From positions 236,069 through 300,068 of the forward strand of contig WHVA01000076.1 in assembly GCA_015179125.1 (NCBI GenBank): 64,000 nt of DNA, given 5' to 3'. This DNA is from Gautieria morchelliformis. Its lineage: Eukaryota > Basidiomycota > Agaricomycetes > Gomphales > Gomphaceae. Position 1 is the first letter of the stretch, and every line of letters begins with the position of its first letter. The notes beneath the pieces were generated by a model. It worked only from the letters and a program-made list of their open reading frames with translations, ran no database searches and was not told the DNA's origin. Position numbers and translations under genes: made by a program. Of this stretch, positions 1-64,000 are shown piece after piece.

Positions 1-763
1 CTCTCTTCGACTTCCACTTTTCTTTGCCTAGCATTGTCTGCGCTCTCGGCACCCATGCCGGCTCTTCAGGAGACCGTGTCAGGCCAACGTTCATCCGACG
101 TTACATCCACTTCCGTGATCCCGGACGTTTCCCCTCAGGCATCCATAATCGCACAGCCAGTCACCTTTGGCGAATTAACTACGCCCAGTCAAGGAGGGAC
201 GTTCGTTGACTTTGCGGCTCTTCCTGTGGGTTCTGCCAACAACAAAGGTAGCTCGATTCGGGTTTGAAGTATGTGATTAGGCGGTTGCTTATACCTATCC
301 ATTGTATTCATAGCCACAACAAGGATTGCCCGGTTTTTCCGTCTTGAAGGTAGGTAGCTAGAACTTCATATGGGCCACTCCCCAGATCGTTCCCGGCGCT
401 CACACGACCTTATGTTTTACTATTGTAATCAGCAAGGGGGTTCCTCGCAGATTTTTTTGGTCACCACGATATCTTTAAAACCGCAGGTTGTCCAACCCTA
501 TAACTCATCCGACTTTGGATCTTAACATTGGAATTTCAGACAAGGGTCACTCCGGAGACAATGGCAAGGGTCAAGGCGCTGGGGGCGGTGGCGGTGGCGG
601 CGGCGGTAAGACTGGCGGTGGCGGCGGTGGCGGGGACGGCAGTGGCACAGGCGGCGGCGGTGGGGGTGACGGGGGCGCTGGCGGGGACGGCGGAGCTGGC
701 GTTGGTCAAGGCATTGGAGGTGTGGGTTCTGGCAGTGGTCAGAGCAAAGGAGGCGCTGCATAG
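1..763 (+). CDS. Small secreted glycine-rich protein, GELT-motif family, 5' end outside window
   Basis: The frame is open from base 1, and its first visible residues (STSTFLCLALSALSAP) look like the hydrophobic core and cleavage region of a signal peptide, so the start codon lies left of the window. Then come a Ser/Thr-rich stretch and the motif VTFGELTTPSQGGTFVDF, shared with three other genes here. The first visible exon ends in phase 1 at 247 (g|gtagct). The last exon starts after an AG at 538-539 and encodes a tail that is mostly Gly runs, ending at TAG 761-763. Joining 247 directly to 540 gives a 292-nt intron and an Asp at the junction, as in two other copies. An alternative adds a 36-nt exon at 314-349. 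Likely exported to the cell surface or medium; function unknown. The internal splicing is uncertain. Confidence 0.6.
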
Positions 764-1447
764 CCGTTCGCCATGATCATCGCGCCACTGGCATTGCTCC
801 TGACAGCGTCAATGGCGTGGGTCTAGCTTAAGTGAAGACTGGCGATAGATTGGGTCCAGTGGTGACGAGACATGTTAGAGACACAGGCGAGTAAACTTGG
901 ACTCGCAGAGTGTAGCCGTACCATATTTGTAGTACATCATTTTTTTTCGCTTTTTGTAATTGATGTAAAAAAACACTCTATCAAAATAAGGGTTTGCATG
1001 TAGGTCAGCTTGGGGCAACATGCGTGCTCTGGAATATTAAATTGAAGGTGCACCACTGCCTATCTACAGTCTCGCGTCTGCAGCTTTGCACGTCACGGTC
1101 GCCGTCGGTGCATCGACCGCGCGACTAGATTCAAAGCTCAGAGTGCGGGGCAGGAGGGGATTGGCCAGCTCAATTTCTAGCACAGCACGTGTAGCGACCA
1201 TTCGGGTTGTGAAGCCGATTACTTTTAGACCAGTCTAACCTTCCAATTAAGTGCGCGCTTTCGACCAATTACAGCACCTCCCACTACAGTGTCCATGCCG
1301 ATCCAAGACTATTATTACGAGACCAAGGTCCAGGAATATTACCAAGGCCTGTGTGCGGTGTAACGTATGTGGTGTCTCCGTATCCAACCGAGGCTGTGCC
1401 GACGCACTGGCAGAATGGACCGGCTCTGGGCCAGATTGATATTGCAT
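764..1447. other. Intergenic, no gene seen
   Basis: This stretch lies between the converging 3' ends of the glycine-rich gene (plus) and the CofD-like gene (minus). I see only short random ORFs and A/T-rich patches around 935-1000 that could serve 3' end formation. No repeat or RNA gene is evident. Confidence 0.5.
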
Positions 1448-3501
1448 CTAAGCCTCCCCATCTTCCTGACTCAAGATTCTGGTCAATGCCTCCTGAACCG
1501 AGGCGGCGTCGAATTTGGGATCATCATTTTGGCCAAGTCCTGCCCCATTATCGATCTCGATGCATCGCACGCCTATCGCCTGCGCACGACGTCAGAATTG
1601 TCACCAATAGATGATGTGCTACGTCAGGTGACGGCAGAACTCCACGGCAACGTGTATGTGGTTAAATGTCCAAGATCACGCACATGTATTTCCTTGACAT
1701 CGACGGCCACCATTGTTCCCTTCAAGTAGACAAGATGTGTGATAAAGGCCGAGGAGGGGTACTGGTCCGCCAAAGTCCGTGTCTGAATGCCACTTGGCGA
1801 CACATCGGTGCTCCTGAGCGTGTTAACTATTGCACTGTAAGGTGGTGGATGCATCACGCATGACAAGGTTCATACAAGCTTATACCCTAGAGGAGGCACA
1901 GAAATGCACTCACCGGATATAGTCCAAGGAAGTTAACCCTTCTGTTTCCCTATCATTTTTTGAGTTGACTGCGAAAGGAGGAGTCAGTTGTGAAACATTG
2001 CTGAGTGAGTAAATCAGGGTATCACTGACGTAACAAGACTTTGGCCTTCAAGGAACTGGAGCGTGCAATGGCTGAAGCGACACCCCGTAACGCCAGGCAC
2101 GGAATAATGCTGTTCCAGTGTATTCACAAAGATGAGAATGTCAAGAATGTCCATGGAAACGAAAAGCGTATACCTTGTCCAAAGCGAGCCACATGAGTAT
2201 ACCAAGACATCTCGTTCCGCCAGCTGGTTCAAAAAATCCGGATTAGGAGAGGGGTAGATTTCATGCCCATAGGGATTGATGTAGAATAGACCTGTTCATG
2301 CGAGTGACTCAGTTAGCGTTCATACGGCACTGCAACGACGCGAATGGACATACGAGCTATCCGAGCAGGCAATGAGCTATACCCCTCCTTACTACCCTCT
2401 GATGACTTCTCAAAGTTAGCGTTGTGAGTTCCCAATAGTCGAGTTCCATCGAATGCGTCAATATCAGTGGGCGAGGCGGGTGAAACTGAAACCACAGGTT
2501 TTACAGGGTGTGAAATCTCGCACTGACCGACCAGCGTGGACGAGTCTGCCTGAAGTAGATAATATATGAGAACTACGACACAAACTGACTGATGAGGAGC
2601 AAGTTCGGCATCCTCACTGACGAGTTCAGCTGCAATGGTCACGGTATGATTCGTCACAACCACGGGAAGAATATTGGCCTGACTGTTCGTGATAGAAGAG
2701 AAGAAGAAAATAGCAGAAGGGAGAGAACGGAAAAAACCCTGTGCCGCTGCCAGAAGGTAGTTGCCGACACTTCCGTTCCGAAAAGAGAAATTCTTGTGTG
2801 CCCGTTTCAGAACTTCGCCCTCAAAGTGGACAAGGAAACCTTGCTTGCATGTTATGAAGAACACCAGAAAACAGAGCAGCAGAATCTCGGTACCTCGTAT
2901 GGCCTCCTTTCTATCTGATGGTATGCCTTTCCATAGAGGACTTCTGCCCTCAACAACACTGCGCCATTCGTCCCGGGCTTCATGTTCCGAAACGGAAGCG
3001 GGGAAACGATACGCAAGTAGTCTACGTATTGCGTCGAGGGGGGAGCTTGGTGAAGCTGGAGGGATGAGTCGAATGAGACGAGATCGGATATCACCTGAGC
3101 AACATTAAGTGGCGTTTGACTTGGGTCAATAAGATTAATTACCAATCGAAGGTCCACCTATTTCTGAGGTCAGGTGTATATTAGAATATAACAAATCAGG
3201 AGTCACGAGCCAATGACGCGAATTATTTCGCTGCTGGAGCCCCCGTCGTCAGACACGGGTAAGACATAGCAAGCCTCCTGGCCGAATGCGGGGCATAGCG
3301 AATTGCAGCCAGTTCCCCCGAAATTACAATCAAAGAGACATTCCCTAACGGTGAGGCTACAGCAGCTGAATCTTTATACTTTTGGGAAGGAGGATGGTTT
3401 TGTATGGGAATATCGAAAACGGAGGAACTTGCGCTAGGGGCGTCGGCACGATTGGGGGGTAACAGACTTGACGTGAAAGCGTCATTTTGGATATTATTCA
3501 T
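1448..3501 (-). CDS. CofD-like (UPF0052/YNL011C-type) protein, ten exons, one frameshift
   Basis: Ten exons join in phase: 3211-3501, 3143-3157, 2894-3094, 2622-2839, 2354-2549, 2174-2291, 2030-2109, 1914-1968, 1684-1834, 1448-1579. Family signatures appear in order: LIVIS/GGTGCNS, VLPVSDDGGSSSEIIRVIG, GPSIGDIRSRLIRLIP, KNFSFRNGSVGN, SSIT, ILPVVVTNHTVTIAAEL, GQCEISHPV, INPYGHEIYPSPNP, VLVYSCGSLWTSIIPCLALR and NSKNDRETEG. The bacterial and archaeal relatives are CofD, a phospholactate transferase, and the YvcK group; the fungal role is not established. Two oddities: exon 1 lacks one base in a C5 run (3315-3319 on +), shifting the frame inside the GGTG motif, and the first intron has a GC donor (gctcgt). 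Exon 2 is only 15 nt. Everything else is intact, so the frameshift may be a read error or a young lesion. The start was chosen as the in-frame ATG nearest the motif (3499-3501). It lies inside the duplicated block. Confidence 0.82.
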
Positions 3502-4348
3502 CTCGTTTGGAGGTAACCTGTAGCTCCGCAGTGGTGCAAACGTTTTACGCCTAACAAGTGCGTAAGTTTTTTTCCTGGGGGAGTGGTTAAAGGCTGGTGT
3601 AGAATAAAATATAAGCAGGCTTCTGACACGTTGTCCGTTAGAACGGCGGTGCTTTGAATTTGAAACACCGCTCCTCCGTTTTACTGATGGCATCGATGGT
3701 GGTTGCATGGTTCAATTGCAGTCAAATACTTTCTGCAGAACCTCCCGAGAATAAGCACTGGAAACCATTAGTCGGGTTTGGTCGTATATTGTTCACACAT
3801 GTTATTGGTGCCGTCCGTCACCTCTGAGCTTATAATCAGGCTGGCACTCCACAAGTTTCTACCGGTATACTAATCTTTGACTATATCCGCATGCGCTGTG
3901 ATGTTACATTAAATAGTTGCATTTTTTTGAAACACATTTTCTCTTTACATAAAAATTCCCTCGAAAAATTCGCTCCAACACGTTCGTAACAAACATCACA
4001 TTTTGAAGGTAATCTCACCCAGGGTAATCTCAGCCAGTGCCCGGATGATTGGATTAATGTTCCATTAGAGAAGCGACCCACCTCTGTCTGTCATTCCGAA
4101 AGTAAAATTTCAAACGTTAATGGTTACGGCATTGCAAGTGGGGGTCAACCGAACGAGTCCATGACATCTGCGGCGGTGTCCTTCAGGGTGCTAAAGAAAA
4201 CTGCGCCAAAAGATGACTATTCAATAGCCACTTTACCACTAAGACTCCTAACAATGGCATATCATTTCTACAGGTCATCACCGCCTCTTAACTACTGCAA
4301 ATGCCATCAACATGAGTTCTGCCACGACCTTTCCGGGCTCAGTGGTGG

Positions 4349-4856
4349 CTAGAAGCTTTTCCATTCTGGCCGCTGCTGTGCTCCTTTGCGTGTCCTGGGA
4401 TGAAAAGTGAATGAGAGTAAGATATTAAGATATTCATCTAAGGACATATCAGGAGACACCTCGAACCTGAGACTGCGTTGAACCTGTCGTCCTGCCGGGA
4501 CTCCGAGGACTCAGGGTAGAGCTCCAAACTTCTGCTCCAAAAAGTGCTCTCTTGATCCACACCGTCAGACTCTGACACCGTCGGGGCCAGGAACTGATCT
4601 ATAAAGGGTAGATGTGCTCAGAATAAACTATTCGATATGTATCCGTGGTTCAAAGAGACTTACCAGTATCATCGTGTAAACTCCTAGTACCATTTTTGAA
4701 GTCGTTGAATGTACCTCCTCGGGTTGGGACTGTCAATTCACCCGAGGTGACAGGGCCAGTCGCGATGGCCTGAGGATATGGGATTGGGACAGGCGCAGAT
4801 ATGACTGATATGATGAGCGTGAACAAGAGAGTAAATGACAGAGAGAGCGGCGCCAT
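4349..4856 (-). CDS. Small secreted protein, GELT-motif family, copy A
   Basis: Three exons (4664-4856, 4460-4598, 4349-4394) give a 125-residue protein. The start is the ATG at 4854-4856, because it opens directly onto a signal peptide (MAPLSLSFTLLFTLIISV, cleavage near SAP) and because copy B starts at the same point. A Pro-rich stretch leads to TSGELTVPTRGGTFNDF. The first intron is phase 1, twelve codons after the motif. Its donor is gtaagt and its acceptor tatag. The rest is hydrophilic, with an acidic/Ser-rich middle and a basic tail, and no cysteine pattern. Probably secreted; function unknown. It lies in the left unit of the tandem duplication. Confidence 0.7.
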
Positions 4857-4967
4857 CTTAGAAATGCAGCACGAAGGATGAATAGTGGTGACGGCCAGCG
4901 ACGAGAAATTTAAGTGAAAATTTGGGTTTGGCTCGAGAAGGAAGTCGAAGAGGGAGCTAGTAGGCAA

Positions 4968-5958
4968 ACAAACAGGTCAGTTTCGAATTTTATAGTACTA
5001 GCACCGGTGGGAAGCAGCGCAAGCGATGGTCTCAGTTGAGTGGTTGCCATGACCGTCTATTCGCCGCACCCCTAGTACTCGGCATTGAAAGCTCTTGGTA
5101 CTACCAAGTCCGGCTACTGCAGGTTCGTTGATGCAGGACCAAGAGATCTCGGACAACTTGATGATCATAGGGACAAATGCAAGGTGCCACGTGCTGTCAA
5201 TGACCGTGACTTGGATCCCTCAGGCTGGGTGTTTGGCCAATCGCGATTATAGAATCTCAATAATCGCGATTGGCAGCATCAAGAACCAGCGACTAAGCGC
5301 TTCCCAGAACGTCTTCATCACGGCAACTAAAGATCCTCGATCTGCTGACCATTTTTATCCAGTCTACAAAAATGAACACGAGGTGAGGCTATCATACGAC
5401 TCGGCAGTGCAATTGGAAATTCATGTAGACTTTTGTCTTTGAATTTGTTATTGCCCTTCCTCGCCTCTTGCTGAAAGGTGATGGTTTTCAACGGTTTATA
5501 CATTCGCCAGAAACACCTTAGCACGAGTAAAGCTACTAGCGCAGTACTGCGCGGCCCTGTGAGAGGCTGGTACGGTGGGAGACCACGAATAGATTTCTCT
5601 TCTTAGAACCCCTGGGATGGATCGCCACCCCCTGCGTAGGCTGTTCAAGAAGGCCAAGCTTCTGAACGATCCGGGGTCCATTTCAAGCGCAATATCAAAG
5701 AACACTGTTCAACACTTGATGAAATTAAGGTGCCGCTCGTGCGGCTTGCTTTTCATTGGCTGTCTCAGACCCAAGCTCAAGGCAAGCAACGGCGGCGATG
5801 CCCATGGATCAGTCGAACTGGATAGAGATCAGACAATAACCCATCAGCCTTGCAAAGGGCACTACCCAAAGTGTCACAGTAGTCATGATATTAATTGTGA
5901 GCACATTGCCTGGCCGCTGCTTTCCCACTGAGCTGAGACGTACCCGTTCGCCTTTACT
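4968..5958. other. Rest of left duplication unit, no gene seen
   Basis: This is upstream of secreted-peptide gene A and reaches the right duplication unit. Short ORFs on both strands have counterparts in the right unit, but they are shifted or interrupted differently there, so I do not support them as genes. Confidence 0.4.
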
Positions 5959-8314
5959 CTTGACGTGAAAGCGTCATTTTGCATATTATTCATCTCGTTT
6001 GGAGGTAACCTGTTGCTCCGCAGTGGCGCAAACGTTTTACGCCCAACAAGTGCGTAAGTTGTTTCCTTGGGAAGTGGTTAAAGGCTGGTGTAGAATAAAA
6101 TATAGGCAGGCTTCTGACACGTTGAGTGGAACGGCGGTGCTTTGAACTTGAAACACTGCTCCTCTTTGACTGATGGTGGTTGCATGGTTCAATTGCAGTC
6201 AAAACTTTCTGTAGAACCCCGAGAATACTAAGCACGGCGTAGAAACCATTAGTCGGGTTTGGTCGTACACTGTTCACACATGCTATTGGTGCCGTCCGTC
6301 ACCTCTGAGCTTATAATCAGGCTGGCACTCCGCAAGTTTCTACCGGTATACTAGTCTTTATGACTATATCCGCGGGCGGTGTGATGTAAATTAAATAGTT
6401 GCATTTTTCTGAAATACATTTTCTCTTTACATAAAAAATCCCTCGAAAAATTCGCTCCAACACGTTCGTAACAAACATCGCATTTTGAAGGTAATCTCAG
6501 CGAGTGCCCCAGATGAATGGCACGTTCCATTAATTAGAGAAGCGACCCACCTCTATCGTTCCGAGAGCTAAAATTTCAAACGTTAATGGTTACGGATTGC
6601 AAGTGGGAGTCAACCGAACGAGTCCATGACATCTGCGCGAGGTCTCAGGGTATCTGTTGCTATGCCTGAAGCAACAGTGAATTCCTCCAGGAGTATACAA
6701 GAAACTCTGCCCAAGATGACTATTCAAGTAGCCACTTTACCACTAAGACACCTACTTCTGACAATGGCGTCATCTCTACAGCTTAGATTTACTCTCTCCA
6801 TCAAATCCTCCATCAATCAAACCCTGCATGAAGAAAATCGGCAGGGATGAAATCGGCCTCAAGACCCCGCTTGGAGAGGGTATCTGCTAGAACAGAAGTA
6901 AAACGATGTAAGAAGGGCCTCTGTTCCAACGATGCTCTATGGACGCACCGTCAAATTCTGACATCCTTGCCGGCAGGGGCTGGTCTATAAAAGGTAGATG
7001 AGCTCGGAATAAGTATTTATATAAGGATGCCCTCTTTTATATGCATCCGTGGCTCAAAGAGACCCACCAGAACCAGTACTACCTTGGAAGTCGTTGAATG
7101 TACCTCCTCGGGTTGGGACTGTCAATTCACCCGAGGTGACAGGGCCAGTCGCGATGGCCTGAGGATATGGGATTGGGGCAGGCGCTGATAGGACTGATAT
7201 GATGAGCGTGAACAAGACAGTAAATGACAGAGAGAGCGGCGCCATTTTGGAAATGCAGCACGAAGGATGAATAGTGGTGACGACCAGCGACGAGAAATTG
7301 ACGTGAAAAAAAGAGGGTTTGGCTCGAGAAGGAAATCGAAGAGGGAGCTAACCAAACAAACATGTCGGTTTCGATTTTTATGGTACTAGCACCAGTGGGA
7401 AGCAGCGCAAGGGATGGTCTCAGTTGAGTGATTGCCATGACTGTCTAAGTATTCAAGTTCAAGCCGTTCGCCGCACCCGGCATTGAAAGCTCTTGTACCA
7501 AGTCCGGCCGGCACACTGCAGGTTCGTTGATGCAGAAGGACCAAGAGATCTGAGATCTCGAACAATGATCATGGGGAAAATTGAATGCAACTTGAAGGTG
7601 TGGCGTGCTGTCAATGACCGTGACTTGGACCCCTCAGGCTGGGTGTTTGGACTATAGCTTATATATCGCGATGGCAGCGCAATACACATTGTCAAGAATC
7701 AGCGGTGTGCCTTGTGGCGACTAAGCGCTTTGCAAAAAATCTACATAATTACATAAGCACGCCTTCATCAACGCCCTGAGTTACTGATCTGCCAGGTTCT
7801 CGATCTGGTGGCCATTTTTATCTAGCCTACAAAAATGAACATGAGGTGAGTCTATCATACGACTCGGCGGTGCAATTGGAAATTTATGTCCAGAAATACA
7901 TTGAAGCTCGTAGGCCAGTATTGCGCTGCCCTGTGAGAAGGTGGTAGTACGCCACGAATAGATTTCTCTTCTTAGATCCCCTCGAGCGCCATTCCCTGCG
8001 TAGGCTGTTCAAGAAGGCCAAGCTTCTGAACGATCTGGAGTCCATTTCAAGCGCAACATCAAAGAACACTGTTCAACACTTGCTAAAGTTAAGGTTGCGG
8101 ATTGCTTTTCTGTGGCTGTCTCAGACCCAAGGCCAAGCAACGGCGGCGATGCCCATGGATCAGTCGAACTGGATAGAGATCAGACAATAGCCCATCAGTC
8201 TTGCAAAGGGCACTACCCAAAGCGTCACAGTAGTCACGATATTCATTGCCAATGAGCACATTGCGTGGCCGCTGCTTTCCAACTGAGCTGAGACGTACCC
8301 GTTCGCCTTTACTC
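5959..8314. repeat. Tandem duplication, right unit (about 2.36 kb)
   Basis: This is the second copy of the block at 3467-5958. It repeats the CofD-like start region (ATG on the minus strand at 5991-5993, followed by MNNMQNDAFTS) but then runs into the end of the left unit, so this copy of the start has no CofD body behind it. It carries the second secreted-peptide gene (6887-7245). The homology stops near 8314, where the left unit passes into the right one. Confidence 0.85.
6887..7245 (-). CDS. Small secreted protein, GELT-motif family, copy B
   Basis: Two exons (7068-7245, 6887-6984) give 91 residues. The signal peptide MAPLSLSFTVLFTLIISV and the segment TSGELTVPTRGGTFNDF are nearly identical to copy A. 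The intron is again phase 1 and starts six codons after the motif. The second exon begins with Asp-Gln as in copy A but then diverges and stops early at TAG 6887-6889. The N-terminal exon is therefore conserved and the C-terminal part is not. The third exon of copy A is lost or unused here. Likely secreted; function unknown. Confidence 0.65.
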
Positions 8315-9109
8315 GTGATATCTGTACTGTGCCTCACAGAGCAAAGATCCTTAGATATCGGACGTCGCTAAAATGAAGGGTGCGAATACGTGTTGGCATC
8401 GAAAGAACCTCTCAATCACTGTTCCATCTGTGATTCAGGCAGTAATCTGGGTTGAGAAACGGGGTACGTTCATGACCATAGGAGTAACTATAGAACAACT
8501 ATAGAACCAACGTTCTAGGCCTGCCGCCGAACGATAATGATGATATGAAGTTACTCTGACAACATCATTGGAGTCGCGTTTGCCTTACCGGAATGCTGCA
8601 GCGCGGGAAGGTATCTGTGGCAACAGCTGATCTAAACTCTAGAACAAGTTCGGATGGAATGCAACTTGAAGTTGAAACATCTTACATGTTTCCGCCACGT
8701 TGATAAAGGGGCCTCCCTGGCTCGGATCCGTCAAGACCTGAGCGGAAGTGGCGAGCATACACAGGTACCGCTAGATTGACCGTGAAAGGACGAATGATAA
8801 AGACACATGATAAAGACACTAATGTTAGTTGGGGCGGGGGACGACAACATACCAGTCTAAAGCCTCGTACTTACTAGGCCTCTGCTTCGCGCCTCGAGAT
8901 TACTCATCTGTCAACAGCTCACAAGTTGATTTACGCCCGTTGTATTCATCCATATCGTTGTATACACGTGAGCAGGCGTCTCATCATATACTAGGACAGT
9001 GATACCGAAACAAGTCCAAAAACTTGTGTAAACCAGACCAGAAACCCAAGGCACAGGGAGAAAGAACACAGGTAAGGGACAGAGACTATTCTCCCTCGTA
9101 AGCATCACA
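8315..9109. other. Intergenic, no gene seen
   Basis: This lies between the duplicated block and the 3' end of the thaumatin-like gene. I see only short ORFs without codon structure, no repeat with copies elsewhere in the window, and no RNA gene. Confidence 0.45.
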
Positions 9110-10419
9110 TCATGGACAAAATGTGAGCGTGTAGTCAGCATTATTAGCCGAGTCGCAGCTGTGGAGTGCGGTGCCGCTCGATTCATCATATGCGTAGACA
9201 TAACTGTTCGGGCAGTTGTCCTCTGTGAACAGTTTTCAGGAAGAAAGTGTTAGGTGACAGTTAAAAAACATACTGAAGTAGGAGTAGAACTCTAATAAAG
9301 GGATGCGCACGTGCATTAGAGATCAAGAGGACAAATACTAGGCAGAGGAACCACTGACCGACACCAGATGGCGGGCAGGTAGCGGCAGTGTTGTGCGAGC
9401 CCGTGCAACAGTTGGCAGAGTCACCTATGAGAGGTCAGCCGCGTAACTAATGGAGGTACTACATGCAGAGAGGTGTGAGCGTGATCTGTCCTACCTGGGT
9501 CACCGTCCAAATTGGCTTGGCATGCACTGCGACAGCCAACCGGAAAGCCGGTGGAATCAAAAGGCCCTATGAGAGGAGCTGGGCCTACAGGATAGTTCAC
9601 GTAAAATAGGAATCAGCCGAGGGGGATTAATTGACATACAATTTGGACCAAGGTCAACGGGGCAGTCTGCCACGGTGCATCCCACATCATTAGTGATGCG
9701 AAGGGGGAGATTATATCCATCAACCAGAGATGCTATTGTCGCGATGCTTTCTCAACGGCCATGGCACGGTAATATGGATGTGCTTACTATCATAGAAGTC
9801 GGGGTTTCCATTTATTCCTAAGGTCCATTCTGCTACGCTGGCAGGAGGCACGCCTGTTCCGGTGTGAGGGTCACATAATAGTCCACCTAATATAGAGCAT
9901 GAAATCAACTTTCAGAATCATCACATCAAAATAAACATGGCTGACCATTGCAGCCACCATCGAGGCAAGAGTTTGGACCTGGATTCACGGAGAAGTCACA
10001 GTCACGACGAGCCTATACGTTTTTCAGTTGGAAATGGAAACTCTGCAGTAGACTGGACAAAGAACTCGCACCCAAATTCGTCCTGCTTGCCAGTTGTTGG
10101 GCACGTTGAAACTCACAGAAGAGAAAGCCGCCGCTTCCCAGCTGCGAGCAATATTTGTGAGCTGTCACGAATTGAATGCAATAGCAGAGCCCGTTACCCT
10201 GTCGCCACGTCCGGGACCGCTGAACCGACGTTGAGGTCCGTGAACACGGCGGGCCTAGAAACCGAGCATAGCATGTCACTTTGACGTTTACTTGTTACAC
10301 GCATCAGTATAATCATACCAGATGGTGAAGGGGCAGTTATTAGCAACAGTAAATGTACGACCATAGGTAGGCGCTATGAGGGCGAGGAGAGCAGCAATTT
10401 GAGCTTGAACTTTGAGCAT
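9110..10419 (-). CDS. Thaumatin-like protein, ten exons, 257 aa
   Basis: Exons 10319-10419, 10198-10254, 10072-10141, 9946-10012, 9788-9886, 9640-9732, 9495-9584, 9359-9424, 9274-9291 and 9110-9222 join in phase, with the stop at 9110-9112. The protein opens with a signal peptide (MLKVQAQIAALLALIAPTYG) and then RTFTVANNCPFTIW, the usual start of thaumatin-like proteins. Other family marks are RRDCDF, CLDGGCNGGLLCDP, SVAEWTLG, VDGYNLPL, GPFDSTGFPVGCRSAC, NCCTGSHNTAATCPPSG and FKDNCPNSYVYAYDE. I count 16 cysteines, the number expected for eight disulfides. The family includes secreted beta-glucan-binding or degrading and antifungal proteins. In fungi, roles in cell-wall remodelling are proposed; the substrate here is inferred only. 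Exon 9 is a micro-exon of 18 nt. Length and fold signature are complete. Confidence 0.93.
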
Positions 10420-11824
10420 GATGTTTCAGGTAGTCAGTAACACAAAGTTAGGGGCGTAGGTGAATCATGTATGATTTTGTGTCTATATATATTAAAATTT
10501 GGCTGCACCTTGTAATTTATTCCATCATGACATTATAGCTGGTCGTCTGTATGGCTGGTCGTCTGTATGACTGGTCGTCTGGAAGAATCAAGTGGGCACG
10601 ATATTAATATCGCCGCTGTATACGTGTGGGGCCGAAGAAATTCCGCGTACATTAATGGTCGAAGGAGACCAACGGGAAAGCAGCTAGGCGTACTGGTTTA
10701 GATCTTAGATATTAAGATTAAGCCTGTAGTTGGTTGAAGCTCGACACAGAGAACGAGGAGGAACTGGAGCAGACGAAAGCTGCACCAATTCTTCAAAGTG
10801 TCAGAGAGGGGGAGAGGTGAACGAGGATACCTGCAATAGAGCACATGGTCCAAGCTGGATCCAGGGTTGGTCAGGTGACATCCGCGGAGGGTCCACGCGT
10901 CGACGAGTTTTTCGAACGCGTGTGTGCGGACAGGGATTCGAACTCAGCCTGATCGAATACAGTGAATACAGTGGCACCACCGGTACAGATGGAGGATTTC
11001 AATTCATGTTCAATTGCCGAACACTGAGATTTATTTACGTGGAGCCCTCTGCACGCTCCACAGTGACTACCTGCACGCCGCTGCAAAGCTAAACCAACGA
11101 AGAATCCTAATATACCGGTAGCCTACTTTGGATGTGAACCATATGGGTTGCTCCACTTTACCCTGAGGTGAAGCGTCAAAAAGCTGGCTTTCAGCATTTG
11201 CTGGCGAATCCTCTTCAGAGTTGCAAGCCCCGCTAGAAGGGTCAGGAGACGACAGGGAGAATCACAAATGGGGCAAGTGATGCGACGTCAAGTGACGGAT
11301 TAACAACGCAATAGAAAAAGCCAGAGGCCCATGAACGGAAAGTTAGAAGGCACCTTGACTTGTAGCTGCAGACTGTCATCAGCTGGAATATCCTGAAGCC
11401 ATGACTCGGTGCAGTGAAGTCCATGCATGTTCTTCACTTGAAACTCCAACCCAGCCCGGCCTAGTTAACCATCAAGCCAGCCTGGGATATGCGAGAGTGC
11501 TCTGAGGCCCTGCACTCGCTCTTGATTATGAAGAAGCGGCTTCAGTCGCGGCGGAGCACGGAAGGTTCCACATATCCAAACGGACTCAGATGCCGCTAGT
11601 TCAAAAATGGACTCAAGATGGAAATGCTATCTTCCGAGATTATGTAAAACGTGGTCGCCAGAAAAACGTTGGAGAAAGCGTCCTTGTAATGCAGTTAACA
11701 GTTCCTTCTAGCTTGGTGATAGAAAACGACTCGACGGTGGAACAATGGGTTTTATTTTGAAACTCAGCCACGCTTATGTAAAGCCTTTGGTTTGACTCGT
11801 CTCTACTTATTAGTACAGCAGGCA
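10420..11824. other. Divergent intergenic region, no gene seen
   Basis: This separates the minus-strand thaumatin-like gene from the plus-strand SNF2/STH1 gene and so should hold both promoters. It contains three close copies of tggtcgtctg at 10540-10580. An ORF at 10730-11092 shows no recognisable features and I do not support it. A tRNA-like T-arm near 10930 was examined and rejected. Confidence 0.45.
10484..10493 (-). promoter_or_regulatory. Putative TATA box of the thaumatin-like gene
   Basis: A run tatatatatt lies about 65-75 bases upstream of the minus-strand ATG at 10417-10419, in an otherwise mixed sequence. The position fits a core promoter with a short leader. There is no other support. 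Confidence 0.35.
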
Positions 11825-14800
11825 ATGGTTACTCCGCTGCAAGCCTCCCAGCCTCCACGAGGGTTTGAGAAAGTATCGCAGCATTTTCAGGTTCGAGCGC
11901 TTTAGTAATGACTTCTACTTGTCTCACGTCTTTCTCGCCACAGCGAGCACACCAACTTCGTGCTCAGGGATGCACGCCAGAAAACAGTCAAGAGCTTAAT
12001 CAGATCCTTCAGTTCATTCAGCTTGTGCAAGGTGTTTATATTTCCACCCAGAGTGGTCCATGACGCTGACGCATTTTGCCATCTTGCAGCACAACAAGCA
12101 GCACAGCATATCTCTCAGAGGCAGCTTCAACAACAACAATCTCAGCCCCAGCCGCCCCAGCCGCCTCAGCCTCCACCGGAACCGGCACCACCACTACCGC
12201 TATCATCAGAGCAGCCAATTCCTGAAACTTCCAAACCTGTCGCTAATGGGATCACATCTGTAGCCAATCAACTCTTATCGGGCGGCGGTCCTCCAACGAG
12301 TCATCCATCACCATCGCCACCATCACCTGTTTCATTTTCTAGTGAACAGCTTACCGCCCTCCGCCACCAGATCCAAGCCTTCAAGCTTATCACCAAGGGC
12401 TTGCCCGTACCGGATCATGTCCAGCAAGGCATTATATTTTCACCATCTCAGCCTCAGATCGAGTCGCAGGATGTGGACACACAGGATCTCTCCCGTTCAA
12501 CTAGCGTCCACAAGACACCCGAGGAGTCATCTCCCATCCAAGTTGATGAGGGACCAATACCCGACGGCCCTTACCTCGAGGACGATAGGTCATCGATTGT
12601 ATACCCATATAATGCGTTCACACACCCTTTATCTATAATCCGTAATGCAAGCTCGTCCAAGCACCACCGGTTACTCGTACCTTCAGTTATGCCGTCTGGC
12701 CTGGACCCCCACGAAATCATCGCAGAACGAAATCGGTTTGTAGAAGCTCGCATTGAACAGCGCATACGTGAACTTTCATCTCTTCCGAGCACACTCGGCG
12801 ATGGATCACTTCTACCCGCGGTTCCTGACGACGACGCTGCCAGTCGCCACCCCTCCACCAGAGCCACTCACCCAAGCGCTCATGCTCATGGAAAGCTTCG
12901 AGCGCTTATCGAGCTTAAAGGTCTGCGGGTTCGTGAAAAGCAGCGTTCTCTTCGAGCGCAGGTGGTTGAAAGGTTGACGCATGGCACTCTTCTGCCTATT
13001 GATCGCAAGGAGTTCAGACGTTATCGCAAGCCCACCATGCGTGACGCCCGTGCCACTGAACAGCTTGAGCGCAAACAGCGCCAGGATCGTGAGCGCCGCG
13101 CGAAGCAGAAGCACCTGGAGTATCTCGGCGTTATCTGCAAGCACGGTCAAGATATGCTAGAAGCTAGTCGCGGCAAGGCTTTGAAGGCCTCCCGAATGGG
13201 CAAGGCAGTCCAAGGTTTCCATGCTCACGCGGAGAAGGAGGAGCAGAAGCGTATTGAACGCATCTCCAAGGAGCGTCTCAAGGCTCTCAAGGCAGACGAT
13301 GAAGAAGCGTACATGAAACTCATCGATACGGCCAAAGACACTCGTATCACCCATCTTTTGAAGCAGACCGATTCTTATCTTGACTCTCTCGCGCAAGCTG
13401 TAGTTGCTCAGCAGAATGATGATGCCCACAGGGATGGTCCACATGACAGCAGTATAACATTCGAAACTGAAGACGGCCCAACCGATGAAACTACGTTTGG
13501 CGCCCAACGCGGTGATGACGAGGAGGATAAGGGAAAGGTGGACTATTACGCTGTAGCGCACAGGATTTCGGAGAAGGTTACGGCGCAGCCGTCGATCCTT
13601 GTTGGTGGGAAGCTCAAGGATTATCAGGTCAAAGGGCTCCAATGGATGGTCAGCCTATACAATAATCGACTCAACGGTATCCTCGCCGATGAGATGGGAC
13701 TGGGGAAAACAATTCAGACAATTTCGCTCATCACGTTCCTCATCGAACGCAAGCGGCAGCCGGGACCGTACCTTGTCGTCGTGCCACTATCCACGATGAA
13801 TAATTGGCAAAACGAGTTTGCCAAATGGGCGCCTTCTGTTCGCGTGCTTATGTATAAGGGAAACCCAAACGCGAGAAAAAATCTTCAACAGGACATCCGG
13901 GGAGGTAATTACCAGGTTCTTATCACAACCTACGAGTATATCATCAAAGACAAAGCGTATCTATCCCGTCCGCGATGGATCCATATGATCATCGGTATGT
14001 CTTGGATACGAACCATAACACGATAGGTTACTGATGCGTCCCAGATGAGGGCCATCGCATGAAGAACACGCAGAGCAAGCTCTCACAAACACTGAGCCAG
14101 TTTTACCACTCCCGGTACCGTGTCATTCTTACTGGCACGCCGCTGCAGAACAACCTGCCCGAGCTTTGGGCATTGCTCAACTTCGTTCTGCCCAAGGTTT
14201 TCAACTCGGTGAAGTCGTTTGATGAGTGGTTCAATACACCATTTGCCAACACAGGGACGCAAGACAAGATCGAGCTCAACGAAGAGGAGCAACTACTGAT
14301 CATCCGTCGCCTGCACAAAGTGCTCAGGCCGTTCCTGCTTCGTAGACTAAAGAAGGACGTTGAAAGTGAGCTTCCAGATAAGGTCGAGAACATAATCAAG
14401 GTCAAGATGAGTGGGCTGCAGCTCCAGCTCTACAAGCAAATGAAGAACCGTAAGATGGTGTTCAATCTTGCGGGCAATGCGATGAAGTAAGTTCGTGCTT
14501 AGTCTTAATATGCGCACCCCTGATCCGGCGGCACTGGCAGCAAGGCAAATGCCTTCACGGGTCTCACCAATGAATTGATGCAATTCCGTAAAATTTGCCA
14601 GCATCCCTTCCTTTTTGAACAAGTCGAAGACGAAATAAATCCCGGAGGTTACATCAATGACCGGATTGTTCGTTCTTCTGGTAAATTTGAACTCCTTTCA
14701 CGCATTCTTCCGAAGCTTTTCAAGACAGGGCATCGCGTGAGTAATCTGTATTACTTTCATTTCGTTCATTACTGACCGCCCCTCCGTTAGGTTTTGATCT

Positions 14801-16693
14801 TTTTCCAAATGACAAAAGTGATGGACATCATGGAGGACTTCATGAAGTGGATGAATTGGGAATATCTCCGACTTGATGGTGGAACAAAGACTGACGAGCG
14901 AGCGGAGTATGTCAAGCGGTGGAATACCCCGCAATCAACCCTCAAGGTTTTCATCTTATCGACAAGAGCTGGCGGGCTCGGTCTTAATTTGCAAACCGCG
15001 GACACAGTTATCATGTCAGTACCTTTAGGAGCTTATTGGTCAATGCTGACAATATTTTTCTCCCATCCAGATTCGACAGTGATTGGAATCCCCATGCCGA
15101 CTTACAGGCGCAGGACCGCGCCCATCGTATTGGGCAGACTAAAGCCGTCCGAATTTTGCGTCTTATAACAGAGAAGAGCGTGGAAGAAGCCATTGAGAGT
15201 CGTGCTAGGGCCAAGTTATCCGTTGACCAGAAGGTCATTCAGGCTGGTCGATTTAACAACATGTCGAGCAAGGAGGAACAGGAGAACCTGCTGGTGTGTT
15301 ATGACTGTTTTTATCGGCGTCGGTTTCAAGCTGACATGTGCCTGCCAGCGTGAAATTCTCATGCTTGACCATGACCAGGGTGACGAGGAAGAAGCTGGTG
15401 ACATGAATGATGACGAAGTGAACGAGGTTCTGCATCGTTCGGCTGAGGAGCTAGAGATCTTCCGTAACATGGACATTGAACGGGAACGTGCATTAGACCA
15501 GGCTTGGTTTTCTGAAGGCAAGCGCGGACCTCGTCCACCAGGGCTGCTGACTATCGAAGAACTTCCACCGCAATATCAGCGGGACCAGACTTTTGATCCC
15601 AAGGGTGAAGATGACGAGGTCCTACAATCTGGAAGAGGCCATCGGCGTCGAAAAGAGGTGAGCTATAATGATGGGCTATCTGATGAGGCGTGGACAGCGG
15701 TGAGTCTCCACATATGTGCGCTGGTGTCTGGCATTCATCATAGTCCACAGGCCGTGGATGCGGGAGAAGATCCGTTAGACTTGGTCGCTGCGAAGAAGAC
15801 AAGACGCGGCCCAGATCTTAACGAGGAAGAATCATCTGTTGACTCACCCATTCTCGACGGACGTGGTCGCAAAGGGAAGGGGAAAGGAAGGTCAAAAAAA
15901 GAAAATGGTTACGATTCAGGTCCAACCAATGGGAAGCGCAAACGTGGCGGCGGCAAGTCCATGTCTGTCACGCCATCATATCTTGAAGACGATGACGACG
16001 GCCGGGATGTCGTAAGTTGTTTCGTTTACGTGCTTAGGTTGTCAAGCTTATGAGTTATTCTAGAAACGACGGAAAACAAAAGACGAAGTTACTCCAAGCC
16101 AACGAGCAAGAATGAAAGAAGTCTTTGCTACGTGTATGCAGGCCGTCATGGATTGCGTGGACGTGGATGGTCGCAAGCGTTGTGAAATGTTCAAAGAGCT
16201 TCCTAGTAGAAAGGCAAGTCTTCTAGATGGACCCCGTTATGTGCTGCCTAATCGTTCAATTATTCTATTCTAGGAGTATCCCGACTATTACCAAACCATC
16301 TCTTCGCCGATTGCCATTTCGACGATTCGGAAAAGATCATCGGGTGCATATTACAAGACTGTGGCACAATACCTGGTCGATTGGCGACTCATGTTTAACA
16401 ATGCAAGGACCTACAATCAAGAAGGTTCGTGGGTATACGTTGACGCCGAGGAGATGCACAAGGTCCTCGAGTCGACATTCCGTGAGGGAACAGTGGGTTC
16501 AGGACTACCCGGGGCCAAGCCTGCGGATGGAGCGTCGTCGGGGTTAGCTGGTTTGACAAACTATGAAAGGGCTGGTTCGCCTCCAGATGATGATGATACC
16601 CCCAGGGCACCAAAGAGCTCTAAGGGCAGTAGGATCGGAAAGCAGGTGCAGAGTGATGAAAGTTATTATAGTGGAGGCAGTGATGACGAGTGA
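11825..16693 (+). CDS. STH1/SNF21: SNF2/STH1-type chromatin-remodelling ATPase with bromodomain, 1441 aa
   Basis: Eleven exons join in phase: 11825-11890, 11944-12031, 12090-13994, 14045-14486, 14541-14736, 14791-15014, 15071-15293, 15349-15699, 15751-16011, 16064-16213 and 16274-16693. Domains in order: a Gln/Pro-rich N-terminus; QLQ ([18 protein letters not shown], about residue 132); an HSA-like basic helix (about 380-510); SNF2 ATPase with DEMGLGKT (about 584) and DEGH (about 687, across an intron); helicase C with [10 protein letters not shown] and QDRAHRIGQ; a SnAC-like segment ([14 protein letters not shown]); a basic acidic-patch linker; and a C-terminal bromodomain with NARTYN holding the acetyl-lysine Asn. 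This is the catalytic subunit of a SWI/SNF or RSC complex in the nucleus, moving nucleosomes with ATP. Length suits STH1/Snf21 better than the longer yeast Snf2, but the assignment between them is open. The tenth intron uses a GC donor (gcaagt at 16214). The start ATG at 11825 is chosen because it splices in phase into RAHQLRAQG. Confidence 0.95.
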
Positions 16694-16819
16694 TTAGATT
16701 GTTGTGTATTCTTTCCTCTTTTCAAGGTGTAACCATCTGTTGTAGTTCCATTGCATATTGTATTTGATTCCGCTTCCCAATCAAGAAATCTTTTAAGCTT
16801 CGGTGGTCAGCGAGCTATC

Positions 16820-19217
16820 ATGACTCTCGACGTCGATAAACCACCAACCTCGACACGAATAAAAAAACAAACTAAGAAGAACAAAGGAGAAAAAAAGCAT
16901 GCGGACACGGACGTGACATGCGAGATTGACAGTGAGGGAGGTGACACAGCAAGAACAAAAAAACGCAAGGCCGATGTTCTCGAGACTGGCGAGGATTTGG
17001 AGAGGTTATCCAAAAAAGAAAGGAAAATGCTGCGTAAGCTAGCTAAAGAGGCTGAGGATGTCGCCGTGCTACAGGATATGGTGACAGAGGGAGCAAAGGA
17101 AGAAAAAACGCATAACCTCCAGCAACATGTACGTCCGTTTACCACAGGATTATCATTTAAACGAATGTGGCTCCATGTAGGAATCACCAGAGCCTCAAAC
17201 GCGGGCACGTCCTAAACAACTAGATTCAGCTGAGACGGCTTTGAGAGACAAGAAGGACAAGAAACGAAAACGGAAGGAAAAGCAAGATTCTATCGTTGCC
17301 CTAACCCCTTCCACCAGCCTTAATCCTACTGCAGAAACCGCGCCAATCCCACTTTGTGGGTTGGCATCAGACGTATCGACTGAAACGGCTTTGAGAGACA
17401 AGAAAGACAGGAAGGACAAGAAACGAAAACGGAAGGAAAAAGAAGATTCTATCGTTGCTCTAACCCCTTCCACCAGCCTTAATCCTACTGCAGAGACTAC
17501 GCCAGTCCCACTTTGTGCGTCGGCATCAGACGTATCGGCTTACCTATCCGATAATCGCATCACAATTCATGCCCCCCACAGGAGGCATCCCTTCCACCTG
17601 TACTTACATTCGATCAGCTGAACGTCTCCTCAGAATTACGGAATGCCTTGGTAGGCCTCGGATTCGAGCGACCGACGCCTATACAGGCATGTGCCTGGCC
17701 AGCCCTGATCACGGGGAAAGATGTTGTCGGAATCGCAGAAACAGGGAGTGGAAAAACTCTTGCGTTTGGGATTCCTGCTCTTGCCAAGTTACTTCGATCT
17801 AGCCCTTCCATGACGAAATCTAACAAGAAATCCGGTTGTGTGTCAACGCTCGTTGTTGCACCCACTCGTGAGCTGGCAATGCAGACCTACGAAACGCTGG
17901 AGGCGATCGGACGTCCGTGGGGTGTAGGCTGCCTTTGTCTATATGGTGGGGTCGACAAGAATACGCAGAGGCCGGAGCTACAAGGGAAAGGGGAGAAGTC
18001 CGGAACATTGAGGATTGTTGTAGGCACTCCCGGGCGATTGCTGGATTTCGTAGAGGAAGGCTGCTTGGATTTAAGTCGGTGAGGGCTATTGATTTTGTCT
18101 GTCTGGAGGATAATAGACTAATGGTTTGTAGAGTTACATATCTGGTTTTAGATGAAGCAGACCGGATGTTAGACCAAGGTTTTGAAAATGACATAAGAAG
18201 AATTATCGAGCGTACCGTCGATGGTAGCGAGCGGCAGACCGTAATGTGTACGCTCGATCCAATTGCCGCTTCTCATATGGTTATGATTAATGGCTCGTTT
18301 AGTTAGCGCTACGTGGCCTGAGTCTGTCCGGCAATTGGCCAGTACATTCCAGCGTGATCCCTACAGAATCACGGTAGGCAGTGAAGAGTTAACCGCAAAC
18401 GGACGGGTTGAACAAGGTGAGGATGACTGGACACCCTAGTTCTAGGGATTTGGTTGATCAATTGGATCATCTTTGCAGTTGTGGAGGTATTTGATGACCC
18501 ACGATCAAAAGAGTGAGCAGAAATATCATACCCTGGATGATACGGCTCATAGGTCGATTAGCTCTCGCCTCCAGAACCACTTGCAGACTCTCCTGCCCAA
18601 GAATACCAAGGCAATCAATGCCCGTGTACTCGTGTTTGCACTCTACAAGGCAGAGGCATCGCGGCTTACACAGACTTTGGAACGAAGTGGTTATTCTGTC
18701 TCGTCTCTCCATGGATCACTTTCTCAACATCAGCGGATTGCGGCACTGGAGGACTTTAAGTCTGGTAGAACGCGGCTCATGGTGGCAACAGATGTCGCGG
18801 CGCGTGGATTGGATATACCAGAGGTTGAGGTGGTCATAAATTATACTTTCCCACTGAAGGTTGAAGACTATGTTCATCGTATCGGACGGACGGGTGGGTA
18901 AATTTGAATGACATGCTTCACACTAATTCATGGCTTGCTGCAGGTCGAGGCGGTCGAACTGGTAAATCTATTACCTTCTTTACCGGCGAGAACCATGAGC
19001 GAGGGCTTGCTGGCGAGCTTGCAAAAGTTGGTCCTGAGCATATGGCAATGCAGACGTACAAACTAACCTCCTCCCGCAGGTACTGCGAGAGAGTGGCTTC
19101 GAGTGTGAAGGCTTGAAAAAATTCCCTATGACGATCAAAAAGAAGGAGCACAGTGCGTATGGGGCATTTTTCAAAGATACGTCAGGGGCGTCTGTGGGTA
19201 AGAAAATTAAGTTTTAG
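16820..19217 (+). CDS. DBP3: DEAD-box RNA helicase Dbp3, 660 aa
   Basis: Nine exons (16820-17128, 17181-17531, 17582-18078, 18132-18247, 18303-18416, 18479-18512, 18553-18893, 18944-19026, 19080-19217) close in frame at TAG. The N-terminus is Lys-rich and low in complexity, with two tandem copies of a Lys-rich block. The helicase core shows the Q motif ([13 protein letters not shown]), [29 protein letters not shown] (rebuilt across an intron), a LHG motif, [13 protein letters not shown] and HRIGRTGR. The C-terminal [14 protein letters not shown] is typical of Dbp3. Dbp3 is a nucleolar helicase needed for large-subunit rRNA processing. It starts about 130 bases after the upstream gene's stop and runs in the same direction. 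The sixth intron is only 40 nt (18513-18552) and is the least certain junction. Confidence 0.93.
17226..17534 (+). repeat. In-frame tandem duplication inside DBP3 N-terminus
   Basis: The first unit (17226-17375, 150 bp) and the second (17376 onward, with a 9-bp insertion) encode the same Lys-rich block, beginning with S-x-ETALRDKK and running to PLC-x-x-ASDV. The sequence gac|gtatcg at the end of the second unit is used as a splice donor (intron 17532-17581). The same gacgtatcg at the end of the first unit is read as coding. Confidence 0.85.
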
Positions 19218-19491
19218 AGCTTTTGAGTTGGTGGGCCTAGGACCGTGACGGGATGTACTATACCCATAATTACAAACCTTATGACCACCTCTTCCAATCT
19301 ATTTGCCGAAGAGTACCATCGTTGCTGCAAACCCCACTGCGACTCGGGAGCGGGCACACAGTGGCTAGCGCTTTGGCCGTGACCGCGTTGGGACCACGCC
19401 GCATACCTTCGCGTACGTTTTGGCCGTTCCGACTATACACTCATCCACGACGGCATCTCCGCGCCCCCACCGAAAGCTGATACTCTCGCCA

Positions 19492-21216
19492 ATGCTCAAT
19501 TTATTCTCCGGATCTAAATCCCACAAGAGTGGCAAAGATTCAGAAGATCAGGCGCCAGAGGGTAGTGAGCCTGATGACACGTCTATCCTGTGAGTAGCCA
19601 CTGTGCTACAAGTGTCCTTCAGCACTCCTTTGGCTCATAGCTTCCCGATCGCTGTTAAGGGATGAGCAAGAGGGCTCTGTCATCATCTCCATCATCTCCC
19701 AACTGAGGTACGCCTGAAGCCTTTCCAGTTTGCGAAGTGGCATTGAATCGCTGTGGCATCCTCACACGTAGGATCGGGATGGATTTGCAGAAAGTGTCCT
19801 TCCCGACTTTCGTGTTAGAGCCCAGAAGCATGCTCGAACGGATTACAGACTTCCTGTCTCATCCTGATTTGATCTTCGGGGCAGACTTAGAGACAAGTCC
19901 TGAAGAGCGGTTTATTCGCGTATTACAATATTATCTTTCCGGGTGGCACGTCAAACCGAAAGGCGTCAAGAAACCGTGAGTCTCTGTTTTTGGTTCAATT
20001 GCGTCAAGCTGTCGAGTCTCACGCGCGTTCCAGCTATAATCCCATCCTTGGCGAGTTCTTTCGTTGCAGATATGACTACCCCAATGGTACGCAGGGATTT
20101 TACATCGCTGAACAAGGTGCGTCCGGTCGAAAAGGCTGCGGGTTTGGTGTGACCCACCAGATCTCGTCTCGCAGTGTCGCACCACCCTCCCATATCAGCT
20201 TACTTCTACATCTCGCCGGCGAACAAGGTTCGGATTACTGGTGAACTTCGACCCAAGTCAAAATTTTTAGGCAATTCAGTATCGACAAACATGGAAGGAG
20301 AGAATCGTATTTTTCTAATGGGGAAGCCAGAGGACGGCGGTGTGTTCACTTTGATCGTGATTGATACCCAAATAACGCAGATCGAAGAGTATGTGATTAC
20401 TATGCCTTCCATGTATGCTCGGGGAATCTTGTTCGGCAAAATGGTCCTAGAACTTGGGGACTCGTGTACCGTACGAAACGAGCGAACAGGTATGCATTGT
20501 GACGTCGATTTCAAGACGAAGGTTCGCACAGTTATGATCCCTACCAAAGTCTTTGCTAAGCACATTTGTCGTGCTCGAATCCGGTATAGGGTTTTTTCTC
20601 CGGGTCATATAACCATGTTACGGGGCGGATAAGGAAACGCAATGCAGAAGTGGGTGAATTAAGCGGTCGCTGGAGCCACTCTATGGAGTACAGGAACAGT
20701 AAGGTGACTCTTACGCTCGGTTTCAGTACGATCACAGCTCATGTGTGCTTCAGACGACTGAGAAGCGATTGTTGTTCGATGCAAACTCTGGTCAGGATAA
20801 GATTGCTCCGAAGGTTGTGCCACCCCTGTTAGAGCAAGAAACGAACGAATCGAGGAGGTGAGTATAAGATCAGTGATCATTGTTATACATAATCTCTTAC
20901 TATCTCTTGACAGACTTTGGTTGGATCTCACGGATGCAATAGCAGAAAAGAACATGGAGCGTGCGCAGGAAGCGAAGTCCGCAGTTGAAGACGCTCAACG
21001 CGACCTGCGGAAGAGGCGTGGGGAACGTGGAGAACACCATATCCCCCGCTTCTTTATAAAGGGCTCGGATGGACGATGGCTTCCCAACATCCGGTGCGCA
21101 TATTAATCCCACGTTTATACTTGTCGTTTGAACGCAAGATATTGTCTAGACTACCTGACGACCCCGAAGAAGTGACAGCGGTAGTACAGCACTGGATGTG
21201 GAACGTTCCCCCATGA
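19492..21216 (+). CDS. KES1: Oxysterol-binding protein, Kes1/Osh4-type, 398 aa
   Basis: Ten exons (19492-19589, 19660-19707, 19772-19975, 20034-20116, 20175-20339, 20388-20521, 20590-20703, 20754-20857, 20914-21093, 21150-21216) join in phase to TGA at 21214-21216. The OSBP signature EQVSHHPPISAYFY is rebuilt across the 20117-20174 intron. Further marks are KKPYNPILGEFFRC, MEGENRIFLMGKPEDG, YVITMPSMYARGILFGKM, a Trp-containing GRWSHSMEYRN and the C-terminal HHIPRFFIKGSDGRW. There is no PH domain or FFAT motif, so this is the short form. Such proteins exchange sterol and phosphatidylinositol-4-phosphate between membranes. The length matches yeast Kes1/Osh4 closely. The 20340-20387 intron could be read through in frame-shift-free form at another junction, but the chosen one restores the family's PEDGEYVITMP. 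Confidence 0.93.
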
Positions 21217-21410
21217 TATGCTGTAAGCTGTTATGCGTGTAAAGTCTAGAATGTTTTTATCTGTGCTTTTGTTCACTACATAGTACACGGTTAACTTGTA
21301 ATAAATTGGTAATAATAAGCGACGGCACGTGACTATGAGGATGCGTGTCGTGACATGCCTCGCGTGACTGTTCGCGGTTTGACGCCACCCATCGCCACCA
21401 ACGAGCAAAG

Positions 21411-24400
21411 ATGCCTGCAAACAGAGCTGGCGTAAGTTTAGCGTCTCAAATGATAATCGTAATGACACAGCATAAAAAATCAACAGTACACTGTTACCAT
21501 ATTCCTTGTTGACGTTTCGCCGTCGATGGGAAAGTTGCGCACCGTCGAGCTCCCGCCTGGACCAAATGGCGAAGAACGGACGCGGGAATTCACCAGGCTG
21601 GAGTGGGTATTGGAGTTCGTGATGCTTAAGGTTCAGGAGATGGTAAAGAAGCAGTTTATTCCATATTGAATGTCGCCGCTAAACCACTATTCTGTTCTGA
21701 GATATTTCATGGGAGAAAGACGGAGCAGTGTGGTGTTATTTTGTTTGGGACTGAATGTGCGTATACCCAGCTATTCAGTCTCAGATATTAATTTTCTTAA
21801 GGACTATCTTTGTCCAGACACCCAAAATGTTGTTAATGAAAATAACGGTGGCTATGACCATGTCACTGAGTTCATTCCTATTGGGCAACCAAATGCACAG
21901 ACGATGACCAAGATAAAGTCCATCAAGCCTTCTACTGCTATAGGGGACCGTCAGTCCGACTTTCAATCAGGAAGCTGAATTATCTCATTAATTCATCCTA
22001 GCAATCGACTCCCTCATTGTCGGAATCGAGACCCAGGCCAGATATCTCGCGAAGAAACCCACTTGGACACGCAGGATGGTCCTTCTGACTGATGCTGAAA
22101 ATCCGATGGAAATTGAAGACTGGGAAACCACTGTCAAAAAGATGAATGATCTAGAAATACAGACGTCTATCATGTGTGTCTATACGTTCCTGGCTGTTCC
22201 AGCATCTGAGGCCTCTGTGCAGTGGCGTGGATTTTGACGACGAGTATATGCCTTTTTATGAGGAGAACAAACCTATGATCAAGGTAGCTCGCCTTTTGAC
22301 TGACATCACTTTATTAAGTTTGTCTATCAGCGCACGAATGAAGAGTTTTATCAACGATTTTCTGAGGGATTGAACGAGTGTGTCATGGGCACTGCGGCTT
22401 TCGCATTGCAGGACTGCAGCAAACCTGACATCAAGACAGTAAAATCAACGTTGATGGATAGTAGGCTCCGGATCGGGGACGTCGACACTCGACCGGAAGA
22501 AGCTATCGAGTTGCACATCAAAACTTCGAAGTGTACTGCGATTAGCCGTCCGCCATCTATGAAAAAATATGCGAAACGCCAACGTCAGGGAGATTCCACG
22601 AACGTGGATGGAGAAGACGTTTATACGCTGCTGGCACAGAAGACGCAGTACGTCGTGGAGCGGGATGAGGAGGAACGACCTGACGGAGTACACACACACG
22701 TGGAAGAGTCACAGGATGAAGGCAATGGAGACATGGTAGAAAAAGAAGATCTTGTTCGCGGATACAAGTACGGGGCTAGCTTTGTGCCTCTCGATGCAGA
22801 AGAGGAATTCCAACGATTGGAGCCAAAGCCTGGTATTGATATATGCGGCTTTTTCCCTGCCAGAAATGTCAGTCCAACTTGATATGGTCTAATGATCTCA
22901 CACAACCCCCTCTCCTGGTAGTTCCGTCGCGATTGGAGCATGGGCGAGGTGCATTATGTTTGGGGTGATAACAAGTCAGCTCGGGAACAAGTTGCATTCT
23001 CGTCCATCGTGCAAGCGATGTCCGAGAAACAGGTTATGGCGATAGCACGGTGGGCCGGCAGAAGCGATCCAAAAATGGGTGTCATGATGCCTCGCGTCCT
23101 TGACGACATTGATTGTTTCTTATGGGTCCAGGTACTGACTGAACGTGACTGGTTGCCCAATATCCTAATGACAACATAGGTGCCGTTCGCTGATGATTTA
23201 CGCAAGTTTACATTTCGATCACTTGACCAATTAGTTTCCAAGAAAGGAGAAGTGGTCACGAAGCATGCACATTTACCCACAGATGAACAGATGAAAGCAA
23301 TGGAAACATTTGTCGATGCCATGGACCTTATGCATGCAGGAGACAAAGATGAGAACGGGTAGGCATTTAAGGCACTCATTTTAATCAAGCCTTTTAAACT
23401 TCTTACATCTAGCAATCGTATCCCGTGGTTCGACCCTGTCCAGACCTATAACCCGGCAGTTCATCGAATCAAACAAGCCCTTTTCCACGGCGCCATTACC
23501 TCTGATCTATCTAAAAATCCTCTGCCACCTCCGCATCCGGATTTGACCAAGTATTTCGACCCTCCACCCAGAGTGCTCAAGCGTGCACATGACGCGATTA
23601 AAGATTGTAAATCCTTATTCAAAGTCAAACAAGGTAATTTCCTACATCGCTACCCGAACTCGATAATAAATTTAATCTTGCCATAGCACCGCCTAAGACA
23701 GTTAAACGGCGCAAGGATGGGCACGTTCCCGGAGAGGAGGACGATGGAGACATCCTCGCTCTCGCCGCGCCTGTGGCTCCTCGGGAAAACCCCGTTGTTC
23801 CTTCCTCCTCGTTGAAAGCTTCTCCGAAGAAGCCAGATCAAATGGAAGTCGATAGTGCGACGGATGTCGAGTCTGACGAAGAATATTCTACCATAGTCAA
23901 CAAGCCAGGCCCATCTGTGTCACTTAACAATCAACCTGTACTAGATGCTGTCACACCAGCTAAGCCCGAAGAGCAAGCACAGCCTCAGGGTGTTTTGCCT
24001 ACGCCGGCTCGCTCACCAAGCCCAGCCTCTCCACCGATTGATGCAGGTCGTGCACTCGGTCGCATAATCGGAAATATTTCGCCTCTGGAAGATTTCAGGC
24101 GGAATATCAAAGAAGGGGATGTTGTGACGCAGGCTGTTCATGATCTAGGAGAGGTCATCAAAGAGGTAATAACCAAGCCATTCTCATCGAGACGCCACCC
24201 AGAGATGCTGGAATGTTTGAAAGATTTGAGAAACGTGGCTCTGCATGTATGTGATTTGACTTCCTTGTTGCTTGTTGTGCGATAACAAATTGGCAGGAGG
24301 ACGAAATCAGTGCTTGGAATGCGTGCGTCTTTTCCCAGCGCCTCATAACCACCCTAATGAAATGTGCCTCAGCTTCCTTCGTGACCTCAAGGATGCTTGT

Positions 24401-24611
24401 CTCAATCAGACTCCCAACAATCAAGAGTTCTGGGCTGAAATCCAAAGCATAGGGCGACCAATGAGCCTGATTAGTTCGAAAGAAGCTAAGAAACTAGGTG
24501 GCAAATCAGATGTAACTGAAGGAACAGCTGTTGATGTGCGTCTACGGATTGTCTGGACCACAGCTACAGGGTTAACCATGACAACTGCAGTTCATAGAAG
24601 AGGAAGAGTGA
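21411..24611 (+). CDS. KU80: Ku80 DNA end-binding protein, 837 aa
   Basis: Fourteen exons (21411-21431, 21487-21642, 21702-21756, 21818-21949, 22002-22173, 22223-22283, 22331-22867, 22922-23131, 23180-23358, 23413-23633, 23687-24246, 24297-24322, 24373-24535, 24591-24611) close in frame. The N-terminal vWA-like domain shows TIFLVDVSPSMGKLR, GRKTEQCGVILFGTE, GGYDHVTEF and DSLIVGIETQ. The central Ku core has LVRGYKYGASFVPLD, CGFFPARNFRRDW, FLWVQVPFADDLRKF and the run WFDPVQTYNPAVHRIKQAL. A Ser/Pro-rich linker is followed by a C-terminal domain with ISAWNAFLRDLK, FWAEI and SDVTEGTAVDFIEEEE. Ku80 pairs with Ku70, loads on broken DNA ends for non-homologous end joining and also acts at telomeres. 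The first and last coding exons are only 21 nt each. Confidence 0.94.
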
Positions 24612-25632
24612 CTCGCATGAGCTCGCGCAGGTCCCGAACCACTGTAATTTATCTGTTTGAAACTTGTGGTGTTACGGTACTTGTTTGTTCCCGATTCGGA
24701 ATGCTGTGACCACCGCAGATCAATCTGGCGATTGCAGCCGCGCGCTCCTGATCATAGCACAGCTGCACCGGCCTTGGCCTACGAGGTAGAATAAGAAAAA
24801 GGCATGTATGTTAGTGCGGCCGGTATATAGGATTGCTTCCGAGGCGATGTCAAGGATAGTGCACTTCATGCCACGAGATGGCAGCGACAATGAAGGATTT
24901 GGACAGAATCTCGTCGAAGTCTCCAAGGAAGTTCCTGGCGCCAATTGCTATTTCTGAGTGTTGCTCGAAAAGGAAACCTACGCGTGGGTGGAACGAGAAC
25001 CTTTGGTTGCCTGATCAGCTCAGGCTGTACGACATGTTCGCGCTCTACGTCTCACGATACTGGCTTCATACTCCTGGTAACTCCTGTTCGTTGCAATCAC
25101 CTTGCCGTGATTTATGTTTGTGAACTGAATCGGTATCGAAGTCGTGCTTGGGGGCAATTTGGAAACCAGATACACAGCTTCCCATCTGCCAGCTGAGTGC
25201 CCACGGAGAACCTACCTCAGCCTGGGCTGGCTAGCCGTTGGCTATGAGTGGCGACTTACATCAATATGTCGGTGGTCTGCCTAAGCATCCATGGTCACCT
25301 CGGTGCACTCACATACGCAAGTAGCAAGTAATTGAGAGTTTTCCATTGAGTACTTTGATCTTCGCTTCCGGATCTTGTGGATCACCCATCATCAAACCTG
25401 TCAAGCCATCGGCGAGCCAAATATAGTATAATCAATGTGTCCGATGCTGCAACTGAGCCAGTTTGACAATCCGCAAATAAAAATACTAATAATCGCTGTG
25501 GTATAAACGGGGAAGCAAGACGTATCTCTCTCAAGCTCGAATTCTTCCTTCCCAACGTCGCCGGTCGTCGTCCTACCCGTTCAATTATCTCTTGTTAAAC
25601 CTTTCTCGGGCCAGCCCCTTCTTTCATTCACT
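24612..25632. other. Intergenic, no supported gene
   Basis: This follows the KU80 stop. Two overlapping plus-strand frames between 24878 and 25200 each give a short open stretch, but neither shows a family motif or a convincing splice pattern. It may be remnant coding sequence. Confidence 0.4.
25502..25508 (+). promoter_or_regulatory. Putative TATA box of the fourth secreted-peptide gene
   Basis: The run tataaac lies about 130 bases upstream of the ATG at 25633 and is followed by a C/T-rich stretch (cttccttcccaacgtcgccg) typical of fungal transcription starts. This is a positional argument only. Confidence 0.35.
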
Positions 25633-26136
25633 ATGGTGTCCCTCTTCTCCATCTTATTCACGATAGCGCTATCCCTCGCGCTCCCCGCATGGACGGTTCC
25701 TGTTCCCCAAGTATCATCATCATCAGTAGCAGCTGCAGCGACTTCTAGTGCGACTGGGATTCCAGTCCCCAACGGGAATCAGCCTATTACGTTTGGAGAA
25801 TTGACGACACCCAGCCGAGGGGGCACGTTTGATGATTTCCTGGAGAGTCCGGGACCCGCCGCCCCCAAACCTATCGTGAAAGTTCAATGTAAGCAATCGC
25901 TCTCTGCCCATCACATTGCTTTGCCATATCCGAGAGTCCGAGTCCAGAAAGCTTACTCTTTTATTTCATAGCATCTTCATCTTCATCTGCACAGGCTCGA
26001 CCGACCAAGCCTGCTGTCTTACCGAGGATTGGTATGTCCTCCGCCTATCTTCAGTGGCACATCTGACAGTCACATCCACAAACTACCAGTTCGGACGCAG
26101 GCCTTCGAAGTCGGCTATAATCCGTCTCCATTTTGA
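25633..26136 (+). CDS. Small secreted protein, GELT-motif family, fourth copy, 120 aa
   Basis: Three exons (25633-25888, 25972-26031, 26090-26136) close in frame at TGA. A clear signal peptide (MVSLFSILFTIALSLALP, cleavage after Ala-Trp-Thr or nearby) is followed by a Ser/Ala-rich spacer and then ITFGELTTPSRGGTFDDF. The first intron is phase 1, sixteen codons after the motif, matching the other three copies. The second exon starts with a Ser run. The protein ends with FEVGYNPSPF. There are no cysteines in the mature part. Likely an extracellular peptide or effector-like protein; function unknown. It is more than 17 kb from the tandem pair but plainly the same family. Confidence 0.75.
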
Positions 26137-26505
26137 TTGCATAGATACATCATCGCTGGTATATCACTGTCAACCAATGCCACATACCGTTACATCTCAC
26201 TTCTGCATCCAAGAGACAATCATTCTTCTGCTCACCTGAAACCAACGAGACTTCGTGATCGAACCGCGGAGTACACCTCAGGATAGCACTGCAAACATTT
26301 ACTGTAATATTCAGTCACGTTTTGATTAATTGGGTCTGCTCGACATGCCTCAGGCCCGTTTAGATTCGCCAAGAAGATAGGCCAAGATGGAGCGATATCA
26401 TACTTTCCCTAAGTCTGGAAGAAGCACTATTACTCGCCTCGGCGCTCGCTTCATTCTCCTTGCCCATGTTCGCTTCCCCGCTATGATAACTCCATCCCTG
26501 AGCAG

Positions 26506-27010
26506 ATGGATTTTAGGACGACTTGGGGATGCAGTGTGAATAACTGTCAATTCGTCGGTATGCTAGTTCGTGAGGCTGAAGGCGATGTGAACGTACCTGG
26601 CGACCCCAACAGGAACTCCTGTAACCCTCTGTTGTTGATCGATGCTTTTAAGACAATCAGCCAACACGTTGACCAAGGCAATACTTATCTAGAATCGCAG
26701 GAATATCAACTGTTACTTGAAAGTAACGGTTACATCGGCAGTGTGGCGGTATACCCGATGGAAACGCTGGCCGGAGGGGCAGGGGCGGCGACGGTCGCTA
26801 TCAAGGTCTTTGTCGGCTCGGTCACCCTCAGACTGAAAGGTAAGCAAGAGCCTCGACCACAAAATGGCATTACGTCGGACAAGAGTCAAAGTCCTTAAAT
26901 CAGGCAAGGTTTGGTGTATGTCTGCCAGCCTCCGACGAGATTTTCTGGGCTGTATGTCATGCCATGGGACAGTAGAGCAGGCAGCTCAATCCCGGATGCT
27001 TCTTGACTAG
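26506..27010 (+). CDS. Hypothetical two-exon protein
   Basis: I do not recognise this gene. An ATG at 26506 opens a frame with even amino-acid use, ending in a donor gtaagc at 26840. The acceptor aaatcag (26903) continues the frame to TAG 27008-27010, giving about 145 residues. The middle contains GYIGSVAVYPMETLAGG and a hydrophobic stretch ATVAIKVFVGSVTL. There could be a further 5' exon, because a second open frame (MERYHTFPKSGRS...) precedes it at 26386. There is no signal peptide or domain that I can name. Confidence 0.35.
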
Positions 27011-28990
27011 TTTGTGCAAGGTAAGGAGTTGCGACCCGTCCACTCCACTCCGAGCGTTGGGTGTGACCAGCAAAGGTAGAGTGCACGGGAGGCTCGCGGA
27101 GCGGACGGCATCAGAGAAACCGCGCGGCGATAGAAAACATCATCACCCCTTGTGACACTAGCCATACCGGTCCCAGGAAGACGTCCTATGCTGATCAATG
27201 CCAATGGATGGTAATATAGTGGCATAGTGGTAGGTCATGGGAAGCCGCATGACATCTTTATGTCTTGTGGTAAAAGGGTATAGTTCTGGTCTTGCTATGC
27301 TCATGCATTATATATCACCCTGTTGCAATTCTGGGGTGCACCCGCCTTCCAACCATCTTCCATTTCTGCGTGTCGCCCCACCACAAAGTCTCCTTTCAAA
27401 ATGCACTCTATCTCTAGCTACTGTCAACCTTCAGTGCTTCACCCAGTAGAGTGCCATGGCCTTGGTGCTACTAGTAGTGTTGTCTGACCGAGTCCGATAT
27501 CCCATGCCAGTGCTCCCTGGCTGGCAACGGCCTCCATCTCCGAGCCACCGTGACTACACTACTACTACATTTTGCACCAGGTAGTCCTCCTGGCCGAGAG
27601 ACCTGCATGGAATGCCTTCGGCCGACCCGGTGAATGTTCAAACTAGTGTCACGTGATGTATCGTGTCAGGACCTATAAGACACCCCGCCGGACAACGGAC
27701 ATGTCTCTTCATACCTGAACCCCCTCATTGTGACCTGCACAATGCCCTCATCTTCAAGCTCATGCTCGAAGCATACATTATCCATGCGCCATACTCGTCA
27801 GAGGAGGGCTGGTTCATAGTCCCCAAGTGACCATGCCATCCACTTCCATGACTTCAAGTCGCAGTGGTAGCACGGGATTCTCTTCCCCATATGAGTGATC
27901 TCATATGGGGAGGAGAATCCCATGTCCACATCTGCAGGCAGCACTGGTTCCATTTCCAGTACCGAATACGAACATGAAACCTCTCGCAAGCGCACCCGCT
28001 ATTCTCAGGAAACTGCGTGCAAGAAGCCGTTTGCATCCCATTAATATGTAATCGGTATCCATTAACCATTCGTTGCCTTCATGATAGGAAACATGACCCT
28101 CTTTCCAGGACGGCATGTCATTTCGGAAGTAGAAGTTTGGCGTTAACTCGAGACCATCTTCATGATGTTCTCTTTGAAACTGATTCTCAGTAAGTCTTCC
28201 ACATCTTCCTCTGGGCTCTGTTGATACTGACATATTCTAGGATTCGCACCAACAAGCAACAATATGAACGACTCGTCACCGCACATGAATCTGTTGAACC
28301 AAAGGAGACACTGTATGGGCAGATGCTGGTGCAATTGGAGGCCTCTGAGTAGGCCATGAGGGCCCAGTACTATTTTGTAACAGCTGCTGCTGCATCTTAT
28401 ATATCTTCCATTGCCCATTTATGAGCTACAGATGGTATCTTGGTGTCAGGCGGTGTGCAATCATAGTTATCTAAATGTTAGGTGGCTTATGAGTTCCTGG
28501 TCAACTAATACCAGATGTGATAATTGTGGCTGCAACACATCATCGTTGCAGCCCATGGGAGCGGATGGTTGTACCACGGGCACATGGTATCTCCATGGTA
28601 CCCGATGGCAAGGACATAACCTTTGGGTATACCATTGTCATAATGTCAGGTATGCCGTTTCAGCACTTATTGCGATGACATATATTATAATATCAGTACA
28701 ATCCTTTATTATATTTGCGAGATTTTTCTGATGGGGGGCAGCGTTCCCGCGTGTGGTCGGCTATCACGCAGTGGGTGCCTAGTGATTGCCTCGAGTCGAG
28801 TCACATACTCCGAATCCGCAATCCGTAAGTGGCAACTATATACTTACTACAAGGTTGAACAACAGCAGACGGTAAGCCAACTTGAACGTCATATACAGTA
28901 CTGTAAGCACTGCAGGAAGTGTGGGACCTGAACCCAGGTGAAAAGCGGTCATGCTGCCATTGGAAGCCAGCAGGAAAAATCCAGCTGAGA
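27011..28990. other. Gene-poor region with weak ORFs
   Basis: This contains a long hairpin (27874-27921), a 40-codon ORF just after it (27922-28044, Ser/Thr-rich then basic) and an open stretch around 28240-28352 rich in Gln/Glu. These might be exons of one decayed gene, but I could not join them with confidence. The rest shows no gene, and no copies elsewhere in the window. Confidence 0.35.
27874..27921. repeat. Long near-perfect hairpin
   Basis: Two 22-base arms (27874-27895 and 27900-27921) are inverted complements with a single mismatch, which would be a G-U pair in RNA, around the 4-base loop tgat. Arm 1 begins gggattctcttcccc. Confidence 0.85.
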
Positions 28991-29071
28991 TCATGACTGA
29001 CGTTCACCCCACCTACCCTGCCAAACCTGGACCCTGGGTTCCTTGAACCTGAGCTTTGGCTCTCCCATTTC
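28991..29071 (-). pseudogene. Last part of the interrupted minus-strand gene
   Basis: This minus-strand frame (GEPKLRFKEPRVQVWQGRW, stop near 28991) is joined exactly, through the ATTTC target duplication of element 1, to the frame ending ...TIKRVKE at 35740 and above. Without element 1 the frame reads through without a shift. It is the 3' end of a gene cut by two retrotransposons. Function unknown. Confidence 0.6.
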
Positions 29072-29565
29072 TGTCAGGGGACACCCTGTTTTCCATTTCC
29101 AGTTCGGACACCACACCCAGTTCCGACTCCATTTCCGAGTCCGCTTCCAGTTCCGATTCCATCTCCGCCTCCGCTTTCGGAAATGATTCCGCTTCTGGGA
29201 GAACTTCCACCAGTTCTGTTCGCCTTGCCAGTTCCACTCCAATTTCCGACTTCCACTCCCGGAACAGTGTCGGAAATCAAGCGACTCGCATAATAGGTGG
29301 CATCAAGGGTCGATCAAGGGTCAGGGAGGTCAGGGGGATGCAGGGTTGATGGCGGGTGCCAAGTGTTGTCCCTGGCTGCGCAGCGTAGTATAATACGGGC
29401 TCGCTGACATTGGGGGTCCTTAGACTTTTCTCTTTGGATTTCCCCTTGTCAGGTGAGAATCCCCTCTCTTGTATACTCTGTTCATTTATACATACTTTGG
29501 ATTTCCCCTTGTCAGTCAGTTGTGTGGTAGTGTGATCTCCACAACCATCCAGGGTTGCCCTTACA
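29072..29565 (+). repeat. Element 1 left LTR
   Basis: This 494-bp LTR has TG/CA ends and is rich in ttccgac-type words. No clear tRNA primer-binding site follows it, which would fit the self-priming described for the Tf1/sushi group, but I did not find the matching self-primer. Confidence 0.93.
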
Positions 29566-29752
29566 GCAGAAAAGTCTCTCCCCTAGAGGACCGGCGGTCA
29601 TACTGCGCGTTGCATTCGCCATAGGTGCGTTCGGAATCAGAGACAGCGACTCGGAGATCGCAACCTCTTCCGCGCACACGGTATATGACAGCCCCTCTTC
29701 TTACGTCGAGCTCCCAACCCCGGAAATCCCGTCCCGTATTTCCCCTTCTGAC

Positions 29753-30927
29753 ATGGATCCGGATGATCGCCTTCGGAATATGGAGGAGGAATTGACGCGG
29801 AACCGGATGAAGACCGACGCGATTGAAACAGCCTTACAAACGATTTTGGCTAAGTTAGATATTCCACAAGGTGGTGGAAATGCAATGCTGGATGAGCTGG
29901 ATTTCGGAAAAGCGGAACTAGCGGAAGAGAGGATGTCCGCGAGTTGGCAAAGGTCAAACCTGCAACTCCGGCGGACTTTGACGGAGATCGGGAGAAGGGA
30001 TGCGCATTCTTCAACACATGCAGCATCTACTTCGCAATTGTCGGAGACCTCTTTTCGAACGATCAGGCTCGAATTCACTGGGCATTGTCCTTTTTCAAGT
30101 CGGATCGCGCAGCCCGTTTTGCAAACAAGGTGATCCGACATGAAGCAAAGGGCAAGGGGAACTACTTCTGGGACTGGGACGCCTTCGAGAAAACATTTTC
30201 CGACCAGTTCTGCCTGAAAAATGAGCAGCTCACAGCCCTTACAAAGCTCGAGGGGACCAGCTGGTACCAGGCCAAGGATCCGGTCGATGACTACATTGAC
30301 CGCTTCCAGGAGCTCATCGACCTTGCGGAGTATGACGATGACAAAACGATCGTCATCAAATTCCGACGAGGGCTTGATCCGACACTCCAGAACCAAGTTG
30401 CGCTGCTTGGGGATGGAGCTCCAGATTTCGATGACCCGGAAGGGTGGTACCAAGCTGCGCGGAGGGTGTCCCGAAACAGGGAAGCAAACGAGGCCTTTGT
30501 GGAGACAAACCGGAACATGACATGCAGTTCCGCTCGTCCTACTCCACCCGTGCCAAAACCCGGAAGTGCATTCATTCCCACTCGGAAAATATTTCCGACA
30601 GTTGTTCCGCCTGCTCCTATTAGGAACCCTAGCCCCCCTCCCTCGAAGAGTGGCCCTGCCCCGATGGATGTTGACCGCATGCGCGGAAAAGGCCACGGAA
30701 CCATCACCTGCTTCCGATGCCGACAACCAGGCCACTATGCCCACGAGTGCCCCCAAGCCTTTGACATCCGGCTTATGACCACAGAGGAGAAGCTTGAGCT
30801 CCTTCCAGAGTTCCTCGCACTCGCAGACATAAGCGGAGTGCCCACTGCGGAAGGAATTTACGAAAATGCGGAACATGGTGCATCGGAAGTGGAAGATGTG
30901 TCGGATTTTGTGACGCGCAGCGGGTGA
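29753..30927 (+). pseudogene. Element 1 gag, one-base deletion
   Basis: The frame opens at ATG 29753 (MDPDDRLRNMEEELTRNR). One base is missing near 29940, where the related sequence at 46.7 kb reads EERMATKLVKVKPAT; the downstream frame continues with AKVKPATPADFDGD to 30927. The capsid-like region is followed by a Pro-rich linker and one zinc knuckle, CFRCRQPGHYAHEC. It packages element RNA in the family; here it is broken by the frameshift. Confidence 0.88.
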
Positions 30928-32166
30928 GATGTGTGCCCCTGCTGCCTGTACATAACCGGTTTGCCTGTCTTGAAGTAGAGAATGAAAAGCCCCCACACCC
31001 CTCACTTCATACAGACCCACTGGATAAAGTCACACAAAAACCAAATCCGACACCCCATGCATCCTGCATCCGCCCTTGGGAGAGACGCCTCCCGAAGCGC
31101 TATGTTGTTGCTGCCACCCCTGGCCCCAAGTCACTAGTCATTAAGGTGGAGATCCAGACGACAGATATGGCGGAAGTCAAATCCGGACCCACCCTTGTCG
31201 ATTGCGGGGCCACTGGTCAGTTTATAGACCGGGACTATGTGGAACGGAACTGACTGACCACGCGGAAGTTGCAACGTGCAATCCCGGTGTTCAATGTGGA
31301 TGGAAGCCCCAATGAGGCAGGGTCCATCATGGAGGTAGTAGACACAATTCTCCGCTACGATGGGCACTCAGAACGCACTTCCTTTGCAGTCACCAGCCTG
31401 GGGAAGCAAGACATCATTCTCGTGTTTACCTGGCTTCAGGAGCACAACCCGGAGATCAATTGGCAGACTCGGAAGGTACTGATGAGTCGATGTCCAGCCA
31501 AGTGTCACATGTGCCGGTCGGAAGTGCGGAAGGAACGCCAGGAGCAGCGGAAGACCGAACGGCTCATACAGACATGTCGTTCTGGCCCCCATCCACTGCT
31601 TGCAGAAGAAGACTCGGAAGCGGAATTTGAACCGGGTCCCACTTCTGATTCCAATTCCGATTCCGATTCCGATTCCGATTCCGATTCCGACATCATCTGA
31701 CTCAGCCTGGAAGATACACTGGCAGAAGGGGAGTGCTTGCTGTATGTAAACCTTCCACCGGAAGCAGAACACATCCGCGCCACCGGAAATATTTCGCAAC
31801 GCCTTGCTGAAGCCTCCAAGAAGCATGATAGAGTGGCGGTGGAAATTCCGGAGTACCTGCGGGAGTTCGAGGACGTCTTTGCCAAGGAGTTGTTTGATGC
31901 CCTGCCTCCACGGAAGCTGTGGGACCATGCCATAGAGTTGGAGCCTGGGTCAAAGCCCACCAACTGCAAAGTCTACCCGCTGTCACCCAAGGAGCAGGTA
32001 GAGCTCGATGCATTCCTTGCAGAAAACCTCCGTACAGGGAGGATCCGCCCCTCCAAGTCACCCATGGCATCTCCGGTGTTCTTCATCAAGAAGAAGGACG
32101 GCTCGCTCAGACTTGTGCAGGATTACTGGGCCTTGAATGCGATCATGATCAAGAACCGGTACCCCA

Positions 32167-32567
32167 TGTTGAAAGTTCTACAGGGTGGGATTGTGTACGT
32201 GTGGGGGATTCGTAAGGTCGTAGAGAGACATGGATAGAATAGGGATGGGAATACAACTTCGGTTGTATGCGCTAACACCGCGCGCAGGGACAACAACGGA
32301 CACACCGACTGACACCAACGTCCAGTCATAAGCCTCATGGGCTAGAATAAGAACACAATGCTGGAGATTTACTGCCTGAAGTTATCTACATGAATCACTA
32401 GCTATTTAACTATGTACCGCAGCTACATTAGATTAGACATGGAGAAGGGTCATGGTGATGATCAAGTGCCACCGGCGCATGATAATGCGCCGGTGCTCAT
32501 ATCTCGGTCAGGGACCCGAAGCGCTGCTTCGGATCCTGGTCTAGAATCATCTTCACCACTAATAACA
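32167..32567 (+). mobile_element. Solo LTR nested in element 1 RT, TSD CCCCA
   Basis: This 401-bp insertion begins TGTTGAAAG, ends AATAACA and is flanked by CCCCA on both sides (32162-32166, 32568-32572). Removing it with one target copy restores [14 protein letters not shown] in RT. The TGTTG...AACA ends are usual for Ty1/copia-type LTRs. It contains two perfect hairpins (caccggcgcat/atgcgccggtg and ccgaagc/gcttcgg). Confidence 0.92.
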
Positions 32568-35230
32568 CCCCATTCCACTCATTTCCGAACTAATCACACA
32601 ACTCCGCAGGGCAAAGTACTTCACTAAGCTGGATGTCCGCTGGGGCTTCAATAATGTTCGGATCCGGGAGGGAGACGAGTGGAAGGCCGCATTCCGCACC
32701 AACCGAGGACTCTTTGAGCCACAGGTCATGTTCTTTGGCCTCACCAACAGTCCCGCCACTTTCCAGACGATGATGAATGACATTTTCCGTGACATGATAG
32801 CAGAAGGGGTTGTCTGTGTCTACCTCAATGACATCGTCATCTTCACAAAAACAATGTCGGAACATCGGGAAGTCATGTGGAGAGTGCTGGAGCGGCTCCG
32901 GGAATACAACCTGTGTCTCAAGCTGGAAAAGTGCGAATTTGAGTGGACACGGATAGAGTATCTTGGGGTGTTGTGTCGGAAGGAAAGGTGGAAATGGACC
33001 CAGTCAAAGTTTCCAGTGTATCGGATTGGCCTGTGCCGCGGAACAAGAAAGAGGTCCAGTCCTTCATTGGGTTTGTCAATTTCTACCGGCGGTTCATCAA
33101 GGACTTCTCCTGCCACGCTCGTGCCCTCTTCAACCTCACCAAGAAAGAGGTTGGATGGCAGTGGGGAGAGCCGGAACAGGCCTCCTTTGACAAACTCAAA
33201 GAGCTGATCACTTCCGCCCCGGTCCTGATCTTTCCCGATGACTCTCGCCCTTATCGAGTCGAGGCGGATTCTTCCAACACAGCTACCGGAGCGGTCTTGT
33301 CACAGCAGTCATCAGAAGATGATGGGGGATGGCATCCGATTGCTTTCTTCTCTAAAAGCCTTAGTCCGGTCGAGCAGAACTATGAGATCCACGACAAGGA
33401 GATGCTGGCAATCATCCGAGCGCTGGAGGAGTGGGGACACTTCCTCGAGGGTGCTCTATGCCCATTTGAGATCTGGACAGACCACAAGAACCTTGAGTAT
33501 TTCCGCACATCTAAGAAGTTGAACCGACGACAAGCACGGTGGTCCCTACACCTGTCCCTGTTTGACTTCATGCTCAACCACCGCCCCGGCCGCACCATGG
33601 GCAAGCCCGATGCCCTATCCCGCCGTGCGGATCATGGAAGCGGAAGTGGGGACAATGCGGATATGACACTGCTCCGCCCTAGTCTCTTTGCAATCCGCGC
33701 CCTAGAGGGAGTGACTGCAGTTGGGGTGGAAGCGGAAATGCTCTGGGACATCCGGAGGCAGTACCGGAATGGAGAGAAGGAGGAGTCGGTGGTGAAGGTG
33801 GTGGAGGAACTTCGGAAAGGGCACTCACGGTCTGTACGGGCAGCGGAATGGTTGGAACGTGATGGACTGCTCCACTTCAGAGGCAAGGTCTATGTTCCAG
33901 GTGGGGCGGACCTCCGCCGCCGCATCGTGTCCCAGCACCATGACACACGGGTCACTGGGCATGCTGGCAGGTGGAAGACACTGGAGTTAGTGGCTCAGAA
34001 TTACTGGTGGCCTCAGATGTCCCGCTACATTGGACAGTACGTGAAGACATGTGACCTTTGTCTCCGAACCAAAGCGCAACGACATCCGCCTGTCGGAGAA
34101 CTTGTTCCGCTCCCAATTCTCGAATCCCGCTGGGACACCATCAGTGTCGACTTCATCGTTGAACTCCCGGAGTCTCATGGCTAATGTGATAATGAACGTC
34201 ATGGATTCGGTAAGCAAGGTGTCCCACTTCATTCCAATGCACACGACGATCACAGCCCTCGGAGCGGCCCGCCTGTTCCTTGCACATGTCTGGAAGTTGC
34301 ATGGGCTCCTGAAGCAAGTTGTTTCCGACCGAGGTCCGCAGTTTGTCACGGAACTGACTCGGGAGCTCTACCGCCTGCTCGGCATAAAGCTGGCTACCAC
34401 CACAGCGTACCATCCGCAGGGTGACGGACAGACGGAACGGGTCAATCAGGAGTTGGAGCAATATCTCCGCCTCTTTTTCAATGAGAGGCAGGATGACTGG
34501 GATGAGTTGGCGGAATTCCAATACAACAACCATGTACATTCCGCCACGCAACAGACTCCCTTCATGCTTGACTCCGGACGACACCCGCGGATGGGCTTCG
34601 AACCACGCCAGGCTGAGTCCCGACTCGAGACGGTCAATGAGTTCCGAGACCGCATGGACTCCACCCTTTCGCAAGCCAAGTCGGCCCTTGCGAAGGCCAA
34701 GGATGACATGGCAAGGTACTACAACCAACGCCGGGTTCCTGCCCCGGAGTTCCAAGTTGGAGACAGATGCAAGTGACATCCACACCACACACCCTTCGCA
34801 GAAGCTTGCCCACCGCTACCTTGGGCCCTTCACAGTGATGCGGAGGGTTGGACGGAATGCATACCGCCTCCGACTTCTGATGTCCATGTCCCACCTCCAC
34901 CCGTCTTCAATGTGGTGAAGTTACTCCCTACGCTTGAGGACCCAATTCCAGGTTGGAAGGCTCGTCCGCCACCTCCGCCCGAAATTGTAGATGGGGAAGA
35001 GCACTATGTGGTGGAACGGATCCTGGACAGCCGGTTTGTGCGAGGACGACTCCAATTCCTCGTGAAATGGGAAGGGTATGGGTATGAGGAGAATTCGTGG
35101 GTCCCAGAGCAAGATGTTTCCGCTCCAGACAAACTCCGTGAGTTCTATAGGACGCACCCCGGTGCCCCTCGCCGAATCTGCTTGCTGGCATTTCAATCCC
35201 TCGTGTCCCGTGCTTCGAGGACGCAGCACG

Positions 35231-35243
35231 CTAGAGGGGGGGT
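35231..35243 (+). other. Element 1 polypurine tract
   Basis: The run tagagggggggtga lies immediately before the right LTR, where plus-strand DNA synthesis is primed in LTR retrotransposons. Confidence 0.7.
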
Positions 35244-35245
35244 GA

Positions 35246-35739
35246 TGTCAGGGGACACCCTGTTTTCCATTTCCAGTTCCGACACCACACCCAGTTCCGA
35301 CTCAATTTCCGACTCCGCTTCCAGTTCCGATTCCATCTCCACCTCCGCTTTTGGAAATGATTCCACTTCTGGGAGAACTTCCACCAGTTCTGTTCGCCTT
35401 GCCAGTTCCACTCCAATTTCCAACTTCCACTCCCGGAACAGTGTCGGAAATCAAGCGACTCGCATAATAGGTGGCATCAAGGGTCGATCAAGGGTCAGGG
35501 AGGTCAGGGGGATGCAGGGTTGATGGCGGGTGCCAAGTGTTGTCCCTGGCTGCGCAGCGTAGTATAATACGGGCTCGCTGACATTGGGGGTCCTTAGACT
35601 TTTCTCTTTGGATTTCCCCTTGTCAGGTGAGAATCCCCTCTCTTGTATACTCTGTTCATTTATACATACTTTGGATTTCCCCTTGTCAGTCAGTTGTGTG
35701 GTAGTGTGATCTCCACAACCAGCCAGGGTTGCCCTTACA
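35246..35739 (+). repeat. Element 1 right LTR
   Basis: This is the same length and ends as the left LTR. The chromodomain frame runs on into its first part, so part of the LTR may code for the pol C-terminus in intact relatives. Confidence 0.93.
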
Positions 35740-36374
35740 ATTTCCTTCACTCTTTTGATGGTCACTTTCTTAGTTAGACACACACTATTTGATATGTTTG
35801 ATCTCAGCCACTTTGCCAAATACTTACACTTGTAATTCTTGGTTTTCCTCAGCATTTCCATCTTGCTTCTACTTCTGTTCTCTGTCTCTTTCCATTCCAT
35901 TTCTGTTCCTGAAAAACATCCAAGAAAAAATTCCCTAAAATTCCCGAAACACCAAAAAATTTAGTTAGTTACAATTTACTGTAGAGTTTCATCGTGATCC
36001 ACTTCCCCGTTTCCTCATCCTTGTATGAATCCTTGTCTCCATTCACCAAATCTTTTTCTTTTTCTTTTTCTTTCTCTTTTCCTTCCCCTTTGTCCTGAGT
36101 CCTCATTTCCATACCTGAGCCAGGTCCCAATCCCAGATCCAAACCCCTGCCAATCACCCCTGAATCTGATCCCCACCTCCTGGCTTGCTCTGCCGCAATT
36201 GCCGATGCCATCAAATCCCAAACCATCTTCACATACTGCTGGTTGTTTATGCTCGCATAAGCCAAAAGCTCTCGGCTTACCTCCAGCAGTTGCCAGAGGT
36301 ACTCGTTCTGCTGGCATAAGAGCAGCCTGAATGGAGGTGCAGCCAGCTTTTTGCCCATTCCCAAAGGCCAGCCT
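35740..36374 (-). pseudogene. Middle part of interrupted minus-strand gene, with intact intron
   Basis: On the minus strand an open frame from the element 2 boundary reads KKLAAPPFRLLLCQQNEYLW, then NNQQYVKMVWDLMASAIAAE, then a Gly-rich part and a charged GKEKEKEKEKD run. It reaches a textbook intron (35909-35979): donor gtaaat, branch-like ctaactaac, acceptor ttttttcag after a pyrimidine run. The next exon (35740-35908) is basic (MEWKETENRSRSKMEMLRK) and continues across element 1. The left end is cut by element 2 at 36374. I do not recognise the family. Confidence 0.6.
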
Positions 36375-36587
36375 TGTAAATAACCCATGTATCTACATGT
36401 ACATTAGTTATTACATAATCCCAGTGGGCCCCTTAAGGACCCACTGTATAGTTTATGCGTGGGAACTGGCTAGCGGTCCCCATTGCATCTTACCCTTACA
36501 CTGTCACTACGTAGCATCAGAATACCACACATTGGTCAAGTTCTGTTGTGCTCTTGTGACCTAAGGCTTAAGATAGACATCTTTACA
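36375..36587 (+). repeat. Element 2 left LTR
   Basis: This 213-bp LTR has TG/CA ends and contains a 7-bp hairpin (cagtggg...cccactg). It differs from the right LTR at two positions (t/c in cccattgc and in ctgttgtg). Confidence 0.93.
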
Positions 36588-36728
36588 ACTTTTTGAACTA
36601 TCCTGCGGTTGATCACCACGCGACCAACCGATAGTGGATTCGAAGCAATCTTGAAAAAGATCGCTGCGTCGACGACTAAACATCGTTGAGACCCTCCAGT
36701 AGACCTTCTACTGTCGGCTGCGAGTGTG

Positions 36729-39700
36729 ATGATGATTCCACGCAGTCGAAGACGGACACGAGCAACGAGCTCGAGGTCCACGCCCCAGGCGCAGCCCAGC
36801 GACACGACGGCTGATGCTGTCCTGGACCAAGAGAACAGGACGATAGAAGACGGAGAGATTGTAGATCTCACCGCCCTCGTCCCCTCAGTAGAGGATGAGG
36901 AAAACCCCGACCATGTCTCGTCGAGCGTGGCCGAGGAAGAGGCGACGCCGGGCAACGAGCCAGCACCGCCCCCCCATCTCTCTCTACCCAAGGACAAAGG
37001 AAAGGGCAGAGAAGTCTCGCCATCATCGGATGGTAGAGCAACAACGTCGAGGCGGGCACAAAGCCACGACTCAAACCGACACTCACGAAGTAGAGCGACA
37101 ACGATCGTCCCTGAAGGAGGATGACGGCAAAAAAGACGAGCCCCAGACGATGGTCAGGACTCGGAATACTCGAGCTCTAGTCGCAAGAGCCGAGGGCTCA
37201 CGCCATCGACCACGAGACGGCAGAGGCCCTGAACAAACAGGTGCAGGCTGCACTGCACCGAAGTACGCTGACGCGCCACAAGCATGATCAGCTGGCATCG
37301 CAGCTTGACAACGCCGCCGCCGCCCTAATGGCAATCGGCAAAGAACTCCACCAGGCGGAGGAGGTCAGGCTGCAAGACGCTGCCACGGTGGAGGACGTCC
37401 AGAAAGCACTCCGCCCACGCGGGGAACGCGACGCAACTCGTCCGAGCTCGCGACAGTCCGCAGCCAACGAACGCAGTCGCGACGTGGAAGACCCACGCCG
37501 AAAGGAGCGAGACAAGCAGCGAATGCCGCTGCCAGCTGTCCCGGTCGAACAGGACGTAAGGTTGGGAACGAACCTCATGAACAACCGGCTGCCCCAACGG
37601 ACAGCCGTAAAACGATCCAACAGATGTTAGGGATCAGGTTGCTTCAGAGCCTGACTCTGAAACGACGACCGAGAGCCTAGAGCTCGAAGTCGCACACTGG
37701 CAGCATAAAGAAGCCACAGCCGCGTGCCGCCACACACGGGCACTCGAGCTACTAGCGAAAAACGCTGAAGAGACAGTGGCCCACAGCCACACCGCTCAGC
37801 TGCCTGACGAGCAGCTCACGCAAGCTGTACAGACGCACGGCAGGCGCGCGCAGCCTACAACAGCAGGCTATGGATCTGCAAGGTGGGACTGACCGGGGAC
37901 ACCATGCACAAAACGCCCCCGGAACCGAGAGCACAGAATGCTCCTGATCCTGAGCCCGATCTGGGCCCGGGGCCCGTCAGGGCATATAACAGCCTGCCCT
38001 GCGTGGCATCACAACTACGCGAGCGATCCATGGCCCCAACGGAAGGCCAGGGAATCCCTGACCAGGCCGACGTCGTACCAATGGAGCCGTACGACGGGAT
38101 CACATGGATGATCCGCATGGCGTTAGCAGACGCCGCGGACACAGACCCGGAGAAGTCTGTGCTAGCGAAAGCCGGCGTGAAATTGGCTCACCCTGAGCCA
38201 TATGCCGGGGGATCTGACCTCGAAGAGTTTGAAATCTTCATGGCAGCCATCCTACGATGGCTGAAAATGAATTGCCTCCTAGGGCCAACCAGCATCGACA
38301 TGCAGGTCGGCTATGTGGGCACTCGCCTCACTGGCGAAGCCCAGGAGTGGTTCCTTCGAAACATTGAACGCTTCGATCACCAGGTCCGCAGCTGGACGCT
38401 GGAAACTGTGATGCAAGGCTTTCAAAAAAGGTTCCTGCACACACTGACGTACCATCACGCATCGAATAAATTCACGTGGTCATGCAATGCATGAAAACCG
38501 TTCAGGAGATGCTGAACGAGCTCACGAAATACGCGGCACGTATGATACAGCCGCCAGACGAGTACACGTTCCGGAGACGGTTCGTATCAGCGCTGTGCAA
38601 CGAGGTCCTCAAAAAGGGCTATAATGCCGAGAGCAGCTCAATAGAGCAACTCTTCGAGACGGCCCGGATGATCGAGGAGGCATCCCGATACAACATGGGG
38701 ATGCGCCACGCAGAAAGCGCAGCAGCAACGGCAAGCGCTGCCCGGCTCACAGGGAGCAAGCCGTTGACACAAACAGGCCTGACCAGGCCCAGCCTGTTCG
38801 CAAGAAGCGGAACAGGACAACGGCTACCACCCTCACGCCCAGCACAAGCTGGACGCCCGCCTGAAGCTAAACAGCCTCAAGCGTCAGGGTCGTCCCCACG
38901 ACCTGCCCCACCGACGAAAACGTCGGGCCGGCCTAACGATAGGCCCAGTGGCAGCCAAAGCAGCACCACATGCTTTGAATGCAGCCAACCTGGCCACAAG
39001 AAGGCAGAGTGCCCCCGGCTTAGGTCCGGTATAAGGACAGCGGCCGTGAGGCACGACGATGAAGCCGAGGATCCAGAAACGGATCTTGGTCAAAATTCTC
39101 TTCAACAGATTGATGAAGAGGGGGAGGGTGATCCCCAACCCAACGACACTCCGGATAACGGAGACACGCCCGCTGAAGAGTGGGACCCTGAGCCGTCCCA
39201 ATACTATGAATGGGACGAGGAGGTGGAAGACACCACCTACAGGTCCAGCGCGATCAGATTCGCGCTGGAGGATGAAACTGCCACAAAGGTCATGGCGGCA
39301 CGCACATCGGTCACACCAGACAAGGCGGCCGAGCCGGTGTATCACCACCGAAGCAAACACAGGACACGGCCAACGCGTCCACGCAGTGAGAACCGTACCC
39401 TATCGGGGTACTGTGAAATAAACGGCATAAAAGCCCATTGCCTGCTAGATAGCGGCAGCGAAGGGGTACTGCTGTCCCCCGAATTCACGCGAGCTACAGG
39501 GATGAAGACATTCTCCCTGGAGCAACCAATCGCGCTGCAGCTAGCCTGCATAGGCAGCCGTTCCACGATCAACTATGGAACGAACACGACCATTAAGTTT
39601 GGTTGTGGGACATACGACGAATATTTCGACGTAGCAAACGTCGAATATTACGACGCGATCTTAGGGACACCATTCCTAAGGAGATTCGGCATAACCCTGG

Positions 39701-39849
39701 ACTTCTCGAGCCCAGGAATGATTCGCAAGGGAAACGAAGTGATCCCCACGGGCAAGGTCTCATTCGACAATGACGAATCAAAGAACAAGGACAAAGGGAC
39801 ACGGGTGAGCATGATCACCCAGGCGCCGAAGCCAAACCTGGCTCATTGA
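36729..39849 (+). pseudogene. Element 2 gag-protease, multiply frameshifted
   Basis: The reading frame opens near ATG 36729 and moves between frames near 37110-37240, 37630, 37880 and 38470. Parts recognisable by character are an acidic Ser/Pro-rich N-terminus, a coiled-coil-like stretch (37241-37630), a capsid-like region (38130-38460, GVKLAHPEPYAGG, TGEAQEWFL), a zinc knuckle CFECSQPGHKKAEC at about 38970 and a retroviral-type aspartic protease with LLDSGSEGVLLS at about 39447 and ILGTPFLRRFG. The last frame is long and intact (38476-39849). Confidence 0.88.
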
Positions 39850-39855
39850 ATCCAG

Positions 39856-39931
39856 GAGGACGAGTCGTGGGACGACTCGTCCTCAAACTCACCCTACAGC
39901 CGTAGGGAGAGACGCTCTCACCTAACGGTGA
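39856..39931 (+). promoter_or_regulatory. Three successive hairpins between gag-protease stop and pol start
   Basis: Stem 1 has 13-bp perfect arms (39856-39868, 39872-39884) and loop ggg. Stem 2 has 6-bp arms (39892-39897, 39902-39907). Stem 3 has 5-bp arms (39918-39922, 39927-39931). They fill the linker between the protease ORF stop (39847-39849) and the pol frame (first ATG 39937), a place where structured RNA could affect re-initiation or readthrough. That role is inferred. Confidence 0.6.
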
Positions 39932-39936
39932 AAGTG

Positions 39937-42900
39937 ATGGGAAAGAGGAAAGCGGGCCCGCGCGCCGCGGGACCTAATGGACGCCAACAGCGCCTAATGG
40001 CTTCTAAGCCAACCACCACCATCATCCTCATGGATGATGACCTTCCTCGCCTCCACGAGGAATGGATGGAACGAATCACTGACCTAGTCAGTGGGATTCC
40101 ATTAGAACTCCCGCCACTACGGGAGATCAACCATGAGATCAACCTCATTGATCCCAACAAGCACATGCGGTATCGACTACCGAAATGCCCCGAACACTTC
40201 CGAGAGGAACTGTCGGCTAAGATAGAACGATACACCACTGCAAAGTGGTGGATTCCGGCAGTAGCGCAGCAGGCAGTGCCCATGCTGTGTGTGCCGAAGA
40301 AGAATGGTACATTGAGAACCGTCTTCGATCTGCGCCAGCAGAACGAGAACACGGTGAAGGACGTCACGCCCTTCCCGGATCAAGACATCATATGCAGCGA
40401 CATGGCTCGCTGCCGATATCGAACTAAACTCGATATGTCAGAAGCATACGAGCAGATCCGGATCCATCCGGATCACGTAGCAAAGACAGCCTTTGCCACG
40501 ATCCTTGGCACCTTCAGGAGCCAGGTGATACAGATGGGGGACTGTAACACCCCATCAACATTCCAATGGCTGATGACAGCCATTTTCCGCGACTGCATAG
40601 GTCGCTTCGTCCATGTATACATGGATGACATCTTCATATTCTCGCTCTCAATACAAGAGCATGAAGAGCACCTCTACATCGTCTTTGACAGACTGAGGAA
40701 GAATCACCTCTTTCTGAGCAAGAAAAAGGTGGACCTTTACTCCATCCGAATGGAGTGTCTTGGCCATATGATCGATGACCGAGGGGTACATGCCGACGAG
40801 GACAAGATGCAACGCATCCGCGAGTGGTGCAGGCCACGGACGTTCAACGACGTCCAGCGTTTCCTCCGGAATAACCATCCATTCGAATGGACACCACTGC
40901 TCGACAAATGCTGGCAAAGCATTAAGGCGTTGGCCTGTAAGGCCCCGATCCTGCGTCCAGTAGATGCAAGGTGCCCAGAACCGATCTGGGTGATCACCGA
41001 CGGATCAAAAGCCGGCGTCGGTGTGGTCTACGGCCAAGGTCCTGACTGGAAAACTTGTCGACCAGCCGGCTTCTTATCAAAGAAGTTCAGCGTTGCTCAG
41101 CAACACTACTGGACTCACGAGCACGAGACAATCGCGGTGCTCGAGGCTCTCATGAAATGGGAGGACAAACTGCTGGGGCGAAGGTTCACCCTCGTCACAG
41201 ATCACAAAGGGCTCGAGTACTTCGAGACCCAGAAGAGCCTATCTGACTGCCAGGTCAGATGGTGGGAGTTTCTCTCCCGGTTCAATTTCAACACCGTTCA
41301 TGTAGACGGTGTAGAGAACAAGGTAGCGGACTGCCTGTCGCGCTACTACGGGAGTGACACGAGTGATGACAATCACCCGGACCACATCTTCGTGAACGCG
41401 GATGTGCATTTAGACCCGGACGGTGAGTTATTGCCCACCGACCGGTATGTCGAGTTGCGAACAGTGGCGACAAGACGCTCTAAACGCCTCGCTGAGAAGA
41501 CAGAGGCGAGAGTAACGGAAGCCGCCGCATTAAACGAGGGCTCACCAGAGCCCGCAAACGTCGCCGCGTCCCACAACGACGACGATGATGTCAGAGCCAT
41601 CGCCGCAGGAAATGACGGTGCACCCCTGCGCTGGGTCGTCGAGCAAGGCGTAGACCTGTCTAAGGTCCTACGAGACGCGTACCACAGGGACACCATGTTC
41701 ACAAAGATCATGGCGCACCCGGACGCGCACCTGAGATTCAGGATCCGGGACGGGCTGATCTGGACTAAGAATCAGCTCAAAAGAGACATCATAGCCATCC
41801 CCCGCTCTGTTCTTCAAGGGGGAAGGAAGCTGATCGAAATTATCATCGATCGGGCACATCAGATAGTCGGCCACTACGGCCATCTGAAGACTTCAAACTA
41901 CGTTCGAAGAGCATATTGGTGGCCGGGCATGAGCCCAGACATAGAAGCATTCTGCACATCGTGCGCGAGGTGTCAGATGATGAAAACCGGGCCACAACGG
42001 CCCAAAGGCCTACTACACAGCCTACCCATTCCAGATAGGCCGTGACAGTCGATTGGCATCGACTTCATGGGGCCCCTGCCCAAATGCAACGACTGTGACT
42101 ACCTGATGGTAGTCATCGACTGACTAACGTCGCTCGTACACCTCGTACCAACCACGACGAGCTTGTCAGCCAAGGGAGTAGTAGCCTGGCTGTTTCTGAA
42201 GGAGGTCATTCGACTCCACGGAGTTCCCGACTCCATCATCTCGGACAGAGACTCGAAGTTCACGTTGATCTTCTGGCGTGAACTACAGCGACTCATGGGG
42301 ACTAAGCTCCTCATGTCAACCGCCTTCCATCCCCAAACGGATGGAGCAACTGAGCGGGCAAACCGCTCGATCGGCCAGATATTGCGCGCGGTCATCAGAG
42401 ACGATCAGAAGGATTGGGCATTGAAATGCCCAATGGTTGAGGTCGCCCTCAACAGCAACATCAGCGCGACCACAGGGTTCGCACCGTTCGAGCTGAACCA
42501 CAGCTGTTGGGTGCATTTATGCTCCTGCACCAAAATCAAGCATAATATATTCGATTTATTGTATGGTGTTTCAATCCTTTCTCACATTGTTCTTGTACCA
42601 TGCATCTATTTCTCTGATTATTTTCGAAATTTTCCAGTCACTCCTTATCTCTCCATTTCACTTTGTTATCTCTATTTTCACAGGCGGCTGCACCCAGCGG
42701 AGTTTGAAATGACTTCGACGCGCGAGCCCATGGGCGCTAAAGGGCCGGGTGCACGTATATGCCTTCTGAGACAGGATAGTGCTCCTCTCTCAGTGACAAT
42801 AAATTCACTGAGAGAGGCGAGTAGTATCTTTCATATTTACATAGCATGTTGACTGAAAATAATGTAGTGTATTTGATTCTAGGTATTGTATTAATATATC

Positions 42901-43636
42901 AGTGACAATAAATTCACTGAGAGAGTGTATTTGATTCTAGCTTTCTAATAACTCTACCGAACCTTCCCTGCCATAGCCCCTAGTTGCTTACAACAGCTAT
43001 ATGCCACGGATAGACCTCCCCATAGCCGTGGACACCCCGTTCAAGGGGGTAGCCCGGTTCACACATCAGGCAAAATGGAACCTGATGGCGGCACATGATG
43101 CAATCATAGAGTATCGAGTGACACAAACGTTTCGCGCAAATAAGAAACGTATGGCGAGCGACAGGTACGCAGCTAACGACCGCGTCTACCTTTCGACACA
43201 AAACCTAACTCTCCCGAAAGGAAGAGCCAGAAAACTAGTCCCGCGGTACATCGGACCGTACCGCGTCGTCGAGGCTCGCAACGACGCATCGACAGTGACC
43301 CTCGATCTTCCCGACGAACTGAAAAGCCGTCGCATTTCACCGGTCTTCCATTCCAGCCTCGTACGGCGATACGAGGCTAACAACGACGAATTATTCCCTC
43401 ATCGTGAGGTCAAGTCATTTTATGACTTTGGAGCGAATGACGACGAGGAGTGGCTCGTCGACGAGATTATCGCACATCGATGGATAAACTCAACGGACCT
43501 GGAGTTCCAGGTCCGTTGGACCCTAGGTGACGTGACATGGGAACCCATGTCGTCCTGCAAGGACCTTGAAGCCCTAGATAGCTATCTAGAGCTTCGGGGG
43601 GTGGACAAACCACGCGACCTCCCCAGACGCCACTAG
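39937..43636 (+). pseudogene. Element 2 pol: RT, RNase H, integrase, chromodomain, broken
   Basis: RT runs from about 40140 and has an intact active site YMDD (40618-40629). About 25 residues are missing between the RT connection and RNase H (QRFL joined to RNNHPFEW near 40872). RNase H shows ITDGSKAGVGVVYG and TDHKGLEYF. The integrase zinc finger (HQIVGHYGHLK ... CTSCARC) is followed by TGA at 42043-42045 and TGA at 42121-42123, where the family would read Trp and Arg. The core continues with SDRDSKF and GATERANRS, is split by a nested LTR, then reads YMPRIDLPIAV to a GPY/F-type RYIGPYRVVEARN. A chromodomain-like end (EEWLVDEIIAHRW ... SYLELRGV) closes the protein at 43634-43636. Confidence 0.9.
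42505..42992 (+). mobile_element. Nested solo LTR in element 2 integrase, TSD ACAGC
   Basis: This 488-bp insertion begins TGTTGGGTGC, ends CTTACA and is flanked by ACAGC (42500-42504, 42993-42997). Removal restores FELNHSYMPRIDLP in integrase. Inside, a segment of about 104 bp holding cagtgacaataaattcactg and gtgtatttgattctag occurs twice (about 42798 and 42902). Its ends differ from the 401-bp solo LTR in element 1, so it is another family. Confidence 0.88.
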
Positions 43637-43750
43637 ACGCGTCTGTCACGTGCAGACCATGTGACGCGCCGGCCACGGCGTGGTTAAATTTTCGCCTCGG
43701 ATCTTTCTGAGGGCGCAACGCTTCTTGGAAGCAACCACCATCATCTACCC

Positions 43751-45739
43751 ATGAAGATGATGCCCCCCAAGGATGGGATGGACGTTGATCCGTCAACGTC
43801 CACAACGCGAACAACGGCCCCAAGACAGGGGGCCGCAGACATTCTCCGTGCTCCAATAGACCAGGAGCACTGGATGATCGTGGGATGGGAGGACGCCCTC
43901 GCCATTGTCCACCCGGACGATTGCGCAACATGCGCGGACTATGCCGCGCACCTTAGGGCCACGACCGGCACCCGCAAGGTCAAATTGCGGGACAAAGACA
44001 TCGGCGACGCCGTCGATGCAGCTTGGGGATGGCTCCCAAGGGGCATCGCGCGTGACGCACAAGAAGAGCCCCTCCAGGACGTCCACGACCTAAAAAAAGA
44101 GGTCAAGGAGCTGGAACGCACGGTCGAGGACCGCAACGACACGCTCGCAACCGAGCGCGCCAGGATCAAGGAACTGGAGCAACAGCTGAGCGCAGCCCAG
44201 CTCCAGGTTACCCTGGTTCACGCTGCCTCAAAAAGGCCGCGACATGACCCGGCCACGGACCCAGTGGCCGGGCCATCATCACCTCGCGCGACGGCGCCGT
44301 TGCCGGCGCGCGCAACATCGGGGCTAGCGTCCCGATTGTCGGCACCGACCCTGACAACGACAACGACGGAAGGGCAGAGTGCGCCTTCCGACTCTGCGTA
44401 CGGCGTCCCCGATGGATGGGAGTCCGACTCATCCGTCTGGAAGACGTACGACCCCGAACGGGCACAGAGGCTGGCGGAGCAGCCAAAGAAAAAGCGCAAG
44501 AAATTGCGCAGCAATGCCAATACCGTCAATGGGCTAGCCATTGCGAAGGAAAGCGCGATCAGCGCTTACCTAGCGGCATCATCGTTGCACACCATCAACG
44601 ACCCTGCCCTGCAACGGCGGATAGCACAGGTCGAGGCCCAGTACATTGGGCCTGGCGTGGCCCTTCCTCCACCGGCGGGGACAGTTCACCCTCCCTACCC
44701 GGGGGAGGGGACGCTCATCCCACTTGGAGATCCACTGATCTCCGAGATGGGCCTCCTACCATGGCCGGTAGGAAAGGCCCAACAGCGTCGTACTCAATGG
44801 TATGACGTCTGCCCGCTCGATGACCCACGCTTTGTCGAACTCATAGCGCGGGCAAAAGAAACGCCGCAGCTTGCGCGTACGCGCGAGATGATCGGCGTAT
44901 TCAAACGCATCGAGCACGGACAACGCGCTCGCAATCCCAAAAGGGATTGTCTCGTGATAGCGGGTGGTACCCCGCACGACATCGTGGCCATCCTGAAGGG
45001 TTGGATATACAACCCTGAAGGAATCCCATCCGCCATCCGTGACAACGCGGATGGCACCTTCAACCTAGATGACATGGACGTCTGGATGTGGTTGAAGGTC
45101 CTTGCGCCCCGGGTCAAAGGGGTCGCATCACCTCTCAGGGCGAGGCTACTCGACCTCTTCGGCTCGACAGACCAATGGTCGAGCCTCGTCGACACCAGGG
45201 AAGTGCTGACACCTCAGAGCACCACCCTGCGGCTCTCAATCATGGGTCCATTCCCTGTGGAGTGCCGAGCCGGCCCCGACATCCCACTCGCGGAGATCGC
45301 GAGATGGTTGGCCCGCTACGCGGGAGTCACTCGCGAGCGAGTGGCGCGCATTGAACATTATGTTCAATGCAGCATCACCGGCGCGGCGTTCAGTGCCGCC
45401 GCCCGCGAGGGCCAACAAAAGGTCATCGAGACCAGCCACGTGAGGGCCGCGGTGCCATGACCCCTCACTCATGCCCAGCTCGACTGAGAGCTGGCGCGCT
45501 TCCGGCCCCCTCCTCAGGCTGAGGACCCGGCCGTTGAGGCCATGCTCCGCGAGGACACGGGCCCCAGCACCCAAGCGGATACCGCCGCTAGTGGTGAGGC
45601 CGACCAGCCTCACCCAATCACCACCGACGACGCGGAGGTGCCCCCGGAGGAGTCACGTGCTCCACCGGCCCCGTACGACGACGACGTCATCGTATCGGCC
45701 ACTCTAGAGGACTCCCTCATGGATGACCTCTATGAGTAG
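43751..45739 (+). CDS. Element 2 third ORF, unknown protein
   Basis: I do not recognise this protein. From ATG 43751 the frame is open for 569 residues to TGA 45458-45460. The same frame, with one more TGA at 45488-45490, continues to TAG 45737-45739, ending in an acidic tail (DSLMDDLYE). Both TGAs could come from CGA. Visible parts: an N-terminal domain with HWMIVGWEDALAIVHPDDC, a heptad-type coiled coil at about residues 110-155, a Ser/Thr/Pro-rich linker, a basic nuclear-localisation-like KKKRKK at about 245 and a C-terminal globular half (DNADGTFNLDDMDVWMWLK). It sits between pol and the polypurine tract, where standard gypsy elements have nothing or an env gene, but no signal peptide or membrane segment is present. 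It is better preserved than gag and pol. Confidence 0.75.
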
Positions 45740-45763
45740 TAGTTAACCCCTATAGTTGTCTAT

Positions 45764-45775
45764 AGAGGGGGAGGG
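45764..45775 (+). other. Element 2 polypurine tract
   Basis: The purine run agagggggaggg lies directly before the right LTR at 45776. Confidence 0.75.
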
Positions 45776-45988
45776 TGTAAATAACCCATGTATCTACATG
45801 TACATTAGTTATTACATAATCCCAGTGGGCCCCTTAAGGACCCACTGTATAGTTTATGCGTGGGAACTGGCTAGCGGTCCCCATCGCATCTTACCCTTAC
45901 ACTGTCACTACGTAGCATCAGAATACCACACATTGGTCAAGTTCTGTCGTGCTCTTGTGACCTAAGGCTTAAGATAGACATCTTTACA
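45776..45988 (+). repeat. Element 2 right LTR
   Basis: This 213-bp LTR is identical in length and ends to the left LTR and is followed by the AGCCT target copy. Confidence 0.93.
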
Positions 45989-46812
45989 AGCCTCCACTGG
46001 CCCCAGACCTGGCTGACCCCCTTGACTACCTGTCTGCACCTCAACCAACACCTGCCCGCCTGATGGCTTTACGCCACCTGGGTTTGCCTTTTTCACCCTC
46101 ACCTCCTCAGCCTCATCCTAATCCCTGTAAGGCAGAATAACCTTTTCATCTTTCCATTTCTGCTTCCTGTTGAGGAACGAGCACCGGAAAGTCCAAACCT
46201 TGTGTTGGTTGCAGGTTTGGCATGCTGTCCTGGGCCTGAGTATGCATCTGATCCCCTGCTGACTGCAATTGTTGCATGGAAAAGGCTATTGCCCAAGTTA
46301 GTAATGCTGAATACAAAACATAACACTGATGGCTTAGCACGACAACCCTGTCGTCTTCTGTCAAGCCTGGCTTGTTGGTCTTTTCTACATCCCAAGAATC
46401 CTGGGTAACATTCTGCAAACCTTGGGACTGCAGCTTGCTTTTTCTGGGCATCCCTCCACTTGGCCAATTCTGGGTGGAGGCCCTGAGCCTTTGCTGTGGT
46501 GTCTATGTCCATCTGGTCATGGCCTGTCACCAAGTTCACATTGTTGAGTTTGGTGGTCTGCTTGTCCTCAGGCCTTTTCTTGGCCTCAGCTTGCTGTATC
46601 ATCTCTGCCTTGGCCTTCTGTTTATCAGCCTTGGCCTTGTGGGCCTGGTTGTTTGAAAAAAGGTCCCTGATGATTGTGAAGTAGATGCAGCATGTGTTGA
46701 AGAACATGCACCTGTTCTCCAAATCTCTGTCAAAGTCTGCTAGGGTTGCAGGCTTGACCTTCACCAGCTTTGTGGCCATCCTCTCTTCCACTCCTCTACT
46801 ACTATCTTCCAC
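45989..46812 (-). pseudogene. First part of interrupted minus-strand gene, gag-derived N-terminus
   Basis: The minus-strand frame from 46812 begins MEDSSRGVEERMATKLVKVK and PATLADFDRDLENRCMFFN, clearly related to the element 1 gag N-terminus. After RDLFSNNQAHK it leaves that homology for a Lys/Ala-rich helix (KAKADKQKAKAEMIQQAEAK) and a different domain (GHDQMDIDTTAKAQGLHPEL). It is cut at 45989 by element 2; the sequence on the far side of element 2 (36374 and below) belongs to the same minus-strand locus. It may be a host gene that captured gag sequence or a deleted element; function unknown. Confidence 0.55.
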
Positions 46813-46830
46813 TACCTCTCCCAGTTCCGC

Positions 46831-47304
46831 TGTCAGGGGACACCCTGTGTTCCAGCTCCAACACCACCCTAAGTTCTGCTTCCATTTCTGACTCCACTTC
46901 CAGCTCTGCTTCCATCTCCGAATCTGCTTTCAGAAATGGTTCCGCTTCTGGGGGAACTCCCACTAGTTCTGTCCACTTCACCAATTCTGCTCCACTCTCA
47001 ACTTCTGCCTTTGGAACAGTGTTGAGAATCAAGCGGCTTGTGTAGTATGTGACATCAAGGGTCAGTCAAGGGTCAGGGGTCAGGGCACTGCAGGGTTGAT
47101 GGTGAGTGCCGAGTGTTGTCCCTGGCTGCGGACTAGCGTAGTATAATATGGGCTCGCTGATATTGGGGGTCCTTAGACTTTTCTCTTCAGATTTCCCCTT
47201 GTCAGGCGAGAATCCCCTCTCTTGTGTATTCTGTTCATTTATATGTATACTTCAGATTTCCCCTTGTCAGCTGTGTGGTAGTGTGATCTCCACAGCTAGC
47301 TAGG
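46831..47304 (+). repeat. Diverged LTR of the element 1 family, 3' end cut
   Basis: This begins TGTCAGGGGACACCCTG and follows the element 1 LTR throughout, including gtcggaaatcaagc-, ttgggggtccttagac- and gtggtagtgtgatctccaca-like segments, with many substitutions. Its end (agctagctagg) stops about 12 bases short of the expected gcccttaca because another LTR in inverse orientation begins at 47305. Confidence 0.85.
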
Positions 47305-48184
47305 TGTAAGGGCGACTCTACCTGGTGCTCTACTCCCTAGAGCAGCTACCTGAGGTAGAGGAGATCTGTTACGATACGATCCGTCGTAAGGTTGACTGAG
47401 GTCGGGAGCGAAACCCGAGGTAAGGTCCGAGGTTACGGGGCGAGGTTTGGATGGGGAAGTCGGAGAGGGACTTGGCTTCAGCTTATGTGCTGCGCCGACC
47501 CTACGCACGAGTCCCAACTTCGGAGGCAAACGAATAAGAGGCGAGGTTTGGCTTAAGAGGCGAGACTTAGAAACTAGCTAGGGATCGAAGGGATACAATA
47601 GTTGATTTTCAGACTGAGGAGTAGGAATGCATACAAGGGGGGTTATATACGAGCGAGGGTACGAGTCAGGGGCAAACATATTAGGGGAGGTCAGGGCGAG
47701 GTCAGGAGGCCGAGGTCAGGGCGAGGTAATATACGAATGATGCGTGATGGAGCGGAATCAGTAACTAAGGGGATACGGGCATGGGATCAAGGTCGGATAT
47801 GAGCTCAAGCTCGGGCTCGGGCTCGGGCGCAGATAAGGATCGTATGTACTCGGGCACGAATATCACAAGGCTCGGGCTCGGAAGAAGGTTTTACCGGTAA
47901 GTAACCAGCCAAAGGCCGGGTCCTTACAAGATCCAAAGCAGTATATAATGAGTCAACAGTGAGCAGGTAAATACAGACAGCGCACCTGAGGTAGAGGAGA
48001 TCCAAAGAGAACAGAGTGAGGATCTCCTTACCTCAGTGATGAACTATATAGCTGCTACACAATGACATAAGCGAGCCAACACAACTGGCAGTGACACAGG
48101 AAGGAGTAGGGGAGGATACAATGAAGGAGATGTGAGGAAGGGAAATAAAAGGAAATAAAAGGAAGGACATGTGGTCCCCTGACA
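47305..48184 (-). repeat. 880-bp LTR in minus orientation
   Basis: Read on the minus strand it begins TGTCAGGGGACCACATG at 48184 and ends GTCGCCCTTACA at 47305, the same terminal sequences as the element 1 LTR, although the middle is different and longer. A minus-strand polypurine tract (tctagagggggggtga, 48185-48200) abuts its start, so this is the 3' LTR of a minus-oriented element whose body would lie to the right. It contains short gggctc repeats near 47815. Confidence 0.8.
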
Positions 48185-48200
48185 TCACCCCCCCTCTAGA

Positions 48201-51200
48201 ATGCGACGTCCCGATGCATAAGGTTCCAGGGACAAGTTGGCACTTGGCAATCAAAAACAGGTGGGAGCTGGAGGAGGTACAAGGGGCATGAACGGCAAGC
48301 AGAGTGGCAGGGCAGTGTGTGGCCACAATAGGCACGTGGCAGGGTGCCTTGGAGGTGGCACATGTGGGCCAGGTGCATGAAGGGTGCTGAAGGGTGCAGT
48401 GGGCGGTGTGGTGGCGGTGTGCAGCAGACACAGCAAGGCAGGAGGCGTGCGGAGTGCGCGTGGATGATCACAGGTGGCATGTCCATGGAGCAGGGTGATG
48501 GGCGCGGTGGTTGTGCTTGGCTGTGCTATGGGGCTGTGTAGCTCCCATTGCCTAGTGAGGTCCGCAGCATGTGGGCACATGAGCTGCATGAGCGAGGGGT
48601 GGCTGCATCTGCAACTGTGGAGAGGCTGTGACTGTCGTAGGGAATGCACCGGAATGTCGTGATGGTGGGGCATGCGCATGGGGTGTTGCATGGGACAGGA
48701 CATGAACAGGTGCGGGGAACCATGGGGTGAGCACGAGCGTGGAACCGGGCACAGTGTATGCCATCGTCACCTTCACCCCTTCTCCAGGGTGTGTGGTCGG
48801 GGGCCTGTGCCATGTGCAGTGGTGCTACAACGTCAGCTGGAAGTCCCAGAACCACACCACATCAGTCTCGGCGGCGATGCAGTGCGGTGTGTGCATGGGA
48901 CCACCAGTCCAATACCGTCCTGATCCTACCAGCTCAGGCATACAAGGATTGCAACCCCTGGCTTGCGTCGCTCCTCCCACCTACACGCTGATGGGTATTG
49001 CACCAGCCTCCCCACAGGCAGTGGAACATGGGGGTGTCTTCGTGCCCATCTTGGAGTGCTCATACCTGCATCCATGAGTATGTGCGTGAGAGCATGGAAA
49101 CATACATGAGAGCTGCACGGAGCTTGCACGAGGTGTGCGTGGGCGTGCCGAGCACCATCGGTAATGGATGCTGCTGTTTCGGGTTGGGACGTCCCCATTG
49201 GTACCGCAGAGTGGGCGAGGGTGTGTGGAGTAAGCGAGACTCAGCGACACTTTCCCATGCTATGCGTGCCACCCTTCAACGCGCACAGGCATGGTCCATG
49301 CACCCAGCTCCCATGACCAGTGATGCGTTCGTGACCTGGTGCACCACGTCCCCGAGCTGCAGCAAGCTGCACCCGTGTTGAGCAGCCGCAAGTCACTGGG
49401 ACATCGCGGTAAGCATGGTGCTACAACCCCGTTGCTTGCACGTGTCACCCGCTGCTGCATTCCCAGGGCCGGAAAGGGGGCGCATGGGCACACTCGCAGG
49501 AGATCTGCTGCACGTCCCACATACGCCAGACACGTCAAACACATGCACGTGGCCACACATGCACCTGGATATGTTCCGAGTGAAGTACCAGGTGGCCGCG
49601 CCGCGTCCTTGAAGAAGCACGAGTGAGGGCACATGTACCGGCATGGAAGCATGGGAACATGCGCTGAACACGTCAGATGCGTTTGGGAGGGGGAGTGGTA
49701 GCTTTCACCCCCTCTTTATGGTGTGTCATCTCTGATGCATGTTTAAGTTGCCACAGCCTCGACGCACAGGCTCCCTGACTTGTGCTACCCTGCGCCTGCA
49801 TACGGAGCCAGCATCTGCCACCATATGGCCCTCTGCAGCTTGTACCTGGCCCCTGGCTGCATGGGCTGGGGGTGTCGCACACAGCATGGTGGCATGGAAG
49901 ATGCCCATGGGGGTGCAAGGGCACACGCTGGTGACTCCCATTTGATGGTGGTGTGGGGTTAATGCAGCGCGGGGGTGCCATGAGAGGTGGCCTGAGCGGC
50001 ATGATGTACGCACGTTGCGTGCGCGGGATATCCCTCCATGCTTTCCGGAGCTGTGCCAGAGCTCGCGGTAGGTACTCATGATACTGTCTGCACCTTCAGC
50101 CTTTCGAGGTGCCGTGGGAGGGCGGTATGCTGGGGTCCGAGGGCGCGTGTGGGGAGGGCTAGGTGCAGAGGGACCCTGCGCCCATCCCCAGGCCAGTTGC
50201 ACGGTGTGGGCACGACTCCAGCACTCCGTGGATCGGGCTCAGTGGATCCCCGGGTGGGGCGACACTTGGGTCAGGCGTGCTGTGGCCTGGAGCAACACGG
50301 ACACATGAGTTCGATGCGTGGTAGCTTGGGACTTGGCGGACATGGTGGATGCCTGGGGGTGGCCTGTGTGACACCACAGGGTCCAGGGGGTCTGCGGCCA
50401 TGGTGCCGCCACTCCCTGATGGGCAGAACGTTGGGGTGGGGCAAGGTGACACATAGCAGGGGTGCCCATGGAACCCTGCGGTTCTGCATGGGTGTCATCA
50501 GCAACAGAGGGCGCTGGCAGCAGATCAGAGTCAACACATGCAACAGCCTTTGTAGTGCGCACCCGGCTTTACCAACAATGGGTGTGCGGCGTGCAATGTC
50601 ACACATGGCGTCGCATTGTACTGCTTCCATGCATACTCGTACATGGACGAGGGGTGGAAGCAGCTGGGCCCGTCAGCAGCATGTACGTGGGACAGCGTGG
50701 GGCGATGAGTGCTGCGCTGTGCCCTGTGTCACACGCAGCAGGGCTGCACGTGTGCTGGTGTCCAGCCTACGGCGCCCTCTTGTAGAGCGTGTGAGTGATG
50801 GGAGGCGGTGTGGGACATGCACTGCGTCGACATCCATCTGCTGTGCCTCGCAACGTTGACACCACAACCGTACATACAGACGAGCAGCCATAGCGCGGCA
50901 CCATCCTCTCCTGTCCAGGCCCGATCCCTGGGCAGAGACCTCGGCGGTTGCCTTGCGCTACCCTCACCTGACTCCTCCTCATTACTACTACTACTTCGCT
51001 CCACCAGACCCCCATGTCCCCCATGATCTGCCAAGTCCCTCGCCCCCTGCATCCGTTTCAAATAATTCCGCCTCCTCCTTATCCTCATGAACTCCACATC
51101 CGCCCTGTTCATCCTGTCATTCGCAGCCCTAAAATCCCCTAGCAACTCGCACACCCTCTCCCCAACCTCGCCAACCTTCTGTCATGCATGAGTGGGCGCG

Positions 51201-51248
51201 TATTGACGGCTGCATGAGAGTTGGCCTCTGCGTCGCTGCAGCTTGTGC
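48201..51248. other. GC-rich sequence without recognisable domains
   Basis: This should be the body of the minus-oriented element with the 880-bp LTR. It has many overlapping ORFs on both strands, Cys/His/Pro-rich on minus and Gly/Trp-rich on plus, none with a domain I know. Near its right end a minus frame (about 51150-50940) reads ERVCELLGDFRAANDRMNRA then RIRRRRNYLKRMQGA, a charged helical stretch that could be a gag-like remnant. No RT or integrase is seen, so a non-autonomous element is possible. Confidence 0.4.
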
Positions 51249-51378
51249 ATGCCAGGCGGCTGAGCCGGTGTATCACCACCGAAGCAAACACAGGACGTGG
51301 CCGACGCGCCCACGCAGTGAAACCGTACCTTCTCAGGGTACTGGGAAATAAATGGCGTAAAAGCCCACTGCCTGCTGG
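51249..51378 (+). pseudogene. Fragment of an element-2 relative (gag-protease)
   Basis: About 130 bp match the element 2 protease region at 39329-39458 (gccggtgtatcaccaccgaa, then accgtacc...ggtact and aaagccca-tgcctgct), with about one change in ten. Both ends are abrupt. It shows that older relatives of element 2 existed in this genome. Confidence 0.85.
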
Positions 51379-51634
51379 GACGTCATGGCCGATGCCATCT
51401 GCCGACAGGTGCGCTATCTCTGATCAGCCACATGTGGTCGATGCCGGTATTCTATGTTCCTGTATCTTATCTAATCGATAGATAATATGGCTTGTTGATC
51501 GTGATGTTATCTGGTGCTCACGTGCCAATATCTGTGGTGTTGTGAGCATCATTTCCGTTCCTTAATAAATTCTTATTTGTTCTTTTTGTTAGTTTCTATA
51601 TTTATAAAAGTGATTTAAATAGTATAGTTGCATC
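51379..51634. other. Unassigned, no gene seen
   Basis: A/T-richer sequence between an element fragment and an LTR-like block. Nothing recognisable. Confidence 0.4.
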
Positions 51635-51995
51635 TGTCACAACATCCATCACCCCTGACTTCCCTTCCTAGTTAGTTCCCCATATGCCCAACCCTTTGTT
51701 CCCCTGTCCGTTGTTCCAATCATTGATCCCTCCTGACCATGCACGCTACTTTACTATATAGACCCCCAGTCCTGTATCGTAGTCCCTCAGTTCAGATATC
51801 AACTTACTTTCTCATACACTAGATCCTCCTACTTGATACCGATCCTGATCCTCAGCTTATAGCCGAGAGTGTTCCTGAAATTAGGGTGGAACACTGAGTG
51901 GGCGCAACCCACGAGGTTGAAGCCAAGCCCTCTGCCCTGAAACTTAAGTTCGGCACTGGTAAGGCCGAACTACAGTACGACTTATAGTCTTAACA
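51635..51995 (+). repeat. Possible solo LTR related to the element 3 LTR
   Basis: This 361-bp block begins TGTCACAAC and ends CTTAACA. Its 3' part (tgggcgcaacccacgaggtt gaagcc) parallels the element 3 LTR near 60490 (gggcgcaacctataagttga), and both have a c/t-rich first half with gttagttccc-like words. No target duplication is visible, so the limits are approximate. Confidence 0.5.
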
Positions 51996-52307
51996 GAGTT
52001 GGTCTGCCATAGGCTGAGATGAAGGTTGATTAAGAGAAGTGTGTGGGGTCATCCTATGAGCTTGATCTTCTGTGAGGGCAACACTGATGATGAAGCCACA
52101 ACCCAAGGATACTCAAGGAGAGAAGAGCCGATACAAGGACAGTGACCAACTGTGTAGTGGATATCCTCAGTTTATAAAACTACTAATGATAGGTACATGG
52201 GGACTTGCTGCCTGTGTAGTGGATATCCTCAGAGATCAAGCTGAGGAGATGCCACTACACTGGCTACAGCTTTATAGCTGCTCTGGCAAGATTTGCATAA
52301 TAGGGGA
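51996..52307. other. Unassigned, short direct repeat
   Basis: The 20-base word tgtgtagtggatatcctcag occurs twice (about 52152 and 52214). No gene is seen. Confidence 0.5.
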
Positions 52308-52440
52308 AATGGAAACTTGTGGAAGCTTGTAGAAGGTTGTGGAAACTCATAGAAGAATGATGGAAACTTGTGGAAGATTATAGAAAATTGTAGAAGGTTA
52401 TGGAAACTTGTGGAAGATGACAGAAACTTGTGGAAGGTGA
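52308..52440. repeat. Degenerate minisatellite
   Basis: Imperfect repeats of a purine-rich unit resembling gttgtggaaacttgtagaag run for about 130 bp. They lie at the broken end of the copia RT fragment. Confidence 0.75.
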
Positions 52441-53770
52441 ACATATGAACTGGACACACGCTGATCTCATGAACCCTGACAGGTGCTTGAGCCCATACAG
52501 TCCCTTTCTCAGCTGACATACCAGGTTGGTTCTTGTTCCCTGGTGCGATACTACCGTCAGCCTGCTCCATATAGATTTCCTCGTCAAGTTCAGAGCGGAG
52601 AAAAGCCATTTTTACATCCAATTGGCAAATTTCCCAGTCGTTGGTAGTGGCTAGAGATTATACTAAGTGAAAAGATTCTAGGCGGGTGACAGGTGAGAAG
52701 GTATCATAATAATATTGACCTGTGACTTGGGTGAACCCTTTTGCGATGATTCTAACCTTTAGCTTAGCCATTTTGCCAGATTCATCACGCTTAATGTGAC
52801 AGACGGTTTTGCTCCTGACGATCTTTTTTCCAACAGGGACAGAGCTTCAGGGGATGAGATCCCAAACATGGTGCTTTTGCATGGATTCTAGTTCAGAATC
52901 CATGGCTAGCTGCCATATTGGGCCATTCGGGCCTCTAAGGGCCTCAGTAAAGGACGTGGGGTCTTCTTCTTCGTGAACAATGCTGGCAAGTAGCATATCT
53001 TCAATGAAGTTAGCTTCCAGTTCAGCGTCCCTTTTTGTGGCATGTACAAGGCATGCTCTGTTGGTGGCAGAGGTGATTTTGGTGATGGTGCAGTCAGTGA
53101 GGCTGGTATAGGGTATGTTTCGCATGGCAGCACCTGTGGCTGAGGGTTTCGGTACACGTGAGGAGCAGCGTAGTGGGTGTATTGTGGCCGGTTCATGATC
53201 ACCATCCAATGGTACCTCAATGTCCTCTTCTCCCCCTGCAGCTGCTATGCCCTCTTCATAATCTCCCCCTGCAGCTGATGCTCCCCATTGTCATGACCAT
53301 CCCTCTGAGATATACCTTGGTACTCCATGTCGTCATCACTTTCATGATCGTCAGTCTGGTTTCCAACTACCAGGCCGGGATAAAGTGGACAAGAGGTGTA
53401 GTCTTGAGATTTGATAAAGGTTACATTCCAGGATGTCAAGATTTGTCCGGTGGATCGGTTGTAGTATCGGTAAGCTTTGGAATTCTGTGAGTAGCTGACC
53501 AGGACACATTCAATAGAGCGATTATAGATTTTTGTGACATGGCGGTTCTGGATTAGCACAAAAGCTTTGCAGCCAATTTCTCATAGGTGCAACACATCAG
53601 GCTTCTGGTCAGTCCATACCTCATAAGGGGTCATATTGCTGATGCCCTTTGTAGGGGTTCTGTTCTTCAGGTGTACAGCAGTCAGCATGCATTCACCCCA
53701 TAGACTAGGGGGTAGGTTTGCGTCAGTAGGCATACCTGTAGCCATGCCCTTCTTTGCCATAGCGATGATC
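52441..53770 (-). pseudogene. Decayed Ty1/copia pol (integrase end to RT start)
   Basis: Read on the minus strand: integrase C-terminal region (LWGECMLTAVHLKNRTPT, then SIECVLVSYSQNSKAYR), a variable linker, the usual RT entry (FTEALRGPNGPIWQLAMDSE, KHHVWDLIP) and MDVKMAFLRSELDEEIYMEQ with PGNKNQ. Several frameshifts and stops separate these. RT stops before its YVDD motif, at the minisatellite. No flanking LTRs could be paired. Confidence 0.85.
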
Positions 53771-55516
53771 GAGGGCTAGTTAACGTGGCCGAGGTGTTAC
53801 CCAGTTTGACCTATCCCAGGTGAGAGCTATGAAAGACTTCACTCCACTGGTAGGTACTATACTATCAGTGGGGCCCATAACCTGAATGAACATAGCACAG
53901 CTAGTAGACAGGATACTACAAAGTCAATGATAAGTAACCTCTGTCTATTGGAAAGTGAGACTCACCTCAGTGCATCGTAGGCTCACTGAGGTGCGACTAT
54001 GTTCTAGCAAGGCTTATATAATAACTACATGGTCTGTGCATTCTAGCTTACTAACACCAAAACCCCCTGGGCAGGCTGTCCGATAATTATTACATGTACA
54101 ATAGTTATAATAGTCCATGTGAGTGGCTAATCAAATGCCAGAATACTCTTAAAACCACCTGGAAGTCTGACCACTATGGTAGTAGGAGATGCAACATTTA
54201 CCCAGCAAAATCATGTGACCTCTCTGCATCACATCTATGATCTGCCATGCTCAAACTGGCTGAAATCAAGCTTTATGGACTGTTTGCAATGATAGTGGTG
54301 TTTGCCAGCTGCCAGACACCTACATGTGACCAGGGTGGTATATAGTTTTGTGTTTATAGTTAGATTGATCAGAATAGATAATATTCTGATTGCTCAGGGA
54401 GTGATGGTGTTTCATGCACCCCTTGTGCCTGATGTATGCATGGGCTGACTAGGCTCAGTGGAGCATGTCCCTCACCACTTGGTGTCGGTCATGTGATTGG
54501 GTCAAGGAGAAAATGGGTGAGCACAGAGGAATGAGCAATCTGAAGTGTTCACTTTTGGAACAGTGTAGTATAACCAGTGGTAATAGACTCTCAACAAAGA
54601 ACTAGAGAAAATGATCAAGAACTAAGTTTTACAGTAACCAAACATGCATGTAGGTACATCAGGGGGTGAAACAGTGTTCTGGATGTTTTATCATACATTT
54701 TGTAATAGCTACTTATACTAAAATGTTAGTAACTACTAGGATTTGAAATACTAAGAGAATGGTTTGAAATAGTGGATTTTTATATAAGAAATGCTCCACA
54801 GGTTGCATTCAGCTGTGGAGCCAGAACCGAGATGTGGATAGTGATCCTGCTGATCACTATCCAAGCAGGGACTTGGAAGTCTCATACAAAGGTGCTGTCC
54901 ATATGTAATATAGGTGGTAATTGGTGGAGCTGGTTTGGAGAATTGAATAGAAAGGAAAAAATACCATTCCCTGTGCTGCATGTATACAGACACTTGGCAA
55001 GGGAATTTCCACCTATGTACCTCTCTCCTGAGGTAGCTGCTTCACGAGTCCATATATGGGACTATCACCTGTGATTCCAATGTTCCTGTGCAGCATTCCT
55101 AGTCCCCTAGCAATTTATTTCTTAAGGACGAACCAAGTCTAGGCACCTGCTTGTAAAGACAGGCCCCATTTGCTGATGCAACATCTCAGTTATCTTGACC
55201 CAAGACCCAAGTAATCATGTGATGTGTCATATCTACCCAAGTTATGACATCACCACATTCTAGTGCTCACACACTGAGATGCACATGTGTCTTGAATATC
55301 TCCCATTTAATAAAACCATTAGCAAGTTGATAAACCATAGAATAATGTGAAATGTTGTTATTCCAATATCCAGAATAAAAGTTATGGGGGAGAGTTTAGT
55401 AACCAGCCACTTTTGAGCTGTGAGTGGCTTCAAATCCCAGGCCCCATAGCCGTGCAAAGGGTATTAGGAGATTTCATCATGTTCCAACAAGTCAAGATAA
55501 CAGCTGGCCGACTAGG
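53771..55516. other. Gene-free A/T-rich region with hairpins
   Basis: No supported gene. Two perfect hairpins stand out: 10-bp arms cacctcagtg/cactgaggtg near 53964-53994 and 11-bp arms at 54836-54846 and 54852-54862 (ggatagtgatc) around a 5-base loop. An ORF at 54772-55074 has no recognisable feature. Confidence 0.45.
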
Positions 55517-58500
55517 TCATTGACCTGCAAATGGTGCTGGAATGACCTCCCCAGTGTCTGCATTCCACACACGGATTGTCTTGTCACGAGACCCGGAGAT
55601 GATCCGCTTGCCATTGTGCGAGAACGCCACCGACATGACCCAGTCGGTGTGGTCTTTGAACGGTGCTGAAATGACCTTCCCGGTGGCTGCACTCCATACA
55701 CGGATAGTGTTGTCATCAGACCCGGAGACGATCCGTTTACCATTGTGCGAGAACGCCACCGACCTGACCACGTCGGTGTGGCCTTTGAATGGTGCTGAAA
55801 TGACCTTCCCGGTGTCTGCATTCCATACACGGATCGTCTTGTCATCAGACCCGGAGACGAACCGCTTGTTGTTGTGCGAGAACGCCACCGACCTGATGCA
55901 GTCAGTGTGGCCTTCGAATGGACCTGAAATGACTTCCCCGTTGTCTGCATTCCACACACGGATCGTCTTGTCACCAGACCCAGAGACGATCCGCTTGCCG
56001 TCATGCGAGAACACCACCGACCTGACCGAGGCACTGTGGCCTTCAAATGGTGCTGAAATGACCTCCCCAGTGTCTGCATTCCACACACGGATCGTCTTGT
56101 CACGAGACCCGGAGATGATCCGCTTGCCGACGTGCGAGAACGCCACCGATGTGACCCAGTAGGTGTGGCCTTTGAATGGTGCTGAAATGAGTTCCCCGGT
56201 GTCTGCGCTCCACACACCGATGGTCTTGTCATCAGACCCAGAGACGATGCGCTTGCCATCATGCGAGAACATGACTGACCTGACCAAGGGCGTGTGACCT
56301 TCGAATGGTGCTGAAATGATGTCCACGGTGTCTGTATGCCACACACGGATCGTTTTGTCACGAGACCCGGAGACGATCCGCTTGCCGTCGTGTGAGAACG
56401 CCACCGACATGACCCAGCCGGTGTGACCTCCGAATGGTGCTGAAATGAGCTCCCCGGTGCCTGCACTCCACACAGGGGTCGTCTCGCCATGAGACCCGGA
56501 GACGATGCGCTTGCTCTCTGCATTCCACACACGGATCGTCTTGTCATCAGACGCGGAGACGAAGTGCTTGCCGTTGTGCGAGAACGCCACCGACGTGACC
56601 CAGTCGGTGTGGCCTTCGAATGGACCTAAAATCACCTCCCCGGTGGCTGCATTCCACACACGGATCGTCTTGTCATGAGACCTGGAGACAGTCCGCTTGT
56701 CGTCGTGCGAGAACGCCACCGACCTGATGCAGTCGGTGTGGCCTTCGAATGGACCTGAAATGACCTCCCCGCTGTCTGCATTCCACACACGGATTGTCTT
56801 GTCACCAGACCCAGAGACGACCCGCTTGCCGTCATGCGAGAACACCACCGACCTGACCGAGGCACTGTGGCCTTCAAATGGTGCTGAAATGACCTCCCCG
56901 TTGTCTGCATTCCACACACGGATTGTCTTGTCAAAAGACCCAGAGACGACCCGCTTGCCGTCTTGCGAGAACGCCACAGACATGACCGAGTCGTTGTGCC
57001 CTTCGAATGGTGCTGAAATGAGCTCCCCGGTGTCTACACTCCATACACGGATAGTCTTGTCACCAGACTTGGAGACGATCAACTTGTCATCGTGCGAGAA
57101 TGCGACCGAAGTGACCCAATCCGTGTGGCCTTCGAATAGTGCTGAAATGAGCTCCCCGGTGTCTGCATTCCACACACGAATCGTCTTGTCAAAAGACCCG
57201 GAGACGATCTGCTTGCCGTCCTGCGAGAACGCAACTGACGTGACCCAGTGGGTGTGGCCTTCGAATGGCGCTGAAATGACCTCCCTGGTGTCTGCATCCC
57301 ACACACGGATCATGTTGTCACGAGACCCGGAGACGATCCGCTGGCCGCCATGCGAGAACGCCACCGACGTGACCGAGGCGGTGTGGCCTTCGAATCGTGC
57401 TGAAATGGCGTCCACGGTGCGTCCTTTCCACACACGGACCGTCTTGTCACGAGACCCGGAGACGATCCGCTTGCTCTCTGCATTCCACACACGGATTGTC
57501 TTGTCATGAGACCCGGAGACGATCCGCTTGCCATCGTGCGAGAACGCCACCGACGTTACCCAGTCGGTGTGGCCTTCGAATGGACCTAAAATCACCTCCC
57601 CGGTTTCTGCATTCCACACACGGATCGTCTTGTCACCAGACCCAGAGACAATCCACTTGCCGTCGTGCGAGAACACCACCGACCTGACCGAGGCGGTGTG
57701 GCCTTTGAATGACGTTGAAATGACCTTCCCGGTGTCTGCATTCCATACACGGATCGTCTAGTCATCAGACCCGGAGACGATCAGCTTGTTGTCGTGCGAG
57801 AAAGCGACCGATGTGACCCAGTTGGTGTGGCCTTCAAATGGTGCTGAAATGAGCTCCCCGGTTTCTGCATTCCACACATGAATCGTCTTGTCAAAAGACC
57901 CGGAGACGAAGCGCTTGCCGTCGTGTGAGAAAGCGACCGACGTGACCCAGTTGGTGTGGCCTTCAAATGGTGCTGAAATGAGCTCCCCGGTGTCTGCATT
58001 CCACACACGGATCGTCTTGTCAAAAGACCCGGAGACGATCCGCTTGCCGTTGTGCGAGAAAGCGACCGACGTGACCCAGTTGGTGTGGCCTTCAAATGGT
58101 GCTGAAATGAGCTCCCCGGTATCTGCATTCCACACATGGATCGTGTTGTCACCAGACCCGGAGAGGATCAGCTTGTCATCGTGCGAGAACGCCACCAACG
58201 TGACCCAGTCGGTGTGGCCTTCGAATGGTGCTGAAATGAGCTCCCTGGTGTCTACACTCCATACACGGATAGTCTTGTCACTAGACCCGGAGACGATCAG
58301 TTTGTCATCGTGCGAGAACGCGATGGAAGTGACCCAATCCGTGTGGCCTTCGAATGGTGCTGAAATGACCTTCCTGGTGTCTGCATTCCACCCACGGAGC
58401 GTCAGGTGACGAGACCCGGAGACGATGGGCATGCCGTCGTGCCAGGATGCTACCGGCGTGACCCGGGCGGTGTGGCTGTCCCTCTCAGAAGGCTGAATTT

Positions 58501-58575
58501 TGCGGAGGGTAGGGCCGAAATTCGAAGGGTTGACCTTTTTCAGGCCAATGCCTTGTGGGTCGCCTGTGGCCGTCA
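55517..58575 (-). pseudogene. WD40-repeat protein with 22 near-identical repeats, one stop codon
   Basis: On the minus strand 22 WD40 repeats of 43 residues (129 bp) follow one another, consensus GHT-WVTSVAFSHDGKRIVSGS then DKTIRVWNADTGEVISAPFE. Two repeats carry an extra partial blade (NAESKRIVSGS) made by loss of about 24 codons. In repeat 6 the usual AAG is TAG (57758-57760), cutting the protein after 272 residues; the frame continues unbroken for 720 more. No ATG opens the frame: a stop lies just upstream near 58588, so the start or a 5' exon is missing. In agaricomycetes such homogenised arrays usually end NACHT/NLR-type proteins, but no NACHT or other effector domain is seen to the right. 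Confidence 0.88.
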
Positions 58576-58576
58576 A

Positions 58577-59876
58577 TCCATTATCTATCTAATTTTTGAG
58601 ATCAGTCCAAACATCCGCACAACATAGTGGTGTGCTGCACACCTGATTCCGCTCACCCATGCTCTCAGAATGCTGACCTCTGCAGAGGTTAGGGCGGAAA
58701 CTTGATGGGTTGACCTCTTCCAAAAACAACACGCCACCGGGGGTCAGAAGGAGAGCGAGAAGAACCTCCCACTATGTGGTTGTTTTTGCTATTGTGCGAA
58801 ACCCTGATTGATATGAAGCCATGCCATGAAACCATCACACTCACCAGCAGAACTAGAGGGTTGGTCGCGACGTTCGGGTGTCTCGATCAGTGTAATCTTC
58901 AAGATTAGAATCCCGGCCGCACGTCGAACTGATAGTGAGCATTTGACCCTATCATAATACGACCGCTCATGGTCTGAGTAGTTTTCTTAGAGTACGACCA
59001 TTCAAGCTCACTCGCAGAGCTCTTTCAGGTCAGAATGATATTCATTCATTAGCTGGGATTCAGTGGCATCCATGGGGTCATGGAAGACATGCAGTGTGTT
59101 TTCAATCGCTCTTCCACTGGACAGTGTGAAGCCAGGTCGGTCAATACAGTTAGAGGAGCATCGACACATTATATTACTCATCAATGGTGGCTTCCTCCTG
59201 TAAGTCATGCTTCTCTGGTTTGCACCTGTCCTATGGTGGCCATGCATGGGGCGAGTACTATAGAGGCTGGGCTTCTCAGGTTCCTGTTTCTTTTTGTTTT
59301 TCTTTATGACCTGATTGTGTGTCTTTTGGGGCGGGGCCCTATATTTGATGGTCATTACAGGCCCCAGTTTGACAAAGTTTTATAAGTACCTAGTACTGTA
59401 TCTGCTTTGGCACCTTGAGCACTTTCCCACCAAGCCTGCAAGTGCACCCAACACCATTTGTACATAGTAATATCCTAAGCTTGCACACCACAATTTCCTG
59501 CCTTGCTAACACCCCGCTTCTGCGCCCACTTCTGCACTGGGTGATGTGTCACTTGTGGAGCTCATCACTTATTCTCTTTGGAGGCTTTTCCTTCGCTCCA
59601 TTTCCTGAAGGGCCTGGAGTGTCCAGAGTTCTTCGGGTGGCACTGGGATTTGCGCCCGGACTGGTTTCACCGTGGACGAGGGCAACTCTGTTAGCAAGGA
59701 CCCTTTCTCAGAGAATGAGTCATCGTTGGGTGGCTGGAGGGGATGCATGATTCAAGATTGCTGGGCCTATAGGTAAAGATCGGTGAAGGGCAAAGCAAAG
59801 GCTGACGAGGGCATGCCTGTCAATCCAGAATCCTATATTAGAACCGAAGCAATGCTGTGCAGATATTGTTACGACC
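58577..59876. other. Intergenic upstream of WD40 array, no gene seen
   Basis: The linker before the WD40 repeats (58480-58545) has a degenerate second copy at about 58665-58735 (ctcagaatgctgacctctgc... ggttgacctcttcc). Beyond that I see only weak ORFs on both strands at 59008-59385 with no motif. No NLR ATPase signature was found. Confidence 0.45.
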
Positions 59877-60559
59877 TTTCATTTCCGACTTCCGACCCTC
59901 AGTTCCGCCATACATTCCGCCTCTCCAATAGTTCCGCCACACGTTCCGCCCCTCCGACATTTCCGCCATTCCGCCCCTTGTACATTTCCCTTGTTCTTTC
60001 GACTCTATTACTCGGACCCACCGGATCTACCTCGCCATTCATCAAAACCATATATCCGGTCACCCTTGTAGTTCGTTGTCAGATATGTTTTCCCGACCCC
60101 TTGTTCTTTGCCATTTGTTCTACCTTACCCTGAACCCCCCTTGTAGTCCCATTGTTCCCAGTTAGTTAGTTCTCACACATTGTACTCGACTTCCGCTTCC
60201 TCCGGAATTTGCTTAGTACAACACCATTACTTGTTGCTCTGCGCTTTGTATAAAACCCCCCTCATGTATGTCTGTTATTCTGCAATCAGATAATCACCTT
60301 CGATACTTGATTTCCTTCGCTCCATCTCCTGTTCTTAGCACAGCGAGTCTAGTAAGACCTCAGTCTCTCTCTCAGCCTTCCGTCTTCCGCCTTCCGCCTC
60401 ATTTCCGACTCAAGTTCCGACCAAACCTCTGGGGCAGTACTTTCCGACTTCCGGCTCATTCCGAAATACCTAGGACGATAGTTCATTGGGGGCGCAACCT
60501 ATAAGTTGAAGCCGCTGTCCTTTCCAGTTCCGACTTAGTGGAAATCTCGATACGTAACA
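59877..60559 (+). repeat. Element 3 left LTR, 683 bp
   Basis: The ends are a perfect 7-bp inverted repeat, TGTTACG and CGTAACA. The first third is crowded with ttccgac and ttccgcc words. A TATA-like gtataaaacc lies at about 60248. Confidence 0.8.
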
Positions 60560-60592
60560 GTATTATCTGATTCCCACCCGATAACTATCACT

Positions 60593-62060
60593 ATGCCTCC
60601 TCGTACCACAGCTACTTCAGCTCGAGCAGGAGCTGTCGAAGCTCTCTCTTATTTTGGCAATCTTAGATCCGCAGCACCAAGGCACGCGGAACCCTCCAGC
60701 AGCTCTCGTGCCGACGATGAGCTTTCCGATGCTTTTCCGCAACGTTTCGAAGAAGTTCCCGACGCTAATCCCGACGACAATCCCGACTACGACGGGAATT
60801 CGACGAGTAGCAGCGGCGAACAAACAGCAGCGTCATTCCGACGCCCAGCTCCACCACCACCACCTCCACCAGGACCACCTCCAGGCGGCCTCCAGGCGGC
60901 CCTCATGGCGGCCCACCCGGCGGTCCCCCAGGCGGTCCTCCCGGCGGTCCTCCACCTCCAATTCCACCTCAGATTCCTGCCAACCCAGTTCCGCCCGCGC
61001 CAGTTCCGGATCTTGCACAAGCCATCGCCATGCTAGCCGGACAACTCCAGCGCCCGGCCCAAGCACCACCACGCCCCAAGACAAAGGTCCGCGAACCAGA
61101 TCAGTTCGACGGTTCCGACCCCAAGAAGCTCCAGCCATTTCTGGTTCAGCTTCAACTCAATTTCCGTGATCGACCCGACGCCTTTCCCGATGACGAACGA
61201 AAGGTCAATTATGCCCTTTCCTATCTCCGAGGCACGGCGCTCGACTATTTCGAACCCGCCCTCATGGATCTGTTCGCTCTCGTCGACTGGGCCGACGATT
61301 ACACCAATTTCATTTCCGAACTCCGCAGCAACTTCGGACCATTTGATATGGAAGCCGATGCGGAAAACGAACTCGATAAGCTTCGCATGAAAGACATTCA
61401 TAAGATAGCTAAATATATCGTCACGTTTCAGCAGCTCGCTCCTCGAGTCCAATGGGGAGAAGCCGCACTCCGACGCCAGTTTTACATGGGCTTGCCACCC
61501 CGCATCAAGGATGAAATTGCCCGCGTCGGAAAACCCGCCACCCTTACCGACCTCCGCAACCTCGCCCAATCCATCGATTCGCGCTACTGGGAAAGACACT
61601 CCGAGATTGCTCGTGAAACATCCACCCAGAGCAAGAACGACAAGTCTTCCGACAAGAAGTCTGATAAAGACAAGAAGAAGACCAATTCCGGAAACACCAA
61701 CTCCGGAAACAACAACAACAACAGTTCCGGATCCAACTCCGGCAACCGGAACAACAACAACACCCCTCGGAACAACCAGGCCTCTGGTTCTAACACCAAT
61801 GCCCGGAAGAGCACCCCGGATCTTTCCGACAAACTTGGGAAAGACGGAAACTAACCCCTGTAGAACGCCAGCGTCGCATGGACAACAACCTTTGCCTCTT
61901 CTGCGGCAAAGGAGGTCACGTCGCTCGCGACTGCACTCGCGCTTCCGCCTCCGCTGCTAAGGCCAAAGGCCGCGCAGCAAAGACGGAAGAGAAATCCGAA
62001 GCGGTTCCCACTGCGGATTCAAAAAATAGTCAGCAGTCCTCCGGCCTCCGCACGAGCTGA
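60593..62060 (+). pseudogene. Element 3 gag, frameshifted
   Basis: ATG 60593 opens MPPRTTATSARAGAVEALSY. A Pro/Gly-rich run loses frame near 60888. The capsid region (61030-61854) reads FDGSDPKKLQPFLVQL and LDYFEPALMDLF, then an Asn/Ser-rich linker. A one-base loss near 61850 separates it from LTPVERQRRMDNN and the zinc knuckle CLFCGKGGHVARDC. Confidence 0.87.
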
Positions 62061-64000
62061 GGGCTGTGTTGACCCCATTCGTGCGACAAACGAGGTTAAA
62101 CTCAACGCATCCGCTCTTTCGTCCTCCGACTCTCTCTCTGTTCCGCTCACTTCCGACACCATTTCCGCACCCCCGTTTACAGCACTGGTCGACTCCGGTT
62201 CGACTCATTGTTTCCTCGATTCCGACTTTGTTTTGAAACATAAACTTCCGACCCGCAACATTCCGACTATTCCGCTCCGCCTTTTCGACGGGTCTTCCAA
62301 CACGGGAATTTCCCAAGTTGTAGATCTGTCTATCCGTTTCGCTACTGGGGACAACCATGAAGTTACGTTTTACGTTACTTCCGCTAGGACACAATTGGCT
62401 CACCCGATATAATCCGTCGATTAACTGGGCATTGGGCCAAATACAGTTCCGTACCCCGGATCAACTTCCGTCTATTCCGACGTCTTCTGCAAAGATGGCT
62501 CAGGCCTCTTCCGCAACTCCGCTCGTGGATTCAGTTCCGCACTCCGGTCCGCTTTAGCACCTCCGCCCCTCGAAGCTCCTCGAATTGCGCTCGTTTCCGC
62601 CACCGCTTTCCGCGTATTGCAACGGCAAGATGATACGACCGTCTTCCAGCTTCACCTCTCCGATTCGGCTTCAGTCAAGGCTCGTTCCGCCTCGACTTCC
62701 GCTCCGGTCGACATGAGCTCAGTTCCGGACGAATATCGTGACTTCCCGGACGTGTTCAATAAGGCCAAAGCCGACAAACCTGCTGAACATCGACCTTACG
62801 ACTTGAAGATAGATTTGGAAGAAGGAGCATCTCCACCCCTTGGACCGATCTACTCTCTTTTCGCAAAGTGAACTCCTAACTCTCCGAGAGTTCGTCGATG
62901 AACATCTCAACATGGGCTTTATCCGCCCTTCGCTGTCTCCGCACGGCGCTCCGGTCCTCTTCGTCAAGAAGAAGGATGGATCTCTCCGCCTCTGCGTCGA
63001 TTTCCGCGGACTCAATGCCCTCACTAAAAAGGACAAATATCCGCTTCCGCGCATTTCCGATTTACTCGGACACTCCCCGCAGGGCGAAGATCTACACCAA
63101 AAATTGACCTCCGGCACGCTTATCACCTTGTCCGCATCCGGGAAGGTGACGAGTGGAAAACCACCTTCCGCACCCGCTACGGTGCCTTTGAGTGGACTGT
63201 CATGCCTTTTGGTCTAACCAACGCTCCCGCCGCTTTTCAGCGATTCATGAACGACGTATTTTCCGACCTCCTCGACGTATGCGTTCTAGTCTACATTGAC
63301 GACATCCTCATCTATTCCGACACACCGGAAAAACATCGGGGACATGTCCGCGAAGTACTCCGCCGCCTACGCAAACACCATCTCTACGCAAAAGCAGAGA
63401 AATGCGAATGGCATCGCGACCACGGTCGAATACCTCGGCTACATCCTCTCTCCAACAGGTCTTACCATGGCAGAGGACAAGGTCAAGGCAATTCAAGAAT
63501 GGCCGGAACCCCGACGTGTTAAGGATGTGCAGTCTTTCCTTGGCTTCGCCAACTTTTACCGACGTTTCATTTATAATTTTTCCGACATTACTGTTCCGCT
63601 CACGCGTCTCACCAGAAAGGGTGCCCCATGGAATTTCACACCGGAATGCCGTTCCGCATTTGAAGCCCTCAAATCGGCCTTCACCACGGCTCCCATACTC
63701 GGTTTCTGGATTCCTGATGCCCAACTTGTACTCGAAACCGACGCTTCTGACTACGCGCTAGCCGCCATTCTTTCCATCATTTCACCCGACGACGGAGAAA
63801 TTCATCCGATCGCCTTTCATTCCCGCACCTTTTCCGCCCCGGAACTCAACTACGACGTCCACGATAAGAACTACTTGCGATTTTCGAAGCCTTCAAAATC
63901 TGGAGACTTACCTCAAAGGTCCAACTTTATCCGATCGACGTTGTAACGGATCATAAGAACCTTGAGTATTTTGCAACCACTAAGATTTTGACTCGCCGTC
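62061..64000 (+). pseudogene. Element 3 pol: protease, RT, start of RNase H, broken
   Basis: The protease ALVDSGSTHCFLDSDF lies near 62182. A small deletion joins TFYVT to LGHNWLTRYNPSINW near 62380. RT begins [20 protein letters not shown] near 62865 after a frameshift, changes frame near 63080 and carries an intact YIDD at 63292-63303. It shifts again near 63415 (to [20 protein letters not shown]). RNase H shows LETDASDYALAAIL, then a shift near 63875, and the window ends in DHKNLEYF. Confidence 0.88.

Follow-up and report, generated by a model that had tools for sequence, protein, structure and literature searches.

Saturation of a retrotransposon clade's coding sequence with short perfect hairpins in Gautieria morchelliformis, and template switching as a possible source

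Some RNA viruses have genomes that fold more stably than shuffled controls, a property termed GORS, and in chloroplast DNA small in-place inversions affect loops between perfect short inverted repeats. In Escherichia coli, the sections of one report used here describe imperfect inverted repeats as mutational hotspots via template switching (PMC7202029), and Monttinen and Loytynoja (2022, PMC8794818), in the part consulted, list the inversion of loops among the traces that template switching leaves. For yeast Ty3, excerpts of a structural study of the genomic RNA give a well-folded core of about 19–20%, with structured stretches in and near the RT-coding region (PMC11381356). A search of open-licence PubMed Central found no paper joining an LTR retrotransposon with template switch mutation.

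We analyzed a 64,000-nt window of contig WHVA01000076.1, in which a Ty3/gypsy-type LTR retrotransposon, element 2, occupies positions 36375..45988 between copies of the target-site duplication AGCCT (36370-36374 and 45989-45993); all features described here lie on the forward strand. Its LTRs (36375..36587, TGTAAA...TTTACA, and 45776..45988) are 213 nt long with TG...CA ends, as is typical, together with the short duplication, of Ty3/gypsy elements, and align over 214 nt with 2 mismatches and 0 gaps, with the final aligned position taken as the start of the duplication. After a leader (36588..37807) come gag and protease frames (37808..39846, comprising 37808-38491 and 38470-39846), an RT-RNase H-integrase frame (39850..42042), the C-terminal part of integrase (42993..43633), and a third ORF (43688..45457). 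Pfam matches above cut-off are RVT_1, RT_RNaseH, RT_RNaseH_2, Integrase_H2C2, and SH3_Tf2-1, the last in the C-terminal part of integrase alongside a candidate chromo-like domain that scored below its cut-off (Chromo model, 19.7 bits, cut-off 25.1), so that the element may be chromovirus-like. The domain order is protease, RT, RNase H, integrase, with the protease recognized through models below cut-off, as are all matches in the gag/protease region (Ty3_capsid, gag-asp_proteas, and Asp_protease_2). The third ORF matched nothing in Pfam or NCBIfam, and its relatives come from metagenomes and from records of Gautieria morchelliformis; nothing in 36300-46100 matched Rfam at gathering scores, and viral contigs searched with the RT piece held no relative. 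A 61-nt gap after 40866 sets the window copy apart from at least 10 of the other 29 copies. The window copy also carries a partly AT-rich stretch of 493 nt (42500..42992), with two stems of its own, which at least 26 of the other 29 set-B loci lack and which is outside the element family proper.

The original prediction described the sequence from 36700 to 45740 as packed with perfect short hairpins. All 19 arm pairs and both palindromes it listed are perfect, and ten stems fall within 40020-40640, where at least eight in 620 bp of pol had been claimed; the proposed extent is indeed hairpin-dense, but differs from the limits of the element and took in the insert. With stems defined by arms of ≥ 7 bp and loops of 0–10 nt, 36700-45740 contains 70 against 5.1 (sd 2.3, maximum 11) in 60 dinucleotide shuffles, and the excess persists for arms of ≥ 8 bp (24 vs 1.4) and ≥ 10 bp (7 vs 0.1). 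The full element (36340-46020) has 71 stems versus 5.3; excluding insert and LTRs, it holds 69 in 8,695 nt, compared to 39 in the 54,386 nt of the rest of the window. When codons were exchanged only between positions encoding the same amino acid (100 shuffles, leaving protein and codon usage unchanged), five ORF segments of element 2 together retained 57 stems against 6.5, which rules out an artefact of codon usage or composition. The excess extends across gag and protease (5 stems vs 0.3 and 9 vs 1.2), the RT-RNase H-integrase frame (15 vs 1.8), the frame at 42977-43633 (9 vs 1.0), and the third ORF (19 vs 2.2); the leader is hairpin-poor (3 stems), and neither LTR has a stem of ≥ 7 bp with a loop of ≤ 10 nt.

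As had been judged by eye, elements 1 and 3 and the host stretches are at background: 6 stems vs 4.6 in element 1 (29072-35700), 1 vs 3.0 in the element 3 area (47000-51000), and 0 vs 3.1 and 6 vs 10.9 in host 1-4600 and 8000-27000, respectively. Two element-1 and two host ORFs are likewise at background level under codon permutation. A 129-nt repeat array has 5 stems vs 2.3, and 58600-64000 is mildly high (7 vs 2.9), equal to its own shuffle maximum.

Folding energies, computed in 120-nt segments every 240 nt with 30 shuffles each, gave mean z-scores of −2.17 for the sense strand of element 2 (37 segments), 0.01 for element 1 (28), and −0.00 for 46.1–51.9 kb (24). In element 2, 54% of the 37 sampled segments lie below −2, folding below shuffles along the coding region as in GORS. 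The antisense mean is −1.88, a difference that is not decisive for RNA-strand polarity.

Hairpin arms are mostly 5–8 bp and loops 3–10 nt. In element 2, arms of exactly 7 bp stand out (41, compared with 31 of 6 bp), a bump that the sister family S2 does not show. Loop length is even in 53 of 70 stems; because single-base shuffles are even-biased too (691/1205, arm ≥ 6), we treat this as a minor oddity. No loop motif was seen by eye.

The pairing is local. Reverse-complement 7-mers at arm gaps of 3–6 nt are enriched 17-fold in element 2 and 24-fold in three copies of S2, returning to background beyond gaps of about 25–26 nt and 40 nt, respectively. For direct, reversed, and complemented 7-mers, the highest values are 2.4-fold in element 2 and 3.5-fold in S2; with no comparable excess in these classes, low complexity or a general abundance of repeats is ruled out.

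Hairpin saturation of the coding sequence is inherited and clade-wide in these retrotransposons. All 58 other family loci fetched (sets A and B) are stem-rich, as are all six copies of S2 (about 72–77% identity; 14–26 stems vs 2.0–2.8), and 10 of 12 further sisters are clearly raised. An RT motif gave 558 matches, and all 12 places tested were relatives; one locus fetched for the third ORF of S2 did not match the element. Small hairpin inversions do occur in other genomes, such as those of chloroplasts, and a mutational process acting throughout the host, or an assembly artefact, could be imagined. We consider this very improbable, since the excess is restricted to the family: elements 1 and 3, the host stretches, and, within this genome, eight loci belonging to other Ty3 elements (2–5 stems vs 1.6–2.6) are at or near background, and the same stems recur in copies on dozens of contigs, which excludes an assembly error in one copy.

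Stems are also partly conserved between families, with covariation. When 21 S2 stems were compared with 30 of element 2, nine of the S2 stems had the same centre as one in element 2 (expected 0.63 ± 0.82, maximum 5 in 2000 shifts), paired changes occur at shared stems, and covariation (0.108 vs 0.098 ± 0.003) was reached in 0 of 500 shuffles. Stem columns differ less between element 2 and S2 than remaining columns (0.145 vs 0.236). Neither of the outcomes that would have contradicted the original prediction, counts as low as in shuffles or in elements 1 and 3 or loss of stems between copies, was observed; for conservation beyond coding constraint, the evidence is the codon-permuting shuffles and the covariation test. 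Within the family, double changes turned one Watson-Crick pair into a different one in 15 events; these were excluded as evidence because every one runs from G-C to A-T, or from C-G to T-A, while C-to-T/G-to-A decay dominates the copies.

One conserved hairpin may have a function in translation. All 30 set-A copies and five of six S2 copies have an in-frame UGA between protease and RT (39847..39849), and 6 nt past it stands a hairpin (39856..39884) of 13 bp here and mostly 12 bp elsewhere; 26 of 30 copies retain 7 bp or more of it, and S2 has it with paired changes. A conserved stop codon with stable structure close downstream (39847-39884) is the arrangement of a readthrough signal, and the hairpin is a candidate stimulator of stop-codon readthrough.

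These patterns could reflect selection for a hairpin-rich nucleic acid, either genomic RNA or single-stranded cDNA, in which ordinary mutation supplies stems and selection retains them, for example because they aid compaction or Gag binding, shield the molecule from nucleases or small RNAs, or steer reverse transcription. We regard this as a serious possibility, in keeping with the low folding energies on both strands, the shared centres and covariation, the lower divergence of stem columns, the 7-bp bump, and the concentration of stems in coding sequence rather than in LTRs and leader. Composition-based counts also tilt toward G-U, the direction expected of RNA selection: outer stem flanks have G-U:A-C ratios of 162:153 and 204:222 where composition predicts about 1:1.6, and helix extension from arms of ≥ 8 bp exceeds shuffles 5.1-fold with G-U allowed, 2.8-fold with A-C, and 3.9-fold with C-T. 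Changes within stems speak differently, with no excess of G-U over A-C in any of four counts: 15 to G-U and 26 to A-C between element 2 and S2, 22 and 29 in the RT piece, 3 and 12 among fixed internal interruptions (expected 4.7 and 7.8), and 132 and 141 within the family (65:69, 54:59, and 13:13). This absence of G-U preference, together with the locality of pairing, is unlike the usual outcome of RNA-folding selection, and some loops invert. The earlier suggestion of a structured RNA genome fits folding, helix conservation, covariation, and the compositional G-U lean, but not the changes themselves or the range of pairing. Avoidance of host RNA silencing, another cause named in the original prediction, is conceivable.

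Loop inversions were found directly at individual hairpins. The loop of GACTACC-TGAT-GGTAGTC (42097..42114; loop at 42105) is exactly inverted to ATCA in L047 alone, and that of the hairpin at 44317..44336 (loop at 44326) is exactly inverted in L064 relative to L045. In TTCCTCG/CGAGGAA (40043..40062; loop at 40052), L083 is an exact inversion relative to L086, and L073 a near-exact one (7 mismatches when compared directly, 1 when reverse-complemented). The three exact and distinct in-place events among 28 cases, a footprint of template switching, compare with none of 28 for exact reversals or complements as controls. Two of five set-B clusters from the inversion scan (44307 and 44879) look like CpG-rich or palindromic decay and were not counted. 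Other individual hairpins were compared as well: CATCATCC/GGATGATG (40020..40039) is kept with covariation in the E, S2, and S3 lineages and has loop variants nearer an inversion in L082, L074, and L086; CACTGAC/GTCAGTG (40077..40093) has other arms in S3 copies (L070 CGCCGAC/GTTGGCG), with protein differences on both sides; and the 13-bp hairpin with a 2-nt loop at 43491..43518 has 7 bp or more in 29 of 30 copies. In one stem, the protein differences that go with its two arms are Thr/Ser against Ala/Gly.

The inversions hint that hairpin copying errors help make or remodel stems, and we tentatively favor hairpin-templated strand switching during element replication, over selection, as the main generator. 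As the element replicates, the growing strand would repeatedly switch locally to the partner strand or arm of a hairpin, copying one arm onto the other; this would create or re-perfect Watson-Crick stems, yield paired changes, and sometimes flip a loop in place, with purifying selection on the proteins filtering the products. We infer that such switching generated the stems, and that it took place at reverse transcription rather than on the host chromosome. The stem excess, its short-gap locality and restriction to the family, changes without G-U preference, exact inversions, and paired changes count in its favor. Against it, the inversions are few and could follow from hairpins instead of causing them; switching does not predict the 7-bp bump; LTRs and leader are hairpin-poor though copied by the same enzyme; and the compositional G-U lean and the lower sense than antisense z-score point elsewhere. 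The template-switch cause raised in the original prediction thus gains from the exact inversions but not from an arm-overwrite test: single examples of one arm overwritten by the other exist (40463 and 40745), yet across 21 lineage-specific stems, changes do not gather on a single arm (asymmetry 28, with 26.6 at random; p=0.45). Nor are multi-base clusters in excess in these stems (15/206 five-base windows vs 166/1959 background). Clusters with a nearby copy of ≥ 6 nt as reverse complement, reversal, complement, or direct repeat number 5/9/4/6 in set A, 13/10/9/14 in set B, 2/0/1/1 in E, 1/0/0/3 in S3, and 6/0/3/2 in S2, so that reverse-complement-explained clusters are hardly above controls in element-2 copies, E, or S3, and only S2 leans that way.

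Both processes may also act together: switching would provide the perfect stems and the flips, of which weak selection, acting on minus-strand cDNA or on RNA, would keep a part. A sense A-C mismatch is a G-T wobble on minus-strand cDNA, and A-C exceeds G-U in all four change counts, if not decisively; the evidence for either simple model would apply. The A-C lean is, however, weak and, among the fixed internal interruptions, partly compositional, the flank and helix-extension counts lean the opposite way, and selection on cDNA is a supposition, making the combination improbable in our view. A stronger form of the switching hypothesis, in which the clade's reverse transcription machinery is intrinsically prone to local hairpin-templated switching and perfect-hairpin saturation is a mutational attractor that rewrites the element's own proteins, appears rather unlikely.

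If the process is mutational, the clade offers a natural case of a whole coding genome shaped by template switching, in which many copies of graded divergence would allow rates to be estimated, and it bears on the origin of RNA stems and of paired changes without wobble intermediates. If selective, it is a retroelement with an extreme short-hairpin genome structure, and the role of its hairpins in packaging, silencing, or reverse transcription comes into question. Either way, covariation in coding sequence need not signal RNA function.

Among described systems, yeast Ty3 is a related kind of element, and the excerpts of its description, on which this comparison is based, mention no hairpin saturation (PMC11381356). 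Quasipalindrome mutations in Escherichia coli, as presented in the sections used, are bacterial and do not involve a whole coding genome as in element 2 (PMC7202029). Small chloroplast inversions share the loop flipping, but there at scattered plastid sites and here at many hairpins in a coding retroelement. With GORS, element 2 shares folding beyond shuffles along the whole coding sequence; it differs in being a retroelement, in its short perfect hairpins without long-range excess, and in its mixed G-U evidence. RNA-hairpin template-switch mutations, in the part of the account consulted, are alike in perfect stems, paired changes, loop inversions, and local action (PMC8794818), but concern RNA genes and are attributed to DNA replication, whereas here a roughly tenfold stem excess runs through the sequence that encodes the proteins of a retrotransposon clade.

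Element 2, a Ty3/gypsy-type LTR retrotransposon on the forward strand (36375–45988), held 70 stems in 36700–45740, counted as perfect inverted repeats with arms of at least 7 bp and loops of 0–10 nt, whereas 60 dinucleotide shuffles averaged 5.1 (sd 2.3) and never exceeded 11. The original prediction had listed 19 stems and two palindromes here, all of them (19/19 and 2/2) perfect on re-checking, and had described elements 1 and 3 as free of such enrichment, in agreement with our counts for element 1 (6 vs 4.6 in shuffles) and for 47–51 kb (1 vs 3.0). Two host stretches yielded 0 vs 3.1 and 6 vs 10.9 stems under dinucleotide shuffling. When codons were swapped among identical amino acids, leaving protein and codon usage unchanged, 0.3, 1.2, 1.8, 1.0, and 2.2 stems were expected in five element-2 ORF segments that contain 5, 9, 15, 9, and 19, and the mean z for windowed folding energy was −2.17 across element 2 but ∼0 across its neighbours. 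Given the shuffle, codon-permutation and folding results, the roughly tenfold excess is not attributable to composition, protein sequence or codon choice. Loop lengths are even in 53 of the 70 stems (57% even in single-base shuffles).

Elsewhere in the window, a 129-nt repeat array (55428–58550, with two 57-nt steps) that overlaps long minus-strand ORFs had 5 stems vs 2.3 in dinucleotide shuffles, and 58600–64000 showed a mildly raised count (7 vs 2.9; the highest shuffle also gave 7). A host ORF at 11960–14026 resembles SNF2-type helicases in its C-terminal part, with matches far under curated cut-offs.

Element 2 is bounded by 213-nt LTRs (36375–36587 and 45776–45988) flanked by the target duplication AGCCT, and matches Pfam models for RT, RNase H, integrase zinc-binding and SH3_Tf2-1 above cut-off, with capsid, protease and chromo matches below it. 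The third ORF (43688–45457) matched no Pfam or NCBIfam family; five of its seven database relatives, including the best two, are proteins of Gautieria morchelliformis itself (Gomphales, Basidiomycota), whose genome comprises 122 Mb in 1113 contigs. The copy in the window is defective: 61 nt are missing after 40866, and it carries 493 extra nt (42500–42992) that 26 or more of the 29 other loci lack. This stretch contains its own 13-bp hairpin (42784–42817), and the CAGTGACAATAAATTCACTG segment recurs in it as a second near-copy. The LTRs differ at two positions, whereas the alignable body is ∼4–8% different from other fetched copies, and much of that divergence may therefore predate insertion of the window copy. 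Each LTR also contains CAGTGGG...CCCACTG (36422–36446 and 45823–45847), whose 11-nt loop with CCTTAAGG lies just beyond the counting limit.

Hairpin saturation is inherited and family-wide. Two sets of 30 loci, covering 38500–42200 (set A) and 41500–45200 (set B), were the best matches of 40 scored per search; both include the copy in the window, and in some cases a set-A and a set-B locus belong to one insertion. All 60 loci are stem-rich, with 19–35 and 24–46 stems per ∼3.7 kb, respectively (one locus is only 2.4 kb long). Stems of at least 7 bp recur in at least three copies at 90 centres in window coordinates (86 distinct, four in both sets), and variation within them is chiefly C-to-T and G-to-A. 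Twelve of 558 places with the conserved RT motif, chosen for variant motifs among the matches listed, were all relatives (72–94% DNA identity), with 2–11 stems per 2 kb vs 0.8–1.8 in shuffles, two of them (L072, 2 vs 1.0; L076, 3 vs 1.8) not clearly above shuffles. A sister family, S2 (L081–L086, ∼72–77% identity; L081 and L075 are the same place), has 14–26 stems per 3.75 kb vs 2.0–2.8, while eight loci of other Ty3 elements (L001–L008), five of them 96–98% alike, have 2–5 vs 1.6–2.6, L001 being highest (5 vs 1.6). A tree of the aligned RT region splits into three lineages, S2, S3 and E, the last of which includes element 2.

Reverse-complement 7-mers in element 2 are enriched 8-fold at arm gaps of 0–2 nt, 17-fold at 3–6, 14-fold at 7–10 and 4-fold at 11–15, reaching background past 26, compared with at most 2.4-fold for direct, reversed and complemented controls. 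Three S2 copies peak at 24-fold (3–6 nt), falling to 2.1 at 26–40 and 1.0 past 40, with controls at most 3.5-fold. That the excess is smaller where the gap is under 3 nt suggests a strand that truly folds back. For loops of 3–10 nt, the family-majority arms of element 2 numbered 71 vs 27.9 expected at 5 bp, 31 vs 6.7 at 6, 41 vs 1.5 at 7 and 15 vs 0.2 at 8; the bump at 7 bp was not seen in S2 (16, 11, and 9 at 6, 7, and 8 bp).

Loop inversion is described in PMC8794818 as a footprint of template switching. A scan for aligned stretches of 8–30 nt whose reverse complement fits another copy better than the stretch itself gave six centre clusters in the RT alignment, none in set A, five in set B (two doubtful) and three in S2, which shares events with the RT alignment; plain reversal gave 0, 0, 0, and 1, and plain complement none in any of the four. 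A smaller scan of four element-2 and six S2 copies found six reverse complements (three at one place), three reversals and no complement, vs 0, 2, and 0 in other Ty3 loci. Restricting the count to hairpin sites with loops differing at three or more positions left 28 cases, with four exact reverse complements (three distinct events), no exact reversal and no exact complement (one complement within one mismatch). At 42105, L047 carries ATCA for TGAT, an inversion absent from all other copies listed at this site (27 in set B, 21 in set A); L064 at 44326 and L083 at 40052 are also exact. L073 at 40052 has seven mismatches direct vs one inverted, and at 40029 the figures are 6/3 (L082), 8/4 (L074), and 5/2 (L086). 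L062 at 41570 gives six vs one over 19 nt, but seven vs nine, hence no inversion, in a wider 24-nt frame.

Several results count against template switching. Differences in 21 lineage-specific stems were neither biased to one arm (p = 0.45) nor more clustered than background; reverse-complement matches of at least six bases close by explained clusters in element 2, E and S3 no better than controls and in S2 somewhat better; and the LTRs and leader of element 2 are hairpin-poor. We therefore favour switching as the main generator of the hairpins only tentatively, at somewhat less than even probability.

The other main reading, that selection on the RNA or cDNA keeps the hairpins, is a possibility we rate a little lower. 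Stems are kept in part between families: among 19 of 30 element-2 loci (>95% alignable) and six S2 copies over 38500–42200, 30 and 21 stems, respectively, are present in half or more of the copies, and nine centres are shared, compared with 0.63 (sd 0.82, maximum 5 of 2000) under circular shift. With one exception, shared stems differ jointly in both arms (e.g. CTTCGAAC/GTTCGAAG vs CTTCAAAT/ATTTGAAG), partly by construction, since both families were required to be perfect there. Other stems are confined to one lineage, those at 40463 and 40745 to E. A 20-row RT alignment with element-2 stems as structure was compared with 500 shuffles that ignore relatedness. Pairing cells (86.8% vs 86.0 ± 0.2; 0/500 reaching it), cells changed on both sides (31 vs 20.7 ± 3.8; 2/500) and the covariation score (0.108 vs 0.098 ± 0.003; 0/500; slid structures 0.021–0.062) exceeded shuffles, but the numbers of pairs altered in both arms (15 vs 12.5; 88/500) and of further pair types (55 vs 53.2; 116/500) did not.

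RNA helices tolerate G-U far better than A-C, a preference expected if folding of the sense-strand RNA is selected. Four counts of changes show G-U no better tolerated: 15 G-U vs 26 A-C one-sided differences between element 2 and S2; 65:69, 54:59, and 13:13 within the family (singletons, 2–4 copies, and five or more); three G-U (4.7 expected) and 12 A-C (7.8 expected) fixed single interruptions of helices; and 22 vs 29 across five groups in the RT alignment, whose data overlap with the first count. Two composition-relative counts lean the opposite way, with helices of arm 8 or more extended 5.1-fold over shuffles by G-U, 2.8-fold by A-C and 3.9-fold by C-T, and equal G-U and A-C at the outer flank of stems in the copies (162:153, 204:222) where composition predicts ∼1:1.6; at the inner flank, A-C is ahead (109:31, 142:71). 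These two counts shift the odds slightly away from switching and towards selection. The A-C lean in the counts of changes would be a G-T lean on the minus strand, but it is weak. A mixture of switching and selection appears unlikely.

One hairpin has a possible function, judged from its sequence context. An in-frame TGA (39847–39849) between protease and RT is present in 30/30 set-A and 5/6 S2 copies, and 6 nt downstream lies a hairpin, mostly of 12 bp (13 bp in the window copy; at least 7 bp in 26/30), with paired changes in S2 copies; together (39847–39884) they form a candidate programmed stop-codon readthrough signal.

Searches of open-access literature turned up no retrotransposon clade whose coding sequence is saturated with perfect hairpins; Ty3-type elements, template switching, loop inversions and structured genomes are each known separately.
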